Shown: piece after piece, positions 1 through 64,000 of the stretch
Position numbering within the stretch: the first letter of the stretch is position 1
Layout of the letters: each line of letters begins with the position of its first letter
Translations under genes and position numbers: made by a program
Notes under the pieces: model-generated
What the model was told of the DNA's origin: nothing
The model's input: the letters and a program-made list of their open reading frames with translations, nothing else
Databases searched by the model: none
Assembly: GCF_004114935.1 (NCBI RefSeq)
Contig: NZ_CP022221.1
Coordinates: 930,001-994,000, forward strand
From: Bradyrhizobium zhanjiangense
Lineage (GTDB): Bacteria > Pseudomonadota > Alphaproteobacteria > Rhizobiales > Xanthobacteraceae
DNA length: 64,000 bases
Direction of reading: 5' to 3'

Positions 1-66
1 ACACGTGGTCCGTTCACCCTTCGCGACGGGGGCGCGCTTCTGGTCGCCGACCCAGGCATAGAGCAC
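1..66 (-). CDS. Partial CDS, N-terminus of a CoiA-like/zinc-binding family protein (runs off the window)
   Basis: Only about 22 codons are inside the window, read leftward from a GTG at 66 to the edge. A GGGGAG ribosome-binding sequence lies about 8 nt upstream. The visible residues, MLYAWVGDQKRAPVAKGE then RTTC, resemble the start of competence CoiA-like proteins that are common beside alphaproteobacterial integrative elements; in those the Cys begins a zinc-binding cluster. Function cannot be judged from this fragment. The call rests on remembered family similarity and should be treated as tentative. Confidence 0.35.
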   Translation of the reverse strand, partial: MLYAWVGDQKRAPVAKGERTTC

Positions 67-177
67 GTTTATGGCTCCCCTTTACGCATCGCTAAACCCA
101 ACAAGCACGACAATGGCGCTGCCGCCAGCCGATCGGCCGAGCCTTTGGTCAAAATGCATCCTCCCCCAGCAGACATC

Positions 178-615
178 CTATCTCGCCGTCATTAGTCGAC
201 AGGCGAGCTCCTGCTCGCCCCAACGCGCAGCGAAAGTATCGGATACCTCGAACCAACTGCCGTCATTTCCGGCGCCGTGATAGAGGCCCATGCAGGAGCA
301 CTGGCACTCATGCCCAGTCGCATTCTGGCACGCAGGAGAGCATTTCTCCTGCTCACGGTAGGGCTGAATAACGTAGACTTTGCCATATTCGGCCAACGAG
401 CGTTCGACGAGATCGTTGAACCAAGCTTTCGGCAGTTCCCAGTATTTCTTGCCGGCAATCCAAATAGGCGACGTTCGTCTACCATTCTGAAGCCACTGGC
501 AATTCGTTTCCGCGAAGGGAAGTCGAACGCGCAAGCGCTGCCCTCTTCCCGTCCGCCGCAGTACGACCGGTATCCGCTCCTGCCCCCAGACGTAGTTCAG
601 CGTCAGTTTGTCCAT
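178..615 (-). CDS. Hypothetical protein with a Cys/His cluster
   Basis: A 145-residue protein I do not recognise. The N-terminal half is basic (WGQERIPVVLRRTGRGQRLR). The middle carries a cysteine and histidine cluster, Cys-x3-Cys-x5-His-x-Cys-x-Cys-x-Cys-x4-His, near residues 92-111, which would suit a zinc or other metal site. There is no signal peptide or membrane segment. It ends 3 nt before the stop of the next gene's region and is read in the same direction as the 619-1170 gene, so the two are probably one transcript. Codon use looks a little less GC-rich than the neighbouring defence genes. The start at 615 gives the longest frame and immediately follows the upstream stop. Confidence 0.6.
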   Translation of the reverse strand: MDKLTLNYVWGQERIPVVLRRTGRGQRLRVRLPFAETNCQWLQNGRRTSPIWIAGKKYWELPKAWFNDLVERSLAEYGKVYVIQPYREQEKCSPACQNATGHECQCSCMGLYHGAGNDGSWFEVSDTFAARWGEQELACRLMTAR

Positions 616-618
616 GTT

Positions 619-1170
619 CTATCGAATTTGTTTGACCGCCCGCATGACGCTCTCGGCTGTCGTCAAGCTAAGCCCCATGTCGAGGCAAAGTTTAAAGAAC
701 TCTTCTGGTGCATCCGTCTTGTCCAGACGATATTGGCGGGTGAGATCCCGAGCAAACTTGCCGATCGGAATGACCTCACTAGAGGAAACCCACTGTGGGT
801 TACCGACTTTCTCCTCAAATGCTGCAATGACGTCGTCGGGAAGATCGGCACCAAACAGAAAATATCGAAGATAACGGATAAAATGTGGATGCGTGTAAAT
901 GTCCGTACCTCTGCAACCATTTCTCTCGAATAGACCCTTGCGCGACGCTTTGATCCTCCCCTGATGGTATCGGGGGTCATTCCAGTAATTCAGCCTTTCT
1001 TGGGGAACTGCGGACCTGTCGCTCAGAGATTGGAGCAAGGTAAGGATCGGCTGCGCATTGGCTTTATAAGCTGCGTGGCCCTCATCATGATTGCAATGAG
1101 ATTCCCTGAGATCGATCTTCGCGAGTGTCGCGGCCTCGCTCTCAGTCAGCTTGATATGATATTTCTCCAT
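619..1170 (-). CDS. Hypothetical protein, 183 aa
   Basis: A soluble, charged protein of 183 residues with no motif I can name. It is rich in aromatic residues in the middle (NYWNDPRYHQGR; YTHPHFIRYLRYFLFG) and mixed-charge helices at the end. It lies directly upstream of the Cys/His-cluster gene with a 3-nt gap, which suggests co-transcription and possibly joint function. It sits just downstream of sbcC on the same strand, so it may be the tail of the SIR2-HerA-SbcD-SbcC transcript, although 47 nt separate the two. Its place in a defence island makes an accessory defence role possible, but nothing in the sequence proves it. Confidence 0.6.
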   Translation of the reverse strand: MEKYHIKLTESEAATLAKIDLRESHCNHDEGHAAYKANAQPILTLLQSLSDRSAVPQERLNYWNDPRYHQGRIKASRKGLFERNGCRGTDIYTHPHFIRYLRYFLFGADLPDDVIAAFEEKVGNPQWVSSSEVIPIGKFARDLTRQYRLDKTDAPEEFFKLCLDMGLSLTTAESVMRAVKQIR

Positions 1171-1217
1171 GTATCCCCTCTTCCGGCCTGAACACTCCGA
1201 GGCCGCTTCGCCTGATA

Positions 1218-4200
1218 TTATTGTGCGCTACTCGTCGCAGGCCACGCGGCTCCCATGCCATCAGAAACTCTAATCTCGGATCGACCTGCACCGCGCTTTT
1301 CCACGCGCACCTGCACGGCAATCCGCTCGATCATGGCAGCGACGTGCGTGATGACGCCAACCTTCTGACCTCTACCCTGTAAGGTCTCCAGCGCATCTAC
1401 TGCTAAGTCGAGGGTCTCCGCATCGAGCGAGCCAAAGCCTTCATCGATAAACAGCGTGTCGACAAAGGACGATCGACCCTCAAGACCTGACAGCGCCAAC
1501 GCCAGCGCAAGGGAGACGAGGAAACGTTCACCGCCTGACAGGCTTCGGGTGCCGCGGACCTCGTCGCCCATGTCGCGATCAATAATATGCAGCGTGAGAT
1601 CGGACGCAGCCCCCCGCGCGAGCCTGTAGCGGGGTGTCAATGCATGGAGATGATCATTCGCCAATTGCACCATGTGGTCGAGCGTGATGCCCTGCACAAA
1701 GCGACGGAAACGATCACCGCTAGCCGAGCCGATGGCATCGTCGACTGCTTGCCAGATTACGAGTTCCGCTTTCGCAGTTTCGATTTGCGCGGATAGATTT
1801 GTAGCGGCGCCGCGCGCCTCGTCGTCTCGCGCGAGCGTAGCGGCAAGTGCACCTGTCCGTTGTTGCAAGTCTCCGATTTCGGTTCCCAACGCCGCGACGA
1901 CTGCGGCCAACTCCTCGACATCGGTGGTCTCGTCGAACCCTTCTAACGCCCGGTGTAAGTCATTCTGACGCGTCAGCACTGCGGTGCCCGCATCGTTCAC
2001 GCCTCGATCGATCTCCCGAATTCGGACCCGTAACGCTCCGCTCAATGCTGGCTCGGTTGCGATCAGCGCCGCAACCTGATCTGGCGGGCGAGCAATATCC
2101 ATGCAGGCCGCGTTGAATGCCTTTTCGGCTAAAGCGTTACGGCCTTTGGCGGCCTCCAATCCAGCGGCGGCCTCGTCGCAACGAGCGCCGGCCGCCTGGA
2201 ACGCTGCATCTGTAGTGGATTTTGTCTCGCGCGCGCGAGCAAGAGCTTCACGAGTGATCTGGCAAGCCTCGGCGATCCGAGCCCGATGACTTGCTGTCGC
2301 CTCGCCATCGAGGAGTTCCGCTCTGGCACGCGCCTTCTCTCCCTCGGCCAGGCGACGCTGATCGAGAAGAAGCGCCGCTGCCGTTACGTGGGCCTGGGCG
2401 TGCCGAAGCGAGGCGTCCGCCGCCGCACGCTCGGGCGCCAAGCGCTGGAGCGTCATTTCAAGCTGGCCAACCTGCTCGCGCAGGGCGGCATACTCCGTCG
2501 CAACTCTCGACAGCGTGACGCCAACACCGGCGGGATCGACATCGAGGTCGTCGACGGCCAGACCAGCGGCAGCAAGAAACGGCGTGATTTCACGGCTAAT
2601 TGAAATGAGGCGCTCAGCAAGGCCCGCCGCCTGGACCGTGTACTCAGTTGCCTTCAATTGCGCAGCGTGGAAATCAGAACGTCTTTGGTCGATGGAGCGC
2701 GCGGTCGTCTCGATCACCTCACCGAGCGCGTCATGCTCCCGCTGCAAACTGTCGATCTCTGTCCGAAGACGCCGGGCGCTTGCGAGCGGAGACGCAATGG
2801 CTGATCGTTCTGCGATCGCGACTGAGATGAGGGCCGCCAGTTTCAACGCAGCCTGGTCATCGAGAACGGGAGGTATGTTCCCCTCGATCCCAGCCTTCGT
2901 GCAGAGATCGTCCAACGACGACCACTGTTCGCCAAAAGCGCTGTTGGCAGCCAGAACTTGTCCGCGCGCCACATCGATGCCGCGATTTGTCTCCGCCTGG
3001 CGCGCTTCTCCAGCGGAGAGCGCGCGCGTTGCGGCATCCAAACGTTGGCCTGTCGCGGTCAACGCGGTATCAAGTTCTTCGCGCCGACGGCGAAGCCTAG
3101 CAGCTATTTCGTTCAGCGCGCTTGGATGCGCAAGATGGGGATGGTCGGTGCTGCCGCACACCGGGCAGGCCAAATTTGGAGCCAGCAGGCTGCGCAGATG
3201 AATGGCCTCAGATGAGACCGCCTCGTCGGCGAGCTCTGCGATCGGAACAATTTCCGCACGCGCAGTCCGATCGCGGAGCTGGTCCGCTTCAGCTTCAACG
3301 ATCTGCCCTTTTGCTGTGCTTACCGCCTGCGCCGCCAGCGTGTGTTCCGATGCTCGTCGTGCTAGATCTGCCGATGCCCGAGTATACTGGTCGGAGACGG
3401 TACTAGCCTCGCGCAGAGCCTCGAGCGCGCGTTGCAGGTCGATGTCTCGTTCGTGGAGCGTCGCCTCATCGATGCCGGCGAGACTGGCTCTACGATCAGC
3501 GATTTCACGACTTAAGCCATCCTTTCGCTCGCGATCCTGGGTGAGCTTCTCCAGCAGCGCAGTTATTTCATTTTGCGACAGCGTAGCTGTTTCTTCCGTT
3601 GCAGCGGCCGCCTGCCTGGCTGCAGCGTGCTCCTGTTGGAGCGCTCCTCGCTTCGCTAACAAGTCCATCGCATCGCCAAGACGATCAGCAAGAAGAACGC
3701 GATCCGATCGGCTGTTTAATTGCGCCGCAGTGGTGCGGTACGATTCTGATGTTTGACCGAGAGTCTCATCAATCGTTGCCAGCGCATCGGCCTTCTCGCG
3801 CAGTGTCGCTTCCGCCTGCTGTGATTTTTCCAGCGTATCAATAAACTCAGTCCGAGCTGCCGCCAGCTCGGTGTCGAGCCTTTCGGCTTCGCTCCACAGG
3901 GGACCAAAATTCTTGAGGACCTCTTCTGCCGCTGCGTTGGCGGTTATCGCGTCCGCCAGTTGCGTTGTAGATTCCGAGTGTAGTTTCTGCGCTTCCTCGC
4001 GTGCAACAAGCAAACCGTCGAGGCGGGTTTGGGCCTCCGCTGCCGTCCGCCGTGCATTTTGCAAATCGCCTGCTAGGGAACGAAGCGGCTCGACAAGATC
4101 GAGTTCGGCAAGAGATTGATACTCATCAGCGGCTGCCTCGCGCGCCGCGTGCGCTGCGACCGCTTGAGCCTCAGCCCGTGCGAGGTCGCTGCGGGCGGCG

Positions 4201-5003
4201 GCGACGCGCTTGAAATGATCTAACCGCCCGCTGTGTTGATCGCGCTCCGCGCCTTTCTGTGCAATGGTTGAAGCAAGCTGCCTCTGCTCGTCCAGCAGCG
4301 CCTGCCTGGCTTCGTCATCAAGAAGCCCGATGTGGTCTCGACGCCGCTCCAAGTGCTCGACAATTCTTCGTCGTGCGTCCGTTCCATCGTGAACGCGGAC
4401 CGAGATCGCTGCGTAGATTTCAGTACCGGTGATCTTCTCCAGCAATTCTGCGCGCTCGCTCTCGGCGGCGAGCAGGAAAGCGTCGAACTCGCCCTGTGCG
4501 AGGAGCACCGTTCGCCGGAACTGGTCGAATGTGAGGTCGGTTCTCCTCTCCACCGCCTCACGGACCTGAGTCTTACCAGTCGCCACCGCGCTGCCGTCGT
4601 CGAGTCGATACAACGAACGCTGCTCATTCTGCAGCCGCCCATTTGCACGCCCTCGCGCCCGATTGGCCTCCCAGCGGACGCGATAGCGCTCGCCGTCCTG
4701 CCCAACGAAATCCACCTCGGCATATCCGCTGCCGGCGCCTCGGCGCAGGATCGCCCGGCCATCATGAATTGAAATCGCCTCCCCACTGGGATCGGGCGCA
4801 TTCTCCCGTCGACCGACGGAGACTCGTGGATACTCGCCATAGAGCGCGAGGCAGAGCGCGTCGAGGATGGTCGATTTCCCGGCACCGGTCTCGCCAGTGA
4901 TGGCAAAGAGGCCGGAACCTGCAAGAGGTTCTGCGGCAAGATCGATCTCGAAAGGAGCACCAAGACTTGCCAGATTCTCGCCGCGGATAGCTAAGATCCG
5001 CAT
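1218..5003 (-). CDS. sbcC: Exonuclease subunit SbcC (Rad50-like ATPase)
   Basis: A 1261-residue SMC/Rad50-family ATPase, the partner of the SbcD nuclease in processing DNA ends and hairpins. The N-terminus has Walker A GETGAGKS near residue 37. The middle is long, Ala/Glu/Arg-rich coiled coil. The zinc-hook CPVCGSTDHPH sits in the centre. The C-terminus has the ABC signature LSGGERF and Walker B LFIDEGFGSLD. The length is in the upper range for the family. It starts 2 nt after the sbcD stop, so the two are translationally coupled. The setting, last in an array with SIR2 and HerA genes, is unlike the usual housekeeping sbcDC pair and suggests a copy recruited to anti-phage defence. That role is inference. 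Confidence 0.93.
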   Translation of the reverse strand: MRILAIRGENLASLGAPFEIDLAAEPLAGSGLFAITGETGAGKSTILDALCLALYGEYPRVSVGRRENAPDPSGEAISIHDGRAILRRGAGSGYAEVDFVGQDGERYRVRWEANRARGRANGRLQNEQRSLYRLDDGSAVATGKTQVREAVERRTDLTFDQFRRTVLLAQGEFDAFLLAAESERAELLEKITGTEIYAAISVRVHDGTDARRRIVEHLERRRDHIGLLDDEARQALLDEQRQLASTIAQKGAERDQHSGRLDHFKRVAAARSDLARAEAQAVAAHAAREAAADEYQSLAELDLVEPLRSLAGDLQNARRTAAEAQTRLDGLLVAREEAQKLHSESTTQLADAITANAAAEEVLKNFGPLWSEAERLDTELAAARTEFIDTLEKSQQAEATLREKADALATIDETLGQTSESYRTTAAQLNSRSDRVLLADRLGDAMDLLAKRGALQQEHAAARQAAAATEETATLSQNEITALLEKLTQDRERKDGLSREIADRRASLAGIDEATLHERDIDLQRALEALREASTVSDQYTRASADLARRASEHTLAAQAVSTAKGQIVEAEADQLRDRTARAEIVPIAELADEAVSSEAIHLRSLLAPNLACPVCGSTDHPHLAHPSALNEIAARLRRRREELDTALTATGQRLDAATRALSAGEARQAETNRGIDVARGQVLAANSAFGEQWSSLDDLCTKAGIEGNIPPVLDDQAALKLAALISVAIAERSAIASPLASARRLRTEIDSLQREHDALGEVIETTARSIDQRRSDFHAAQLKATEYTVQAAGLAERLISISREITPFLAAAGLAVDDLDVDPAGVGVTLSRVATEYAALREQVGQLEMTLQRLAPERAAADASLRHAQAHVTAAALLLDQRRLAEGEKARARAELLDGEATASHRARIAEACQITREALARARETKSTTDAAFQAAGARCDEAAAGLEAAKGRNALAEKAFNAACMDIARPPDQVAALIATEPALSGALRVRIREIDRGVNDAGTAVLTRQNDLHRALEGFDETTDVEELAAVVAALGTEIGDLQQRTGALAATLARDDEARGAATNLSAQIETAKAELVIWQAVDDAIGSASGDRFRRFVQGITLDHMVQLANDHLHALTPRYRLARGAASDLTLHIIDRDMGDEVRGTRSLSGGERFLVSLALALALSGLEGRSSFVDTLFIDEGFGSLDAETLDLAVDALETLQGRGQKVGVITHVAAMIERIAVQVRVEKRGAGRSEIRVSDGMGAAWPATSSAQ

Positions 5004-5005
5004 GG

Positions 5006-6238
5006 CTATGTCTCCGCCTGTGCGCGGTGGAAGACATCGAGATGCGTGGCATCCGGGGCTACGCCGAAGGTGCGCTCAAATGCGAGCTTGAACAGATCCT
5101 CCGGATCTCTTTCCGCAAGGCGGATCATAGGATCGGCGGAAGTCACGTCGTTTGACGCCTCGGGTATTGCCGCGACACGGGTGTCGACGATGCGCGCCGG
5201 AAAGCTCTCCGCAATGCGGTCGACCTCCTCTCTGAACCCGGGCGATAACCCTTCTCTGGCAAGCCTGATCTGGACGAATGGCTGTTCATGAAGCGGCAGG
5301 TCCGATGAGAGGTTCATTGCCGTCAGATGATCACCAAGTTCGCTCAAGCGCATATCTTCCGCCTCAGGAAGGCGGACGAAGGCAACTGGCCGGTCGATCG
5401 GGATATGTTCGGATAGAACCGTTGTTCCGTCGAGGCTCACAAGAGTGACCCCGTGCGCGTAAGGCATCTCCGTCGCCGACAAGGGGATCAGTGAACCAGA
5501 ATAGCGGACGGTATCACGACCGATGGCCTGAGCCTTATGCAAGTGGCCAAGCGCCACGTAGCTCGCTTCCGCCGGGAACACGTCGTGCGGCACAGCATGC
5601 TGGCCACCAACTAGAATTCTGCGCTCCGCGCCTTCCGACTCAATGCCGCCCGCAACATGGAGGTGTCCCGTCAGGACGAACGGTAGACCATCCATCGGTC
5701 CCCGTAACGTGTCGACCAATTCGGCATAGAGGCTCCGCACGCCAGCGATGACGGGCGAGCCTACTTCACCATCGAGCCGCGTCAAATTCGGAAGGCAGGC
5801 TGCGGTTGGGTAGGAGACTGCAAGCACATGAGCAGCCACCGAACCGCTTGCATCAGCGATGGGAACGAGATGACGGGCCGCCTCGACTCGCCCTTCGCGC
5901 CGCCGCACATTGCCCACGACACGGATGTTGAATGCCTCCAACAGAGGCCGCGGCGCTTCCAACCGACCAGCTGCATCATGGTTGCCAGCAGCGATCACCA
6001 TAGCCATGCGCGGATGCGCGCGGCTGAGCCGCACGAGCGTATTGTAGAAGAGCTGTTGCGCTTCCCCGGAGGGGTTTTGGCTGTCAAACACGTCGCCGGC
6101 GATGACGAGGGCATCGACATCCCGCTCCACAACGATCTCTTCGAGCCGCTCAAACACCCTGCGGTGCTCGTGCTCCCGAGAGAACCCGCGTAGAGTTTGA
6201 CCGATATGCCAATCAGCCGTGTGAAGGATACGGATCAT
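5006..6238 (-). CDS. sbcD: Exonuclease subunit SbcD (Mre11-like nuclease)
   Basis: A 410-residue metallophosphoesterase nuclease. All the core motifs are visible: HTADWHIGQ at the N-terminus, GDVFD, GNHD, GHLHVAGG and a second GHLH. These supply the two-metal site that cleaves DNA ends and hairpins when bound to SbcC. I chose ATG 6238 because MIRILHTADWH is the standard family start; a longer frame would run into the HerA gene. HerA stops 6 nt upstream and SbcC begins 2 nt downstream, so four genes form one tight operon. The protein is of normal length and has no missing key residues. Confidence 0.93.
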   Translation of the reverse strand: MIRILHTADWHIGQTLRGFSREHEHRRVFERLEEIVVERDVDALVIAGDVFDSQNPSGEAQQLFYNTLVRLSRAHPRMAMVIAAGNHDAAGRLEAPRPLLEAFNIRVVGNVRRREGRVEAARHLVPIADASGSVAAHVLAVSYPTAACLPNLTRLDGEVGSPVIAGVRSLYAELVDTLRGPMDGLPFVLTGHLHVAGGIESEGAERRILVGGQHAVPHDVFPAEASYVALGHLHKAQAIGRDTVRYSGSLIPLSATEMPYAHGVTLVSLDGTTVLSEHIPIDRPVAFVRLPEAEDMRLSELGDHLTAMNLSSDLPLHEQPFVQIRLAREGLSPGFREEVDRIAESFPARIVDTRVAAIPEASNDVTSADPMIRLAERDPEDLFKLAFERTFGVAPDATHLDVFHRAQAET

Positions 6239-6243
6239 TGTCT

Positions 6244-8370
6244 TTATTCCGCCGGATCTTGCACCGGAGGAGCGCCCGACCATTCTTCAGAGATTGCGCC
6301 CCAATCGACGCCACGCTCTTCGGTCAGCGTCCACACCTTCCAGAAATCCGGGTCCGCCGACTGCGGTCGCTGCGCATCGGGCAATTCATCGACCTCAACT
6401 AGCACCGGGATCGGCGCTGCCCAGCCCAAAAGAACCGCCTGGCGGGACGGAAGACTCGGCAGTTCGCGCAGCAGTCCCCCGACGTTGTCTGGGACAAGAC
6501 GGGCTACGAGGTTCTGGTCGGAATCGTTGACGATTCGATGCAACAGAAATGTGTTGCACTGTGCGAGAACCGTTGGAGAAAGCTCCGACGGTCGCTGCGA
6601 CGACAGGACTAAGCCCAATCCAAATTTTCGACCTTCGCGAGCGATCCGCTCGAACGCTTCGCGGCAGAGCCGGGATGCTGAAACAATATTTGCGTCATCC
6701 CCACCACCCCCGCCGCGCACGAACGTGTGCGCCTCTTCAAGCACTAAAACCGTTGGAAGTGCCTTGCCCTGAGCATGTTGCTTTCGATATCTCTGAGATG
6801 CCTCGAAAACCAGTCTCGCGAGGACGGCAATTACGATGTGAGTGGTTTCCGAGGGTACCAGCGACAGATCTACAATCGCAACTTGACCGTTTTCAGCGTT
6901 AGAAATTCCGAGCAAGCCCGAGAGCCAATTCTCGAGAGTCGGCGGGTTCTCGGGCGCTATCACTTGCGCGAGCTGCCGATCGGCCAGCATTGAGCGTATT
7001 CGCAATGTTAGTGTAGCAATAAAGTTCGCGACGTTCGGGTTTGCTGAAGTGTCCGCCGAAAGGGCTTCGACATGGTCGGCAATTTGCCGAACATCAAATG
7101 GCGAGGGAGCGTCTTCGCTGATTTCTTCTTCAGCCGCTACCGGTGGCAGAGCCTGCTCGATAAGATCAAATAAGGGAAGAAAAGCGCCAAATTCCGCGGC
7201 ATTTGGCGCGTTGTAGTAGAAGCGTTGGTTTTGATTATTCCAAACCGCGTGTGCGTCGAAGAAGGCCTTTGCGGCGGTCGCCAAGGTATCAAGATGTGCG
7301 CTTGCCAAATCTGCGGCCGGGATACGCCCATGAAAGTCCCGCATCACTTCCGATAGGTTCTTGTACGCTTGGCAGCAGCCGAGCAGCCCAACATAATCTG
7401 TGTAAGATGCGCCCGTACCATCGGCGATATATGCGAGAATGCGAGACCGATAGAGACGAACTTGCCTTACTATACCAACGTGGATGGGCTCCCGGAGTGT
7501 TCGCCCTGCACGCAAATTTCTCAGAGCTTGCATAAGCAGCGGTCGCTGCGCTCCCGGCTGGGCTTGGGTGACTGCGCCCCATTCATGGCTGTTCCACATC
7601 CACGCCGGCAGTGTTAGTGGGTTGTGCTGGTCTCCAGGCTTGAAGACACGCACCCTATCGGGCAGATCGGTAAACGCCCGAGCATATTCACCATTGGGAT
7701 CTAACACGATGAAACGCATGTTCGGCACTTTGGTCGAATCACCAATTGCCTTGCTAGCTGCTTCCATCGACCACCGAATGAGTCCGGCAACCGTGCAGGA
7801 CTTTCCACTGCCGGTGTTGCCCAACACGGCGAGGTGGCGCCCAAACAACTTATCTGGGTCCACCATGATCGCCGCATTTGCTGCCATTGGCGACGAGCCA
7901 ATTCTAACTCTCTTGTCGTCGCCTCGCGCTCCGACAATGGCTTCGATCTGTGCCGACGTCGGTATTAAGACCTGATCCCCGACCGATGGAAATGCGACGA
8001 CGCCGCGGGTGAGTTCGTATTTGGTCGTTCCCGAGCTGCGTTCGCGCCGGAAGGTGAGGGTTCCGACCGGGGATAGCGACATTTTCCGAAGCGGAAACGG
8101 CAGATCGATCAGGCCGAAATCTTTGAGCCCAGCGCGCTTCGGATAGGGAGAGCGCTCGATGCCAATCCAAGTGATGTAAGCAACCGTCGCTCCAGCTTCG
8201 TTAGGGATAAGTACGTATCCGTTCAGACGTGGAAACCCGGCCGGTACGCCGGTATTCAACGCCGTGGAGTGCGGAGCATCCAGCTCGAGAATCGCCCGAA
8301 CCTCGTCAGGCGCGACCGACTCGACCACACCTACCACAAGACCCGACAAACGTTCGATAGGAGTCGTCAT
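6244..8370 (-). CDS. HerA-type DNA translocase/helicase (DUF87 ATPase)
   Basis: A 708-residue FtsK/HerA-superfamily ATPase. The N-terminal ~150 residues form the HAS-barrel-like region. Walker A is GNTGSGKS near residues 184-191, followed by LDPNGEYARAF, which is typical of HerA proteins. Walker B/sensor is VLVLEEAHTF, and an arginine-rich C-terminal part contains SSQRPSELSPTVL. HerA hexamers move DNA and commonly pair with nucleases or NAD-degrading partners in phage defence. The start at ATG 8370 has GAGG six nt upstream and lies 7 nt after the SIR2 gene stop. Pairing with SIR2 is the known SIR2-HerA defence arrangement; pairing with SbcD-SbcC recalls the archaeal HerA-Mre11-Rad50-NurA operon. 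Confidence 0.88.
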   Translation of the reverse strand: MTTPIERLSGLVVGVVESVAPDEVRAILELDAPHSTALNTGVPAGFPRLNGYVLIPNEAGATVAYITWIGIERSPYPKRAGLKDFGLIDLPFPLRKMSLSPVGTLTFRRERSSGTTKYELTRGVVAFPSVGDQVLIPTSAQIEAIVGARGDDKRVRIGSSPMAANAAIMVDPDKLFGRHLAVLGNTGSGKSCTVAGLIRWSMEAASKAIGDSTKVPNMRFIVLDPNGEYARAFTDLPDRVRVFKPGDQHNPLTLPAWMWNSHEWGAVTQAQPGAQRPLLMQALRNLRAGRTLREPIHVGIVRQVRLYRSRILAYIADGTGASYTDYVGLLGCCQAYKNLSEVMRDFHGRIPAADLASAHLDTLATAAKAFFDAHAVWNNQNQRFYYNAPNAAEFGAFLPLFDLIEQALPPVAAEEEISEDAPSPFDVRQIADHVEALSADTSANPNVANFIATLTLRIRSMLADRQLAQVIAPENPPTLENWLSGLLGISNAENGQVAIVDLSLVPSETTHIVIAVLARLVFEASQRYRKQHAQGKALPTVLVLEEAHTFVRGGGGGDDANIVSASRLCREAFERIAREGRKFGLGLVLSSQRPSELSPTVLAQCNTFLLHRIVNDSDQNLVARLVPDNVGGLLRELPSLPSRQAVLLGWAAPIPVLVEVDELPDAQRPQSADPDFWKVWTLTEERGVDWGAISEEWSGAPPVQDPAE

Positions 8371-8377
8371 GATCGCC

Positions 8378-9682
8378 TCACGCCAAGCCAATTGAGGACG
8401 CCGGAGGCGGTACCGCTGGCGGATCGCTGGCTTTCGGATCGCCCGGACGATGCTTCAACAGTTCGGTCATGCGGCCGGATATGTAGTCGAGCGCCGGTTT
8501 TGGCAGGTAGTTTGCGACCAACGTTGCAAGATCCGAGAAATGCGGCCCGATCAACAGCGAGACCTGTGCATCGCGCGTCTTTTCAACGAATGCTTTGAGG
8601 CGATCGTCGGCCGAGTAGGCCATGATCACCAAATGGGTCGACGGGATCGTGAGCATATCGAGCAGCACTCGATTGACATGATCGTCGCCGAACCCATAGC
8701 CGTAGGTCACGACAACGGCGTTAGGTCGGCAAGCTGCGGCCGCAAAATCGCGAAACAGCTCCGCATATGGATATTGCGTTGTTTCGACGTCCTTCGCAGG
8801 ATTGGGATAGATCATGACCGTATCGACGGGTTCTTTGGGAATGTCGGTATGATCCGCAGGCGCTCCGAATGGGATGCCCTTGCGATAGATCCGCCGTTCG
8901 TCCTTATCAAAAAACCAGTCCAGTGAACCATGGAGCTTAGTCAGGCGAATGACGCCCTCCATGAACCGCGGCTCTCCCCGAATGCCGGGCGGATTGTAGT
9001 GGACATCAACTTCAACGCGCGACGCTCGGAAGACCGGGTTCAGGGCACCGACAAATCTATCGATGATCCGAAGACCTGCAAAATCGCAACCATGTTCGAT
9101 CAGGCGGTCGTAGTTTGTTGTGAAGACGTGCAAACGTTCACGAGATGCAGCGCGGCTCGCAAAACTCAGCAGGAATGATTGCAGAGCACCTTGGGCAGCA
9201 TCTTTTGAAGCGGGATCCTTTCCAGCAACAATCCCGCTTTCCGTCTTCAATAATGAAGTGAGAAAGCCAGATATCTGGGTGTCGATGCCCTTCTTGAGGG
9301 TTTTTTCTGCTGTCTTGTCGATGACCCCCAGCCCCTCGAGCAGAGCAAGCGCACTTCGAAACTGATCTTCGATGTTTGCCGCACCTCTTTTCATCGCCGT
9401 TGCTCCGGCCTGGGCGTGCGCATCGATCGCGGCGTCATATGACGTGCCAAATGTAATCTTGGCCATGCCTGTGGCCCCTACACCCGCCAGGTAACCAACC
9501 GCTGTGGTGAACCCACTGCCGAGCAGCAGGTTGAGGTGCTCTGCTTGGAAGACAGCAGAGAGCCACGGCTCGATATGCTTTCGAGCACTATTGGTCAGGG
9601 TGTCCAGTTCATCTGGGTCAGCGGGCAGATCGTCCCAGGCGCCTGAGTGACTGCCTACGCGATAAAAGTGCTTCTTATCCAT
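8378..9682 (-). CDS. SIR2-family protein, probable NADase effector of a SIR2-HerA defence system
   Basis: A 434-residue protein with the SIR2 Rossmann-fold features in order: glycine loop NLLLGSGFTTAVG near residue 55, TTNYDRLIEHG in the middle, and TKLHGSLDWFF carrying the catalytic-type His. A later segment, VVVTYGYGFGDDHVNR, is typical of the SIR2_2 branch. In defence systems this branch depletes NAD when phage is sensed. I chose ATG 9682 (MDKKHFYRV) because a GGGGGAAG run precedes it; a longer start at 9721 is possible. It is the first gene of the SIR2-HerA-SbcD-SbcC array and is followed by HerA after 7 nt. Activity as an NADase is inferred from family and neighbour. Confidence 0.85.
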   Translation of the reverse strand: MDKKHFYRVGSHSGAWDDLPADPDELDTLTNSARKHIEPWLSAVFQAEHLNLLLGSGFTTAVGYLAGVGATGMAKITFGTSYDAAIDAHAQAGATAMKRGAANIEDQFRSALALLEGLGVIDKTAEKTLKKGIDTQISGFLTSLLKTESGIVAGKDPASKDAAQGALQSFLLSFASRAASRERLHVFTTNYDRLIEHGCDFAGLRIIDRFVGALNPVFRASRVEVDVHYNPPGIRGEPRFMEGVIRLTKLHGSLDWFFDKDERRIYRKGIPFGAPADHTDIPKEPVDTVMIYPNPAKDVETTQYPYAELFRDFAAAACRPNAVVVTYGYGFGDDHVNRVLLDMLTIPSTHLVIMAYSADDRLKAFVEKTRDAQVSLLIGPHFSDLATLVANYLPKPALDYISGRMTELLKHRPGDPKASDPPAVPPPASSIGLA

Positions 9683-9759
9683 ACTTCCCCCAACCGCGTC
9701 TGCGGCTCTATTCTTCGCCAATCGCGCGCCATTCGGAATGGAGTAAATTTATCATCCCG

Positions 9760-10680
9760 CTATGCCTCATCGATTGCTGCTCCCGGCGACCATGGCCCGC
9801 TCGGCGGCCAAATTCGTTCTTCTTTCGATCCGACAACCAGCGGCATCAAGAAGAGGCGGAGATCGGCGACGGTAACGGCAAAAGCATCCGGTGCGGCTGC
9901 CATCCGATCGCGCCCGAGGAAGGCGTGCCACTGAGCAGCCCATGCTTCCGCAAATTCATCGGTCAGACCGATCGGGGCAACGGATGGGAGGACCGTTCCG
10001 CGACGCTCGAAGGTCCGCTGAATTGCCTCGGCAACAGCGGCCCGGCGAAGTTCGAATGTTCGGGAGATTACCCAGAGATCATAGAAATCCTTGAGCCGAC
10101 TGTTGGCGACGCCGAGCGTCACGAGCGCTTCGAATTTCTCAGCCACCACTGTTTCGACCGGATATGCGCGAAGGTGCGGCGTTGGGGCGTCCAGCAGGGT
10201 GGGATAGTCGATCTCGACGGCCGCGGGTGTAATGGCGTCGCCGAAACCGATGTCGACCTGGATCGGAATTCGCGCCCCGGCGATAGTTGCCGTTGTGCGG
10301 ACCCGCACGCCACCATATTCCAGCTCCTCACGAATCGGGGTCGCCATCAGCGCTGCGGCATCAAACGTCACACCGTCATCGACGACCGGCTGCGCACAAA
10401 CGGCCCGGAAGGTTTCGGCAATGGTTTCGGAGTCGCGGTCGCCGTGGCCAAGCAGATCCAGATCGCGCGTAGGCCGAAACGGATCGGCTATCCAGGTCAC
10501 GAAGAGCATCGCACCTTTGAGGATGAAGCGGTCGCGGTGCGGCGACGCGCTTAGCCGGTAGAGCAGACGCTCGAGCGCATATCGCGTCAGGAGAATCTGG
10601 AAATCCGATCGCTCGGCACGTGCCCGATCGAGGAGCCGCGCTCGCACTGATGCGCCGATGTTGCGAGGCTCACGCGCCAT
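9760..10680 (-). CDS. abiEii: AbiEii nucleotidyltransferase toxin
   Basis: A 306-residue nucleotidyltransferase of the AbiEii/AbiGii family, the toxin of type IV toxin-antitoxin and abortive-infection pairs. The core motifs are FILKGAMLF followed by TRDLDLLGHGD, which gives the catalytic G-(S/A) and DxD. Further on are PIQVDIGFGD and VVAEKFEALV, then RLKDFYDLW, all standard for the family. The start at ATG 10680 (MAREPRN) overlaps the AbiEi reading frame by 11 nt, the usual bicistronic arrangement. The toxin normally blocks growth by transferring nucleotides to tRNA or other targets; which target applies here cannot be read from the sequence. Confidence 0.93.
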   Translation of the reverse strand: MAREPRNIGASVRARLLDRARAERSDFQILLTRYALERLLYRLSASPHRDRFILKGAMLFVTWIADPFRPTRDLDLLGHGDRDSETIAETFRAVCAQPVVDDGVTFDAAALMATPIREELEYGGVRVRTTATIAGARIPIQVDIGFGDAITPAAVEIDYPTLLDAPTPHLRAYPVETVVAEKFEALVTLGVANSRLKDFYDLWVISRTFELRRAAVAEAIQRTFERRGTVLPSVAPIGLTDEFAEAWAAQWHAFLGRDRMAAAPDAFAVTVADLRLFLMPLVVGSKEERIWPPSGPWSPGAAIDEA

Positions 10681-11290
10681 CGGACGCCATTGCTTCGACG
10701 TAGGGACGCAGGACCGACCAGACCCGCGCCTTGCGTGCGTAGTGCCAGAGTTGATCCGGCTTGCATCGGCGACGGCGGAGGCCTTCGCGCAGCCCCTCCA
10801 TCGCGACGTCAAGGCCGATCTTGGTCCGGTAGCGAAAGCAATCGACAATTGTCCTCGCCGGATCCGTGATAGGAACGTCGACATTCTCAATGCGGTGACG
10901 CTCGATCCCTTCGGTAAGCGCCGATCCGGTGAATCGCACGAACCGGATAGGTGGATAATCGATCTTGGGTCGCCAGGCGGAGCGATCGATCGCCATCCAT
11001 ACAGCCGACGGCATCTGCAGCGTCAGTTCGTGGTATTGGAGGGCCGAGGTAAGACAGACCACACCCTTTGGAACCAGAACTGCTGCCTCGGCGAGGGTAT
11101 GGGCAGCCTCGAGGTGGGCGTCGGGGAGTTGATAGAGGCCACGTGCTGGGCGGACGACTGCCTCCTCCCGAACAAGACGGGCAAGCGTCTCCGGGCCGAT
11201 GCCTTCGGCGACGAAATCCTTCAGCCGGAGCATTCCTCGGGTCTTCAGGAGGTCGAGCGCGCGAAGTCGTTGGGCGCTGGTGGACGGCAT
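10670..11290 (-). CDS. abiEi: AbiEi antitoxin (winged-helix transcriptional regulator)
   Basis: A 206-residue antitoxin of the AbiEi_4 type. The N-terminal winged-helix segment (RALDLLKTRGMLRLKDFV) is followed by the conserved ARGLYQLPD and TSALQYHELT blocks, and the C-terminal domain includes ITDPARTIVDCFRYRTKIG. It neutralises the AbiEii toxin and usually represses its own promoter. ATG 11290 was selected because it begins at the homologous residues; the frame stays open for about 67 more codons upstream, and that part does not look like protein. The gene overlaps abiEii by 11 nt. The operator is expected in the 11291-11503 gap, which contains no other gene. Confidence 0.92.
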   Translation of the reverse strand: MPSTSAQRLRALDLLKTRGMLRLKDFVAEGIGPETLARLVREEAVVRPARGLYQLPDAHLEAAHTLAEAAVLVPKGVVCLTSALQYHELTLQMPSAVWMAIDRSAWRPKIDYPPIRFVRFTGSALTEGIERHRIENVDVPITDPARTIVDCFRYRTKIGLDVAMEGLREGLRRRRCKPDQLWHYARKARVWSVLRPYVEAMASDGA

Positions 11291-11503
11291 GGAGTGTGAC
11301 GTTTCCTCTGGTCTGAAAAGATATAGCAGAGTTTTTATCACAAGGTCGTTGGCTTGGAAATCCCCGAATCCTCGCCCGTCCCCGTCCTTACTCGAAGCTT
11401 GACCGAGAGGTGTCGGACGACGACGACACCGTCGCCGACCTAATATTTTCTTAGTGCCCGAGGAGACGGGAACGCGCGGGGAAACTCTCATGACCGGCGG
11501 TCG

Positions 11504-12223
11504 CTATCCTGTCAGCGTAATCCGGCCGTCCTTCAGCCGATGCCGACTGGCTTGTGCCAGATTGACCGTATTCCGCACGAAATCGAGCCGCGCAATCCCA
11601 GCGTGGTAGGCTCGAAACGCCTCGCTCAGGGCGTTATCCGTCACCTCAGGCGAGACTTGATCATCCTTGCCTGTCGTGAGCGGCACATCGTCGAGTGATA
11701 GCCCGCGCCCGCAAAGAAACGTCGTCACGATGACCTCGAAGGTCATCGGTGGACGGTGATCCATATGCGCCTCGTCCCGCGCGATGCGTTCGCCTGTCAC
11801 GGCGCAGGAAACCAAACCGTCAGAACCGCTGTGGGTGGCGAAGAAATTATCGCGGGCCTTGTAGAGATCGAAGCGCACCGCACGTCGAAAGGCTTGGGCG
11901 ACCTCCTGCTTACGGCTGGGTGGTCGCTGGGAGATGCAGTGCGGATAGGAGAAATCGGTGCCGCTGCCGTCGGTGCGGATGATCCGGAAGCATTGCGTCC
12001 CATGCTCGGTCATCATGACCTGAAAATGGCTGACGCCACAGCCCACCTTGGCAACATATTCGGTGTGGCGTTCGAGAAGAGCGGCAACGTCGAGGCCATC
12101 CTCGTCGCTCACTCGCTCACCGGGCTGGTAGCGGTTCAGCATGGCCTTGAAGAACGCCGTTGCGTCGCCTTGCTTCTCGAAGCTGCGTGTCGCCAGCTCG
12201 ACGGGTTTCGAACGCCCCGCCAT
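11504..12223 (-). CDS. DUF3223-family protein with HNH-like motif, probable nuclease partner of the adjacent ATPase
   Basis: A 239-residue protein. Residues ~10-100 resemble the DUF3223 (DCL-like) domain, with FFKAMLNRY and CFRIIRTDG. Residues ~140-170 read CAVTGERI then EAHMDHRPPMTF, an HNH-like Cys/His/Asp/His arrangement that would suit a metal-dependent nuclease. It starts immediately after the ATPase stop (TGA then ATG with no gap), so the two are co-translated. An SMC-like ATPase next to an HNH protein is the layout of Septu-type (PtuA-PtuB) defence systems, but this pair does not look like a standard Septu pair. Defence function is inferred from context. Confidence 0.65.
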   Translation of the reverse strand: MAGRSKPVELATRSFEKQGDATAFFKAMLNRYQPGERVSDEDGLDVAALLERHTEYVAKVGCGVSHFQVMMTEHGTQCFRIIRTDGSGTDFSYPHCISQRPPSRKQEVAQAFRRAVRFDLYKARDNFFATHSGSDGLVSCAVTGERIARDEAHMDHRPPMTFEVIVTTFLCGRGLSLDDVPLTTGKDDQVSPEVTDNALSEAFRAYHAGIARLDFVRNTVNLAQASRHRLKDGRITLTG

Positions 12224-14707
12224 TCAAGCCACCCTTGCCGGTGCTGCCGCAAACTCGAACTGCGCCTCGCAGCCATTATGCGCGCATACCGGCTTTTTGA
12301 GAGTAAAGGGTCGCTGGAATTTCGTTCGACTGCACTTCTTGCAGGCAAACTGGCTGCGGAAAGTCTTAAACTCCTCCCAGCGCGCTTTCTCGTCACCAAT
12401 CGAACCGTCGCCATAGGGCCCGTCCTGGAAGTGGCTGCCGAAATTTTCGATCTCGCCCTTCACCAAACTGTCGAGGAAGCGATTGTTGACGCCCGGCACC
12501 AGCGCAGGCACCAGCTTGGCATCCTTGAGCAGGCCGGCGAGCGCAGAGGCCAATTCGCTGCGTTCGTAGGAATAGGCCCTCTCCAGCGGTCGGATGCGGA
12601 CGCTGACCCCGAAATCCCGACAGATGCCGAGAAGCCATTCCTCCTCCGCCTGGCGCATTTCGTTGGCCGCCGACTGGCCAGCCGCCCAACGCGCCTCGAT
12701 CATCTCATCGCTGACCTTGTGATCAGCGAAGCGCGGCCCGTAGGCCGGATCGAGGCCAATGATCCGGGTGAAGTGCCACGCTTTCGCCTCGAGCTGATCC
12801 TTCAAATAATTGAAGAACCGCTCGTCGTGCGTGGTGATCAGGATCTGGCAGTCTCCGAACATGGTGGCGATGAGTCCGGCAATGGTGCGCCTATGATCCG
12901 CATCGTAGGAGGTCACGATGTCGTCGAGCGCGATGATGGGCGCGCCAGCATTAAATTGCTTGATTGCCGCCATGCGCAACGCCAGCGCCACCGAATGGAT
13001 CTGGGAATCGCTCAAATAGCCACCCGGCTGCACGCCCGTGCGGTTCTTGGCGAAATCGATCAGGAGGTTGAGCCGCTGCTGGTTCGTGTCATCTTCCGCC
13101 GGCAGCTCCAACCGGATTGGCGCGGCGCCCGCGCCCTGGATCAGCTTGTAGATGTCGTTCATCGGCGTCTGAAGCTTGTCGAGCAGGGCCTGCACCTTCT
13201 TGCGGATCTCGGCCGAGATTATCGTCGCCTGCGCCGTCAACGCCTCGGAGAGTTTCCCCAGCTGAGTTCGCGTCCGCAGGGCGAGGTCCCGCTCGCTCAG
13301 TAGCTCCAGCAGCCGATCGATCTTCGTCTTGGCTTTGATATAGGTGTGGTCGCCTTGCTTCGACTCGATGTCGACGATGGCCTGATCGAGCATAGCGAGC
13401 AGCTTGGCGATCGAGGCAACGATATCGGCCGACGCTGGCACGGCAGCTTGAGGCCAGCCGGCAATGCCAGTTTGATATGCGATGAGATTGGCTTTTAGTT
13501 CCGCTTGATCGTCTCCGAGGAGGCCAATAAGCCCCGGTAACGCCGCCACCAATTGGGTATGAGCTTTGGTCGCCGCAGTATTGGCTGCGTCGAGCGTCTT
13601 CTTGGCGGCGGCATAATCGGCCAGCTCTTCCAGATGCTTGGCGATATGTCGTCGGATGGCCCCGGCATTGCCCGCCGCCGTGTCGGCTACGGGCGTTTCA
13701 CAGACTGGGCATACAGCAGGCGCCGGTACACCTTCGGCGAAAAGCGGCTCTGCGGCTTTCCACAAAGCCTGAAACATAGTGCTCGCCGCCTTGCCGCGCT
13801 CCTCCGCTTCCTCCGCGACTGCGGCCGACAGCGCCCCCAAGGCCGCATCAAAGGTCGGAATCGCGCCACTGACGACGGTCTTGCCGCTCTCCGCGTCCGT
13901 TACCTCCGACCACAAAGCGGCCGCGGCGTTGCTGATCTGACGCAGGCCTGCAAGCCCTATCTTGTTCTCTTCGGCCTTGGCTCGCACTTTCAGCTCGATA
14001 TAGGCCGGATCACCAGCCGTCAGCGCCACCAGCACTAGCGCCGCGTCGAGCGGAGCCAGGACCGACGTGTTGGCGTAAGCGAGGATCGCCACCGAATCCC
14101 AGGCTTTCACCATCTGGGCCGTCTCCCGAGCAAGCTGGGTGTCTGCACGCTGCAGTGCCGTGCCGTCCTCCGAGGCAGCCTTCACCTGCGTGCGCAGCGC
14201 GCGAATATTCTTCTGCACCTCGACCAGCGGGCCAAGCTGCAGCCAATTTGCGACATCCGTGTAGCGCTGTTCGGGCGTATGGATTTCGACGAACGTGCGC
14301 AGCGCATGCCCGCGGATGATCGGCGGCACCGCGAAGCAGGCGTTCAAAGTCGTGGCCACCGCCGGTATCGGTCGCTTCGCCCCCGCCGCCGCTCGGCTAC
14401 CGTTGGTGGCATCCTTGCCCGAAACGACGCCAATCGTGACCGCCGGAGCGATCTTCGCTTCCTCCGACAGATTGTGCGCCATTGCGACGGGGCCGGCCTG
14501 GTTGTTGATAGTGCGCTGCCCGAGCCTTTCGAGTGTGCCATCCTTGGAGAACATGAATTCCAGCGCATCGATGACACTGGACTTGCCGCTGCCATTCGGC
14601 GCGAAGATCGCTAGGCAACGCTTCTTGCTGAAATCGAATGTCTTTGGTTGGAGATACGCGCGGAATCCAGAAAGTCCCAGGGACTGGAGGAAGTAAGGAT
14701 CAGCCAT
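12224..14707 (-). CDS. SMC/Rad50-like ABC ATPase with zinc hook and C-terminal zinc ribbon
   Basis: An 827-residue ATPase. Walker A is APNGSGKSS at residues 36-44. A central CPVCETPV forms a Rad50/RloC-like zinc hook between coiled-coil arms. Near the C-terminus come a signature-like LSDSQIHSVALALRM, Walker B IIALDDI and the ITTHDERFF switch. A final CKKC...CAHNGC segment resembles a zinc ribbon. I chose ATG 14707 (MADPYFLQ); it overlaps the small upstream gene by 8 nt. Such ATPases act as sensors or regulators of an attached nuclease in defence systems. The zinc hook recalls RloC, but the RNA-cutting residues of RloC were not recognised here. Confidence 0.8.
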   Translation of the reverse strand: MADPYFLQSLGLSGFRAYLQPKTFDFSKKRCLAIFAPNGSGKSSVIDALEFMFSKDGTLERLGQRTINNQAGPVAMAHNLSEEAKIAPAVTIGVVSGKDATNGSRAAAGAKRPIPAVATTLNACFAVPPIIRGHALRTFVEIHTPEQRYTDVANWLQLGPLVEVQKNIRALRTQVKAASEDGTALQRADTQLARETAQMVKAWDSVAILAYANTSVLAPLDAALVLVALTAGDPAYIELKVRAKAEENKIGLAGLRQISNAAAALWSEVTDAESGKTVVSGAIPTFDAALGALSAAVAEEAEERGKAASTMFQALWKAAEPLFAEGVPAPAVCPVCETPVADTAAGNAGAIRRHIAKHLEELADYAAAKKTLDAANTAATKAHTQLVAALPGLIGLLGDDQAELKANLIAYQTGIAGWPQAAVPASADIVASIAKLLAMLDQAIVDIESKQGDHTYIKAKTKIDRLLELLSERDLALRTRTQLGKLSEALTAQATIISAEIRKKVQALLDKLQTPMNDIYKLIQGAGAAPIRLELPAEDDTNQQRLNLLIDFAKNRTGVQPGGYLSDSQIHSVALALRMAAIKQFNAGAPIIALDDIVTSYDADHRRTIAGLIATMFGDCQILITTHDERFFNYLKDQLEAKAWHFTRIIGLDPAYGPRFADHKVSDEMIEARWAAGQSAANEMRQAEEEWLLGICRDFGVSVRIRPLERAYSYERSELASALAGLLKDAKLVPALVPGVNNRFLDSLVKGEIENFGSHFQDGPYGDGSIGDEKARWEEFKTFRSQFACKKCSRTKFQRPFTLKKPVCAHNGCEAQFEFAAAPARVA

Positions 14708-14882
14708 TGGCCACCTCCGGTTTCGGAGGATTGGCACGTTCGCCTGCGAGTTTTAGGATGGCATCCTTGGCCTGAGCGACGGCGTTCTGTGCGGGCGCCG
14801 CTTTCAGGATGTACGTCCTCAGGATCTCCGCTAGGCCGGTATCGACACCTTCTCTCTGCTTCAGGCTCTCTCCCAATGTCAT
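14700..14882 (-). CDS. Small protein, first gene of the ATPase-DUF3223 operon
   Basis: A 60-residue helical, charged protein beginning MTLGESLKQREGVD. I chose ATG 14882 because GGAGG lies 8 nt upstream on the minus strand; a GTG at 14927 would add 15 residues. The coding end overlaps the ATPase start by 8 nt, so it is translationally coupled and should be part of the same system. It might be a middle component or antitoxin-like regulator, as in three-component ABC defence systems, but it has no motif I can name. Its small size means it could easily be missed by automatic annotation. Confidence 0.55.
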   Translation of the reverse strand: MTLGESLKQREGVDTGLAEILRTYILKAAPAQNAVAQAKDAILKLAGERANPPKPEVANG

Positions 14883-15015
14883 AAGAAATACCTCCGGCGA
14901 ATCTGCCGGTTCTGCTTCACCTTCCACGCATTTAGCCCCCAGTTGTTTGTTTCTGACAATACACCGCGATTCACCAAAGGAGAATGACGCTTCGCTTGAA
15001 ACTACGTGCCTTTAT

Positions 15016-15174
15016 GGGGAAAGCTTTCCCCTGCGCCCGAGCCTATGGTCTCGGCCGACCCCTTCTGCGGGGAAACCCCGCAACGCCCCTTTAGAGTGAG
15101 AGGGCGGGCCGGCTTCGCCATGACGGGTTGGAGAACGGAGGAGAGGCCTCCGGCGCCTGTCGTGGAGATGAACC
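15016..15174 (+). promoter_or_regulatory. Structured 5' leader of the DUF932 gene
   Basis: The leader has a perfect 16-bp palindrome GGGGAAAGCTTTCCCC (15016-15031) and a hairpin GCGGGG-AAA-CCCCGC (15067-15081). A purine-rich GAGAGGGCGGGCCGG stretch and the 13-mer TGACGGGTTGGAG (15121-15133) end about 41 nt before the ATG. The same 13-mer recurs before the ParB-like gene and a variant recurs before the helicase gene, so it looks like a shared control element. GGAG at 15163-15166 can serve as the ribosome-binding site. Confidence 0.5.
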
Positions 15175-16371
15175 ATGACCCAAGTCGAAGTTCTGAGCGC
15201 TGGCCGCGACCACGTCGGCGGCTACAAGGTGGACGTGACCCGCGGCGAGCGCGTCGGCCGAGTATCGTCGGAGTGGTTCTCGCGACCAGCGGATGAGCGT
15301 TATCTCTCGCTGTCAGACCTCTACGCCGCCGTGCACCGCCGGACCGAGCGTAGCCGGATCCGAACGGTCGACAGCGCTGCGATCGGGGTTGAGGCCAACC
15401 GCGACAACGCCGAGCGCCTGGCGCTGACTCTGCCCGGCTCCGATGCGCCGATCGCGCCGACCCACTGGAGCTTCGGCCAACTTGCCAGCCTGGTTGGAGC
15501 GCCGGCGGCTTACCTCCGTCAGCTTCCGGCGCCGCTGGCCGGTATTAACCTGCAATACGGCTTGACCTCTCATTCCGCGGAGCAGATGAAGACGCTCGAG
15601 ATCGAAGACGGTCGAGTCGAGCTACGCGCAGTCACCGGGCCCACCTACGGGCGTATATTTGACCACGAACTTGTGGCGGCCGTGCAACGCATCGCCGGCA
15701 ATGGCACAGGAGATACGCGCTGGAAGGTGCCGGGCGTGCTCAACTGGTCAACCGGAGTCTACAACCCGCGCGTCGACATCACCCAGGACACCACGACGCT
15801 CTACGCCTCCGATCGGGACGTTTTCCTCTTCCTGGTCGACGACCTCAACCCGATCGAGGCCGGCAGGCTGCGCGATGGCTCGCCGGACCTCTACTTTCGC
15901 GGCTTCTACTGCTGGAATTCCGAGGTGGGCGCGAAGACGCTCGGGATGGCGAGCTTCTATCTTCGCGCCGTCTGCCAGAACCGCAATCTTTGGGGCGTCG
16001 AGGATTTCGAGGAGATCACCATCCGCCACTCCAAATACGCCGCCTCACGGTTTGCCCACGAGGCGGCCCCGGCGCTGGCCAGCTTTGCCAGTTCCTCACC
16101 GATGCCCTTCGTCAACGGCATCAAGGCCGCACGGCAAAAGATCGTCGCCCGCACCGACGACGACCGCAACGAATTCCTGCGCAAGCGCGGGTTCTCGAAG
16201 ACCGAGACAGCGAAGATCATCGAAAAGGTGCTATCCGAGGAAGGGCGCAAGCCTGAGAGCGTGTTTGATTTCGTGCAGGGCATCACAGCGGTTGCGCGCG
16301 GCAAGACCCATCAGGACGCACGACTCGATCTGGAGGCGCGCGCGAAGAAGCTGCTCGATCGCGCAGCCTGA
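15175..16371 (+). CDS. DUF932 domain-containing phage/plasmid-like protein
   Basis: A 398-residue protein of the DUF932 family (phage/plasmid-like protein TIGR03299 group), typical of the maintenance block of plasmids and integrative elements. Visible family blocks include FGQLASLVGAPAAYLRQLP, YGRIFDHELV and RGFYCWNSEVGAKTLG. The biochemical function of the family is not known to me. The start ATG 15175 follows a GGAG and a conserved leader. The gene leads a plus-strand series with the ParB-like and helicase genes, each with its own leader. Codon use is strongly GC-rich, as in the rest of the element backbone. Confidence 0.85.
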   Translation: MTQVEVLSAGRDHVGGYKVDVTRGERVGRVSSEWFSRPADERYLSLSDLYAAVHRRTERSRIRTVDSAAIGVEANRDNAERLALTLPGSDAPIAPTHWSFGQLASLVGAPAAYLRQLPAPLAGINLQYGLTSHSAEQMKTLEIEDGRVELRAVTGPTYGRIFDHELVAAVQRIAGNGTGDTRWKVPGVLNWSTGVYNPRVDITQDTTTLYASDRDVFLFLVDDLNPIEAGRLRDGSPDLYFRGFYCWNSEVGAKTLGMASFYLRAVCQNRNLWGVEDFEEITIRHSKYAASRFAHEAAPALASFASSSPMPFVNGIKAARQKIVARTDDDRNEFLRKRGFSKTETAKIIEKVLSEEGRKPESVFDFVQGITAVARGKTHQDARLDLEARAKKLLDRAA

Positions 16372-16448
16372 TACCGGAAAGCCGGAGATACGGAATGGCG
16401 TGTCTGGCGGCTTCGTGCCTTTCCGTTTCTCCTGATCGTCCATTTGCG

Positions 16449-16543
16449 GCGCGGCCCTTGAGAGGAAGAGGGCCGCGCTGCGCTTCGTGACGGGTTGGAG
16501 GACCAAAGAGAGTCTTTGGACCGCCCGTCGCGGAGTATCACCT
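16449..16543 (+). promoter_or_regulatory. Structured 5' leader of the ParB-like gene
   Basis: A perfect 10-bp stem GCGCGGCCCT (16449-16458) / AGGGCCGCGC (16469-16478) encloses the purine loop TGAGAGGAAG. It is followed by TGACGGGTTGGAG (16488-16500), identical to the 13-mer in the DUF932 leader. The element ends 43 nt before the ATG, almost the same spacing as in the DUF932 copy. Confidence 0.5.
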
Positions 16544-18685
16544 ATGGCTAACGCCGTTCAGAAGATCACCCTGTCGTCCTCGCGCGACATTCCCTTTAAT
16601 AAGCTGGTGCTCAGCCAGTCGAACGTCCGGCGCGTGAAGGCCGGCATCTCCATCGAGGAGTTGGCCGAGGACATCGCCCGGCGTACCTTGCTCCAAAGCC
16701 TCAACGTTCGGCCGGTCCTCGACGCCGAGGGGGCCGAGACCGGCATGTTCGAGATCCCGGCTGGCGGACGGCGCTACCGTGCGCTGGAGCTGCTCGTGAA
16801 GCAGAAGCGCCTGGCCAAGACCGCGCCGGTGCCCTGCGTCGTACGCGATCCAGCAACCACCATTCTCGCCGAGGACGACTCGCTTGCGGAGAATATTCAG
16901 CGCGCGCCGCTACATCCGCTTGACCAATTCCGGGCATTCCTGGCTTTGCGCGAGAAGGGGCAGTCCGAGGAGGACATCGCCGCTGCCTTCTTCACGTCGG
17001 TTAATGTCGTGAAGCAGCGGCTGCGCCTCGCCGCGGTGTCGCCAGCGCTGCTCGACATCTATGCCGACGATGGCATGTCGCTCGAGCAGTTGATGGCTTT
17101 CACCGTCAGCGCAGATCATGGACGCCAGGAGCAGGTCTGGCAGGCCATCTCCGGCTCTTGGCAGAAGGAGCCCTATCAGATCCGCCGCATGTTGACGGAG
17201 AAAACCGTGCGCGCCTCCGAGCGGCGCGCTATATTTGTCGGCCTCGACGTTTACGAGGCGGCTGGTGGCGTAATGCTGCGCGACCTATTCCAGTCCGACG
17301 ATGGCGGCTGGCTTGAGGACGTCGCTCTGCTCGACCGTCTGGTCGCTGAGAAGTTGAAGGCGGAGGCGGAAGCGATCGCTGCCGAAGGCTGGAAGTGGAT
17401 CGAGGTCGCGATCGACTTCCCTTACGGCCATACGCGCGGCTTGCGCGAGCTGGACGGCGTATCCGCCGATCTCACCACCGAAGAACAGGCGACCATTGAG
17501 GCGCTCGAGGCCGAATATGCCAAACTCGAAGCCGAGCATGACGGCGCGGATGAGCTACCCGACGAGGTCGACCAGCGACTTGGCGAAATTGAGACGGCTC
17601 TCGGCGCCTTCAACGATCGATCCGTCATCTATCAGCCGGCCGACATCGCCCGCGCGGGCGTGTTCGTCGGCATCGACGCCGACGGCAAGCTCTTGGTCGA
17701 TCGCGGCTACGTCCGACCCGAGGACGAAGTGCCCGTGACCGAACCAGAGCAGGGCGGGGGCAGCGAACCCGATGCCGCGGCCCTCGACGGCGCCGAACCA
17801 TCACCGCCCGTTGTCCAGCGCGCAGTCATCACCATCGGCGGGCAGGTTGCGGAGCCCGAGGACGAGGATGACGATGCGGTGAAGCCGCTGCCGGACCGCC
17901 TGCTGACCGAGCTCACGGCGGAGCGGACGCTGGCGCTGCGCGACAAGCTGGCGATCACGCCTTCGGTCGCTTTCCAGGCGGTGCTGCACAAATTCTGCCT
18001 GGACGTGTTCTCCCGCTATTCCTCCTACGGAACGGCGATGGAGGTCTCCGTGCGCAGCGCGAGTTTCCCGGTGCAGGCGCAAGGGTTGAAGGACACCCCG
18101 GCGGCCAAGGCGATCGACGCGCGCCACAAGACATGGGAGGAGCGCCTGCCCAAGGACAAAGCCGGTCTCTGGGACTGGCTCACCGGGCTGACGGGCGACG
18201 AGCAGGCGGCGCTCTTTGCGCACTGCGCCTCATTCGGCGTCAACGCGCTCTACGAGAAGGGCAACCCCTACGGCGGCGCCACCCCGCACGCCGTCGAGCA
18301 GCGGATCGCGGATGCCGATCGCATCGCCCTTGCCGTCGACCTCGACATGGTGGCGTCCGGTTGGCGCCCGACCGTCGAGAACTATCTCGGCCGCGTGCCG
18401 AAGCGCCGCATCCTGGAGGCGGTGCGCGAGGGCGCCGGCGAGCGGCCCGCCCAGCTCATCAACCATCTGAAGAAGGGCGACATGGCCAAGGAGGCCGAAC
18501 GCCTCCTGGCCGAGACCGGCTGGCTGCCCGAGCCCCTGCGAATGGCCGATGCCGACCAGGCGGCGACCGTCGACGCCGCGGAGTCCCAGGGCGATGACGA
18601 AGCGCTACCGGAATTCCTCGCCGGCGACGACGACGAAACCCCGGCTGACGAAGCGGACGAACCGCACATGATCGCGGCCGAATAG
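16544..18685 (+). CDS. Large ParB-like nuclease/partition-type protein
   Basis: A 713-residue protein. The N-terminal 200 residues are the ParB/Spo0J domain: LVLSQSNVRRV, GGRRYRALELL, ENIQRAPLHPLDQFRAF and a helix-turn-helix segment FFTSVNVVKQRLRLAAVSP. A long acidic, coiled-coil middle (~300-460) and a conserved C-terminal domain follow. This oversized form is standard in alphaproteobacterial integrative elements, where it is thought to aid maintenance or regulation. I chose ATG 16544 (MANAVQKI); the frame is open 19 codons further but that part overlaps the conserved leader. A strong hairpin follows the stop. Confidence 0.88.
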   Translation: MANAVQKITLSSSRDIPFNKLVLSQSNVRRVKAGISIEELAEDIARRTLLQSLNVRPVLDAEGAETGMFEIPAGGRRYRALELLVKQKRLAKTAPVPCVVRDPATTILAEDDSLAENIQRAPLHPLDQFRAFLALREKGQSEEDIAAAFFTSVNVVKQRLRLAAVSPALLDIYADDGMSLEQLMAFTVSADHGRQEQVWQAISGSWQKEPYQIRRMLTEKTVRASERRAIFVGLDVYEAAGGVMLRDLFQSDDGGWLEDVALLDRLVAEKLKAEAEAIAAEGWKWIEVAIDFPYGHTRGLRELDGVSADLTTEEQATIEALEAEYAKLEAEHDGADELPDEVDQRLGEIETALGAFNDRSVIYQPADIARAGVFVGIDADGKLLVDRGYVRPEDEVPVTEPEQGGGSEPDAAALDGAEPSPPVVQRAVITIGGQVAEPEDEDDDAVKPLPDRLLTELTAERTLALRDKLAITPSVAFQAVLHKFCLDVFSRYSSYGTAMEVSVRSASFPVQAQGLKDTPAAKAIDARHKTWEERLPKDKAGLWDWLTGLTGDEQAALFAHCASFGVNALYEKGNPYGGATPHAVEQRIADADRIALAVDLDMVASGWRPTVENYLGRVPKRRILEAVREGAGERPAQLINHLKKGDMAKEAERLLAETGWLPEPLRMADADQAATVDAAESQGDDEALPEFLAGDDDETPADEADEPHMIAAE

Positions 18686-18692
18686 CTCGAGC

Positions 18693-18720
18693 ACGCGGGA
18701 CGGCTTCCGCCGTCCCGCGT
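18693..18720 (+). terminator. Terminator-like hairpin after the ParB-like gene
   Basis: A perfect 12-bp stem ACGCGGGACGGC / GCCGTCCCGCGT with a TTCC loop begins 8 nt after the ParB-like stop. It is followed by CTCTTC rather than a pure T run, so termination may be partial. The position and stability fit a rho-independent terminator. Confidence 0.6.
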
Positions 18721-18786
18721 CTCTTCACTGTCCCTCCCCCAAAGTCCGGCCCGTGCCGGGCGTTTTATATTATTATGGAGGCTCTC

Positions 18787-19200
18787 GTGCCCCTCTTTAC
18801 CATCGAGACTACCTATCGTCTGCCGATCCATCGGCAGCGAACTTACGAAGCCGAAACGCTAGACCAAGCCTGCGATCTCGCGATCACCGACGAGGGCTGG
18901 GACGACAGCAAGCTGGACGTTGAAACGTCCGGCGATACCTATGTCACTGGTGCCTGGGAAGGCCGCGACGCCGCCTATATCGGCCGGCCCCTGTCGTTTC
19001 CCTCACGTTTTGACGAGCAGGTCCAGCGCAAGGCCGATCATTTCGAGGTGCTGCTCGGTCTGCTCAAGGTACTCACCCACGCTCCGGAGGGAGGCTCAGC
19101 GGATGTCAAGCTTTGGCGCCGGCGGGCGGACGCCGCCATCGCGAAGGCCGAGACCATTCTCGCGCGCGAAAACGATCCGATCGAGGGAGCTGCGTCATGA
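18787..19200 (+). CDS. Conserved element-associated hypothetical protein
   Basis: A 137-residue protein starting at GTG 18787, chosen because GGAG (18777-18780) lies 6 nt upstream; an ATG at 18775 overlaps that site and is less likely. The N-terminal part, PLFTIETTYRLP with TYEAETLDQACDLA, looks like a small alpha/beta domain. The C-terminus is helical and charged. I know of no function. It lies between the ParB-like and helicase genes, where integrative elements of this kind usually carry such a gene, and overlaps the next tiny frame by 4 nt. Confidence 0.65.
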   Translation: MPLFTIETTYRLPIHRQRTYEAETLDQACDLAITDEGWDDSKLDVETSGDTYVTGAWEGRDAAYIGRPLSFPSRFDEQVQRKADHFEVLLGLLKVLTHAPEGGSADVKLWRRRADAAIAKAETILARENDPIEGAAS

Positions 19201-19277
19201 GCCAATACATCGTCACCGTCGTCGAGCACGATGCAAGCTACCTCGCAGAAGCGGCCGCCGAGGCTGACGACGGCTAA
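19197..19277 (+). CDS. Possible 26-residue small protein
   Basis: A very short frame beginning at ATGA (19197-19200), overlapping the stop of the previous gene. It encodes an acidic peptide starting MSQYIVTVVEHDASYLAEAA. The coupled ATGA junction and GC-rich third positions support real translation, but the size leaves much doubt. It may instead be the remnant of a longer gene. No function can be proposed. Confidence 0.35.
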   Translation: MSQYIVTVVEHDASYLAEAAAEADDG

Positions 19278-19377
19278 GGTTGGCTTCTTGGCAGTTCGGA
19301 TACTGACGAACGCTCTGTGCGCGGCGCGCCGCCATCCGGTGGGGCGCCGTTTCTCATGTCGGGCACCGCCTTGATGC

Positions 19378-19473
19378 TGAGAGGGAGAGGGCGGCCGGAA
19401 CGGGTTTGAGCCGGCGCGGTCAGAGAGAGCGCCGATCGGCTCGCCCGTTCCCGCTCTCCTTAAGGCTCCCCTC
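19378..19473 (+). promoter_or_regulatory. 5' leader of the helicase-methyltransferase gene
   Basis: It has the purine-rich stretch GAGAGGGAGAGGGCGGCCGG followed by AACGGGTTTGAG (19399-19410), a variant of the ACGGGTTGGAG element seen before the DUF932 and ParB-like genes. Downstream, GAGCCGGCGCGGT and CGCCGATCGGCTCG can pair imperfectly. The ATG follows about 63 nt after the motif. Confidence 0.4.
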
Positions 19474-22400
19474 ATGAACCACCTTTTCTCGATTGCGGCC
19501 GACGAGGCTGCCCCGATCTCGCCTGTGCGCGCTCCCGAGGGTGCCAGCGTCATCATCGCTGCGGCTGAGCAGCTTCTCCCGCATCTCGAGCGTGGCCGAC
19601 GCATCGACCCCGCCATCCTGCGCGTCGCCATGGAAGTGACCTTCGGCGCATCCGATGCGACGGGCGCCTGGGATTGGAAGACGGCCTATGACGCTTGTGA
19701 GGTCGCCACCGTCCTGTTCCTGCGCAAATACGGGAAGGCGCTCTTCCGCAAGGCCGCTTCTCCGGCTTCACGACTTTCCGCCTTGGACAAGATCGCAAAG
19801 CTTCTGCCGACCCACACGCGCCGCTCTGCCGAGAGTGAGGCTTTCCAGCAATTCTCGACGCCGATTCCGCTCGGCCTGGCTGCGCTGACCGCGGCCGCCA
19901 TTACGCCGGCGGATCGCGTGCTGGAGCCGTCCGCAGGCACAGGGCTGCTCGCCATCCTCGCCGAGATCGCCGGCAGCGAACTCGTGCTAAACGAGCTGGC
20001 CGAGAGCCGGGCCATGTTGCTCTCTTCCCTCTTTCCGGCCACTTCCGTCACGCGTTTCGACGCGGCCCAGATCGACGACCACCTCGATCCCACGGTGGTC
20101 CCGAGTGTCGTGCTGATGAACCCGCCGTTCTCGGCGATGGCGAACATTTCCGGCCGCGTGGCTGACACGGCGTACCGTCACATCGCCTCGGCCCTGGCGC
20201 GTCTCGCCGATGGCGGCCGGCTGGTCACGATATCAGGCGCAAACTTTTCGCCCGAAGCCTCGGCTTGGCGTGACGCCTTCGGCCGGTTGCAGGAACGCGG
20301 CCGCGTGGTGTTCACCGCCGCGATCGCCGGCGCGGTCTATGCCAAGCACGGCACAACGATCGAAACGCGGCTAACGATCATCGACAAGGCGCCGGCCGAT
20401 GACCCGAACGCGTTCCCGGAATCGCCGGGAATAGCGCCCGATGTTGCGACGTTGCTCCGCTGGATCGACGAACACGTTCCACGTCGTTTGCCAGTCGCCT
20501 CGACTGGTGTGCTTCCCGTGTCAGCCTCGTCAGCGCCTCGCACCGTGCGCGGCTATCTCGCACGGGCCGCCGCACAGTCGGTCAACGCGTCGGTCGCCGA
20601 CCCCGAAGCGGTTGATCTCGTCTATGAGACGATCGATTGGACGCCGCCCGAGGGCGCACGCCTCAGCGACGCCATCTACGAAGAATACCGGCTGCAATCG
20701 ATCCGGATCCCCGGCGCGCAGGCGCACCCTACCAAGTTGGCGCAGTCGGCCGCGATGGCCTCGGTCGCGCCGCCGAAGCCGAGCTATCGGCCGCGCCTAC
20801 CGGCCAACCTCGTCAGCGACGGCATTCTGTCTGACGCCCAGCTCGAGACCGTCATCTATGCTGGGGAGGCGCATGGCAACTATCTCGCCGGCGCCTGGAC
20901 AGTTGACGAGACCTTCGATCTCGTCACGGCTGCCCGCGATGATGCACCGAACGCCGTCCGCTTCCGTCGAGGTTTTATGCTCGGCGACGGGACCGGCGCC
21001 GGCAAGGGCCGCCAGTCCGCCGGCATCATTCTCGACAACTGGCTGCGGGGCCGGCGCAAGGCAGTCTGGATCTCGAAGTCCGACAAGCTGCTCGAAGACG
21101 CCCAGCGCGACTGGTCGGCGCTCGGCATGGAGCGTCTCTTGGTTACGCCGCTCTCGCGCTTCCCTCAGGGGCGCGACATCCGGCTGGCCGAAGGCATCCT
21201 ATTTTTAACCTACGCTACGCTGCGGTCCGACGACCGCGGCGAGAAGCTTTCGCGCGTCCGGCAGATTGTTCAATGGTTGGGCTCCGACTTTGACGGCGTC
21301 ATCATTTTCGACGAGAGTCATGCCATGCAGAATGCCGGTGGCGGCAAGGGCGAGCGGGGCGACGTCTCGCCCTCGCAGCAGGGGCGTGCGGGCCTGCGCC
21401 TGCAGCATGCGCTGCCCAATGCCCGCATCGTCTATGTCTCGGCGACCGGCGCCACCACGGTCCACAATCTTGCCTACGCCCAGCGCCTCGGCCTGTGGGG
21501 CGGTGAGGATTTTCCGTTCGCCACCCGCGCCGAGTTCGTCGAGGCGATCGAGGACGGCGGCGTCGCGGCGATGGAGGTACTCTCGCGCGACCTTCGCTCG
21601 CTCGGGCTCTACACCGCCCGCTCGCTTTCCTACGACGGGGTCGAATACGAACTCCTTGAGCACCAGCTCACCGACGAGCAGCGGCGCATCTATGACGCCT
21701 ACGCCGGTGCCTTCAGCGTCATTCACAATCATCTCGACGCGGCGATGCAGGCCGCCAATATCACGGGCGCAACCGGCACGCTCCATCGCCAGGCGAAGTC
21801 GGCCGCGCGCTCGGCCTTCGAGTCCGCCAAGCAGCGCTTCTTCGGCCATCTGCTCACCAGCATGAAGACGCCGACCCTGGTCCGCTCCATCGAGCGGGAC
21901 CTCGCCGAGAGCCATGTCGCCGTGATCCAGATCGTGTCGACTGGCGAGGCGCTGATGGAGCGCCGCCTCGCCGAGATCCCACCTGAGGAATGGAATGACG
22001 TGCGCGTGGATATCACGCCGCGCGAGTACGTGCTGGATTACCTCACCCATTCCTTCCCTGTGCAGCTCTATGAGCCCTTCACCGACACCGACGGCAATCT
22101 CTCGTCCCGGCCTGTCTTCCGTGATGGCCAACCGGTCGAGAGCCGCGAGGCCGTCGCCCGCCGCAATGAGCTGATCGAGCGACTCGCTTCGCTCCCGCCC
22201 GTTCCCGGCGCGCTCGACCAGATCGTGCAGCGTTTTGGCACGGACCTCGTGGCCGAAGTGACGGGACGTTCGCGGCGCGTGGTGCGCAAGGGGGCCCGCC
22301 TTGCCGTCGAGAACCGTTCGGCCTCCGCCAATCTCGCAGAGACCGCCGCCTTCATGGATGACCTGAAGCGCGTGCTTGTCTTCTCCGAGGCGGGCGGCAC

Positions 22401-23805
22401 CGGCCGCAGCTACCACGCCGAACTCTCGGCGCGTAATCGCCGGCTTCGGGTCCATTATCTGCTCGAGCCGGGCTGGAAGGCCGACGCCGCGATCCAGGGT
22501 CTCGGTCGAACGAACCGCACCAACCAGGCGCAGCCACCTCTGTTCCGCCCCATTGCGACCGACGTCAAGGCGGAGAAGCGCTTCCTCTCGACCATTGCCC
22601 GCCGGCTCGACACGCTCGGTGCCATCACGCGCGGCCAGCGCCAGACCGGCGGCCAAGGCCTGTTCCGACCCGAGGACAATCTTGAGAGCCACTACGCCCG
22701 AGATGCGCTGCGCCAGCTTTATCTCCTGCTCGTGCGCGGTAAGGTCGAAGGCTGCTCCCTCCAGACCTTCGAGGACGCCACGGGCCTGAAGCTCGTCGAC
22801 GAAAACGGCATCAAGGACGAGCTGCCGCCGATCACGACGTTCCTGAACCGGCTGCTCGCGCTCACCATCGACCTGCAAGGTCTGCTGTTCACGGCCTTCG
22901 AGCAGCTCCTCAATGCCAAGGTCGAGGGCGCCATTGCCAGTGGCGTCTACGACATCGGCCTGGAGACGCTGCAGGCCGACAGCTTCGTCGTCGCCGATCG
23001 GCACCCGATCTACACGCACCCCGCGACCGGCGCGGAAACCCGGCTGCTCACGATCACCGAACGCCGGCGTAATCACCCCATGACGCTGGATCAAGCGCTC
23101 GATTATCTCGCCGATGCTCGGGCGGTGCTGTTGGTCAACGAGCGCTCGGGGCGTGCTGCGGTGCAGATTCCGGCGCCGAGCTTCATGCTCGATGACGGCG
23201 AGATCGAACGCCGCGTGCGGCTAATCCGCCCCATGGAGCACCATCATGCTTCGATGAAGATGATGGACGAAAGCCACTGGCAGCCTGCGGATCGCCAGGC
23301 GTTCGCCGCAGCATGGAACGGCGAAGTCGTCGACGTGCCCGAGTTCGCTGAGAGCACCCTCCACATCGTCGCCGGTCTGCTGCTGCCGATCTGGAAGCGG
23401 CTGCCGAACGAGTCGACCCGAGTCTATCGGCTCCAGACCGACGATGGCGAACGCATCATCGGTCGCAGGGTCTCGCCGGCCTGGGCGGCGAATGCTTGCG
23501 CGACCGCGACCTGCAGCTTGACCCCACACGAAGCGTTCTTCGCGCTGATGGAGGGACGCACCATCCTCGACCTCGCCGAGGATCTGCAGCTCCGTCGTGT
23601 CCGCGTGATGGGCGCCCATCGCATCGAGCTGTCCGGCTTCAGCGACGCGATGCGTGACCGGCTGCGCACCTATGGCCTCTTCAGCGAGATCATCTCGTGG
23701 AAGCTGCGCATGTTCGTGCCGACAGACGAGACCGGCGCCGGGGTGCTGACGAAGGTGCTCGACCACTACCCGGTCGTGCGCATCGGCAAGCGGGAGGCCG
23801 CCTGA
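19474..23805 (+). CDS. Methyltransferase-strawberry-notch helicase fusion
   Basis: A 1443-residue fusion. Residues ~140-320 hold an N6-adenine-type methyltransferase fold with VLEPSAGTGLLA and NPPF at 216-219. Residues ~430-800 are a strawberry-notch-type superfamily 2 ATPase domain with Walker A GDGTGAGKG at 504-512 and a DESH box at 613-616. Residues ~850-1090 are the matching C-terminal helicase domain with VFSEAGGTGRSYHAE and QGLGRTNRTNQAQPP. Such giant proteins occur in mobile elements and may modify or protect incoming element DNA; that role is inference. The gene overlaps the Toprim gene by one base (TGATG). Confidence 0.88.
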   Translation: MNHLFSIAADEAAPISPVRAPEGASVIIAAAEQLLPHLERGRRIDPAILRVAMEVTFGASDATGAWDWKTAYDACEVATVLFLRKYGKALFRKAASPASRLSALDKIAKLLPTHTRRSAESEAFQQFSTPIPLGLAALTAAAITPADRVLEPSAGTGLLAILAEIAGSELVLNELAESRAMLLSSLFPATSVTRFDAAQIDDHLDPTVVPSVVLMNPPFSAMANISGRVADTAYRHIASALARLADGGRLVTISGANFSPEASAWRDAFGRLQERGRVVFTAAIAGAVYAKHGTTIETRLTIIDKAPADDPNAFPESPGIAPDVATLLRWIDEHVPRRLPVASTGVLPVSASSAPRTVRGYLARAAAQSVNASVADPEAVDLVYETIDWTPPEGARLSDAIYEEYRLQSIRIPGAQAHPTKLAQSAAMASVAPPKPSYRPRLPANLVSDGILSDAQLETVIYAGEAHGNYLAGAWTVDETFDLVTAARDDAPNAVRFRRGFMLGDGTGAGKGRQSAGIILDNWLRGRRKAVWISKSDKLLEDAQRDWSALGMERLLVTPLSRFPQGRDIRLAEGILFLTYATLRSDDRGEKLSRVRQIVQWLGSDFDGVIIFDESHAMQNAGGGKGERGDVSPSQQGRAGLRLQHALPNARIVYVSATGATTVHNLAYAQRLGLWGGEDFPFATRAEFVEAIEDGGVAAMEVLSRDLRSLGLYTARSLSYDGVEYELLEHQLTDEQRRIYDAYAGAFSVIHNHLDAAMQAANITGATGTLHRQAKSAARSAFESAKQRFFGHLLTSMKTPTLVRSIERDLAESHVAVIQIVSTGEALMERRLAEIPPEEWNDVRVDITPREYVLDYLTHSFPVQLYEPFTDTDGNLSSRPVFRDGQPVESREAVARRNELIERLASLPPVPGALDQIVQRFGTDLVAEVTGRSRRVVRKGARLAVENRSASANLAETAAFMDDLKRVLVFSEAGGTGRSYHAELSARNRRLRVHYLLEPGWKADAAIQGLGRTNRTNQAQPPLFRPIATDVKAEKRFLSTIARRLDTLGAITRGQRQTGGQGLFRPEDNLESHYARDALRQLYLLLVRGKVEGCSLQTFEDATGLKLVDENGIKDELPPITTFLNRLLALTIDLQGLLFTAFEQLLNAKVEGAIASGVYDIGLETLQADSFVVADRHPIYTHPATGAETRLLTITERRRNHPMTLDQALDYLADARAVLLVNERSGRAAVQIPAPSFMLDDGEIERRVRLIRPMEHHHASMKMMDESHWQPADRQAFAAAWNGEVVDVPEFAESTLHIVAGLLLPIWKRLPNESTRVYRLQTDDGERIIGRRVSPAWAANACATATCSLTPHEAFFALMEGRTILDLAEDLQLRRVRVMGAHRIELSGFSDAMRDRLRTYGLFSEIISWKLRMFVPTDETGAGVLTKVLDHYPVVRIGKREAA

Positions 23806-24872
23806 TGGCCCGCGATAACGCTTCCGAACTGGCCCGCCGTCTCGCGCGTGACGCGGAGGCGGTGTGCCGCCATTACCTGTCCAACGGGCGGCGCCAGGGC
23901 CGCTACTGGATGGTGGGCGACGTCCGTAATACGCCGGGCCGGTCGATGTTCGTCCGGCTCAGCGGACCGGAATCCGGTCCTGGCGCCGCCGGGCACTGGC
24001 GAGATGCCGCCTCGGCTGAACATGGCGATCTCCTCGACGTGATCCGTGAGAGCTGTGGTTTCACCAACTTTCGCGATGTCGCCAAGGAGGCCCGACGCTT
24101 TCTGAATCTGTCGCGTCCAGAACTGGACGTAGAGCTAAATCGGCCCCCGTCACGAAAATCGCCCGTGCCCCTCGGATCGCCGGAGGCGGCGCGGCGACTC
24201 TTCGGCATGTCTCAGTCGATCGCGGGCACACTCGTAGAAGCGTATCTCCGCAATCGCGGCATTACGGCTTTGCACGAAACCGGCTGTCTGCGTTTTCACC
24301 CACGTTGCTACTACCGGCCCGATGACCACAGCCCGACCGAGACCTGGCCGGCGATGATCGCCGCCGTCACCGATCTGAACGGCCATCTGACCGGCGCGCA
24401 TCGCACCTGGCTTGATCCCGACGGCTTCGGTGAGACGACGCTCGGCAAAGCGCGGATCGACACGCCGAAACGGGCGATGGGCGACCTGCTTGGTCACGCC
24501 GTTCGATTTGGCGTCGCTGGCGAAGTCATGGCGGCCGGCGAGGGCATCGAGACGATGCTGTCGCTCCGCAGCGTCCTGCCGGCCATGCCGATGGTCGCGG
24601 CCCTCTCAGCGGCGCATCTCTCCGCCATCCTCTTCCCGGACACGCTCCGCCGGCTCTACATCGCTCGCGACGACGATCCTGCAGGTAGCGGCGCCATGGC
24701 GACCTTGATCGATCGGGCGCAGGAGGCCGGGATCGAAGCAATCGTGATCTCGCCACGGCTCGGCGACTTCAACGAGGATCTTCGCCTGCTCGGATTTGAC
24801 GCCCTTCGGGCCGCGAGCCGCGTGCAGATCGCGGTGCAGGACGTCGCGCGCTTTATGGAGCTGGCGGCATAG
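23805..24872 (+). CDS. Toprim domain-containing protein (DUF7146-type primase-like)
   Basis: A 355-residue protein. The N-terminal region (WRDAASAEHGDLLDVI) resembles the zinc-free primase-like domain of mobile-element Toprim proteins. The middle GDLLGHAVRFG and VMAAGEGIETMLSL give the Toprim glutamate. LYIARDDDPAG supplies the DxD-type metal site, and SPRLGDFNEDLR follows. It probably supports DNA replication or transfer of the element as a primase-type enzyme. The ATG overlaps the helicase stop, so the two are translationally coupled. No signal peptide is present, and its length is ordinary for the family. Confidence 0.85.
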   Translation: MARDNASELARRLARDAEAVCRHYLSNGRRQGRYWMVGDVRNTPGRSMFVRLSGPESGPGAAGHWRDAASAEHGDLLDVIRESCGFTNFRDVAKEARRFLNLSRPELDVELNRPPSRKSPVPLGSPEAARRLFGMSQSIAGTLVEAYLRNRGITALHETGCLRFHPRCYYRPDDHSPTETWPAMIAAVTDLNGHLTGAHRTWLDPDGFGETTLGKARIDTPKRAMGDLLGHAVRFGVAGEVMAAGEGIETMLSLRSVLPAMPMVAALSAAHLSAILFPDTLRRLYIARDDDPAGSGAMATLIDRAQEAGIEAIVISPRLGDFNEDLRLLGFDALRAASRVQIAVQDVARFMELAA

Positions 24873-25010
24873 CCGGAACGGGGAGGGGTGACGCGGCCGC
24901 TTCGTTACCGCGAGGCCGGTGGCCATGCTTCCCTCGGCGCCGGAGAGGACCGCCCCACGGCCTTCTGAGAGGGCGATCGGGCGGCAAGCGGCCCGGACCG
25001 GCAACCTCGT

Positions 25011-25196
25011 GGGCCGACTATTTTCCGTCGGCGGCAGAGCCGCCTTTACATCGCGAGGCAAAATAGTCGGCCCCCTTCGGTCCTCCGCTCCGCTTCGGCC
25101 CTTCGCTTCGCTGCGGGTGCAAGTCCGTTCCGCCTGCCGCCGTCGTCGCCATGAAGGCCGCGATGGGCGCGGTCGATCCCGGCGAGGAAAGCCGCA
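25011..25196 (+). promoter_or_regulatory. Long structured leader of the DUF2493 gene (copy A)
   Basis: A 186-nt leader. A perfect 14-bp inverted repeat, GGGCCGACTATTTT (25011-25024) and its complement (25060-25073), encloses an inner hairpin GGCGG-CAGAG-CCGCC (25030-25044) and the box CGCGAGGCAA (25052-25061), which partly overlaps the right arm. A second conserved block lies at 25147-25172. The leader before the DUF736 stub (41507-41687) has the same outer stem, inner stem, CGCGAGGCAA box and 26-nt block in the same order and nearly the same length. Together they suggest a structured regulatory RNA or shared operator. Confidence 0.55.
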
Positions 25197-26126
25197 ATGA
25201 CCACCGACCACGACAACGATTTCGAGCCGCACCACAGCTCATCCCCGACCGACCAGATCCTCCAGGAACTGCAGCTCTATGGCTACCGTGCCTTCCAGGA
25301 CGAGCCTGATCCGAGGCCGCTCCCCGAAGGTCACATCCTCGCCGGCAGCGTCGCCGACATCTTCGAGGCCTTGGTGGTGGCGCTGTCCGACACCCGTCTC
25401 GAGCCCGACCTCGAAGACCTGCTCTGGTCGACGGTGAACGTCTTCCATCGTGCCATCGACAGGATCGAGCGAGAGCTCGACGACAACGAGCTGGCGCAGC
25501 AGCGCTCACAGCGGGAGCAGGACGGCAGCGAGGTCAAATCCGTCGAGCTGGAGCGACTGACGGCGGAAGGGCAGACGCTGATCGAGCGACGAGGCGCCTT
25601 CGAGCTGATGCGCGACCAGGCCGCCGACGAATTCGAACGCCACACCCGTACCGCATGGCGGCCTCGCAACGGGTCGAAGGTCAATCACCACAATCTGACC
25701 TCCGCGATGATTGACAGCCGCGATTTCTTGGCCGCGAAGAAGCGAGCCGACAATCAGGTGCTCATGCCGCCCGGCCCCAAAGTCGCGCTGACCGGCGGTC
25801 TCGAATTCAACGATCACCGGCTAGTCTGGGCCAAGCTTGATCAGGTTCACGCGAAGCACCCGGACATGGTGCTGTTGCACGGCGGATCGCCCAAGGGGGC
25901 CGAGCTGATCGCCGCCAAATGGGCCGACAACCGCAAGGTGCCGCAGATTGCCTTCAAGCCCGACTGGACGAAGCATGCTAAAGCGGCTCCGTTCAAGCGC
26001 AACGATGCAATGCTGGAGACGCTACCGATCGGCGTGATGCACTTCCCCGGCACGGGAATCCAGGACAATCTCGCCGACAAGGCAAAGAAGCTCGGCATCC
26101 CGGTCTGGAGGTTCGGCGGCGCGTGA
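25197..26126 (+). CDS. DUF2493 (YspA/SLOG-like) domain protein
   Basis: A 309-residue protein. The first ~190 residues are acidic and helical (SSSPTDQILQELQLYGYRAF). The C-terminal ~110 residues carry the DUF2493 cpYpsA-related Rossmann fold with VALTGGLEFNDHRLVW, VLLHGGSPKGAELIAAKWA and the final AKKLGIPVWRF. SLOG-related domains bind nucleotides or related ligands; the exact ligand here is unknown. The gene is standard cargo of the element backbone and ends the intact plus-strand block. ATG 25197 follows AGGAAA after the long leader. Immediately downstream the element becomes fragmentary. Confidence 0.85.
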   Translation: MTTDHDNDFEPHHSSSPTDQILQELQLYGYRAFQDEPDPRPLPEGHILAGSVADIFEALVVALSDTRLEPDLEDLLWSTVNVFHRAIDRIERELDDNELAQQRSQREQDGSEVKSVELERLTAEGQTLIERRGAFELMRDQAADEFERHTRTAWRPRNGSKVNHHNLTSAMIDSRDFLAAKKRADNQVLMPPGPKVALTGGLEFNDHRLVWAKLDQVHAKHPDMVLLHGGSPKGAELIAAKWADNRKVPQIAFKPDWTKHAKAAPFKRNDAMLETLPIGVMHFPGTGIQDNLADKAKKLGIPVWRFGGA

Positions 26127-26158
26127 GCGCTGCCGCAAATTCTAAGCCCCCAACTCGC

Positions 26159-26440
26159 TCAATGCCGCTGGTTGTTCGACGGGCTGCGGCCCCCACGGGC
26201 GGCCCGCCCGGTATAGGGTTCGCTCAAACCTTCATTCAGATCACAATTTCGAGCGAGGCTCCGACTCTCGTCCTCGCGCGCAGCCTTTATTACGTCTCTG
26301 ACGTCGAGGGCGGTGTTGGTGATGGTCCATCCTTGCAAGCCGGAGGTCTGCCGTACCTCCTCATCGCTCGAGGCAAGGATTTCCTCGCCCAGTGCTTCGA
26401 GCAGGCGGGCCAGATCGCGGCTTGGATGCCAGCGAGTCAT
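26159..26440 (-). CDS. Conserved hypothetical protein next to the sigma-factor remnant
   Basis: A 93-residue protein starting MTRWHPSRDLARLLEALG. The start overlaps the stop of the sigma-factor frame (TGATG), so they were once one transcript. The first half is helical and acidic, and the C-terminus is basic and proline/arginine-rich. It ends 32 nt from the end of the converging DUF2493 gene. I recognise it only as a small gene that tends to accompany an ECF-like sigma gene in these elements. With its partner broken it may no longer be expressed. Confidence 0.5.
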   Translation of the reverse strand: MTRWHPSRDLARLLEALGEEILASSDEEVRQTSGLQGWTITNTALDVRDVIKAAREDESRSLARNCDLNEGLSEPYTGRAARGGRSPSNNQRH

Positions 26441-26892
26441 CACTTGCTCCAGTTCCGTTGGTCGCGCAGCAGGGGGCGTCGCATTCGTCGTCGCGTCGTG
26501 TCGTAGTCGAGCTCAGATACCCCGTTGCTCTTGCAGATCTCCCTGGCCGCCAGGCCATCGGCCATGCCCGCGATGATCTTCAGCGCCAGCAGGTCGGATT
26601 CGAACAGCCGATAGACGTTGGCCAGTGTCTGTGCGGCGGCTAGGATCCGCTCCTGATCGGGCGCCGCATCGGCCTCGTGATCGGGCCCGCTGCGCTGGTC
26701 CGGATCATCGCGGCTTACAAGTAGCCTTCGCTCGAGTCGCGCACGCCGCCAATGGTCGTTGCAGATGCTGCGCATCACGCCCGACAGGAACGCTAGAATG
26801 GGGACGTAGGCTGGCCGGGGGCGGGAGCCGTCGAGGACGCGGGCAATCGCCTCGTGGAGGATGTCGCTCCAGCCGAGGCCGAGCTGGTGCGG
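26440..26892 (-). pseudogene. Truncated sigma-70-family (ECF-like) factor
   Basis: The open frame from 26892 to 26440 encodes LGLGWSDILHEAIARVLDG, then AFLSGVMRSICNDHWRR and a helix-turn-helix-like region-4 segment DGLAAREICKSNGVSELDY. This matches small element-encoded RNA polymerase sigma factors. The frame is closed by an in-frame TAG at 26893-26895, and no start codon is available before LGLGWSD, so the first part of region 2 is lost. An internal GTG-ATG at 26773-26778 could at most give a 112-residue stump. It probably once controlled element genes. Confidence 0.6.
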
Positions 26893-27187
26893 CTAAAAGC
26901 GCTGGCGCGGTTGCTGAGCCGTGACCTGCGCTGCATCGGCCGCGTCATTATAACGTTTAAGCGCTTCAGGTTTTGAATTATCCTGAGCCGCAGAATGAGT
27001 AATCACGCTATCGATAAGGTTTCGGTCCCCTGTAGACAAATAGGGGCTGCTCAAATTGCACGGCCTCGTCCGTCTGCGGCGCTTCGGAGACCGCGTGCTG
27101 CACCTGCGACGAAGCTGGTGCATTGAATGGATCAAACTTTTGCGGGTCCACGTTCGCCTCATGTTCAAGCTCGCCTGAGCAGGTCTC

Positions 27188-27457
27188 CTACTGTGCGCAA
27201 GCTCTCGAGAACCTAACGTGGTCGATGGTGCGCAGGACGCGCCGGTTGTCGCGACATAGGCGCAGCGCTCGTCGCGAAACCATTTCTGATCGCAGCCGAC
27301 ATAGCCTGCCGCCTTGCGCCAGACCTTGCGATACATCTCGCCCGATCCGGCGAACGCATCGACCATCGCGCCCGGCGTCGTCGAGCACGTTCTGCCTGGT
27401 CAGGACCTTGGCGGGCTCGCCGTGCCGGTGGTTCGTCACCTTGGCGACGTTCCGCAA
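27188..27457 (-). pseudogene. Frameshifted fragment of an element-type DNA methyltransferase
   Basis: Three frames must be joined: VAKVTNHRHGEPAKVLTRQN, then VDAFAGSGEMYRKVWRKAAG with YVGCDQKWF, then DNRRVLRTID. Together they match a class I SAM-dependent methyltransferase that is common in alphaproteobacterial integrative elements, where the FAGSGE loop binds SAM. At least two frameshifts and loss of the remainder show decay. It lies between the truncated sigma gene and a ParB-like fragment, part of a degraded stretch of element backbone. Confidence 0.55.
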
Positions 27458-27519
27458 TCCGCCGGACCAGCGCGCTATTACGGCTCAAGCCCGATGGTGC
27501 CGAGCTCTAGGTGGCGCCA

Positions 27520-27780
27520 TGACCCAGCTTGAGCCGCATCCCATCGAGGGCGACGCCTATGCCGAGTTCTTGGCCGACATCCGCGAAAAAGGCGTGCGCG
27601 AACCGGTCAGCGTGTTCGAGAGAAGTTCCTCGACGGCCGCACGCCGTCGAGACCGGCACCGATTGCCCGACGCGCAACTATTACGGTGACGATCCGCTGG
27701 GATACGTCATCAGCTGAACTTGAAGCGTCGACACCTCGCCGAGAGCCAGCGCGCGATGTGTGCGGCGCGGGCAGTCTAAC
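27520..27780 (+). pseudogene. Decayed small ParB-like nuclease gene
   Basis: The frame starts MTQLEPHPIEGDAYAEFLAD and continues REKGVREPVSVFE, the usual N-terminus of short ParB/Spo0J-type element proteins. It then shifts frame at FLDGR and again before DDPLGYVIS and LKRRHLAESQRAMCAARAV. All parts are recognisable in order, so the gene was whole until recently, but at least two frameshifts inactivate it. It is a separate gene from the large ParB-like protein upstream. Confidence 0.55.
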
Positions 27781-28490
27781 AGTTCAGGCAGCGACAGGGG
27801 GCGGCCGCGCAGACCAAGGGGGCGGTGGCACGGTGGGACCCGCGAGGAGGAAATCAGGCGGCTCCACGCGGATACGTCCCTGTCTTATGATGATCGTGCC
27901 GAAATGGTCGCGCAGCTTCGGGCAGGCGCAACCATCACCGCCTTTCCAACTCCGAGTCGCCACCTGGTGATAGCTTCTTCGTCAGCTTACCGACAGGTAA
28001 ATGCTTCAGAGGTTACAACGTATCGTAGTGGACTGAGTCTACTGAGTCCTGGCAAGGGAGTATGGAATGGATTCTCTTGAGGCAGGACAGATTCTGCGCG
28101 GTCGAGGATGCCAAGGGAGAATTAGGTGCCGAGGTCCGTAAGGAAATTGCCCGCGAGATCAAGGGCGCTCTAAGGGATAGGGTACTCAATGATCACGGCC
28201 TCGGGCTGTGAAGCAGCCTTGACTGCAGGAGGCTGTTAATTCGCATGAGACGTAGTGCTGTACATCAGGCTGCGGAGCGCCGGCCTAGAGGCCGGCGCAT
28301 TGCTCAGGTGAGCGGCTAAAATTCGTGCAAGTAGCGGTGAGAGTGGGACTCCCTTCCCCGATGCCACAACTGCGCGAAAACCGCCGGAAAACAAGGATTC
28401 CAAAAAGGCCGGGGTCAATTTTGTGACCCCCGCCATTTACCACCAATTCGGCCCGCAACGCGCGGCAAGCATCAGAACAGCGAGGCAGCC
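27781..28490. other. Gene-poor stretch with hairpins and one small ORF
   Basis: Apart from the 49-codon frame at 28062-28211 I see no convincing gene. A near-perfect palindrome GCGCCGGCCT-AG-AGGCCGGCGC sits at 28277-28298. A GGGGTCA-ATTTTG-TGACCCC hairpin lies near 28411-28431, upstream of the PLP enzyme. The left part resembles leftover element sequence; the right part probably holds the promoter of the 28491 gene. Confidence 0.4.
28062..28211 (+). CDS. Possible 49-residue small protein
   Basis: The frame begins ATG 28062 with AAGGGAG just upstream and ends TGA 28209-28211. The product MEWILLRQDRFCAVEDAKGE continues as an amphipathic, mixed-charge helix. It is intact in a region of decayed genes and has a good ribosome-binding site, but it has no recognisable relative and could be the tail of a lost gene. 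Confidence 0.3.
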   Translation: MEWILLRQDRFCAVEDAKGELGAEVRKEIAREIKGALRDRVLNDHGLGL

Positions 28491-29774
28491 ATGGTAAAGC
28501 CGTTCCCGTCGAAGACCCATATCGGCAACCATATGCTGCATCCGGAAACCCTGATGCTGACCTATGGCTATGATCCGCAATTGTCGGAAGGCGCCATCAA
28601 GCCGCCGGTGTTCCTGACCTCGACCTTCGTGTTCAAGACCGCCGAGGACGGGCAGGACTTCTTCGACTACGTCGCCGGCCGGCGCGAGCCGCCGGAAGGC
28701 ATGGGCGCGGGCCTGGTCTATTCACGCTTCAACCATCCCAACAGCGAGATCGTCGAGGACAGGCTCGCGGTCTACGAGCGTACCGAGAGCTGCGCGCTGT
28801 TCTCCTCGGGCATGGCGGCGATCGCGACCACGATCCTCGCCTTCGTCCGCCCCGGCGATGTCATCCTGCACTCCCAGCCGCTCTATGGCGGCACGGAAAC
28901 GCTGCTGACGAACACGCTGGCGCGCCTATCGATCGGCGCGGTCGGCTTTGCCGACGGCATCGATGAAGCATCGGTCAGGCAGGCCGCGGAGGAGGCGATG
29001 GGCAAGGGTCGGGTTTCGATGATCCTGATCGAGACCCCGGCCAATCCGACCAACGGCCTCGTCGACATCGCGATGATCCGCCGCATCGCCGATTCCGTCG
29101 GCAAGGCCCAGGGACACACGCCGATCATCGCCTGCGACAACACGCTGCTCGGCCCGGTGTTTCAGCAGCCGATCGAGCACGGCGCCGACCTGTCGCTGTA
29201 TTCGCTGACCAAGTATGTCGGCGGCCATTCCGACCTGATCGCGGGCGCCGCGCTCGGGTCGAAGGCGATCATGAAGGGCATCAAGGCGCTGCGCGGCGCC
29301 ATCGGCACCCAGCTCGATCCGCATTCGTGCTGGATGATCAACCGCTCGCTCGAGACCTTGAGCCTGCGCATGGAGAAGGCCAACAGCAACGCGCGGCTCG
29401 TTGCGGATTTCCTGCGCGACCACGCCAAGGTGGCGAAGGTGCATTATCTCGGCCATCACGAGGAAACCTCGCCCGCGGGGCGCGTGTTCGCGCGGCAAAG
29501 CCTGGGGGCGGGATCGACGTTCTCGTTCGACATCGTCGGCGGCAAGGACGCCGCGGTGAAATTCCTCAATGCGCTGCAGATCTTCAAGCTGGCGGTGAGC
29601 CTTGGCGGCACCGAGTCGCTCGCGAGCCTGCCCGCGACGATGACCCATTCCGGCGTTCCCGCCGACATCCGCCAAAAGATCGGCGTGCTCGATGCCACCA
29701 TCCGGCTGTCGATCGGGATCGAGAACCCGTCGGATCTGATCGCGGACCTCGCGCAGGCGCTGAACGCGGCTTGA
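28491..29774 (+). CDS. Cystathionine gamma-synthase-family PLP enzyme
   Basis: A 427-residue Cys/Met-metabolism PLP-dependent enzyme (fold type I). Typical blocks are [43 protein letters not shown] and [13 protein letters not shown]. The PLP lysine lies in [12 protein letters not shown]-terminal [18 protein letters not shown] is also standard. It acts in transsulfuration or methionine/homocysteine metabolism in the cytoplasm; whether it is a synthase or a gamma-lyase cannot be decided from motifs alone. Its high-GC, core-like composition contrasts with the decayed flanks, so it may be a core gene or duplicate beside an element scar. ATG 28491 gives the family start. Confidence 0.88.
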
Positions 29775-29986
29775 GCGAGGGAATCAAAGCGGATTGGACG
29801 CGCGGCACGCTGACATGATCGCCGCCGCGGCCTCATTGCTCTGCGCGCACGAGAGCTGCCGCACGAGGCAGACGTAATAGCCCTTGCTGGATGCGTTCAG
29901 CAGGAAATCGCCTGCAGGCCGTCAATCTCACTCGATTTCGAGCCATTCGAAGACGGCGCGACCCGTGGGCCAACGAACGAAACCAA

Positions 29987-30100
29987 CCGCAATCACCGCC
30001 TGATCCCGTGCCCGACCGCGATCACGGTGCTCCTGTTTTCCATCCAGTTGAAGCAGTTCAGCCTCGGCTCAGTTATGGTCCTCACCCTGATCGCCGTCGC
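29987..30100 (+). pseudogene. Fragment of a NicO-family nickel/cobalt exporter
   Basis: A short in-frame stretch reads NHRLIPCPTAITVLLFSIQL then KQFSLGSVMVLTL, which matches the LIPCP-containing membrane segment of NicO/RcnA-type nickel/cobalt efflux proteins. Neither a start nor the remaining membrane segments can be found, so this is a remnant. Confidence 0.5.
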
Positions 30101-30965
30101 GCAATCCAACGTCGCTGGCCAGATGAAGCGGCCACGGTCCAGCCGCTTGGCGTACAGCGATAGCCCGACTCCGTCGGCTGGCTTTCCACGTGGGCACAAA
30201 AGGGGATCTCTTAGGTTGCCACCATTGTTAGTGCGGCGATTTGCGATGAGAAGCCCACACCCGCTGCCTCCAATGCGGCGGACCACTACGCGGCACTAAA
30301 TGGACACGATATGCTCAGGATGGACGGCTTGGTGCGAGCTTCACACGAAGAGTTGGCTTGAACTCCAGGCCGCGCTGGCCAAACTGAACATTTCACATTC
30401 CGATCACATTTCGATCATTCTCATCATCGGTCATGGCGACCGTCCACGTGCGTGCGAGGCATGAAGCGCCCGTTGGAGCGAAGGGCGTCAATGCCGTCAG
30501 GATTGCAAGGCTCCGACGTGGTCTGACACTACCTGATCTGGTAGCTGCTCAAGCCGCCTCGTCGGTGGTTGAGTAAGGCGATGATGGACGAAGTAGACAA
30601 AACCGAAACTGAACGACGAAGTTGTGGTCACCTCGTGCAGATTAGGAGGATGCAGAACCGCCTGCTCGAGGCGATCTCCATCTGACCGAACGTCCTCAGG
30701 CTATCTGCAGGGGTAGGATGTTTACGCGTGGAGACGCACTGAATGACCGAGCGGGATACGCACTCATCCTTGGCCGGCTGCCGACGGCTTGGCAACTCCA
30801 TCATCAGGCCGGGCATTCCGCACCAATGCGTGCTCATCGGAGAGCGGGTCCGCCGTGCAGGCCGAAGTGCAGGTCCCTGCTGAGCGGCTATGCGTCTTGG
30901 ATTCCCCAGCCGATCAGTCAGTGCCTCTGTGTCGATATTTGTTAGGATAAAGTCGAGAAGCAAAA
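30101..30965. other. Intergenic stretch upstream of the monooxygenase operon
   Basis: No gene with family resemblance is visible in these ~860 bases; the several short frames lack consistent codon bias. The pmoC promoter must lie toward the right end. A weak purine run, GGATAAAGTCGAGAAG, precedes the pmoC ATG. I did not find a convincing sigma-54 or sigma-70 promoter by eye. Confidence 0.4.
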
Positions 30966-31859
30966 ATGTCTGGCGATGCGTTACCTCGCAGGGCGAATGT
31001 CACGGTCATCAAGACCTTTGATATTGATTATGGATTGTTCGCGTTTGCGATGGTCGCGCTGACGATTCTGTACATCAGCGCGCGTCTGTATCAGCAGGCT
31101 TTTGGTTTCTCCATGGGGCTCGATGCGAACTCGCCGGAATTTGACCGATACTGGATGACGCTCTTCAGAATCGAGTTGCCGGTTCTATACGGCGCGGGCG
31201 TGCTCTGCTGGTCGTATCTCTTCCTGACGCGTGACAGGAGCATTGAGACCGTCACGCCCGAGACCGAGTTGCGCAGGTACTTCTATCTGGCCATGTGGCT
31301 CGTCGTGTACAGCTTCTGCATCTTCTGGACGGGCAGCTTCTTCGCCGATGGAGATGGCGTCTGGCATCAGACAACCCTGAGGGACACGCCGCTCACCCCC
31401 AGTCACATCATTCTGTTCTATGCGACCATCCCGATCTATCTCTTCTTTGGGGTCGGCAGCTTTGTCTACGCGATGACCCGGATCCCGGCCTTCTGCAGGG
31501 GGGTCTCGCTTATGCATGTGATTGCTGTAGTGGGGCCTTTCCTCATATTGCCGAATCTCGGTTTCAACGAATGGGGACATGCTTACTGGCTGACTGAGGA
31601 AATCTTCTCGCATCCGCTGCATTGGGGTTTCGTCGTTCTTGGATGGTGTGCACTCGCGTTGGCGGGCGTTTTGATGCAGATCGTCGAACGGTTGAGAGAA
31701 CTCATACCACTCGTGTTCAAGCAGGATGCTGCGGGAAGCCCGACGGACGCGAACCCGTTTCGCGACGCGTCGAAAAAGTGCGGTCCGGAAGCGCAGCGAC
31801 AACGATACAAGCCAACGACCGTTTCTGGACGGCGATCTATCTCCGGGAAGAGTAAGTGA
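30966..31859 (+). CDS. pmoC: Copper membrane monooxygenase subunit C (PmoC/AmoC family)
   Basis: A 297-residue membrane protein and the first gene of a C-A-B operon. The metal-binding residues of the family are all present. D130, H134 and H147 lie in GDGVWHQTTLRDTPLTPSH with the family spacing (+4, +17). N201, H205 and H219 in the NEWGHAYW region match the second proposed copper site (+4, +18). About six hydrophobic helices are visible. The enzyme inserts oxygen into small substrates such as methane, ammonia or short hydrocarbons; the substrate cannot be told from this gene. The C-terminal ~45 residues are a polar tail. It overlaps pmoA by 4 nt (GTGA). Confidence 0.92.
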   Translation: MSGDALPRRANVTVIKTFDIDYGLFAFAMVALTILYISARLYQQAFGFSMGLDANSPEFDRYWMTLFRIELPVLYGAGVLCWSYLFLTRDRSIETVTPETELRRYFYLAMWLVVYSFCIFWTGSFFADGDGVWHQTTLRDTPLTPSHIILFYATIPIYLFFGVGSFVYAMTRIPAFCRGVSLMHVIAVVGPFLILPNLGFNEWGHAYWLTEEIFSHPLHWGFVVLGWCALALAGVLMQIVERLRELIPLVFKQDAAGSPTDANPFRDASKKCGPEAQRQRYKPTTVSGRRSISGKSK

Positions 31860-32737
31860 ACCCCAGCGGCGAGGGAAGAGTGACCTCAACGGCCGACATC
31901 GATGCAGCGGCGAGTCCGAGAGAGAATACCCGCTTCAAGGATAAGAAGGATGAGACGGTCATTTCTGTCTCTGGTCTAACGCCCAGTGCAGCCAGATACT
32001 CTCGCCTGTTCGACGTCCTCGTCGTGGCGGCTGTGGTGACTATCTTTGCGGGAGCAATCCATCTGCATGTTATGCTCACGGTCGGCGATTGGGACATGTA
32101 TGTCGACTGGAAAGACCGGCAGTATTGGCCCCTGGTCATGCCTGTCTCCATGATCATGTTTCCTGCTGCCCTGCAGGCGATCTTCTGGGTCAACTTTCGT
32201 TTGCCGATCGGTGCGACGGTTGGCGCAACGGTGTTGCTCATTGCCACCTGGATCGGTCGTTACGCGAATTGGTGGATATGGACAGGTTTTCCCTTCACGG
32301 AAGGCGTGCCGTCACAGGCGCTCGCGGGGGCATTGTTGATGGATATGACTTTAATCGTCCTTCGCAATAGCCTGTTCACATCCATCATCGGCGGCTTTGC
32401 GTTCGGTTTCGTATTTTGGCCATCGAACTATTCCGCATTGGCTCCGTTCTATCTCCCTGTCGAGCACCAGGGAATGGTCGCATCGTTGGCCGACATGATC
32501 GGTTACACATTTCCGCGTTCGAACATGCCAGAGTATCTGCGTATCATTGAGCGCGGCACCCTCCGCACTTTCGGTAGCTCGGTGAGTTGGGTATCGGCGG
32601 CATTCGCGGGCTTCATCTGCATATTCATGCACCAGCTTTGGTGGCGGCTTGGACTTTTTGCGTCCCAGGCAACGTTCCTCAAGAACAGCGATGTCGTCAA
32701 ATCCTTCATGGGTATAAAAAGCAGCGTCGCGTCCTAA
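31856..32737 (+). CDS. pmoA: Copper membrane monooxygenase subunit A (PmoA/AmoA family)
   Basis: A 293-residue membrane protein starting at GTG 31856 with GGAAGAG upstream. Family landmarks are GDWDMYVDWKDRQYW (77-91), MFPAALQ, WIGRYANWWIWTGFPF, PVEHQGMVASLADMIGY and MPEYLRIIERGTLRTFG. Compared with the 247-residue methanotroph protein there is a ~30-residue N-terminal extension. The usual GDWDFW, target of the common survey primer, is GDWDMY here. Together with the gene order this marks an outlying member of the family. The product is an integral inner-membrane subunit of the trimeric complex with PmoB and PmoC. Substrate is unknown. Confidence 0.92.
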   Translation: MNPSGEGRVTSTADIDAAASPRENTRFKDKKDETVISVSGLTPSAARYSRLFDVLVVAAVVTIFAGAIHLHVMLTVGDWDMYVDWKDRQYWPLVMPVSMIMFPAALQAIFWVNFRLPIGATVGATVLLIATWIGRYANWWIWTGFPFTEGVPSQALAGALLMDMTLIVLRNSLFTSIIGGFAFGFVFWPSNYSALAPFYLPVEHQGMVASLADMIGYTFPRSNMPEYLRIIERGTLRTFGSSVSWVSAAFAGFICIFMHQLWWRLGLFASQATFLKNSDVVKSFMGIKSSVAS

Positions 32738-32741
32738 GGAC

Positions 32742-34007
32742 ATGAGCACGGGGACTATAGGCATGCTGCTGAAGCTTATCAAATTCGCTGCCGTTTGCGT
32801 CGCATTCATCGCCGGCGTGTCTCATGCGGCGGCTCATGGCGAACGCGCTCAGGAGCCATACCTGAGGACCAGAACAGTGCAGTTCTACGATGTTCATTTC
32901 TCCAAAACTGACGTGAAGGTGAACGAACGTTTCGAACTGACGGGAAAATTCAGGTTGATGCAGGACTGGCCGGATGCAGTGACCCCGCCGGACATCGTTT
33001 TCCTATCGAGCATATCGCCGGGGCCGACCATTGCCAGGGTCGAAACATACCTCAACGGGGAGCCAGCGAGGCAGTCTTTCGCGGGGCTGGAACTTGGCCG
33101 AGACTATGAGTTTCGAATGGTTCTTGAGGGACGCACACCGGGCAGTAGCCACATTCATCCCTCGATCTCGATCAAGGGCTCTGGTCCGCTGGTCGGACCG
33201 GGGCAATGGGTAAACATCTCGGGTGAGGCGCATTCGTTCGCATTTCCGATCAAGACGATGACAGGTCTGCAGATCGAGGACTTGCAGACGTTCGGGCTGG
33301 CTCATGCGGTCGGATGGCATTTGGCTTGGCTGGCTGTGGCTGCGGCTTGGTTGTCGTTCTGGTTGGCTCGACCGCTGATTCTACCTCGATGGCTTGTCCT
33401 GCAGAAGGGGCGGGAGGATTTGTTGATTTCGTTGAGAGACACTGGAGCTGGGATCATTGTGGCGGCGATTGTTCTCGTCATGGTCTTCGGTGGCTATGTC
33501 CGGGCGAGCGCGGAATATCCATACAATGTGCCCCTCCAGAGCGGCTTGAACAGGGTCGCGCCGCTTCCGGCAAGCCCTGCTTACGTAGAAATCAAGGTCA
33601 TATCGGCCACCTATGACGTGCCAGGCCGTTCGATGAGGTTGGCGACCCAGATAACCAACAAAGGGTCAGAACCTCTCTCGATTGGCGAGCTTACGACCGC
33701 AAACATTCGTTTCCTCAATCAGAGCCTCCCAGTGGCAATGGCCGATGTCGATCCGTCCTACCCAAGAGACCTCATCGCACGCACGGGGCTTAAGCTCAGC
33801 AGTGATACCCCGATCAATCCCGGTGAAACGAAAGAGGTGCGCGTTGAGGCAACGGACGCCGTGTGGGAATTGGAGCGACTTGTCAGCTTCCTCACCGACG
33901 TGGACTCCAAGTTCGGCGGGTTGTTGCTGCTCTATGCCCCCAATGGGGAACGCGTCATAGCAGAGATGGGCGGACCAATCGTGCCCGTATTCACCGAACT
34001 CAAGTAG
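32742..34007 (+). CDS. pmoB: Copper membrane monooxygenase subunit B (PmoB/AmoB family)
   Basis: A 421-residue subunit with a signal peptide ending near HAAA-HGERAQ. H32 becomes the N-terminal copper ligand, and H137 and H139 in SSHIHPSIS complete the CuB site; numbering is nearly the same as in the methanotroph protein. The bis-His residue found in gammaproteobacterial enzymes is Gln47 here (TVQFYD). Two membrane helices lie near 190-210 and 230-250, separating two cupredoxin-like periplasmic domains. ATG 32742 lies close to an AAGGA; ATG 32763 is an alternative start. It follows pmoA by 4 nt. Ligand conservation argues for an active enzyme. Confidence 0.92.
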   Translation: MSTGTIGMLLKLIKFAAVCVAFIAGVSHAAAHGERAQEPYLRTRTVQFYDVHFSKTDVKVNERFELTGKFRLMQDWPDAVTPPDIVFLSSISPGPTIARVETYLNGEPARQSFAGLELGRDYEFRMVLEGRTPGSSHIHPSISIKGSGPLVGPGQWVNISGEAHSFAFPIKTMTGLQIEDLQTFGLAHAVGWHLAWLAVAAAWLSFWLARPLILPRWLVLQKGREDLLISLRDTGAGIIVAAIVLVMVFGGYVRASAEYPYNVPLQSGLNRVAPLPASPAYVEIKVISATYDVPGRSMRLATQITNKGSEPLSIGELTTANIRFLNQSLPVAMADVDPSYPRDLIARTGLKLSSDTPINPGETKEVRVEATDAVWELERLVSFLTDVDSKFGGLLLLYAPNGERVIAEMGGPIVPVFTELK

Positions 34008-34022
34008 GGTTTGGGTGTGTGA

Positions 34023-34652
34023 ATGTTGCGAAGACGCCAGGCGCGAACGGCTGCGAGCCGAAGAGGGGCGTTCCGGACCGCGCGGGTGATGGCACTGGTC
34101 GCTCACATTATTCCTGCCGTCGTCCGCGAAGGTCATGCGCACGGAGCGGTGTCCATGGAAGCTGACCAATGCAAGCTGAAAGTGGACAGCTATTTCATGC
34201 ATTTTACTGGCTATCAGCCGCAGAGCTCGAGAGCCGAATTTTGTGAGGACATACCGGAGGTCGGGCGAACAATCATTGTTCTCGATTTCGTCGACCAGTC
34301 CCTTCGAGACATCCCGGTCAGCGTGAATCTGGCTCGAGATGATGGCGCCCGAACGGGGGACACGATGAACACGCCATCCAGCATCCTCTACATTCCACCG
34401 AAGAAGTATCCGAACGGAACGATCAAGATCGACGTCAATTTCGAGCAAGCCGGCAGATATATCGGGATGGTGGCGATCGAGAATGGCGAGCGAAACGTGG
34501 CGAAATTTCCGTTCGACGTGGGACGAGGCTGGAGTCTGATACGCCTTTTGGCCTGGTGTCTGGTCCTCGTATCAGCCGCCATCGGAACGTTTCTATGGGC
34601 CTTGCGACGAAGCGCGATAGCACAAAATCTACCTGCGGCGAGCGAGAAGTGA
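34023..34652 (+). CDS. PmoD/AmoD-like membrane-anchored periplasmic copper protein
   Basis: A 209-residue protein: a basic N-terminus and hydrophobic stretch, a beta-rich periplasmic domain, and one C-terminal helix (LIRLLAWCLVLVSAAIGTFL). Two cysteines, in DQCKLKVD and AEFCEDIPE, flank YFMHFTGYQPQSS. That pattern and the cupredoxin-plus-anchor layout match AmoD/PmoD proteins, which can form a dinuclear copper site. It sits 15 nt after pmoB, in the position where pmoD is often found. I keep the symbol blank because the call is from remembered family features. The role is probably copper delivery or electron transfer to the monooxygenase. Confidence 0.65.
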   Translation: MLRRRQARTAASRRGAFRTARVMALVAHIIPAVVREGHAHGAVSMEADQCKLKVDSYFMHFTGYQPQSSRAEFCEDIPEVGRTIIVLDFVDQSLRDIPVSVNLARDDGARTGDTMNTPSSILYIPPKKYPNGTIKIDVNFEQAGRYIGMVAIENGERNVAKFPFDVGRGWSLIRLLAWCLVLVSAAIGTFLWALRRSAIAQNLPAASEK

Positions 34653-34666
34653 AGGCGAGTAGTTCA

Positions 34667-35026
34667 ATGAAAAGGTTCGTGATTGTGCTGATGGCTGCGC
34701 TGATCGGAACGCCAAGTGCAGTCCTCGCTCATGCGCATCTCATGCGCTCGACGCCGCAAGATGGCAGTCGAATTTCAGCGCCGATCAAGGCAATCGTCCT
34801 CTCCTTCACCGAAGCGCTCGAGCCGCTGCTCATCAATGTCACCCTCTTTCGCGATGATAAAGCCGTGTCAGGGCTTTCGCAGCCCTTGCTAGCCGACAAT
34901 GGACGAACCGTGACTATTTCGCTGCCCCATCTTTCTGCCGGGCTCTATACCGTCAGTTGGAACGTTGTCTCCATTGATGGGCATCGCACGGAAGGCAAGT
35001 TTAAGTTCGTCTACTGGGGACCTTGA
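34667..35026 (+). CDS. copC: Periplasmic copper-binding protein CopC
   Basis: A 119-residue protein with a clear signal peptide ending in VLAHAHL, leaving an N-terminal His as a copper ligand. The conserved SIDGHRTEG near the end supplies the Asp and His ligands of the Cu(II) site. A single beta-barrel CopC domain fills the mature chain. ATG 34667 is chosen because the signal peptide begins there; the frame is open upstream within the previous gene. It overlaps the CopD fusion at TGATG. Placed behind the monooxygenase genes, it probably captures periplasmic copper for the enzyme. Confidence 0.9.
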   Translation: MKRFVIVLMAALIGTPSAVLAHAHLMRSTPQDGSRISAPIKAIVLSFTEALEPLLINVTLFRDDKAVSGLSQPLLADNGRTVTISLPHLSAGLYTVSWNVVSIDGHRTEGKFKFVYWGP

Positions 35027-36960
35027 TGGAAACGGTCCTCTCACTTGCGCGAGGGACTGCTTTTGCCTCCACGGCAGCTTTCGGCGGGGTTTGCTCGGGT
35101 CTGGCGCTGTGGCGCGATGGACTTGAAAGCCGCACCCGGTCGCTTTTCACGACGATCGCTTCCACCGCAGCATTCGCAGGATTCGCCCTTGGTGTCCTGT
35201 TCTTAACGGTTCGGACCGTTGCGCTTCTTGGTAAGCCGCCCTCGGCTATCAACTTCAGCGACGTGCTCTTTATCATTCTTGGCACCCGGTTCGGGAGAGC
35301 TCAGCTTGCAGCGCTTGGATGTGTGCTCGTTGGTGCCGCGAGCTTGCGACTTCTGCACAAGCCAGGTCTTGCCGCGATTGTCAGCGTATTGTCGCTGCTG
35401 ATGGGATTGTTCTCGAGTCACTCGGCGGCTGGCGGGACTATTGCAGACCTCGTGATCAATATAGCTCACGTTGTTGCAGCAGCGCTCTGGTTCGGAGGAC
35501 TGTCAGCCCTCGTTGTCGCAATGGCTCACCAGTCAGTGGCGAGGCCTGAAGGGCCGTCGAGGCGGCTCAGCGGCTTTTCGAACATTGCGCTGCTATTGAT
35601 GTTGCTCGTGGTCGCGACCGGCGTAACTCTAGCGATTGAAAACGTTGGGACTTGGCCGGGTTTGGTGGCGACTGAGTATGGCTGGCTCTTAATGGGGAAG
35701 CTCGCCTGTGTGGGCATAGCCCTGATCTGTGCGGCGTTTGTCCGGCTGAAGCTCTTGCCGTTGCTAAAGTCCGAGAAATCAGTTCCGCCGCTCGCGATGG
35801 TCTTGAAGACCGAGCTAGCCTTCGCATGTCTGGTCATACTACTTGCAGGGTGCCTGTCTCAGGCGATTCCATCGAGACATGTCGAGATAATCTGGCCGCT
35901 TTCGTTTCGTCTGGATCCAGCGGTTGCGTGGCGGACGATTCCGGGAAGTCGCCTTCTGGCCATTGGCGGCTGCGTTGCGCTGTCTGTGGGGAGTATGGCC
36001 GCCTTTGTGCTCGGCCGCGCGGGAATGTGGCGATGGGCGACGATTATTGCTGCCGCTGGAGTTGGCGTCGGAGGTGCTTTCGCGCTGCATGCGTTGTCAG
36101 TCCCGGCCTATCCATCGACCTACGCGACGGTTCCAGTGCCGTATGACGCGGAAGCGATCGGCCAGGGATACGATGTATTCCGCGCAAATTGCGTAGCATG
36201 CCACGGCCAAAGGGGCAGAGGCGATGGGCCGCTGGCAAATGATTTGAAGCCGCCGCCTGCCGATCTCACCGCGCCGCACACGACCGATCATACGATGGGA
36301 GACATGTACTGGTGGGTGAGCTATGGCTTCCCATCCTCGGCGATGCCGGGATTTGCCGACCGTCTCTCGGACATGGACCGTTGGCGGGTAGTCGAGTATG
36401 TGATGGCTCTATCACTTGGCTATGAAGCAAGAGTTCTGGGCCCCGAAATCGCGACGGGGCAGCCGTGGCTGCACGCGATCGACTTTCCGACCTGCAGCGG
36501 CGTTGCTCCGGCAGACAACTCGAAAGAGGGGAGCGATGGGTCCGCAAAGCTTGTGTCGATCTTCCGGGATGGCGCTCGAATGCAGCACCTGGATCAGTTG
36601 ATGCAACATGAGCGCGACATCGCACGAGCAGGTGGAGTGATCGTCGCGGTGCTGCCATCTCCTTCCGAAAAGATCGCGTCTGCCGGCGTTCTGAGAAATG
36701 TCTGTGTCGTGTTCGACCTGGATCATCGTATTGCCGCTACATGGAATCTCTATCGGCGCACGATGAGTAACCCTGGCTTCCATGACGACGATTTGCCGCC
36801 ATCGATCATCGAGTTTCTCATCGATAGATTCGGGTTCGTGCGCGCGCGCTGGCGTTCGGATGAGACGGATGGGTTGGCCTCGCCCTCCCAATTGGTCGAA
36901 GCCATGACGCAACTCCGAGCTGAACCAGAGATAAACAAGAGAGGCGTTCATGATCATTAG
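35026..36960 (+). CDS. CopD-cytochrome c-redoxin-like tripartite fusion
   Basis: A 644-residue protein. Residues 1-350 are a multi-helix CopD-type copper import domain, with INIAHVVAAALWFGGLS near 145-160 as the family core. Residues ~375-465 form a class I cytochrome c with CVACH at 389-393 and SAMPGF giving Met440 as axial ligand. Residues ~470-644 look like a redoxin/thioredoxin-fold domain (KLVSIFRDG, RNVCVVFDLDHRIAATW) without a CxxC. The start ATG 35026 overlaps copC. The fusion may couple copper import to redox control or to electron supply for the monooxygenase. Domain borders are estimates. Confidence 0.8.
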   Translation: METVLSLARGTAFASTAAFGGVCSGLALWRDGLESRTRSLFTTIASTAAFAGFALGVLFLTVRTVALLGKPPSAINFSDVLFIILGTRFGRAQLAALGCVLVGAASLRLLHKPGLAAIVSVLSLLMGLFSSHSAAGGTIADLVINIAHVVAAALWFGGLSALVVAMAHQSVARPEGPSRRLSGFSNIALLLMLLVVATGVTLAIENVGTWPGLVATEYGWLLMGKLACVGIALICAAFVRLKLLPLLKSEKSVPPLAMVLKTELAFACLVILLAGCLSQAIPSRHVEIIWPLSFRLDPAVAWRTIPGSRLLAIGGCVALSVGSMAAFVLGRAGMWRWATIIAAAGVGVGGAFALHALSVPAYPSTYATVPVPYDAEAIGQGYDVFRANCVACHGQRGRGDGPLANDLKPPPADLTAPHTTDHTMGDMYWWVSYGFPSSAMPGFADRLSDMDRWRVVEYVMALSLGYEARVLGPEIATGQPWLHAIDFPTCSGVAPADNSKEGSDGSAKLVSIFRDGARMQHLDQLMQHERDIARAGGVIVAVLPSPSEKIASAGVLRNVCVVFDLDHRIAATWNLYRRTMSNPGFHDDDLPPSIIEFLIDRFGFVRARWRSDETDGLASPSQLVEAMTQLRAEPEINKRGVHDH

Positions 36961-37795
36961 TGTGCAAGTAGATTATCATTTCGCATGCCGTCTGGCTCGT
37001 TTTTTGCTTCGGTGACTGAAGCTCGCGGTAAGCGTGACACTCACTCGGGACACCCCGTCGTTCACTTGTGACGGGAGCGCTCTGGGGCCGGCAAGATCTC
37101 AGGGCATGACAGGCCATGACAAAGGACCCGACAATCAACCTCCGCGCAGTCTGTGGTCCTGTTGGCATTTGGGTGGCAGCAAGGCATTCGAACCATCAGC
37201 TGATGCGCGCCACATCCGAAGGGGCCGGCTGGCGTCATACGGCGGATTGCAGGGCGACCAATCTCGGCGGTCTTCAGGAGCCCAGTCTGTCTACAAATCA
37301 GAACCGCAGATGGACTTGCGCTGATGATTCGTGCGCCAGCGTGCTGTCTCCCCGACCGTGCTTACAGACGTCTCGTGGCTACTCCATCCGCAAGCGTCCA
37401 TCGGCGATCCCTAAACGGTCATATTGTCTGACGACCGAGGCTTTGAGGCGAGTGACAATGGTCGGATACAGCGATCACCTCTGCTCATGTGATCTGTCGG
37501 TCCGCAAGCAGGCGGAGAATGCCCAATTCGCAGAGAGCAGCTCCTGCATCGATAACCGGCCCCTCGGCTGTTTTGGTTGGCCCGGACGGCGCCCGTTGCA
37601 TAGGAAGACTTCTCATTTCGAACGTCAGAAGAACAAAGTCGTAAGATGGTGACGAAAGAGGACCCTCAACTCCGTTGCGGAAATGTCCGATGCAGCGACC
37701 GGAAAGATCCAAAAAGGACAATTGCGACACAGGTTCCTGATCGCCTTCTCCGAACATGGGGTGGCAAGCGCAAACGCGAACAGAGGAGGCCCATG
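36961..37795. other. Gene-poor gap inside the copper locus
   Basis: About 830 bases separate the CopD fusion from the PCuAC-like gene. The largest frame (178 codons at 37116-37652) has no family resemblance, irregular codon use and many rare Cys/Ser runs, so I leave it out. The gap probably contains the promoter of the PCuAC-like gene; a good AGGAGG site is at 37784-37789. Confidence 0.4.
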
Positions 37796-38323
37796 ATGCG
37801 TTGGAAACCTGCGACGTTGATGGCAAGTGCAACGGCGTTGCTTCCGTTGATCCGTGTTGTTGCCATCCTGGCTTTGGTCAGCAGTGCCGCCGCCAGTCAT
37901 GAGTTGGAGAGCGGAGCACTCCTGATCCAACATCCTTGGGTCGCGGCCAAGGATATGACCCACGCCGCAACGACAGCCTACGTGGTTGAAATCCAGAACA
38001 GAGGCGCGAAGCCAGATCGGTTGCTCGGGGCATCACTTTCCGGCAAGAAAGGAATCTTGCAGAAAGCCGTTGCAGGCGCTCGGCCAGCGAGGTTTGCCGC
38101 GCAAGATCAGGGCTTCCCAATCGAGCCCGGTGGTTTCGTTCGTCTTCAGCCCAATGGGGCGCGGATCCTGTTTGAGGGACTACACGGCGCACTTAAAGAG
38201 GGAGAGATGGTCAAAGGAACGCTGGAATTCGAGAAGGCCGGTACGATAGCGATCGACTTCATGATAGAGCCGGCGAGTCTGGCTGAAGAAGATGATAGGC
38301 CAATCCATCACCATCACGACTAA
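37796..38323 (+). CDS. PCuAC/DUF461-like periplasmic copper chaperone, ligand-depleted
   Basis: A 175-residue protein with a signal peptide ending near AAASHELESG, then a PCuAC-like beta domain (IQHPWVAA, TTAYVVEIQNRG, PIEPGGFVRLQPNG). The usual H-x-M ligands after LxPGG are replaced (ARILFEGL), so the classical Cu(I) site is incomplete. The C-terminus ends in HHHHD, a possible new metal site. ATG 37796 is favoured because it sits 6 nt from AGGAGG; ATG 37793 is also possible. Placed behind the monooxygenase locus in the same direction, it probably serves copper handling. Confidence 0.7.
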   Translation: MRWKPATLMASATALLPLIRVVAILALVSSAAASHELESGALLIQHPWVAAKDMTHAATTAYVVEIQNRGAKPDRLLGASLSGKKGILQKAVAGARPARFAAQDQGFPIEPGGFVRLQPNGARILFEGLHGALKEGEMVKGTLEFEKAGTIAIDFMIEPASLAEEDDRPIHHHHD

Positions 38324-38379
38324 GGCGCCAGGAAAGGGGGGAGCAGCGCCGACAGCAAACGAGACAGGATGAGACTCCG

Positions 38380-38735
38380 CCGATTTGGTTGGCAATCGCG
38401 TCATCACACCTTGATCCTCGAGGTAGGCGATGAACAGCTTGGCTCACTCGACTCGACCGCGTCCTTGTTGAGGTCGCCGCGGAAGCGCGGCCGATGTCCC
38501 GCTTCGATCGAGGCGACCGAGGCGGCGTGCGCCTCACGGATCGCAGGAAGCGTGAACCTTCCCCGCGCGCCCAGTGCGTCCAACTTGCAAGCAGCCGCAT
38601 CCTCTCGACGATGGTAAGTGGCGTATATCGGCGCCCACGGAGCCATTGAGCAAAGTCGGCCGCGTGGTCTGCGGCCATTCCCGCCTTCAATCGGTCGTAG
38701 ACCGCGTTCTTACGGACATAAACACCTGTTGGCAT
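38380..38735 (-). pseudogene. N-terminal remnant of a tyrosine recombinase (integrase)
   Basis: Three frames joined in order give MPTGVYVRKNAVYDRLKAG with WLRGRRYTPLTIVERMRLLA, then FTLPAIREAHAASVASIEAG with HRPRFRGD, then KLFIAYLEDQGV. This is the core-binding part of a phage-type integrase. At least two frameshifts and loss of the catalytic half inactivate it. The start codon lies just 5 bp from the IS66 target duplication, so the IS landed in its upstream region. Confidence 0.6.
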
Positions 38736-38739
38736 GTCG

Positions 38740-38747
38740 CCCCCTTC
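38740..38747. repeat. IS66 target-site duplication, left copy
   Basis: The octamer CCCCCTTC directly precedes the left inverted repeat and is identical to 41284-41291. IS66 elements make 8-bp duplications, so this fixes the element ends and shows a simple, fairly recent insertion. Confidence 0.85.
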
Positions 38748-38826
38748 GTAAGCGCTCAGCCCCTACCCTAGCTCCGGGATTGGATTAGATGTGCGAAGAA
38801 GCCTCCGGCTTGAACGGAGGTTTGGG

Positions 38827-39255
38827 ATGGGATTGGACGGCAAAAAAGACGCCCATTTGGACAGCTCAACAGTTGGGTCTGGAGCAGTCAGCCGGCTTGA
38901 AGTGCTTGAGGGACCGTCCGGGCGTCGTGTGCGTTCAGATGCCGAGTGGGCTCGGATCGTCGGCGAAAGTCTGCTGCCCGGCGCTCAGGTGGCGGAGGTA
39001 GCGCGCAAGCACGGAGCGACGCGCTGGCAAATTTACGATTGGCGACGACGCTTCCGACAGCGCGGCGAATTACCGTCGTGCGAGGCTCCGCAGCCGCCGT
39101 TCGCGCCGCTGGTCGTGGACGGGCCGTTAGAGGAGCGTCACGTTCCGGCAGTCAAGCTCGAGATTGCGATTGGCGACGTCGTCGTGCGGACGGACGCGGC
39201 GATAGATGGGGAGCAGCTGTCTCGATTGATCCGCGCGGTGCGGGCGTCACGATGA
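38827..39255 (+). CDS. tnpA: IS66 accessory protein TnpA (Orf1)
   Basis: A 142-residue IS66 Orf1. The helix-turn-helix part reads VAEVARKHGATRWQIYDWRR, typical of the DNA-binding accessory protein needed for transposition. ATG 38827 has GGAGG 6 nt upstream; a GTG at 38791 is in frame but less well placed. It overlaps tnpB by 4 nt (ATGA), as in other IS66 elements. Confidence 0.9.
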   Translation: MGLDGKKDAHLDSSTVGSGAVSRLEVLEGPSGRRVRSDAEWARIVGESLLPGAQVAEVARKHGATRWQIYDWRRRFRQRGELPSCEAPQPPFAPLVVDGPLEERHVPAVKLEIAIGDVVVRTDAAIDGEQLSRLIRAVRASR

Positions 39256-39605
39256 TTGTCCCCGGCTCCGAACTGAAGATTTACATCGCGACGCGGCCCG
39301 TCGACTTCCGCTGTGGGCACGATGGGCTTGCTGCGAAGGTGCAGGAGATGCTTGGTCTCGATCCGTTCAGCGGTGCAGCCTTCGTGTTCCGGTCGAAACG
39401 GGCGGACCGGATCAAGATTCTGGTGTGGGATCGAACGGGCCTGGTGCTGGTGCATAAACGCCTTGAGGGTTGCAAGTTCGTGTGGCCAAAGATTGCGGAC
39501 GGCGTGATGCGGATATCGCCGGCGATGTTCGCCGCGCTGTTTGAGGGCCTGGATTGGCGGTTGGTCCGCCCGGAGGAAGCGCGGCGTCCACAGATCGCTG
39601 GATAA
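39252..39605 (+). CDS. tnpB: IS66 accessory protein TnpB (Orf2)
   Basis: A 117-residue IS66 Orf2 with the diagnostic start KIYIATRPVDFRCGHDGLAA and the blocks FVFRSKRADRIKILVWD and KRLEGCKFVWP. It is an accessory protein of IS66 transposition whose exact role is unsettled. It is complete, overlaps tnpA by 4 nt and is followed after 68 nt by tnpC. Confidence 0.93.
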   Translation: MIVPGSELKIYIATRPVDFRCGHDGLAAKVQEMLGLDPFSGAAFVFRSKRADRIKILVWDRTGLVLVHKRLEGCKFVWPKIADGVMRISPAMFAALFEGLDWRLVRPEEARRPQIAG

Positions 39606-39673
39606 GTGCGGCAGAATGACTCTGTGCCGAGTTGGGCATGGCGCCGTCGGCGCAGATGTGCTCGACATGGCGC

Positions 39674-41263
39674 ATGAGCACCGCGACGCTTCGCGACGAG
39701 AATGAACGCCTGAAGGCGCTTTTAGCGCAAACGCAGGCAGCATTGAGCGAACATCAAGCGGCGCTGGCAACGTCGGAAGAAGCGCGGCGCCGGTTGGAGG
39801 TCATTCTCGGGGAACTACGCCGAGAGAAGTTCGGAGCGAAGTCCGAGAAGCTGCGGCCAGATCAATATCATTTGCCGCTCGAAGACGTGGAGATCGCGCA
39901 AGGCGTCCTGGACGCGGCACAAGAGAAGGCTGCGGCGGTCATCAGGGGCCGATCGCATGCTGGATCGGATCAGGACCGTCATCGCAATCGGGGCTGCTTG
40001 CCCGCCCATTTGCCGCAGGTGGAGCGGATCCTCGAGCCTGCGAGCACGTTCTGTCCGTGCGGTTGCGGCGCGATGACGAAGATCGGCGAGGACGTCAGCA
40101 AACGCCTTGACGTGATCCCGGCACAATGGCGCGTGCTGGTCACGCGTCGCCCGAAATACATCTGCCGCCGCTGCTCCGGCCCTGTCGTGCAGGCGCACGC
40201 ACCAGAGCATGTCGTGCCTGGTGGACTACCGACCGAAGCGGCGATTGCGCAGGTGATCGTCTCCAAGTTTGGCGACCATACGCCGTTTTACCGTCAGGCC
40301 GAGATCTATGCGCGCCAGGGGATTCGACTTGATCGGGCGACACTGGGCAACTGGTCCGGTCGCGCCTGCTTCCATCTGCAGCCCGTTGCCGACCGCATGC
40401 GCTGCCATCTGGCAGCGGCGGATCGCCTGTTCATGGATGAAACCGCGGCGCCGGTGCTCGATCCCGGGCGTGGTCAAACGAAGAAGGGTTACTTCTGGGC
40501 GATCGTCTCCGACGACCGCGGCCATAGCGGCCCAAGTCCGCCGATCGTGCTGTTCCGATATGCCCCCGGTCGCAGCGGCGCCTTCGCTGAGCAGTTCCTG
40601 GACGGCTTCACCGGACGCTTCCTGCAATGCGATGCCTACGACGGCTATGATCGGCTGATCGAAGTCGCTCGACCGCAAGGACCCTGGACGCTCGTACACT
40701 GCTGGAGCCATTTGCGCCGGCGCTTCGTCAAATTGGCCCGCAACAGTAAATCGCCGATCGCCGAGGCCGCCGTCCGGCAGATCGCACAGCTCTACGGCAT
40801 CGAAGCCATGGCACGCGGTTCATCGCCGGACATCAGGCTGGCCGCGCGCAAGGAACGCTCGCTGCCCCTCGTCGAGGCGTTGAAGCCGTGGTTCGAGAAA
40901 CAGCTGTCGATGATCTCCAGCGGCTCGACGCTCGCTGATGACATCCGCTACGCGCTCAATCATTGGCAGGGGCTGACGCGCTTCCTCGATGACGGGCGGC
41001 TCGAGCTCGACACCAATCCGGTTGAAAACGCGATCCGGCCGATCTGCTTGACCAGAAAAAACGCACTCTTCGCTGGTCATGAGGTCGGAGCCGAAAACTG
41101 GGCCTTGCTCGCATCCATCGTGGCGACCTGTAAGCTCAACGACGTCAACCCGGTCGCCTACATCGCCGAAACGCTCACGGCGATCATCGCCGGCCATCCC
41201 CAAAGCGAAATCGACGACTTAATGCCATGGCGATTCCGCAAAACGTCAAGCCAGCATCAATAG
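39674..41263 (+). CDS. tnpC: IS66 transposase TnpC (DDE)
   Basis: A 529-residue DDE transposase. The N-terminus is a leucine-rich coiled coil (DENERLKALLAQTQAALSEH). A zinc-binding segment, CPCGCGAM and CRRCSGPV, follows, then the catalytic domain with LFMDETAAPVLDPGRG, CDAYDGYDRL, HCWSHLRRRF and the final ELDTNPVENAIRP holding the last acidic residue. ATG 39674 (MSTATLRDE) is the family start; a longer start is possible at 39632. It ends 20 nt before the right inverted repeat tip. No frameshift is seen, so the element should be active. Confidence 0.93.
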   Translation: MSTATLRDENERLKALLAQTQAALSEHQAALATSEEARRRLEVILGELRREKFGAKSEKLRPDQYHLPLEDVEIAQGVLDAAQEKAAAVIRGRSHAGSDQDRHRNRGCLPAHLPQVERILEPASTFCPCGCGAMTKIGEDVSKRLDVIPAQWRVLVTRRPKYICRRCSGPVVQAHAPEHVVPGGLPTEAAIAQVIVSKFGDHTPFYRQAEIYARQGIRLDRATLGNWSGRACFHLQPVADRMRCHLAAADRLFMDETAAPVLDPGRGQTKKGYFWAIVSDDRGHSGPSPPIVLFRYAPGRSGAFAEQFLDGFTGRFLQCDAYDGYDRLIEVARPQGPWTLVHCWSHLRRRFVKLARNSKSPIAEAAVRQIAQLYGIEAMARGSSPDIRLAARKERSLPLVEALKPWFEKQLSMISSGSTLADDIRYALNHWQGLTRFLDDGRLELDTNPVENAIRPICLTRKNALFAGHEVGAENWALLASIVATCKLNDVNPVAYIAETLTAIIAGHPQSEIDDLMPWRFRKTSSQHQ

Positions 41264-41283
41264 GGTGGCGGCTAAGCGCTTAC

Positions 41284-41291
41284 CCCCCTTC
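41284..41291. repeat. IS66 target-site duplication, right copy
   Basis: The octamer CCCCCTTC immediately follows the right inverted repeat and equals 38740-38747. The sequence from 41292 onward is therefore the original continuation of the DNA left of 38740. Confidence 0.85.
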
Positions 41292-41506
41292 TGCATGTGG
41301 AGGCTGGACTATGGTCGAGGTGGTTGCTGTTCTGACCTCAATCAGCGGTTGTGCCAGGCGCATTCGTGTCATGCGTGTCCGACTGGAGCCGGGGCGGTTT
41401 TCCGGGCGTGCCGTTTGGCCCGCGTCCATACCGGCCTTTTTCTGGCGGATCACGCGCCACAATACGCTCGCTGCGCTCGCCGACCTTTACCCGCAATGGC
41501 TTGTTC

Positions 41507-41687
41507 GCGATCTTCTTCCCCCTGCCGCTAAGCGGCGGCATTCCTCGCGAGGCAACAAGATCGCTCAGCCCGCCATCCTCCGCTGACGCTGGGGGCCAAG
41601 AGGCTGCGGGTCAGTCGTTGCGGCGCTCAGAGATCGCCATCAAGGCCGCGATGGTCGCGGGCTTGAACACAGCACAGGAGATCCACC
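41507..41687 (+). promoter_or_regulatory. Long structured leader of the DUF736 stub (copy B)
   Basis: A 181-nt leader built like the one before DUF2493. The outer arms are GCGATCTT (41507-41514) and AAGATCGC (41557-41564). The inner hairpin is GCCGC-TAA-GCGGC (41524-41536), and the box CGCGAGGCAA lies at 41546-41555. The block at 41635-41660 matches copy A at 24 of 26 positions. The outer stem has changed sequence but kept pairing, which supports selection on structure. The region 41292-41506 to its left holds no gene I can support. Confidence 0.55.
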
Positions 41688-41807
41688 ATGTCCCAGATCG
41701 GTTCGTTCACCCGCACCAACGATGGCACCTATACCGGCACCATCAAGACGCTCGCGATCGATGCCAAGGCGCGCCTCGTCCCTAGTATGTTCATGAACAA
41801 CTACTGA
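41688..41807 (+). pseudogene. Truncated DUF736 gene
   Basis: The frame begins MSQIGSFTRTNDGTYTGTIK and continues TLAIDAKARLVP, the exact kind of N-terminus found in DUF736 proteins of about 100 residues. It then diverges and stops after 39 residues (SMFMNNY). The break at about 41786 therefore marks a junction where foreign DNA replaced the rest of the element backbone. AGGAG is 8 nt upstream, so a stub could still be translated. Confidence 0.75.
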
Positions 41808-42943
41808 ATGGCGGCGGGCAACATGGTAAGTTCATCCCGTCCTACAGCCACGATCTGATCAACCGAAAACCCGTTGAATCGCGCCATATCCGTATAAGCG
41901 CCCACATTCTGGAATTCAATCCAATCCCCTTCGCTCAAATCGCGTGGCAGTGAATACGAGAATCCAAGCCTGTCCATGCTGTCGCAAGTTGGGCCAAAGA
42001 TGATGAAGTCCTGCCACTCCTCAGTCTGGATCGGCTGTCCCCCACGCCAAGCGCAGGCGGGGAGCAGAAAACATTGTCGGGAAGGTGAGAGCCCGCTGTA
42101 GATGCCCGCGCCGCAGTAGAGCGCCTCGCCTTTTCTTAAGATCACGCGGCAAAACAAAGAGATGCTATCATGAACCAGTGCTCGTCCGGGCTCACACAAC
42201 AGTTCAACGCGCTTTAGTGCATCCGTTCCGCGCACCAGTTTCGTGATCTCGGAGAGCATGCGCAAGGGAGAGTGATAGGGAACGTTCAGATAATGGCCGG
42301 GAAAGCCGCCACCGATATCGAGCGCTGTGGGGGCCGGAGAAACAGCTTCTATCATGTCGACGGCCGCCCGAATGCCATCCAGATAGGGATCGACAACGAT
42401 CGTTTGGGAACCTGGGTGAAAGGACAACCCCGTGGTCCAGCGCGATTGCGCGTTGACGAGATCCAGCAGACGGCTCGCTTCGGCGGGCGAGGCACCAAAC
42501 TTGCCGTTTAGGTCTAAGATGGCGCACGTCCTGCTACACTTGAACCGGACGTAGATTCGTAGTTCCGGATCATGCGACGGCAAGACTTCGAGGAGCTTCC
42601 GCAGCTCGGCTTCGCAATCGATGACATAGTCGCGAACTCCCAGATCGCGGAACGTCCGTTCGATATCGCGACGAGATTTCACGGGATTCATGAACCATGA
42701 ACGGGCCCCGGGAATAGTGGAATGGACAAGGTGGGCTTCGGCCAGCGACGCTACGTCGAATCCGGCCACTCCGGCGCGAGAGACCGCGTGAAGAATTTTG
42801 GGCAACGGATTCGCCTTCACCGCATACAGCACGCGTCCCGAGAAATGCTCAGTAAATTCGCGCGTGACGGATGCAAGACGCCCCTCATTGAGCGTATAGA
42901 AGGCGTCAACTTCCGCCCTTTCCAATGACCTTACCAAGCTCAT
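41801..42943 (-). CDS. Ornithine/diaminopimelate-type PLP decarboxylase (fold type III)
   Basis: A 380-residue group IV decarboxylase with the alanine-racemase-like barrel. The PLP lysine is in LYAVKANPLP (K43), the phosphate loop in ALDIGGGFPG, and a glycine-rich LCEPGRALV follows. The active-site cysteine segment GPTCDSMDR near the end is typical of ornithine decarboxylases. It likely makes putrescine or a related diamine in the cytoplasm. ATG 42943 (MSLVRSL) is chosen as the family start; the frame extends 22 codons further. It overlaps the end of the DUF736 stub and may belong functionally with the amino-acid cluster at 46.7-56.7 kb. Confidence 0.85.
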   Translation of the reverse strand: MSLVRSLERAEVDAFYTLNEGRLASVTREFTEHFSGRVLYAVKANPLPKILHAVSRAGVAGFDVASLAEAHLVHSTIPGARSWFMNPVKSRRDIERTFRDLGVRDYVIDCEAELRKLLEVLPSHDPELRIYVRFKCSRTCAILDLNGKFGASPAEASRLLDLVNAQSRWTTGLSFHPGSQTIVVDPYLDGIRAAVDMIEAVSPAPTALDIGGGFPGHYLNVPYHSPLRMLSEITKLVRGTDALKRVELLCEPGRALVHDSISLFCRVILRKGEALYCGAGIYSGLSPSRQCFLLPACAWRGGQPIQTEEWQDFIIFGPTCDSMDRLGFSYSLPRDLSEGDWIEFQNVGAYTDMARFNGFSVDQIVAVGRDELTMLPAAIQ

Positions 42944-43776
42944 ATTGGACCATTCCTCTCGCGCCAGACGCGGAGTAGCCAGCGCCGTTGTTGCCTGCTG
43001 CGAGAGCAATGACTATGCCAGCGCTCCTCGCGCAGTAAACCGCCTGGTTACACTTTGAAACAGTTTGCCATGCGCAACGGCGCGCGATGTCTTGGATCTT
43101 ACAGCTTTTGTACACGGCTGTGAAAAACCAGACAAAGATCGAGGAGCCGACGCATCCGGATCGTGCATCACGGCCTTAATCTCTGGTTGAAGTTCGCTCT
43201 GGCCTAAGACAAGGACCAGGCTATGAACCGGGGCAGCGGCCGTCAGTTTGAGGCCAACTAGACCAGGGTCGGACTCAATTGATCCGCCAAGTGGGGGCGG
43301 CTGCCGGTGAGGAGAGCCGAATGGATACCCACAAGAATGTGCCTCTGACGCCGAAAGGTCGAGAGGCAATGGTGCGGAGCGTGAGCGAAGGCGGCTCTTG
43401 CCCTTGGTGCGAACTCGATATGACGCCCAGGGCCCGCGGATGTCATCTGGGGTCGAAAGACAACACCGATTCACGAGCTCGGGCGGTCGATATGCTGCCG
43501 GCATTCTCTGAGCTACAACGCTATCCTTTCAACCGCAGGCATCTGGTGCGCTGCGCGCTAACAAAACACCGATCATCCAAAACCCGTCAGCGACGCCGAG
43601 CGCGATCGCTGGCGTTGTCCGCGGGGCTTCATGGACGACAAAGATTGTAATGGGCCCACGTACAGGTTCACGGCTGCGCCGTAGTGATCCAGCTTTTGAG
43701 ATGGTGGGTCGCGCGAACCCGCTTCTGGTTCATGCGGAGCACAAGGTGCTCCACATAGTTGATCGAAATGTTCTAG
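42944..43776. other. Intergenic stretch with an IS481 scar
   Basis: No intact gene is seen in about 830 bases. The left end should hold the decarboxylase promoter. The only recognisable coding trace is the IS481 transposase start at 43321-43395. The rest, including the frames around 43396-43776, has no family resemblance. Confidence 0.4.
43321..43395 (+). pseudogene. N-terminal scrap of an IS481-family transposase
   Basis: The frame starts MDTHKNVPLTPKGREAMVRS, which is the conserved N-terminus of IS481 transposases, and loses all similarity after about 25 residues. The remainder of the transposase and its DDE core are missing. Confidence 0.55.
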
Positions 43777-44547
43777 TCAGACCGGATATTGCAAAGGCTT
43801 CGAAGCACTACCGGCGATCGATTTGGACGCAGACACAATCAGCATCATGGGACGCTCCAGTTCTTCGGTCAATTGCGGCACCCGCTGGATCTGCTCGCGT
43901 GTCGGGGCAAACTCCTCGACCTGCCGAATTTGAAAGCCCGCGCCGATCAGCGTGTTCAGCGTAGTGCCAAGTGTCCTGTGGTACTTCAGAACGCCCTTAG
44001 CGAACCAATCCGTCCGACGTTCACCCTCGACGGAATATCGATTGACCGGCCAAGTCTTGCGGCCCTCCTCATCGAAAATCCAGTGCGGATGTTCCGCTGC
44101 CGTGAAGATCGGATGCTCAATCGTAAAGACGAAATGCCCGTCAGGAACCAGTGCCTTGCGGATCACCCGCACGAGGCGGCCAAAATCCTGAACATAGTGA
44201 AAGGTCAGTGCGCTGTAGGCGAGGTCGAAAGCCGCCTCAGGTAGGTCCAGTGTGTCGAGATTGGCGATGCGATACTCGATGGCCGTGTCCGCTGTGTCCG
44301 CCCTGGCGCGCTCGATCATGTTCTGCGACAGATCGAGACCAAGAACCGAGGCCGCGCCCTGCTCGCGCATCCAGCGCGAGGCCCAGCCGAAGCCACATCC
44401 CAGATCGACGACAAGTTTTCCGCCCAGATCGGGCAGCATGGCCCGGATCGCGGGCCATTCAGGAGCGCCGTCCAGCCCATGCACCTGTCGGGGCAACTGG
44501 CTGTAGCCAGCGAAGAAATCGGGATCGTCGTAAATATTCTGCGCCAT
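43777..44547 (-). CDS. SAM-dependent methyltransferase (class I)
   Basis: A 256-residue cytoplasmic methyltransferase. The SAM-binding motif I is VVDLGCGFGWASRWM, followed by the acidic VLGLDLSQNM, the motif around ANLDTLDLPEAAFDL and the HFVFTIEHPIF segment. This is the pattern of the ubiquinone/menaquinone-biosynthesis-like small-molecule methyltransferases. The substrate is unknown. I chose ATG 44547 (MAQNIYDDPDFF), where family similarity starts; the frame continues upstream without resemblance. It stands alone on the minus strand. Confidence 0.85.
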   Translation of the reverse strand: MAQNIYDDPDFFAGYSQLPRQVHGLDGAPEWPAIRAMLPDLGGKLVVDLGCGFGWASRWMREQGAASVLGLDLSQNMIERARADTADTAIEYRIANLDTLDLPEAAFDLAYSALTFHYVQDFGRLVRVIRKALVPDGHFVFTIEHPIFTAAEHPHWIFDEEGRKTWPVNRYSVEGERRTDWFAKGVLKYHRTLGTTLNTLIGAGFQIRQVEEFAPTREQIQRVPQLTEELERPMMLIVSASKSIAGSASKPLQYPV

Positions 44548-44994
44548 CTCTTCGGCCTTTCGCTCTGCCCCGGACGGTTCCTGCAGATCAAAACAGAATT
44601 GTCGCGGTGGGCTGCGACGCGTCATGACCCTACTCAAATCAAGCTGCACAAAAGGCATCTTGAATTGGCCGGACTTCTCGCGCCGAAAACGAAAAACCCC
44701 GGCATGAAAGCCGGGGCTCCCGTGATGCCACGGCGTACATCCGGCCGCGACAACCAAGCCACACTTAGCACGCGGTTTTCGAAGAAAATGTGACCTTTGC
44801 GTCGTCGTTCTTGAATATGGGCCGATTTCAAGGTGCTTGTACTTCGCACGACCATCACGCCGGGCATTGTCTTTCTGTCCAAGGCCTACGACCAGGCGAG
44901 ACAACGGATCCCTTGCCACTTCGAGCAGAGACCTGCCGCAGGGTCGTTGATTGATTTAGATGAGAAGGTGTTTTTTCTTTTTGGAGCAAATGAC
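44548..44994. other. Intergenic region between methyltransferase and cold-shock gene
   Basis: It contains the leftward terminator hairpin at 44697-44716 and the leader of the cold-shock gene. The frames here show no resemblance to known proteins. Expected promoters for both flanking genes were not pinned down by eye. Confidence 0.4.
44697..44716 (-). terminator. Rho-independent terminator, leftward
   Basis: CCCCGGC (44697-44703) and GCCGGGG (44710-44716) form a 7-bp stem around a 6-nt loop. On the minus strand the stem is followed by TTTTTCG, so it would stop transcripts running leftward. No intact gene on that strand ends here, which suggests that its gene was lost. Confidence 0.6.
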
Positions 44995-45201
44995 CTGGCG
45001 TTAGGGACTGTTAAGTGGTTCAATCCGACGAAAGGCTATGGATTCATTGCGCCGGACGATGGTGGCAAAGATGTTTTCGTGCACATCTCTGCGGTAGAGA
45101 AGGCGGGCTATACCTCGCTTGTTGAAGGCGCGAAGGTCAGTTACGAGCTGGTGACGAACCGCAGCGGCAAGCAAGCCGCAGAAAATCTCCGCCTAGGATG
45201 A
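44995..45201 (+). CDS. CspA-family cold-shock protein with a non-ATG start
   Basis: A 68-residue single cold-shock domain with both RNA-binding motifs, KGYGFIAPDD and DVFVHISAV. Relatives begin with ATG-GCG-ATG-GGG; here the matching codons are CTG (44995) and TTA (45001), so neither expected start codon remains. GGAG lies 8 nt before the CTG, which could still initiate weakly. A GTG at 44968 is another in-frame option. The domain itself is intact, so this is either a rarely used non-ATG start or a gene on its way to silence. It would act as a nucleic-acid chaperone. Confidence 0.7.
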   Translation: MALGTVKWFNPTKGYGFIAPDDGGKDVFVHISAVEKAGYTSLVEGAKVSYELVTNRSGKQAAENLRLG

Positions 45202-45232
45202 GGCGGAGCTCGACGTCCTGGCATTCTTTGAG

Positions 45233-45574
45233 CTAGTCCGAATCTCGCGCTTTTGAGACCTTTGGAAGATATCCCAGTTGGCGCTCGAGGGCGGCCAAAG
45301 TCGAGCGGGCTGAATCCAAACGTGCGGTCGCCTCAGTTAGGTTGGCCCACGCTTCGTTCTGCCGCGAGACAGCTGCCGAGCCGATCTTAATGCTATTCTT
45401 AAGACACCGCGTGTCTTGGCTGCGTAAGGCGCGCCCCAATTCAGGCAGTATCCTGGTCAGCGCTCGATGCGCGGAACGTTCTTTTCGCTCCAGGACGTCG
45501 ACCACGGCGAGGGCCTCGCGATAGTGCCGTATCGCTTCGATGGTTCTGTCTTCGAGGTTGCTATTGTCGCTCAT
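45233..45574 (-). CDS. Hypothetical helical protein, 113 aa
   Basis: An all-helical, charged protein beginning MSDNSNLEDRTIEAIRHYRE. Heptad-like spacing in ALAVVDVLERKERSAHRAL and ARLDSARSTLAALERQLGYL suggests a coiled coil. It has no signal peptide or membrane segment, and I recognise no family. It converges with the cold-shock gene, 31 nt away. The purine-rich GAGGAAGAAAAG just upstream of ATG 45574 supports the start. Confidence 0.5.
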   Translation of the reverse strand: MSDNSNLEDRTIEAIRHYREALAVVDVLERKERSAHRALTRILPELGRALRSQDTRCLKNSIKIGSAAVSRQNEAWANLTEATARLDSARSTLAALERQLGYLPKVSKARDSD

Positions 45575-46190
45575 CCGATACTTTTCTTCCTCGAGCTCTT
45601 AACGGGGATCGTCCTGCATGAGATTCTCCCTGGGCTGCGCGGCTAATATGTCGTGACCTCTGCGCCGTCCGGGGAAAGGCCTGTCGACGGTCGATAGCGT
45701 CACATTGAAAGGGCGGATCAGGCATCCAGCGTGCTCGCGATTCTTGTCTTTGAGCTACACTCAGAGCGGCCGAGCGTCGAGGCTCGACCGATCATCGCAG
45801 AGTGGCAGTTTCGTGGCAGTCCTTGGGCGGCATAGACCAAACGGCGACGGATCACAGATGCGGCCAGCCGCCCTCGTCAGCGGGGCGTCCAGCCGACCCG
45901 CGATCGCGGAAGCGGAGACGCGGGCGCCGCTCTTTTTCGGCCACGTTGACGGTCCGTCGCCTGCCGCGCGAGTGACAGTCGATCGACCGGCGCACGACAG
46001 GTCGGCGGCTGTTCCCGTGCACGATCTCTCGGCGATCGCGCCGCAGTCGGAAGGTCTATTCGTCGCGCTCTCGACAAGGGGACGAGCGCAATGGATGCGC
46101 GGCGTCACCATCGTAGTTATGTCGATCGGCGCGCGTCCGTAAGCGCCGATGCTGCAAACATCTGGACTGTTGTCGCGCCACGGCGGCTTG
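45575..46190. other. Gene-poor stretch before the livM fragment
   Basis: The 145-codon frame at 45705-46142 lacks any resemblance and has an Arg/Ala/Ser composition typical of chance frames in GC-rich DNA. I see no repeats or structured elements here beyond short GC palindromes such as GCGATCGCGCCGC near 46033. Confidence 0.4.
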
Positions 46191-46636
46191 CCACTGCCAT
46201 GGGTGGGGAATTCGTCCTCGGGCGCATCATCAATTCACCGTTCGGTGAAGTCCTGAAGTCGATCCGCGAGAACGAGCAGCGCGCTATCTCGCTGGGCTAC
46301 AAGACCGATGAGTACAAGCTGCTGGCGTTCATCCTCTCCGGCACGCTGGCCGGCTTTGCCGGCTCGCTGAAAGTGTTCGTGGCACAGAACGCCTCGCTCA
46401 CCGACGTGCACTGGTCGATGTCCGGTGAAATCGTGCTGATGACGCTGGTCGGCGGTCTCGGCACCCTCTTCGGCCCCGTGGCCGGCGCGTTCGTGATCAT
46501 CGCTATGCAGCAATATCTGGCGAGCTTCGGCCAGTGGGTGACGGTGATCCAGGGCGCGATCTTCGTAATCTGCGTGCTCACCTTCCGCCGCGGCATTATT
46601 GGTGAAATCGCGCAGCGCTACAGCTGTAAGCTCTGA
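46191..46636 (+). pseudogene. C-terminal fragment of a LivM-type branched-chain amino-acid permease
   Basis: The frame encodes about 145 residues matching the last 40% of LivM: GRIINSPFGEVLKSIRENEQ, RAISLGYKTDEYKLLAFILS, SLTDVHWSMSGEIVLMTLVG and WVTVIQGAIFVICVL. The N-terminal helices are absent and the sequence before 46191 has no similarity. No other liv transporter gene is adjacent. It is therefore a truncated remnant. Confidence 0.75.
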
Positions 46637-46670
46637 CGATCTGATCCAAGCTTGTCACGCGGAGCGTTCG

Positions 46671-47912
46671 TCAGCGGCTTATTCGTCGTACAGCTGACAC
46701 AAGAGTGTTGACCTCTTCGAGCGTATTGTAATAGTGCGGCGAAGCCCGAACAACATGCGGGAGCCTTCTCCTCATTGCGTCCAATGGCGTACTTGTTGGA
46801 GGAGAGACTGAGACATTAATTTTTTCACTTTCTAGATAGCGCATGACTTCGCGCGCTTCCACGTCCTGAAGAGTGAATGAGACGATCGAAGCGCGATCTT
46901 CTCCGAGGTCGTGAATCGACAAACCGGGGATCGCGCTGAGTGCTGCGCGCAACTCGTTCGCAAGCAGGCGACAACGTCGTTCGATCTTGTTGATGCCTAT
47001 TGAATGTGCGTAGTCGACCGCTATGCCAAGGCCGAGCCGCGCGGCGTAATTCGCCTCCCAGGTTTCAAACCGTCGAGCGTCGGACCTAAGTTCGTAGCGG
47101 TCAGGTCCAACCCAAGGTGCACCGAAGAGGTCTATCATGGCCGGTTCAATGTCCTTCAGAAAATCCTCGCGCATGTAGAGGAAGCCTGTTCCACGCGGAC
47201 CGCGCAGGAATTTCCGTCCAGTCGCCGTAAGCATGTCGCAACCAAGTGCACGGACGTCGACGGGGATCTGCCCAACCGCCTGGCATGCATCCAGCAGGTA
47301 GGGAACATTATGAGCGCGCGCGATGCGTCCCACGGCTTCAGCTGGGTTCACCAAGCCGCCATTGGTCGGTATCCACGTGATGGCGATCAGCCGGACGCGC
47401 TCATCAATCATGCGCTCGAGCGCCTCAGGGTCTAAAACCTGATTTGCGTCGTCGGGTATAATTTCGACCCGTGCGCCCGTGCGGCGTGCGACCTGCAAAA
47501 ACGCAACATAGTTTGCGGCAAATTCTGCGGAGGTGGTGAGAATTCGGTCTGAAGGTCCAAAGCGGAGCGAATAGAAGGCGCGCTGCCATGCCAGAGTGGC
47601 ATTTTCGGCCAGCGCGATTTCTTCCCGCTTCGAGCCGACTAGTCGAGCTATGCCATCGTATACGCCTTCGAGGTGCTCCGTGCTTTCGGCGCACGCTTCG
47701 TAGCCGCCAATCTCGGCTTCGCGCCGGAGATAGGTCATCATGCCGTCCACGACGGGACGTGGCATCAGCGCGGCGCCCGCATTGTTGAGGTGGATTCGAT
47801 GCGCAACACCCGGCGTATCGCTTCGCAAACGATCGACCTCGGACTCCGAAAGATCCTCCACTGCGGTTTGCTCCCGGATATCCTGCACCAGAGTTCCCCT
47901 CTTTCGCGACAC
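46671..47912 (-). CDS. Class V aminotransferase/cysteine-desulfurase-like PLP enzyme
   Basis: A 413-residue fold-type-I PLP enzyme. Landmarks are HLNNAGAALMPRPVVDGM, ENATLAWQRAFYSL, ITWIPTNGGLVNPAEAV, YLLDACQAVGQIPVD and the PLP lysine in LTATGRKFLRGPRGTGF. The family includes cysteine desulfurases, isopenicillin-N-epimerase-like and ergothioneine lyase-like enzymes. Without the desulfurase active-site loop Cys it is more likely an aminotransferase or lyase. It is divergent from the ammonia-lyase gene across a ~200-bp shared promoter region, so it probably works on the same substrate. Cytoplasmic. Confidence 0.82.
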   Translation of the reverse strand: MSRKRGTLVQDIREQTAVEDLSESEVDRLRSDTPGVAHRIHLNNAGAALMPRPVVDGMMTYLRREAEIGGYEACAESTEHLEGVYDGIARLVGSKREEIALAENATLAWQRAFYSLRFGPSDRILTTSAEFAANYVAFLQVARRTGARVEIIPDDANQVLDPEALERMIDERVRLIAITWIPTNGGLVNPAEAVGRIARAHNVPYLLDACQAVGQIPVDVRALGCDMLTATGRKFLRGPRGTGFLYMREDFLKDIEPAMIDLFGAPWVGPDRYELRSDARRFETWEANYAARLGLGIAVDYAHSIGINKIERRCRLLANELRAALSAIPGLSIHDLGEDRASIVSFTLQDVEAREVMRYLESEKINVSVSPPTSTPLDAMRRRLPHVVRASPHYYNTLEEVNTLVSAVRRISR

Positions 47913-47990
47913 GGTAGAATGCCAGATTGCGAGGCGTCAGCCGCCTTCGCAGCAAATCTTCTTGGAATATGCCTGCCAGACGAGCCCAAA

Positions 47991-48022
47991 CCCGCCATTT
48001 TAGGGTCAACAATGCCGAATTC
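47991..48022. promoter_or_regulatory. Candidate operator, copy 1 (aminotransferase/ammonia-lyase promoter region)
   Basis: A 32-nt stretch (core CATTTT-x-GG and ending GAATTC at 48017-48022) matches 22 of 32 positions with 49861-49892, found before the lrp and transporter genes. Both lie in divergent promoter regions of the same cluster, so they are candidate sites for the cluster's Lrp-type regulator. Confidence 0.35.
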
Positions 48023-48110
48023 CGTCATGGATTGCGCCAAAGATTGCACTAACCGGCTTCGCGGCTCGGCACAGTACCGTCCGAAAAGATCGAACGAACT
48101 TGCCAGGAGG

Positions 48111-49334
48111 ATGACCTTGGTACCCCCTTTTGAGGCCGCCGACTCCGCGACACAGACGCTTGCCACTCAACGATCTATCCTATTACGCAGCCGGTCATCG
48201 GGCCTGAAACAGGCGGCTTCCTGGTGCGACCGCAACGCAGGAGATGAGCCTCTGCGCCTTCTTCGAGCCTGCCCGCGCTACGCTCCGACCGATTTGATCT
48301 CGCTGCCGGGTGCTGCCGAACGACTAGGTCTTGGCGAAATATGGGTCAAGGACGAGACGCAGCGTCTTGGCATAGGCAGCTTCAAGGGGCTTGGCGGAGC
48401 CTACGCCGTGCTGAAGCTTGCTATGCGGCATGTCGAGAGGCGGACGGGGCGAGCAATTCTGCCGGCGGAACTGATGGAGCCCGGCGTTCGGGCCATGCTG
48501 TCCGAACTCACCTTTTCCTGTGCATCTGACGGCAATCACGGTCGTTCCGTATCAGCCGGAGCGCGGCTCATCGGGGCGCGAGCTGTGGTGTACCTTCACC
48601 AAGGCGTGAGTGAAGAGCGTGCCGCTCATATATCACGGCTCGATGCTGAGATCGTACGTGTGCCAGGAGATTATCACGACTCGGTGGAAGCTGCAGCCAA
48701 AGCTGCCTCGCAGGACGGTTGGATTGCGGTCCCAGATACCGTCGGTGAAGGAGAAGATGCCACGGCCTGCACGCTTGTGGTTCAGGGCTACTCGATCCTG
48801 ACCGATGAAATTGTCGCAGCCACCACAGGACAGCAAAAGCCCTTTACACATGTTCTGGTTCAAGCGGGCGTCGGAGGTCTTGCCGCAAGCGTATTCGGGC
48901 ATGGCTGGGCGCGAGGTCTATTCGGGCCCGATACCCATCTGTGGATCGTGGAGCCGGAACGATCGGCCTGCCTTTATGAAAGCGCGCGAGCCAAGATGCC
49001 CGTGCGCCTTCCGGCGGGGCCCGCGACCAACATGTCAATGCTCGAATGCCAAAGCCCGTCCTTGTTGGTTTGGCCGATCATCGAAGACCTGACCAGCGGC
49101 TACATCACGGTCGCCGACGAAGAGGCCGCTGACGCGGTACGTTTGCTCAATGAGGGCATTTCAGGCGACCAGCGTCTTCGCGTCGGAGAGTCGGGAGCGG
49201 CGGGATTGGCAGGCCTCTTCAGGGCAGCCGAAGAGAAGGACCGAAAGCGACTTGGACTGGATCAGTCCGCCAAGGTCCTGCTCTTTGCGACCGAAAGCCC
49301 CACCGACCTGTCGGTTTGGAGCGGCAACCAATAG
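48111..49334 (+). CDS. dpaL: Diaminopropionate ammonia-lyase (fold type II PLP enzyme)
   Basis: A 407-residue enzyme of the diaminopropionate ammonia-lyase family, which turns 2,3-diaminopropionate into pyruvate and ammonia. The PLP lysine is in IGSFKGLGGAYAVL. SCASDGNHGRSVSAGAR gives the glycine-rich substrate loop, and VPDTVGEGEDATACTLVVQG and VQAGVGGLAASVFGH follow. Similar enzymes act on other beta-substituted alanines, so the true substrate could be a plant non-protein amino acid. AGGAGG directly touches ATG 48111; TTG 48117 is 6 nt from that site and may be the real start. It is transcribed away from the aminotransferase. Confidence 0.85.
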   Translation: MTLVPPFEAADSATQTLATQRSILLRSRSSGLKQAASWCDRNAGDEPLRLLRACPRYAPTDLISLPGAAERLGLGEIWVKDETQRLGIGSFKGLGGAYAVLKLAMRHVERRTGRAILPAELMEPGVRAMLSELTFSCASDGNHGRSVSAGARLIGARAVVYLHQGVSEERAAHISRLDAEIVRVPGDYHDSVEAAAKAASQDGWIAVPDTVGEGEDATACTLVVQGYSILTDEIVAATTGQQKPFTHVLVQAGVGGLAASVFGHGWARGLFGPDTHLWIVEPERSACLYESARAKMPVRLPAGPATNMSMLECQSPSLLVWPIIEDLTSGYITVADEEAADAVRLLNEGISGDQRLRVGESGAAGLAGLFRAAEEKDRKRLGLDQSAKVLLFATESPTDLSVWSGNQ

Positions 49335-49355
49335 GCGGGAGCAAGACGCTGCCAA

Positions 49356-49838
49356 TCAGGATACGTCAAGATTGATGCGGGTGGTGAATTTCACCGTCTG
49401 CATCGACACATAGGTGTTGAACGACTTGACGTTCTTGTCGGGAAAGAATGCTCGCTCGGTGAAAGCCCCATATTCTTCCATCGAGCCAGTGTTGACGACC
49501 AGAATGAAATCAGCCGAACCCGTTACGTAGTAGCATTGCGTAACCTCAGGATAGGCGCTCATCCGATTCTTGAAGGTGTGGAGAAGATCGAGCTGCTCTT
49601 GCTCGAGCGCCACGAGCACGATCGAGGTGACCCGTTTCCCGGCGACCGAAGGCGATATGATCGAGACGTCAGACATGATCGCCCCGTTTTCACGCAATCG
49701 CCTGAGCCGACGCAGGCAAGACGTTGGGGAAAGTCCCACGCGCTCTGCCAATTCCTCAGAGGTCTGCAGATTATTCTCCTGCAGCAGCATCAGAAGCTTC
49801 AGATCGAGGCGGTCGAGGTCCGTGCGCGTGACAGCCAT
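49356..49838 (-). CDS. Lrp/AsnC-family transcriptional regulator
   Basis: A 160-residue regulator. The N-terminal helix-turn-helix is DLKLLMLLQENNLQTSEELA with ERVGLSPTSCLRRLRRL. The C-terminal RAM domain includes VLVALEQEQLDLL, VTQCYYVTGSADFILVV and FNTYVSMQTVKF. Lrp-type proteins form octamers and sense amino acids. It is divergent from the solute-binding-protein gene and faces the ammonia-lyase gene tail to tail, which places it as the local regulator of this amino-acid cluster. Confidence 0.92.
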   Translation of the reverse strand: MAVTRTDLDRLDLKLLMLLQENNLQTSEELAERVGLSPTSCLRRLRRLRENGAIMSDVSIISPSVAGKRVTSIVLVALEQEQLDLLHTFKNRMSAYPEVTQCYYVTGSADFILVVNTGSMEEYGAFTERAFFPDKNVKSFNTYVSMQTVKFTTRINLDVS

Positions 49839-49860
49839 TTAAACTCTCAATTTGCAACTT

Positions 49861-49892
49861 TCCGGCATTTTGGGTCGCAAAACGGCGAATTC
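49861..49892. promoter_or_regulatory. Candidate operator, copy 2 (lrp/transporter promoter region)
   Basis: A 32-nt stretch with core GGCATTTTGGG and ending GAATTC (49887-49892) resembles copy 1 at 47991-48022. A TTTGC (49851-49855) and GCAAA (49877-49881) pair also brackets the left half. The position in the divergent lrp/transporter gap fits autoregulation. Confidence 0.4.
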
Positions 49893-49965
49893 AGCCACTA
49901 GCTTGCCAGATTATATGCATGAAGCCGGGTCGAGCAAGTATTTGCCACTACCAACGGAGGCGAAG

Positions 49966-51081
49966 ATGGTGGATGTAGTCAGGCGCAAGCTTCTTCAGGG
50001 AACCGCTTTGGCAGGGGGCTTGGCGGCCGCGCGCTCGCTGTTTCCCGCCCCGGCGATTGCGCAGATCCCGAAGGGCACCGGTGAAGTCGTGGTCTATGAC
50101 GGCGGTGGGTCCTGGGGAGAAGCCAAGCGGATCGCCTATTTCGAGCCGTTCGAAAAGGAGACGGGCATCAAGGTCATAGCTCAACCGCGCACCGATACGG
50201 GAGCGGTGCGAGCGAGCGTGCTGGCCGGCGCTCCCCGATACGACGTGACGATTCTTCCTGGAGGCAAGGCCCCGACTTTCGAGCGCGACAATCTTCTGCT
50301 TCCGATCGACTATGGCTACTTCGACAAGGCCGATCTCGACGCATTCAGTCCGGTCAAGGTCGGCAAGTTCACCGTGCCCGCGATCATCTATTCGCTGTTC
50401 ATTGCGTATGATGCATCGAAGTTTGCGTCCGACGCACCGAACTCCTGGGCAGATGTGTGGGACGCGCAAAAATTTGCAGGAAGGCGTTCGCTGATGGCCG
50501 GTACCTGGGCCTCGGACGGCGGCACGTTCGAAGCAGCTTTGATGGCCGATGGTGTTGATCCCTCGAAGCTCTATCCACTCGATTGGGATCGCGCTTTCAA
50601 GAGCCTCACCCGGGTCAAGCCGAACATCCTGAAATGGTGGAATAACGGTGCGGAAGCTCCGCAGATGATCATTGACAAGTTGATCACGGCGGGCAGCGCC
50701 TGGAATGGTCGAGTGTCGGCGGCCAACGAGCAGGGTGCCAAGATCGGCTACACCTGGAATCAGGGAATGCTGCAGTATGACACCTGGGTGGTACTGAAGG
50801 GCACGAAGAATGCGGACAATGCGTTCAAGTTTCTCGCGTTCTCCGCACGCGCCGAAAATCAGGCGAAATTCGTTCAGCACATTCTCTATGCGCCACCGAA
50901 CTCGCGTGCGTTCGAGCATGTGCCGTCTGACAGGGCGAAACTCCTGCCGACCTCCCCCGATGCACGGAAGCTGCAATTCGTGCAGGACTACGAATTCTGG
51001 AACAGTGTGAGCTCCAACGGTAAGGCCAACAATGAGATTGCCGTCGCTCAATGGGAGCGTTGGATTTCCGGCGCACGGTAG
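49966..51081 (+). CDS. Extracellular solute-binding protein (spermidine/putrescine or opine type)
   Basis: A 371-residue periplasmic binding protein. The N-terminus VVRRKLLQGTALAGGLAA is a twin-arginine-like signal, cleaved after PAPAIAQ. Domain blocks are EVVVYDGGGSWGEAKR, APRYDVTILPGGKAP, YSLFIAYDASKF and WVVLKGTKNADNAFKFLAF, as in the PotD/ABC-opine group. It would deliver an amino-acid-like substrate to the fused permease encoded 7 nt downstream. ATG 49966 has ACGGAGG 5 nt upstream. The ligand is not identifiable from the sequence. Confidence 0.9.
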   Translation: MVDVVRRKLLQGTALAGGLAAARSLFPAPAIAQIPKGTGEVVVYDGGGSWGEAKRIAYFEPFEKETGIKVIAQPRTDTGAVRASVLAGAPRYDVTILPGGKAPTFERDNLLLPIDYGYFDKADLDAFSPVKVGKFTVPAIIYSLFIAYDASKFASDAPNSWADVWDAQKFAGRRSLMAGTWASDGGTFEAALMADGVDPSKLYPLDWDRAFKSLTRVKPNILKWWNNGAEAPQMIIDKLITAGSAWNGRVSAANEQGAKIGYTWNQGMLQYDTWVVLKGTKNADNAFKFLAFSARAENQAKFVQHILYAPPNSRAFEHVPSDRAKLLPTSPDARKLQFVQDYEFWNSVSSNGKANNEIAVAQWERWISGAR

Positions 51082-51088
51082 ATCACCC

Positions 51089-52885
51089 ATGGCGGACGCG
51101 AGCGTGGCTATGCCGCAAAGGGCGCACATATTGAGACGGGAGGGCCTGGTGCCCATCCTGCTTCTCCTGCCGATCGTGATCCTGTTCTCGGTCGGCTACG
51201 TCGTGCCGCTTGCGCAACTCGTGCTCAAGAGCCTGCAGCTCGATGGTGGCTGGTCGCTCAAGAGCTATATCGAGATCGCGAACTCGCCGGCGTTTCTGTG
51301 GATCGTCCTGAGGACTCTCGCGCTCGCCGCAACCGTGACAATCGTCTGCCTGCTGATTGCCTATCCGCTCGCTTATGCCATATCAAAATGTCCACCGCGT
51401 CCGGCGGCGTTTCTTCTGCTTATTGTCACGCTCCCCTATTTGACGAGTGTCTTGATCAGAACCTACGCTTGGATCGTCCTGCTCAGCCCCAACGGGCCCA
51501 TTAACCAGCTGCTCCTGCGGCTCGGAGTCATCTCCGAGCCATTGCAAATGGTGTTCAATTCGATCGGCGTCTATATCGGCATGGTCCAGGTCCAGCTGCC
51601 GCTTATGGTTTTTCCTCTTTACGCTGTGTTGGCACGGGTTAATCCAAGCCTTGCAAAAGCGGCACAAAGTCTCGGAAGTCCTCCGACCGACGCCTTCCTG
51701 AGGGTCACGCTGCCAGCCTCGATGCCGGGCGTGATTAGCGGCTGCACGCTCGTGTTTCTGTCCAGTCTCGGCTTCTATATCACGCCAGAGCTTCTTGGTG
51801 GTCCGGACAGCTATCTGATCGCTCAGGGCATCAGCCTGCGCGTGCTGATCCTCGGCAATTTTGATGAAGCCGCAGCCCAGTCATCGATCTTGATGCTCGC
51901 GGTCATCACAGTCTTCCTGATTTTTCGTCAGCGAATTGCGGAAGAACTCGACGATCGCCCGCACGACAACGTCTCACCAACCGGCACAACGACATCCGGA
52001 CTCTCCACGCCGTGGCCGATCCTGGAACAGCTAACGGCGATCCTGCACGGGCCGTCGCTCAGGTTGCATGAGGCTTTCACGGTCGTCCGCCGGCCCTTGC
52101 TCTACTTGATGGCGGCGCTAACGCTGCTCCTACTCATATTGCCGTTCGCGGTCGTGATTCCTCTTGCATTCAGCGATGCACCGTATCTCACCTTCCCGCC
52201 ACCCGGCTATTCACTGCGCTGGTTCTCAAGTCTGCTCAGAAATACGCAATGGCTCAATGCCTTGAGCTTCAGTCTCAAATGGGCAGGGCTGTCTGCCCTG
52301 TTAAGCGTGGGTATTGGTGTTCCCGCTGCCTTCGCCCTCGTGCGGTACCGGTTCTCTGCGCGCGTGCCCGTCTATCTCCTCTTGATTTCGCCGCTGATCG
52401 TTCCTCATGTCGTCATTGCAGTTTCCCTCTTCTTCGCTCTCGCCGGGTCCTCGCTGATCGGCAATCCGCTGGCATTTGCCCTTAGCTATACGATCATTGG
52501 CGCGCCATATACGGTCGTCGTCATGATCGCAGGGCTCAAGCGCTTCAACCGCACACTCGAATTGGCTGCCGCCAGCCTAGGTTCGAGCCCTCTCGTGACG
52601 CTGAGAACGGTGACGCTGCCATTGTTGTTGCCGACGCTGGCGAGCGCAGCGATTTTCGCCTTCATCGTGGGGTTCGATGATGTTGTGTTCGGCCTATTCC
52701 TGAGCGGACCCACCGCGACGCCTTTGCCCATGAGAATGTGGGACAACATCCGTCTGGAAATCAGTCCCCAGATCGCCGTCATCGCCGTTCTGTTTCTCAT
52801 CGTGCTCGCGCTGCTGCTCCTTCTGCGCTTGTTCGTCAGCGCGGTCCTTCCAGGCCGTCGGCTGGAGGAGAGCGCCCATCCTTGA
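51089..52885 (+). CDS. ABC transporter permease, PotB- and PotC-like halves fused
   Basis: A 598-residue inner-membrane protein with two complete permease domains. The first (residues ~20-290) carries the coupling loop ARVNPSLAKAAQSLGSPPTD. The second (~340-590) carries LELAAASLGSSPLVTLRTVT. A polar linker of about 50 residues joins them (DRPHDNVSPTGTTTSG). Normally the two permeases are separate genes. The fused form suggests a fixed heterodimer served by one chain. It follows the solute-binding protein by 7 nt and precedes the M24 gene by 130 nt. Confidence 0.9.
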   Translation: MADASVAMPQRAHILRREGLVPILLLLPIVILFSVGYVVPLAQLVLKSLQLDGGWSLKSYIEIANSPAFLWIVLRTLALAATVTIVCLLIAYPLAYAISKCPPRPAAFLLLIVTLPYLTSVLIRTYAWIVLLSPNGPINQLLLRLGVISEPLQMVFNSIGVYIGMVQVQLPLMVFPLYAVLARVNPSLAKAAQSLGSPPTDAFLRVTLPASMPGVISGCTLVFLSSLGFYITPELLGGPDSYLIAQGISLRVLILGNFDEAAAQSSILMLAVITVFLIFRQRIAEELDDRPHDNVSPTGTTTSGLSTPWPILEQLTAILHGPSLRLHEAFTVVRRPLLYLMAALTLLLLILPFAVVIPLAFSDAPYLTFPPPGYSLRWFSSLLRNTQWLNALSFSLKWAGLSALLSVGIGVPAAFALVRYRFSARVPVYLLLISPLIVPHVVIAVSLFFALAGSSLIGNPLAFALSYTIIGAPYTVVVMIAGLKRFNRTLELAAASLGSSPLVTLRTVTLPLLLPTLASAAIFAFIVGFDDVVFGLFLSGPTATPLPMRMWDNIRLEISPQIAVIAVLFLIVLALLLLLRLFVSAVLPGRRLEESAHP

Positions 52886-53014
52886 TGGGGATATGAGTGA
52901 ATTGCGCTTCCGAAATTGTTCAACACTAACGAGAAAGCCAATGACGACTTTCCTGAAGCTAGCCACTCGACACAATCTTGGCCGATGTTTCGCAATCCCA
53001 ACGGAGCATCGATC

Positions 53015-54153
53015 ATGAGCCGCGATCTCACATTCTCTGTCGAGGAGTATAAGCGCCGATGTGATGCCGTTCGCCGGCTGATGGCGGAGCGTCGCCTTGA
53101 CTGCGTCATCTTCGACGAACCCGAGATGATGTCGTGGCTGTCGGGCTATACAGTCTCTGAGAATCTCTGGCGTGCGTGCATCGTGCCGGCATCCTCGGAG
53201 CCGTTCCTGCTGGTGCGTAAGCTTGACATGCCGCCGGCGCGGCAGCGCACGTGGATGGACAAACTCGTGGGGTTTGGGGATTGGGACGATCCGCTTGCGG
53301 TACTGGTCAGCACCTTGCGGGAAACGGATTCGGCGCCTGCCCGGATCGGCGCGGAGTTTCAATCGAACTCGTTCACCATCCAAAGACTAGAATCGCTTCG
53401 CAAGCTCTTGCCGGACACCGAGTTTTGTGACCTTGAGCGCTCGGGGTGGGATCTCAGGCGATGCAAGTCGGCCGAAGAGATCGCGCATATGTCCCGGGCG
53501 GGTTCACTTTTGGATGCGGCCTTTGAGGCGACCGTCAGGGAGGTGGCGAGCGGCAAGGGTCAACGTGATATCGCCGCAGCTGCCGCTGCAGCCTACTATC
53601 GGCTTGGGTTCGACGATGGGTTTGTTGGGCCTATCAATGTCGGATCAGGCTGGGATTCGTTGCATGGGTTCCTCACAGAGCGGCCGCTGGTCGATGGCGA
53701 TATTGTTCATATCGAGCTCTTGCCGCGCTTGCGGTTCTATACGGTCCGGATCATGCGATCGGTCATCGTCGGACGAGCAAGCGCCGAGCAGCACGCCGCA
53801 GCCCAGGCTCTGATCGAGCTCCAAGATCGGCAAATCGCCGCGCTCCGGCCTGGCGCGATTGCCGCTGATGTCGACCGCATCGTGCGAGAAGGCGTTGTCG
53901 CGGCAGGATTGCGCGAGACCTACAACAATATCACGGGGTACACGCTTGGTACCGCTCCGCTCGTTTCCCAGCACACGAGTGACCTATATCGCTGTTTCAC
54001 GCCTCGTTCGGACTGGGCTATCGAGGAAGGAATGGTCTTTCACATGTACACGTCCGCTGCCGGTCTTGCCTTTAGCGAGTCCGTCGTGGTGACCAGTTCG
54101 GGTGGGAAGCGATTGACCTCAATACCGCGCAAGATATTCGAGACGGGGCCGAA

Positions 54154-54157
<4 letters not shown>
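53015..54157 (+). CDS. M24-family (creatinase/aminopeptidase-fold) protein lacking metal ligands
   Basis: A 380-residue pita-bread-fold protein with the usual creatinase-like N-terminal domain (MAERRLDCVIFDEPEMMSWL) and C-terminal catalytic domain. The metal-binding Asp pair is altered: IELLPRLRFYTVRIMRS replaces the usual IDxG...YxxDxxRT pattern, and HMYTS replaces IEPG. This suggests metal-free chemistry as in creatinase or ectoine-hydrolase-like enzymes, perhaps C-N hydrolysis of the imported compound. ATG 53015 has GGAG 8 nt upstream. It overlaps the ATPase gene by 4 nt. Confidence 0.8.
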
Positions 54158-55281
<1,124 letters not shown>

Positions 55282-55312
55282 GCTCCCTTTGGCGTGCAAG
55301 GAGCTAGCCGAA

Positions 55313-56707
55313 ATGAGCCGGAACGCCGCAATCTCGCGTGCGAGAAGCCATTTGGATTGCGGAGACTTCGAGACCGTGCTCTCGCAGCTCGTCGCTATTC
55401 CTTCGGAGAGTCAAAACCCAGAGCGAAAGCTTCAGCTTGCCGAGTATCTCGACCAGCTCCGCTGCATGCTTGAACAGCTCGGCTGCGACTGCCAGGTTTT
55501 GGCCGCTGCAGGAGCCCAATTCCTTTATGCAGAACGCATAGAGGATCCATCATTGCTGACGGTGCTGGGATATGGGCACGGCGATGTGGTTCGAGGAATG
55601 GAAGGATCGTGGGCCGCGGGAAGGTCGCCTTGGCGCCTCGCAAAGCTCGATGATCGCTGGTACGGACGTGGTGCCGCCGACAACAAGGGACAGCATGCCA
55701 TCAACATTGCCAGCCTCCGTGCTGTGCTCGAGACGAGAGGTCGTCTAGGCTTCAACCTGAAATACTTAATCGAAATGGGCGAAGAGGTCGATTCGCCTGG
55801 CCTGCGCGAACTCTGTACGACGCACAAGAAGCGCCTATGTGCCGATCTTTTCCTGGCCTCCGACGGACCGCGCTTGTCCGAGCATCGGCCCACGGTGTTC
55901 CTGGGGTCGCGCGGATGTCTCACCTTCGACATCTCGATCGACGCGCGCGAGAGCGCGCATCATTCCGGCAATTGGGGCGGTTTGCTTTCTGACCCTGCAA
56001 TCCAGCTCGCGCATGCCCTGGGGACGATCGTCTCTCCGAACGGTCGCATTCTGATCCCTGAATGGTTTCCAAATGGGTTGCCCGATTCCGTTCGGAGCAC
56101 GCTTGGCGATTGTGTCGTTGATGGGGGGCCCGGCGGACCCGAGATCGATCCGGATTGGGGTGAGCCGGGATTGACTCCGGCAGAGCAGGTGTACGGCTGG
56201 TGCTCGTTCGATGTTCTCGCTATGAGTTGCGGAAATCCGCAGGCGCCGGTCAACGCCATTCCCCCGACTGCCTGGGCGCGCTGTCAGCTCCGCTTTGTAG
56301 TCGGTGTTGATCACGAGGACATTTTGCCCGCGCTTCGGCGACACCTCGCGAAGTCCGGCCTCGACATGGTCCAGGTGGCACCAAGCCCCGACGATGGTGT
56401 TTTTCTTGCCACGCGCCTCGACCCTGAGGACCCGTGGGCTAAATGGGCCGAAGCCTCGATCATCCGGACGACGCAGAAAGCGCCGGCGATGTTGCCCAAT
56501 TTCGCAGGGTCACTTCCGAACGATATCTTTGCCAACCTGCTGGACTTGCCCACGTTATGGGTGCCCCACGCCTATCCTGGATGCCGGCAGCACGCAGCCG
56601 ACGAGCACCTGCCGACGGGGCTCGCGCGTGAAGCACTGGCTATCATGGCGGGGCTATATTGGGATCTTGGCGAGCCAGGCACTCTGCCGGGATTCCGACG
56701 AAGTTGA
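55313..56707 (+). CDS. M20-family metallopeptidase/amidohydrolase
   Basis: A 464-residue M20 hydrolase. Zinc ligands and catalytic acids are visible: GYGHGDVV, WYGRGAADNKGQ, LIEMGEEVDSPG, ASDGPR and the late VPHAYPG with a following His. M20 enzymes remove N-acyl groups or split dipeptides, so it could deacylate the imported amino acid before the PLP enzymes act. ATG 55313 follows AAGGAG. The last ~8 residues (LPGFRRS) run into an IS630 remnant, so the original C-terminus may be slightly altered, but the catalytic part is complete. Confidence 0.88.
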   Translation: MSRNAAISRARSHLDCGDFETVLSQLVAIPSESQNPERKLQLAEYLDQLRCMLEQLGCDCQVLAAAGAQFLYAERIEDPSLLTVLGYGHGDVVRGMEGSWAAGRSPWRLAKLDDRWYGRGAADNKGQHAINIASLRAVLETRGRLGFNLKYLIEMGEEVDSPGLRELCTTHKKRLCADLFLASDGPRLSEHRPTVFLGSRGCLTFDISIDARESAHHSGNWGGLLSDPAIQLAHALGTIVSPNGRILIPEWFPNGLPDSVRSTLGDCVVDGGPGGPEIDPDWGEPGLTPAEQVYGWCSFDVLAMSCGNPQAPVNAIPPTAWARCQLRFVVGVDHEDILPALRRHLAKSGLDMVQVAPSPDDGVFLATRLDPEDPWAKWAEASIIRTTQKAPAMLPNFAGSLPNDIFANLLDLPTLWVPHAYPGCRQHAADEHLPTGLAREALAIMAGLYWDLGEPGTLPGFRRS

Positions 56708-56711
56708 ACTT

Positions 56712-57057
56712 ATCGGTGAGGGGCCGATCGACGGCGTGAGCTTTCGTACCTATGTCGAGAAGGTTCTTCTGCCCGTCCTTCGACCCGGCGATATCGTCGT
56801 CTTGGATAACCTCGGCAGCCACAGGAGCAAAGCAGTTCGCCAGCTCATCCGTTCGGTCGGCGCCAAACTCTTCTTCCTGACAAAATACTCGCCCGACCTG
56901 AACCCGATCGAACAGGTCTTTGCCAAGCTCAAGCACCTGCTCCGCAAAGCTTCCGCACGAACCGTGGACGCGGTCTGCGCCGCAATCGGCCACGCACTCG
57001 ATGCCTTCATCCGACGAATGCGCCAACTACCTCAAAAATTCAGGCTATCGAACTTAA
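56712..57057 (+). pseudogene. C-terminal fragment of an IS630-family transposase
   Basis: The frame gives VEKVLLPVLRPGDIVVLDNL, GAKLFFLTKYSPDLNPIEQV and FAKLKHLLRKASARTV, the DDE C-terminal half of IS630 transposases. A frameshift near 57008 is needed to reach the natural end DECANYLKNSGYRT at 57057. The N-terminal half is absent. The fragment abuts the M20 stop, so insertion or deletion here trimmed the operon end. Confidence 0.75.
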
Positions 57058-57075
57058 TGCCATCAGGCTTTAGCA

Positions 57076-57408
57076 TGGACAATCCCATCGGCGGCATTCG
57101 CCGTGGCTGGTCCGCCATCCGTGACGGCTATGCAAAGCTGTTCGGAGGGAATGTAACTGTGACGGTGACGTTTTATGACTCTTCGTCCCAGGGCGGCGAC
57201 GACTGGCACCTTTTCGTCGGGCGAGAGAAAGGCACCTGCGAGACGCCGTCTGCCACCCTCGACTTTGCGCTTCCGAACAACGCGCTGGTTCACGAAAGTA
57301 AACGGCGTCTGGAAACAGCTCCACCATCACGGATCGCTCAAAGAGCCGGCTCTGCTGGCCGATTATCAGCGTGTGATCTTCGGCGCTCCGTTGCAGCAGC
57401 CAGCGTGA
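57076..57408 (+). pseudogene. Frameshifted NTF2/SnoaL-like protein remnant
   Basis: The first frame gives GIRRGWSAIRDGYAKLFGGN and WHLFVGREKGTC. A shift near 57285 is needed to continue RTTRWFTKVNGVWKQLHHHG and EPALLADYQRVIFG. Together this is the usual nuclear-transport-factor-2-like fold. The N-terminal ~50 residues are missing beside the IS630 scar. It is not functional as it stands. Confidence 0.6.
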
Positions 57409-57533
57409 GGCGCTTGGCTATATTCACGGAAACCGGACATAACGAGTCTGACGGCTGTGGGATCGTTGAACCTCAACTCTCCGAGCGATTGATCGCGGTC
57501 GAGGGCGACTAGCTTCCCGTTGCGTGTGTGGCA

Positions 57534-58160
57534 TCAAGTTGCACGACGAGCAAATAGTAATGTCGCTCCCAGTCCGCACATGACGGCGCCCGACGCTTGT
57601 CGTGTCCTGGCAATGAACGACGGACGCTTTGCGAGTCCGGCCCTCGCTTTCGCGGCCCAATAGGTTACGACCAAGTCGACAGTTGTGTTCAGTGCGACCG
57701 AGATGAGCCCAAGTACGATGAACTGCGCGGCGACGTGAGCGGTAGGATCTACAAATTGTGGGATGAAGGCGAGAAAAAATGCGGCGGTCTTCGGGTTAAG
57801 CGCTTCGACCACGATGCCTTCGCGAAAGGCGCGATGCGCTCCTGTCGTTTGAACAGCAGTTGGATCCTCGACGCGAGCTTCGCGCCATGTCTTGATGCCG
57901 AGCCAGATGAGATATAGGGCTCCCGCGATTTTCAACAAAGTGAACGCCTCCGCGCTTGCCATGACGAGCGCAGATAGGCCGATAGCGCCTCCGAGAACGT
58001 GCACGAGCCCGCCGAGACCGAGGCCGACGCTTGATGCCAATCCTTCCGAGCGCCCGCCAGCAAGCGTGCGTGCTGCGATGTAGAAGATGCCTGGCCCGGG
58101 CGTGATCGCTACAACGAGGGCCGCTGCCAGGAATAGAAGTGAAGTCTGAAAGCTGAGCAT
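57534..58160 (-). CDS. LysE/RhtB-family amino-acid exporter
   Basis: A 208-residue inner-membrane exporter with about six helices. The N-terminus has the family TPGPGIFYIAARTLAGGRSE, then LIWLGIKTWREA and VVEALNPKTAAFFLAFIPQF. It would export an amino acid or derivative. ATG 58160 (MLSFQTSL) is the family start. It lies 16 nt after the PaiB-like gene, so they are probably one transcript. It is one of the few intact genes in a decayed neighbourhood. Confidence 0.92.
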   Translation of the reverse strand: MLSFQTSLLFLAAALVVAITPGPGIFYIAARTLAGGRSEGLASSVGLGLGGLVHVLGGAIGLSALVMASAEAFTLLKIAGALYLIWLGIKTWREARVEDPTAVQTTGAHRAFREGIVVEALNPKTAAFFLAFIPQFVDPTAHVAAQFIVLGLISVALNTTVDLVVTYWAAKARAGLAKRPSFIARTRQASGAVMCGLGATLLFARRAT

Positions 58161-58176
58161 AGTGTCTCCGATCGTG

Positions 58177-58824
58177 CTAATTGGAGGATCTCTCTCCGCC
58201 CTCAACCGGAATGAGCAGTCCCACTTCTCTATCTCGTGGGTCCTCGCTTGCCGTGAGGCCGGCGGCAACGCGCGTGCGGTCAGCTTCAGGACGGTTCTGG
58301 CTCATCTTGCGTTTGCCTTCGAACCTGGTGACGGGAATGCGCACCCCAACGATCCCGCGCAACTGTGCGGCGACGAAGTCGGCAGGAGCTTCGTCAACAG
58401 TCCAAGGTTTTGCGCGCGGCTTTTCCTGAATGTTTGTGAGGCGCGTGACAACCTCAAGCAAGCGTTCGGGATCGTGAAAAAATTCCACCGGACCATAGGC
58501 GTGGACGGCGATGTAATTCCATGTCGGCACCGCTTTGCCGGTTTCTTGCTTGGTGGCGTACCAGGAGGGCGTCACATAGGCGTCGGGCCCCGTGAAGATT
58601 GCGAGGGCTTCGCCGATCGGAGGCGAATTCCACTGCGGGTTTGCCCTTGCAACATGCCCGTACAGAACGCCCCGCTCGCCTTCAGTCTCTTCAAGAAAGA
58701 GCGGCAGCGGCGTCGCGAGTGGCCCATCTGCGGTGGCCGTGACCAAATTGGCCAGCCGGGCGGAGCGGACATTTGCTCGGATGTTGTCGAGGTCATCGTC
58801 TCTGAACGCGGGAGGCACATACAA
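58177..58824 (-). CDS. PaiB-family FMN-binding negative regulator
   Basis: A 215-residue protein of the PaiB family. It has MYVPPAFRDDDL at the start, then GPLATPLPLFLEE, GHVARANPQW, DAYVTPSWYATKQETGKAVP with TWNY, and the closing QLRGIVGVRIPVTRFEGKRK. These are flavin-binding split-barrel proteins related to PNPOx that were first described as repressors. The gene precedes the LysE exporter, suggesting that the pair handles a toxic amino acid or polyamine. Confidence 0.92.
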   Translation of the reverse strand: MYVPPAFRDDDLDNIRANVRSARLANLVTATADGPLATPLPLFLEETEGERGVLYGHVARANPQWNSPPIGEALAIFTGPDAYVTPSWYATKQETGKAVPTWNYIAVHAYGPVEFFHDPERLLEVVTRLTNIQEKPRAKPWTVDEAPADFVAAQLRGIVGVRIPVTRFEGKRKMSQNRPEADRTRVAAGLTASEDPRDREVGLLIPVEGGERSSN

Positions 58825-58978
58825 GGCAGTTCTCCGTTCTGACGTGGGGTCGATTTGATTGTTGGGCGACTGAGCGAGGGTCTAGCTGAGCCTACTCATT
58901 TTGCCAACGCCCTTTCATGATAGTAAAGGGCAAGAACTCGACTTCGGGGGCAGATTGAATGGAGGCGCTCGGCGCGAA

Positions 58979-59841
58979 CTATCCATCCTTGATATATACG
59001 CGCCAGGCCCGTTGGGCACCAGAATACGAGGCAACACGCGGGTCGCTCCAAAGAATTTCAACGCGTCCGCAAATGTGTACCAAATCGCCGGTCAGAAAAT
59101 CGATGAAGAGCAGAGCGGCATATGGATGGACTGAAAAGTTGCCCAGCGTGTTGTAATAGAGGTTGCCAGAAAGTCTGGAATCGTGATCTCGCGATCGCCG
59201 ACCAGGACGAAACCGGTCGGCCCCCACGATGAGATATATCGCAGTCATAGGTGTCTGGCTCCCCATTCTGCGTGCGAATGCAGGATGCCACGAAAACAGT
59301 GTCCGCGTTTTGAATGATCCGCTTAAGCGCCTCGTCGAGCTGCTTGAATTCGAATCTCTGCCTTTGATCAGACGAGAACTGATCCGAGGTTATGTTTTGG
59401 CGAACCTGAATGTATTTCGGACAATTGCCAAAGCTTTGATGCACATGCACCTCAAAACCCTCAGCGTCCGCGCTTGCAACTCGTCCTTGAGTCGATTTCG
59501 CCGCCGGTTGGCCAGGTCTAAGCCTAGCAACCCCAAGTTGGCCCCAACTACGAGATTATCGCTCAAGGGATCGTCCTTAGGTCGGCAAGCCCTGACCAGC
59601 AGGCGCCCGACGACATGAAGGCTGTCGGCCCAGTCAAAACCGATGCGCTCGGCAAGCCGTCCCGATCAGCGGATCCGACAAAGACGTAGCCCAAGTTCGC
59701 AAAAAACGCCCGGTGCTGTTCGGGCATCTCCTTTCGTATTGCCACTTGCGCACGCTTCCGGATGCCGTCGTCGACACCCGCCCGCTGCTGGACCTCGAGC
59801 TCACCTGGGTGAAACGGAGACGAACCGCGTTCCGATGTCAT
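58979..59841 (-). pseudogene. Decayed pyridoxamine-phosphate-oxidase-like oxidoreductase
   Basis: Read leftward, the pieces are SPFHPGELEVQQRAGV with GYVFVGSADRDGLPSASVLT (59563-59841), then HQSFGNCPKYIQVR (59450 downward), then YYNTLGNFSVHPYAALLFID and LVHICGRVEILW (ending 58979). They belong to one PNPOx-like/FAD-linked protein in at least three frames. Multiple shifts and an early end make it a pseudogene. The stretch 58825-58978 to its left shows nothing else. Confidence 0.6.
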
Positions 59842-59863
59842 GATTTACCGCTCCAGAAGGCAT

Positions 59864-60472
59864 CTATTGAGGTGCGGGCGGCATTGGCTCGAATCTTGGC
59901 AATGCTTCGATACGCTCGAGCCATCGAACGATGTTCGGGTAAGGCTCCAGCGACACGCCACCTTCCGGTGCGGCGCGCGTATAACTGTAGCATGCGACGT
60001 CAGCAACTGTCGGCACGTCGGTGGCGACGAACCCTCTCTGTGCCAAATGCTCGTTCATCACCTTGAAGAGCCGATCCGCGATCTCGGTTGACCGCTCACG
60101 ATCGATCGATCGTCCAAACACGGTGCCGAGGCGAGCGGTTGCTGGTCCGGAGGCGAGAGGGCCGGCAGCGACTGGGAGCCATCGCTAAACCTGCGCGAGT
60201 TCAACGGCCTCCACAGGAAGCCAGGTCCTGGACGCATCGTAGCGACTGGCGAGATAGACAAGAATCGCATTCGAGTCAGCGATGATGATGCCATTGTCGT
60301 CGATGACCGGAATCTCGCCGAATGCGTTCATTGCCAGAAACGTCGGCGTCTTGCGATCAGGTGGCGGCGTAGCGGCAAACTCGAACGGCAGATCAAGAAG
60401 CCTGAGAAACAACTCCACACGATGGCTGTGACCCGACTACTTGCCACCGTAGAGCCGAATTTGCTGGTTCAT
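59864..60472 (-). pseudogene. Glutathione S-transferase gene with two in-frame amber stops
   Basis: A single continuous frame of 203 codons spells a complete GST: MNQQIRLYGGK-stop-SGHSHR, then FEFAATPPPDRKTPTFLAMN, GEIPVIDDNGIIIADSNAIL, stop-RWLPVAAGPLA, and VATDVPTVADVACYSYTRAA. The two stops, both TAG (60437-60439 and 60185-60187 on the plus strand), are the only defects; there is no frameshift. One replaces a residue in the glutathione-loop region, the other a likely Gln in the linker helix. It is probably silenced unless amber is read through. Confidence 0.8.
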
Positions 60473-60911
60473 CGAACTCCTCTCCTGTTTCAGCTTCCTA
60501 ATAGTTCTGGTCGGATCAGCCGGGAATGCCGTCGCCCGGCAACATATTGTTGCAAAAAGCGCAATGATCGTGCGCATCCATCTTGGCGCACATTTTTTCA
60601 CCTTTTCTAGCGTGCTCCGGCGAATTGGGCGACCGCTGGCGCCTGCAGCATGCTTCGTCGGCTCTGCCTCGGAGATTTAAACCGAGGAGAGTTCGAGTCA
60701 TCTGAAGCCGTGATGATGGTCATCTGAATTTCGAATGCGTCCCTCCACCTGATGAAAAAGTTGCAACCGGTATTGCGCGTTTTCACGTGGCAAGATGCTG
60801 GTGGCGCATCGAAGAGTCGTGATTGCAATCTACGAGAGTGTGCTAGCGCGCTCGCCGAGAGCGCAAGTCCAAACCACGCGACCCAAACGTCGGTCGCACA
60901 AGGGGTTCTCA
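60473..60911. other. Intergenic stretch between GST remnant and tautomerase
   Basis: No firm gene. A 25-codon minus-strand frame starting ATG 60593 (MCAKMDAHDHCAFCNNMLPG) has a Cys-rich pattern and a GGTG just upstream, but it is too short to trust. The upstream region of the tautomerase occupies the right end. Confidence 0.35.
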
Positions 60912-61302
60912 ATGCCATTTCTTAGGTTTGATCTGATCGAGGGATGGAGCGATGGTGAGCTCCAGAAGCTGGTGGACGTCACTCATGAAGTGCTGGTTGA
61001 GACCCTGCACGTACCGGCCCGCGACCGCTATCAGGTCGTGCATCTTCATCCGCGGTCTCGCGTAGTTGCGTTCGACACTGGTCTTGGTTTCGAGCGTACC
61101 GAGAGGCTGGTCATTCTGCAGTTGACCAGCCGCCCACGGGAGAGGACATTGAAGGTCGAATTCTATCGAGTGCTGGCTGAGAGGTTGTCGTCGGTGCGGA
61201 ATAGCGCCCACCGATCTCGTTATCAACTTCGTTATCAATGACGACGAGGACTGGTCGTTTGGTTTGGGGCGAGCGCAGTTCTTGACAGGCGAGTTGCATT
61301 AG
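60912..61302 (+). pseudogene. Tautomerase-family gene with a single-base frameshift
   Basis: The frame begins MPFLRFDLIEGWSDGELQKL, with the catalytic Pro1 of the 4-oxalocrotonate-tautomerase superfamily, and continues to VLAERLSS. At about 61190-61195 one extra G shifts the frame. In the next frame the expected ending GIAPTDLVINFVINDDEDWS with GLGRAQFLTGEL follows to the stop at 61300-61302. One correction restores a full ~130-residue protein, so the mutation is recent or a sequencing error. Confidence 0.75.
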
Positions 61303-61432
61303 ACGGCCAGAGTTACGTCGAACACCGATCCCCATTCCTGTGAACACTTCCCGCGACGCGGCGTCAAATGCGATCTCCCCCGTGCTGGGCTCGTGGAATA
61401 TGGCCTAATTTTCTGGCTCTGGAGCTTTGATC

Positions 61433-61525
61433 ATGTACCGCACATTGCTGTTCTTCGTTTTGGCGCTGTCTCTGGACCTAATCGGCGTTGCCAGCGCTCA
61501 AACGTCTGCTCCACCTGCAAGGTAG
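61433..61525 (+). CDS. Possible small secreted peptide (30 aa)
   Basis: The frame MYRTLLFFVLALSLDLIGVA then SAQTSAPPAR has a clear signal-peptide core and an ASA-Q cleavage site. GGAG lies 8 nt before ATG 61433. The mature part would be only ~9 residues, so it may be a truncated exported protein rather than a functional peptide. No conserved partner is visible. Confidence 0.35.
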   Translation: MYRTLLFFVLALSLDLIGVASAQTSAPPAR

Positions 61526-61672
61526 GCCGGGTGGTGGGTGCAAGCGTGTCGGCACTGAGGCTTCAGAAGCCGGAAGCGACTCGATAGGCGTGTGGGGCTC
61601 GCACCGGCTGGCATTCTTTGCAAGCAAGCTGAGCTCTGCTCGATTCCGAGGTGCTCAACCATCATTATCCAC

Positions 61673-61748
61673 GACGTCGGCGTCGCTGTTTGGCGCCGAC
61701 GTCGATGCTTACGAGCAGGCCTGGATGGCTCGAGAAGTAGTCTCGAGC
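61673..61748. repeat. Two strong hairpins at the 3' side of the porin gene
   Basis: Stem 1 is GACGTCGGCG (61673-61682) with CGCCGACGTC (61694-61703). Stem 2 is GCTCGAGA (61728-61735) with TCTCGAGC (61741-61748). Both lie just beyond the minus-strand porin stop at 61758, so they may protect or end its transcript. Neither is followed by a T run on either strand. Confidence 0.45.
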
Positions 61749-61757
61749 TGACCAAGA

Positions 61758-63461
61758 TCAAGTCTTTGAATCGAACTTGTAAGAGGCCTGAAAGAATGTA
61801 CCCCAGCGCTCCATGCTGTACTTCGCAAATGAGGGCGAGTGCTCGATGCAGCCGTTGCCGCAGTGCATAGACTCGGCGTCCCTTTTGGTCCACATGGCCC
61901 AATAGCGACCACCAACGCCGACGCTGATGTTATCCGTGATGAAGTACGACAGAACGCCTTCAAGCTGGACGCCGCCACCACCACTGCCGCGTTGTTCCGT
62001 GAAGGTAGTGGCGGGACGCAAGAGGTGATAGTCCCGACCGATGAAATCGGTCCAGGGCAGGTAAGCGATATCAGCGTTCAGCCGCCAGCGCTCGGTCAGC
62101 ATGGTTTCGGCGCTCAGGCCGATTCGAGGCGCATTCCATTGCGTATCCTCGCTGCCAACGATCCTGTTGTCACCCGGCTTCAGACATCGATGCCGTGGAT
62201 TGGCGAACTCGACGCAGCCGATCCGGTCCGAGCTCTGGCCGTAATAGGTCGCGCCCACAAATGCACCGACTTTATAGTTTGTACTTCGCAGGAAATCGTA
62301 ACCGACGTCGGCCGTGTAATATGTGAACCTTCCGTTTGACTGACCTTCGAGGGTGTTTTGGTAGGGCCGTCCGTCGTCGGGCAGCCAATCTTCATTGTTC
62401 ATTTTGCCTTTGTTGAAGCGCCCGGTACCAAGATTGCTCTTCAGGAAAACTCCCCACGGGCTATCGACACGGCCGAATAACTCCCCGGAGAATCCGTCCA
62501 GTCCATGATACGTGAGCCTTGATACCAGCAAACCGGGATCTTGGTCTTGGTCCGCTGCGCTGTGATCCCACTGGAATCTTCCCCGGCTGAGCCAAAGCCG
62601 CGAGCCGCCTTCGAATGACCAGCCGGGCGCGTAGGAGATGGGCTGCGCGCTGGCCGGTGCCTTCGTGTACAGTGGCGCATTAGACCACTCTGCGGCCTTT
62701 AGGTCGGCGTCGAAATGGTAGTTAAGGCCAATCCTTCCAATGTGGTAGTTGCTGGACAGGCTGGTTGTGTTCGCCGGCAGAATCGCAAACGGCGGAAACT
62801 GCACTGTCGAAGCCGTCGCTACGCCCGGTCCGCCAAAGTGCAGATAATCATACTCGACGCTCACCGACCATGCAGGCGTAATCACTTGCTCGATGCCCAG
62901 CCCGATGACGCCACCGAGACGACCATACTCGAAATGGGTCTTCTCCTGGGGCGCGTAGCCGGCTTCAAAGTTGTTGACGACATCGCCTCTATTGTTTTGC
63001 CAGGCTACGCCTCCCTTGAGATACGCCAGCGTGTGGCCGAGTGCGCCAAAAGCGTAGCCAATGCGGCCAGTCGCGGTGGCGAAGAGGTTGGGACCTGCGA
63101 TGCAGTTTGCGCTCACAACCAGGCCCGAATGAGCGAGGCAGGTATTGGTGCCCTCGGAAATAACACCGCTGGCATCCAGTTCAACGCCAAACACCCAGCT
63201 GCTGTTCTGCCAATTGTAGCCGATCTGGCCACCCGCGAGAAATGCCGGGCTTTCCACGATACCGCCATGGATCGAGGGACCGTAGGGATTGCTGAAGGAG
63301 GTTCGGCCGTACCCACCGCCGATGTGCCCGCCGATATAGCCACCCGACCAGTTCCATACGACCAGCGGCAGCTTCGGTTCTGGCTCAACGCGCGCGTTGG
63401 CCGCACCGCTGGTCATGACTGCAATCGTCGTGGCACCCAACAGAAGAACTCTCGATTTCAT
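61758..63461 (-). CDS. Two-part outer-membrane beta-barrel protein (Omp25-like plus protochlamydial-porin-like)
   Basis: A 567-residue protein with a signal peptide ending near GAANARVEP. Residues ~30-265 have Omp25/OmpA-type barrel features: WSGGYIGGHIGGGYGR, GGQIGYNWQNSSWVFGVELD, ATGRIGYAFG and SVEYDYLHFG. Residues ~280-567 look like a second barrel of the omptin or protochlamydial-porin kind, with YTADVGYDFLRSTNYKVGAF and VGVGGRYWAMWTKRD, ending FFQASYKFDSKT. ATG 63461 has AGGG 7 nt upstream. It is typical of Bradyrhizobiaceae. Likely outer-membrane structural or transport role. Confidence 0.82.
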   Translation of the reverse strand: MKSRVLLLGATTIAVMTSGAANARVEPEPKLPLVVWNWSGGYIGGHIGGGYGRTSFSNPYGPSIHGGIVESPAFLAGGQIGYNWQNSSWVFGVELDASGVISEGTNTCLAHSGLVVSANCIAGPNLFATATGRIGYAFGALGHTLAYLKGGVAWQNNRGDVVNNFEAGYAPQEKTHFEYGRLGGVIGLGIEQVITPAWSVSVEYDYLHFGGPGVATASTVQFPPFAILPANTTSLSSNYHIGRIGLNYHFDADLKAAEWSNAPLYTKAPASAQPISYAPGWSFEGGSRLWLSRGRFQWDHSAADQDQDPGLLVSRLTYHGLDGFSGELFGRVDSPWGVFLKSNLGTGRFNKGKMNNEDWLPDDGRPYQNTLEGQSNGRFTYYTADVGYDFLRSTNYKVGAFVGATYYGQSSDRIGCVEFANPRHRCLKPGDNRIVGSEDTQWNAPRIGLSAETMLTERWRLNADIAYLPWTDFIGRDYHLLRPATTFTEQRGSGGGGVQLEGVLSYFITDNISVGVGGRYWAMWTKRDAESMHCGNGCIEHSPSFAKYSMERWGTFFQASYKFDSKT

Positions 63462-64000
63462 CAAAGGCCCTGCACTTTTCCGGTCCACACCGGCTTCTTA
63501 AGATATCGCCAACGGTGAATCGCCGCGGCAGAACTGACACTCGCGACAACGCGTGCCAGATCTGCTCCGAAAGTCACCGCACTGCGATTGGTGATGATGC
63601 CCGAATGAAGCAATGCATGTGCCAAACTGAATTCGTATGTTTTGCCGGATCTTCGGAAGAGTTTGTCGTGTCAACTTGCCGACTATCGTCCCAAATTTGA
63701 CAATCTGAGCTTCCGACAGTCTCTCCAAAGGGCAGATCCAATAGGCGACGTTTATAATTGCGTGAAATAGTTGCGCGCCAAGCGCCGCCAAACGGAAAAC
63801 AAACAAGGCTTGGGAGTGAGTGGCGATTATGACCCCGGATGCTCAAAAGCAACACACACGATGGAGTGGCCCTCGAAATGGAGAAGAACACAGGACTTTC
63901 CTGAAACTGATTGCGCTAGGTGATTTCAAACGGCAGGTGCCCACTTGAAGATCACAAAGGGTCAAATGCCGATTGCAGGAGCCCTTTGAGCGCAAGCGCG
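63462..64000. other. Right-end stretch without a supported gene
   Basis: This contains the upstream region of the porin gene and no frame with family resemblance. The short minus-strand frames at 63498-63891 look random. The window may cut a gene beginning beyond 64000, but nothing inside it shows this. Confidence 0.4.

What the first reader, a model, noticed from the sequence alone, without database searches (positions are those of the whole stretch)
30966..34007. Copper membrane monooxygenase operon (pmoCAB) outside a recognised methanotroph or nitrifier background
Seen in sequence: three adjacent genes with the PmoC, PmoA and PmoB landmarks, overlapping or 4 nt apart. The ligands I could place are kept: D130/H134/H147 and N201/H205/H219 in PmoC, H32/H137/H139 in PmoB. 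The flanking genes indicate a Bradyrhizobium-like host and an integrative-element setting. I recall only a handful of CuMMO loci in such bacteria, with unknown substrate. No methanol dehydrogenase or hydroxylamine oxidoreductase gene is in the window, so the pathway after oxidation must be elsewhere or the substrate is neither methane nor ammonia.
Basis: partly seen in the sequence, partly recalled or inferred. Interest (0 to 1): 0.92.

Follow-up and report, generated by a model that had tools for sequence, protein, structure and literature searches.

The report
Mobile copper monooxygenase operon in Bradyrhizobium
A soil bacterium of the legume-nodulating genus Bradyrhizobium carries an intact, horizontally acquired gene set for the kind of copper enzyme that oxidises methane, ammonia or small hydrocarbons, together with its copper-supply genes; the enzyme type is known but its substrate here is not, and it may let plant symbionts consume trace gases.

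Summary
Window 30966-36960 is a tight six-gene operon, xmoC-xmoA-xmoB-xmoD-copC-copD/cytochrome c, with a PCuAC gene downstream. Known Cu ligand positions are kept, and dN/dS of 0.12-0.15 in xmoCAB between species indicates a used enzyme. It sits on a putative 233-kb integrative conjugative element at tRNA-Arg(ACG) in a one-contig, nodA-bearing Bradyrhizobium genome. It is not a handful: 21 of 265 same-genus genomes have XmoA, and Bradyrhizobium XmoCAB falls in five places in the tree (one clade rejected, p-AU 3e-10). The window lineage is sister to Burkholderiales CuMMOs of unknown substrate, outside the methanotroph pMMO, Nitrosospira AMO and actinobacterial HMO rows. The HAO family was not found (control positive); XoxF, its cytochrome and RuBisCO are present, and XoxF-Calvin-cycle growth on methanol is published for other Bradyrhizobium. 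Best reading: a laterally acquired small-hydrocarbon monooxygenase (C2-C4 more likely than methane) feeding PQQ alcohol dehydrogenases. A CuMMO of unknown function in Bradyrhizobium is already in print (PMC6215863), so this is a new member of a known kind; substrate unproven.

The parts
30782..30965 (+). upstream region; conserved from 30782 in one (G146) and from about 30855 in two (G006, G222) of the more distant relatives; probable promoter region by inference
   Evidence: blastn, alignment; promoter scan of 30400-38900 found 3 sites, shuffles 3.8, none here
30966..31859 (+). xmoC, CuMMO subunit C with D130 H134 H147 N201 H205 H219; residues 259-297 are an extension not shared by four other species of the lineage
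31856..32737 (+). xmoA, CuMMO subunit A; the true start may be a few codons later, since two relatives have a stop at the fourth residue
32742..34007 (+). xmoB, CuMMO subunit B with H32 H137 H139
34023..34652 (+). xmoD, PmoD/AmoD homologue; motif C-x8-M-H instead of the CuA motif C-x7-M-x-H
   Evidence: 6cpd match E 4.8e-21; motif survey; motif definition PMC6189053 passages
34667..35026 (+). copC (ORF opens at 34556; start placed at the Met before a signal-peptide-like stretch, by inference)
   Evidence: PF04234 E 5.2e-20
35023..36960 (+). CopD-cytochrome c fusion with a C-terminal domain of predicted thioredoxin fold lacking CxxC
   Evidence: PF05425, PF13442, PF00034; alignment, AlphaFold mean pLDDT 71 and ResA/peroxiredoxin matches
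37793..38323 (+). PCuAC periplasmic copper chaperone gene (ORF opens at 37646; relatives have stops or a frame change before residue 44, so the start is placed at 37793), conserved with the operon in 5 of 5 compared contigs of its lineage
   Evidence: PF04314 E 5.7e-17
38748..41283 (+). IS66 insertion with 8-bp target duplication, not part of the operon; absent in B. sacchari and B. manausense
15175..26126 (+). element backbone genes: ParB-like, strawberry-notch helicase, DUF7146/Toprim, YAcAr

Best explanation
A horizontally acquired, intact copper membrane monooxygenase with its own copper-supply genes, carried on a putative 233-kb integrative conjugative element. CopC, CopD-cytochrome c, PCuAC and XmoD bring in and insert copper (inferred from homologues); XmoCAB then uses O2 and quinol or cytochrome electrons to hydroxylate a small gaseous hydrocarbon at the CuC/CuD site (inferred from family chemistry). 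Most likely physiological substrates are C2-C4 alkanes, with methane possible and ammonia unlikely; the alcohols go to lanthanide/PQQ alcohol dehydrogenases encoded elsewhere in the genome (XoxF and relatives), then to CO2 and the Calvin cycle or to central metabolism. Shown here: gene content, ligand residues, selection, phylogeny, island features, presence of XoxF-type and RuBisCO genes, no HAO-family hit. Inferred: substrate, electron source, copper delivery, expression.
For: Pfam and PDB matches with the metal ligand residues. dN/dS between species of the lineage, 9 pairs per gene with dS over 0.2 among six strains, coding parts only: xmoC 0.13-0.15, xmoA 0.12-0.15, xmoB 0.12-0.14, xmoD 0.27-0.39, copC 0.28-0.41, copD/cyt 0.26-0.29, PCuAC 0.17-0.22, no stops. 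xmoCAB-D order in the other Bradyrhizobium lineages, with copC and copD/cyt in the second lineage and in both bins. Tree: window lineage (100/100) sister to Burkholderiales CuMMOs (100/99), away from Methylocystis, Methyloglobulus and Crenothrix rows. HAO family absent in this genome, E 3.1e-157 in the Nitrosospira control. Five PQQ ADHs over cut-off, XoxF motif and XoxG-type cytochrome, RuBisCO. Island: tRNA-Arg at 925872-925948, 26-bp repeat at 925924 and 1159049, integrase beside it, Trb genes, GC 0.604 inside against 0.646 in the flanks held.
Against: No activity or expression data. The sister CuMMOs have unknown substrates and the neighbouring ORFs, listed without a profile search, gave no hint. 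That betaproteobacterial CuMMOs act on ethane/propane is recalled from Rochman et al. 2020, which is not held (only its title seen in reference lists), and a 2021 paper still lists Polaromonas and Rhodoferax CuMMOs among those of unknown function (PMC8630023, passage). XmoB and XmoC exceed NCBIfam ammonia-monooxygenase cut-offs. No Pfam alcohol dehydrogenase was seen among the 30 window ORFs scanned. The third lineage (SZCCT strains) showed no copC or copD/cyt in the 19.5 kb held. Between the closest strains the few changes are not skewed to silent ones (for example xmoC window-manausense 2 silent, 7 replacing). XmoD lacks the CuA methionine position.
Confidence: 0.55

Rival explanations
1. 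It is a methane monooxygenase: with XoxF, formaldehyde oxidation, formate dehydrogenase and the Calvin cycle, the host could grow on or co-oxidise methane.
For: XoxF-type gene, XoxG-type cytochrome and RuBisCO are in the genome; XoxF-CBB growth on methanol is shown for other Bradyrhizobium strains (PMC12628762, abstract and section 23 seen). An extended operon with PmoD, CopC, CopD and PCuAC occurs in Methylosinus trichosporium OB3b (PMC6189053 passages).
Against: Not among the methanotroph pMMO rows, identity to Methylocystis 40-45%. The same paper calls XoxF-CBB prevalent in the genus by genomics, while xmo is in 21 of 265, so the pathway does not exist for xmo. Formaldehyde and formate steps were not searched in this genome.
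Confidence: 0.2
2. It is an ethylene (alkene) monooxygenase useful in the rhizosphere or nodule, lowering plant ethylene or using it as carbon.
For: Haliea strains with CuMMOs grow on ethylene (PMC6215863 and PMC4678205 passages). All 17 genomes of the two main Bradyrhizobium lineages have strong nodA against 122 of the other 248 (Fisher p 1.2e-5); over all xmo genomes 17 of 21 against 122 of 244 (p 0.006).
Against: Relatedness of hosts was not controlled and the two-lineage comparison was chosen after seeing the data; in the window genome nodA is 1.86 Mb away. Epoxide-handling genes (EaCoMT) were not searched for. Four of 21 xmo genomes lack strong nodA.
Confidence: 0.12
3. It is an ammonia monooxygenase giving hydroxylamine for co-oxidation or signalling.
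For: XmoB and XmoC exceed NCBIfam AmoB and AmoC cut-offs, 542 against 336 and 369 against 319 bits; they also exceed the general methane/ammonia models.
Against: XmoA misses the AmoA cut-off, 283 against 290, and the general methane/ammonia model; no HAO-family hit, with a positive control; 38% XmoA identity to Nitrosospira.
Confidence: 0.07
4. Passenger genes on a mobile element with no present use.
For: Low GC, island setting, patchy distribution; no excess of silent changes between the three closest strains.
Against: Purifying selection on all seven genes and no stop in the coding parts between the more distant species; repeated acquisition.
Confidence: 0.06

Closest known systems
CuMMOs of unknown substrate in Burkholderiales (Comamonadaceae and Burkholderiales MAGs, L050-L053 and L088)
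   Same: Sister rows in the tree (100/99); identity for the two compared, L052 and L088: XmoA 64%, XmoC 72%, XmoB 59-64%; same run xmoCAB-D-copC-copD/cyt in L050-L053, L088 ends within xmoB
   Different: No island signs looked for; XmoD in L050-L053 keeps the CuA-type Met at +8
CuMMO of unknown function in Bradyrhizobium sp. ERR11 (named in PMC6215863, passage)
   Same: Same genus and enzyme family
   Different: Its sequence was not identified here, so which of the five Bradyrhizobium placements it belongs to is not known
Extended pmo operon of Methylosinus trichosporium OB3b (pmoCAB with pmoD, copC, copD, pCuAC; PMC6189053 passage)
   Same: Same gene set; copper supply to a CuMMO as likely purpose
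   Different: pMMO of a methanotroph; here CopD is fused to cytochrome c and XmoD lacks the CuA motif (whether OB3b CopD is fused was not checked)
Actinobacterial hydrocarbon monooxygenase (Mycolicibacterium chubuense NBB4, L133)
   Same: Three-subunit CuMMO on mobile DNA, tied to gaseous-alkane use in print (PMC9213486 passage)
   Different: XmoA 38%, XmoB 31% identity; separate branch; two small hypothetical genes, not PmoD/CopCD, annotated after it

Membership tests
Copper membrane monooxygenase (CuMMO) | three subunits C, A, B as adjacent genes with family profiles | tested here: met
Copper membrane monooxygenase (CuMMO) | CuB histidines in B and the Asp/His/His and Asn/His/His sets in C | tested here: met
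Copper membrane monooxygenase (CuMMO) | copper content and O2-dependent hydroxylation | not testable with these tools
   needs protein or cells
Methanotroph pMMO | falls in the methanotroph pMMO rows of the tree | tested here: not met
   74 rows; no row named as Verrucomicrobia or NC10 in the set
Methanotroph pMMO | methanol dehydrogenase in the genome | tested here: met
   said to be common in Bradyrhizobium anyway (PMC12628762)
Nitrifier AMO | hydroxylamine oxidoreductase family (PF13447) in the genome | tested here: not met
   positive control Nitrosospira
Nitrifier AMO | all three subunits over NCBIfam Amo cut-offs | tested here: not met
   B and C over, A under
Actinobacterial HMO/BMO | clusters with Mycolicibacterium, Mycobacterium and Rhodococcus rows | tested here: not met
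Betaproteobacterial alkane CuMMO (Rochman 2020, recalled) | growth on ethane or propane, not methane | not testable with these tools
   paper not held
PmoD/AmoD | sequence homology to PmoD | tested here: met
PmoD/AmoD | CuA motif Cx7MxHxnC | tested here: not met
   Phe at the Met position, Met one place later
Integrative conjugative element | tRNA site with flanking direct repeat and integrase | tested here: met
   26-bp repeat 925924 and 1159049; Arm-DNA-bind_3 over cut-off, but Phage_integrase under it, 20 against 27.1 bits
Integrative conjugative element | type IV secretion genes | tested here: met
   VirB8, CagX, TrbI, TrbL, TrbE-family, T2SSE ATPase over cut-off
Integrative conjugative element | relaxase | not tested
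   -
Integrative conjugative element | empty site in relatives | tested here: inconclusive

The most novel reading that the evidence does not exclude
Nodule-forming Bradyrhizobium have repeatedly picked up CuMMO operons on mobile islands because oxidising a plant- or soil-derived gas pays off in the root zone: ethylene, which restrains nodulation (recalled), or methane through XoxF and the Calvin cycle, which would make some legume symbionts facultative trace-gas oxidisers that fix both nitrogen and carbon.
Probability: 0.15. Interest if true: 0.9.

Novelty: new member of a known kind. Interest (0 to 1): 0.6.

Why it matters
CuMMOs run the oxidation of methane and ammonia, and their spread outside classic guilds is under-explored. 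Named Bradyrhizobium strains (by record title B. sacchari, B. manausense, B. altum, B. niftali, B. frederickii and others) carry at least three separate lineages of these operons, so the substrate question can be put to strains rather than bins. If they oxidise methane, short alkanes or ethylene, soil gas budgets and nodulation biology would both be affected, and automated annotation as 'ammonia monooxygenase' would be shown to mislead.

Tried and rejected
Contamination or misassembly: rejected, one 9.34-Mb contig with one XmoA copy, and near-identical operons in other Bradyrhizobium species. Vertical inheritance in the genus: rejected, one clade for 15 Bradyrhizobium rows costs 978 log units, p-AU 3.2e-10. 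Location in the nod region: not so for the window genome, nodA is 1.86 Mb away; in two of three other genomes of one or two contigs (G212, G196) an operon of the second lineage lies 150-180 kb from nodA, in the third (G199) 1.45 Mb. Promoter prediction: 3 found, 3.8 expected. Soluble diiron monooxygenase: no hit, but no control rang, so absence is not shown. Empty island site: not found. Same integrase beside xmo in other hosts: not seen; matches in 5 of 9 other genomes, at 57-61% identity in three, none near xmo. Substrate hints from ORFs around four Burkholderiales/Betaproteobacteria relatives: none noticed, no profile search made. dN/dS: the first run gave nonsense for xmoA because stop signs shifted the codon alignment; the second still counted spacer DNA past stops in xmoC and before the start of xmoA and PCuAC, found on checking; one search uses coding parts only and gives lower values.

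Rows dropped before counts: the first tree left out 5 of 84 rows lacking a subunit; the second left out 14 near-duplicates of 88 rows. For nodA, 24 of 163 hits were weak (E above 1e-7) and not counted as nodA. The genome-contig scan kept the best 80 of 232 relatives. G156 is a metagenome bin whose operon contig recurs almost identically in a 'Sulfotelmatobacter' bin (L074, L075), so its host is unsure; G251 is also a bin.
Full report
What is there. Three genes at 30966-34007 encode CuMMO subunits C, A and B. The run goes on without a real gap: xmoD (34023-34652), copC (about 34667-35026) and a copD-cytochrome c fusion (35023-36960); a PCuAC gene follows, ending at 38323. XmoD has no Pfam match but matches the PmoD crystal structure chain 6cpd at E 4.8e-21. 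The fusion protein ends in about 190 residues without a Pfam match that are predicted to have a thioredoxin fold (mean pLDDT 71; ResA and peroxiredoxins, best E 2e-6, TM about 0.4-0.6) and show no CxxC.

Is it intact. Solved pMMO and AMO chains align with all three subunits (10, 14 and 12 distinct PDB sequences for B, C and A). B H32, H137, H139 and C D130, H134, H147, N201, H205, H219 sit on the columns that I recall as Cu ligands, and are kept in 86-87 of 87 B rows and 83-84 of 84 C rows, the C exceptions being gaps. Over coding parts, between strains of the lineage with dS above 0.2 (9 pairs per gene among six strains), dN/dS is 0.12-0.15 for xmoA, B and C and 0.17-0.41 for the four copper genes, with no stop. 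That is purifying selection. Between the three closest strains the changes are few and not mainly silent (for example xmoB window-sacchari 15 silent, 12 replacing), so the last steps are not informative. XmoC in the window, B. sacchari and B. manausense has 39 extra residues where B. altum, B. oropedii and Arg816 have a stop and the cir1 match ends.

Host and setting. The window is bases 930001-994000 of a one-contig 9.34-Mb genome with one XmoA. A tRNA-Arg(ACG) gene lies at 925872-925948; a 26-bp repeat that holds its 3' end (925924) recurs at 1159049. GC is 0.604 between the repeats and 0.646 in the flanks held, with high-GC stretches inside at window 15-28 kb and near 1.00 and 1.03 Mb. Beside the second repeat is a tyrosine integrase-like gene (Arm-DNA-bind_3 over cut-off; the catalytic Phage_integrase profile under it). 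Within lie Trb/VirB conjugation genes, a replication initiator and ParA, and ParB-like, helicase and Toprim genes in the window. I read this as a 233-kb integrative conjugative element. An empty site was not found in 40 relatives, and a relaxase was not looked for.

The mobile unit. In five contigs of the window lineage (G006, G075, G096, G146, G222) the operon and PCuAC are conserved, at 97-98% DNA identity in B. manausense and B. sacchari and 78-84% in the other three, where no match over 400 bp adjoins them. In B. manausense the operon block abuts a block that in the window genome lies 179 kb away at the other end of the island.

Distribution. XmoA (PF02461) is in 21 of 265 same-genus genomes and, in a draw of 391 genomes of the family covering 47 genera, only in this genus (8 genomes). 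The 21 fall into five placements: 7 of the window lineage, 10 of a second lineage, 2 of a third (records titled B. diazoefficiens SZCCT0138 and B. manausense SZCCT0118), and two metagenome bins. XmoD follows in all five; copC and copD/cyt were not seen in the third lineage within the 19.5 kb held. The bin G156 is doubtful because nearly the same contig is filed under 'Sulfotelmatobacter'.

Phylogeny. Concatenated XmoCAB, 74 rows, IQ-TREE with profile mixture: the window lineage (100/100) is sister to Burkholderiales CuMMOs (100/99). Methylocystis, Methyloglobulus, Crenothrix, operons in the order A-B-C (pxm-type), Cycloclasticus, Nitrosospira (subunits A and B only) and actinobacterial HMO fall elsewhere. 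Holding 15 Bradyrhizobium rows together is rejected, p-AU 3.2e-10. Some record titles in that set ('Klebsiella', 'Bordetella') are bin labels that I do not trust. Haliea, Verrucomicrobia, NC10, comammox and archaeal CuMMOs were not put in, so 'all clades' has not been tested.

Function. Ammonia as a growth substrate is unlikely: the HAO family gave no hit in this genome and E 3.1e-157 in a Nitrosospira control. NCBIfam would still name B and C as ammonia monooxygenase, while A misses both the AmoA model and the general methane/ammonia model. For an alcohol product the genome has five PQQ methanol/ethanol-family dehydrogenases over cut-off. One carries Asp-Tyr-Asp, the lanthanide XoxF signature (signature recalled), beside a methanol-metabolism cytochrome, TIGR03874. 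RuBisCO is present. A 2025 paper reports XoxF, glutathione-linked oxidation, formate dehydrogenase and Calvin-cycle growth on methanol in two Bradyrhizobium strains and calls it prevalent by genomics (PMC12628762; abstract and section 23 seen); the words methane and monooxygenase do not begin any word in it. So methane oxidation could be completed if the unsearched formaldehyde and formate steps are present. The phylogenetic neighbours, and the recalled finding that betaproteobacterial CuMMOs act on ethane and propane (Rochman 2020, not held, title seen in reference lists), make C2-C4 alkanes my first choice; against this, PMC8630023 (passage) lists Polaromonas and Rhodoferax CuMMOs as of unknown function.

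XmoD. PmoD forms its CuA site only with the motif Cx7MxHxnC (PMC6189053, passages). The window-lineage copies read C-x7-F-M-H, as do others among the 71 homologues (13 of 71 in all); the second lineage and L050-L053 read C-x7-M-M-H. The window lineage lacks the tested methionine position but has one beside it. I predict copper binding without a normal CuA site.

Nodulation link. Strong nodA hits occur in 17 of 21 xmo genomes and 122 of 244 others (p 0.006), and in 17 of 17 of the two main lineages. Relatedness is uncontrolled, so this is a lead. In the window genome nodA lies 1.86 Mb from xmo; in G212 and G196 the second-lineage operon is 150-180 kb from nodA, in G199 1.45 Mb.

What is in print. 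Searches pairing Bradyrhizobium with 'copper membrane monooxygenase', 'pmoCAB', 'CuMMO', particulate methane monooxygenase or Skermanella, and xmoA, xmoCAB, pmoA-like or hydrocarbon monooxygenase, and rhizobia with methane monooxygenase, CuMMO or symbiosis island, were read as listings; two searches listed 40 of 169 and 15 of 496. The one paper on the point that I found is PMC6215863 (passages): a CuMMO of unknown function in Bradyrhizobium sp. ERR11. PMC11931723 (passages) treats its Bradyrhizobium isolates as non-methanotrophs. I found no report of the island, the five placements or the nodA co-occurrence in those listings; the library lacks most subscription papers.

Verdict. A real, intact and probably used CuMMO operon, extended and island-borne; a new member of a known kind whose substrate is open and testable in named strains.

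Noticed in passing
window 38748-41283: IS66 element with 8-bp target duplication CCCCCTTC; B. sacchari (G096) has the empty site with one copy of the 8 bp and B. manausense lacks the element, so it is a recent insertion.
   Followed up: yes
window 1218-14737 (minus strand): Run of SbcC/SbcD-like, HerA-like helicase, SIR2-like, AbiEii/AbiEi and SMC-like genes: looks like a defence cluster near one end of the island.
   Followed up: no
window 48507-56716: ABC transporter/M24/M20 peptidase block found at 88% identity about 22 kb from the second-lineage xmo operon in G212: two distant xmo operons share island neighbourhood genes.
   Followed up: partly
G000:C1:1148617-1156594: Lysine/ornithine N-oxygenase with adjoining ORFs near the island integrase, perhaps a siderophore or metallophore cluster; in B. 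manausense this block abuts the xmo block.
   Followed up: partly
G000:C1:1380001-1390000: A 10-kb bin with apparent GC 0.325 is an artefact: half of it reads N in the held sequence.
   Followed up: yes
L074 and L075: Nearly the same 8.65-kb xmo contig is binned as Bradyrhizobium in one record and as Candidatus Sulfotelmatobacter in another; at least one bin is wrong.
   Followed up: partly
window 31740-31859: The last 39 codons of xmoC read through what is stop and spacer in B. altum, B. oropedii and Arg816: a recent loss of the stop that created the 4-nt overlap with xmoA.
   Followed up: partly
window 30966-34007: NCBIfam names XmoB and XmoC as bacterial ammonia monooxygenase over cut-off, although no HAO-family gene was found in the genome: a likely source of wrong 'nitrifier' labels.
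   Followed up: yes
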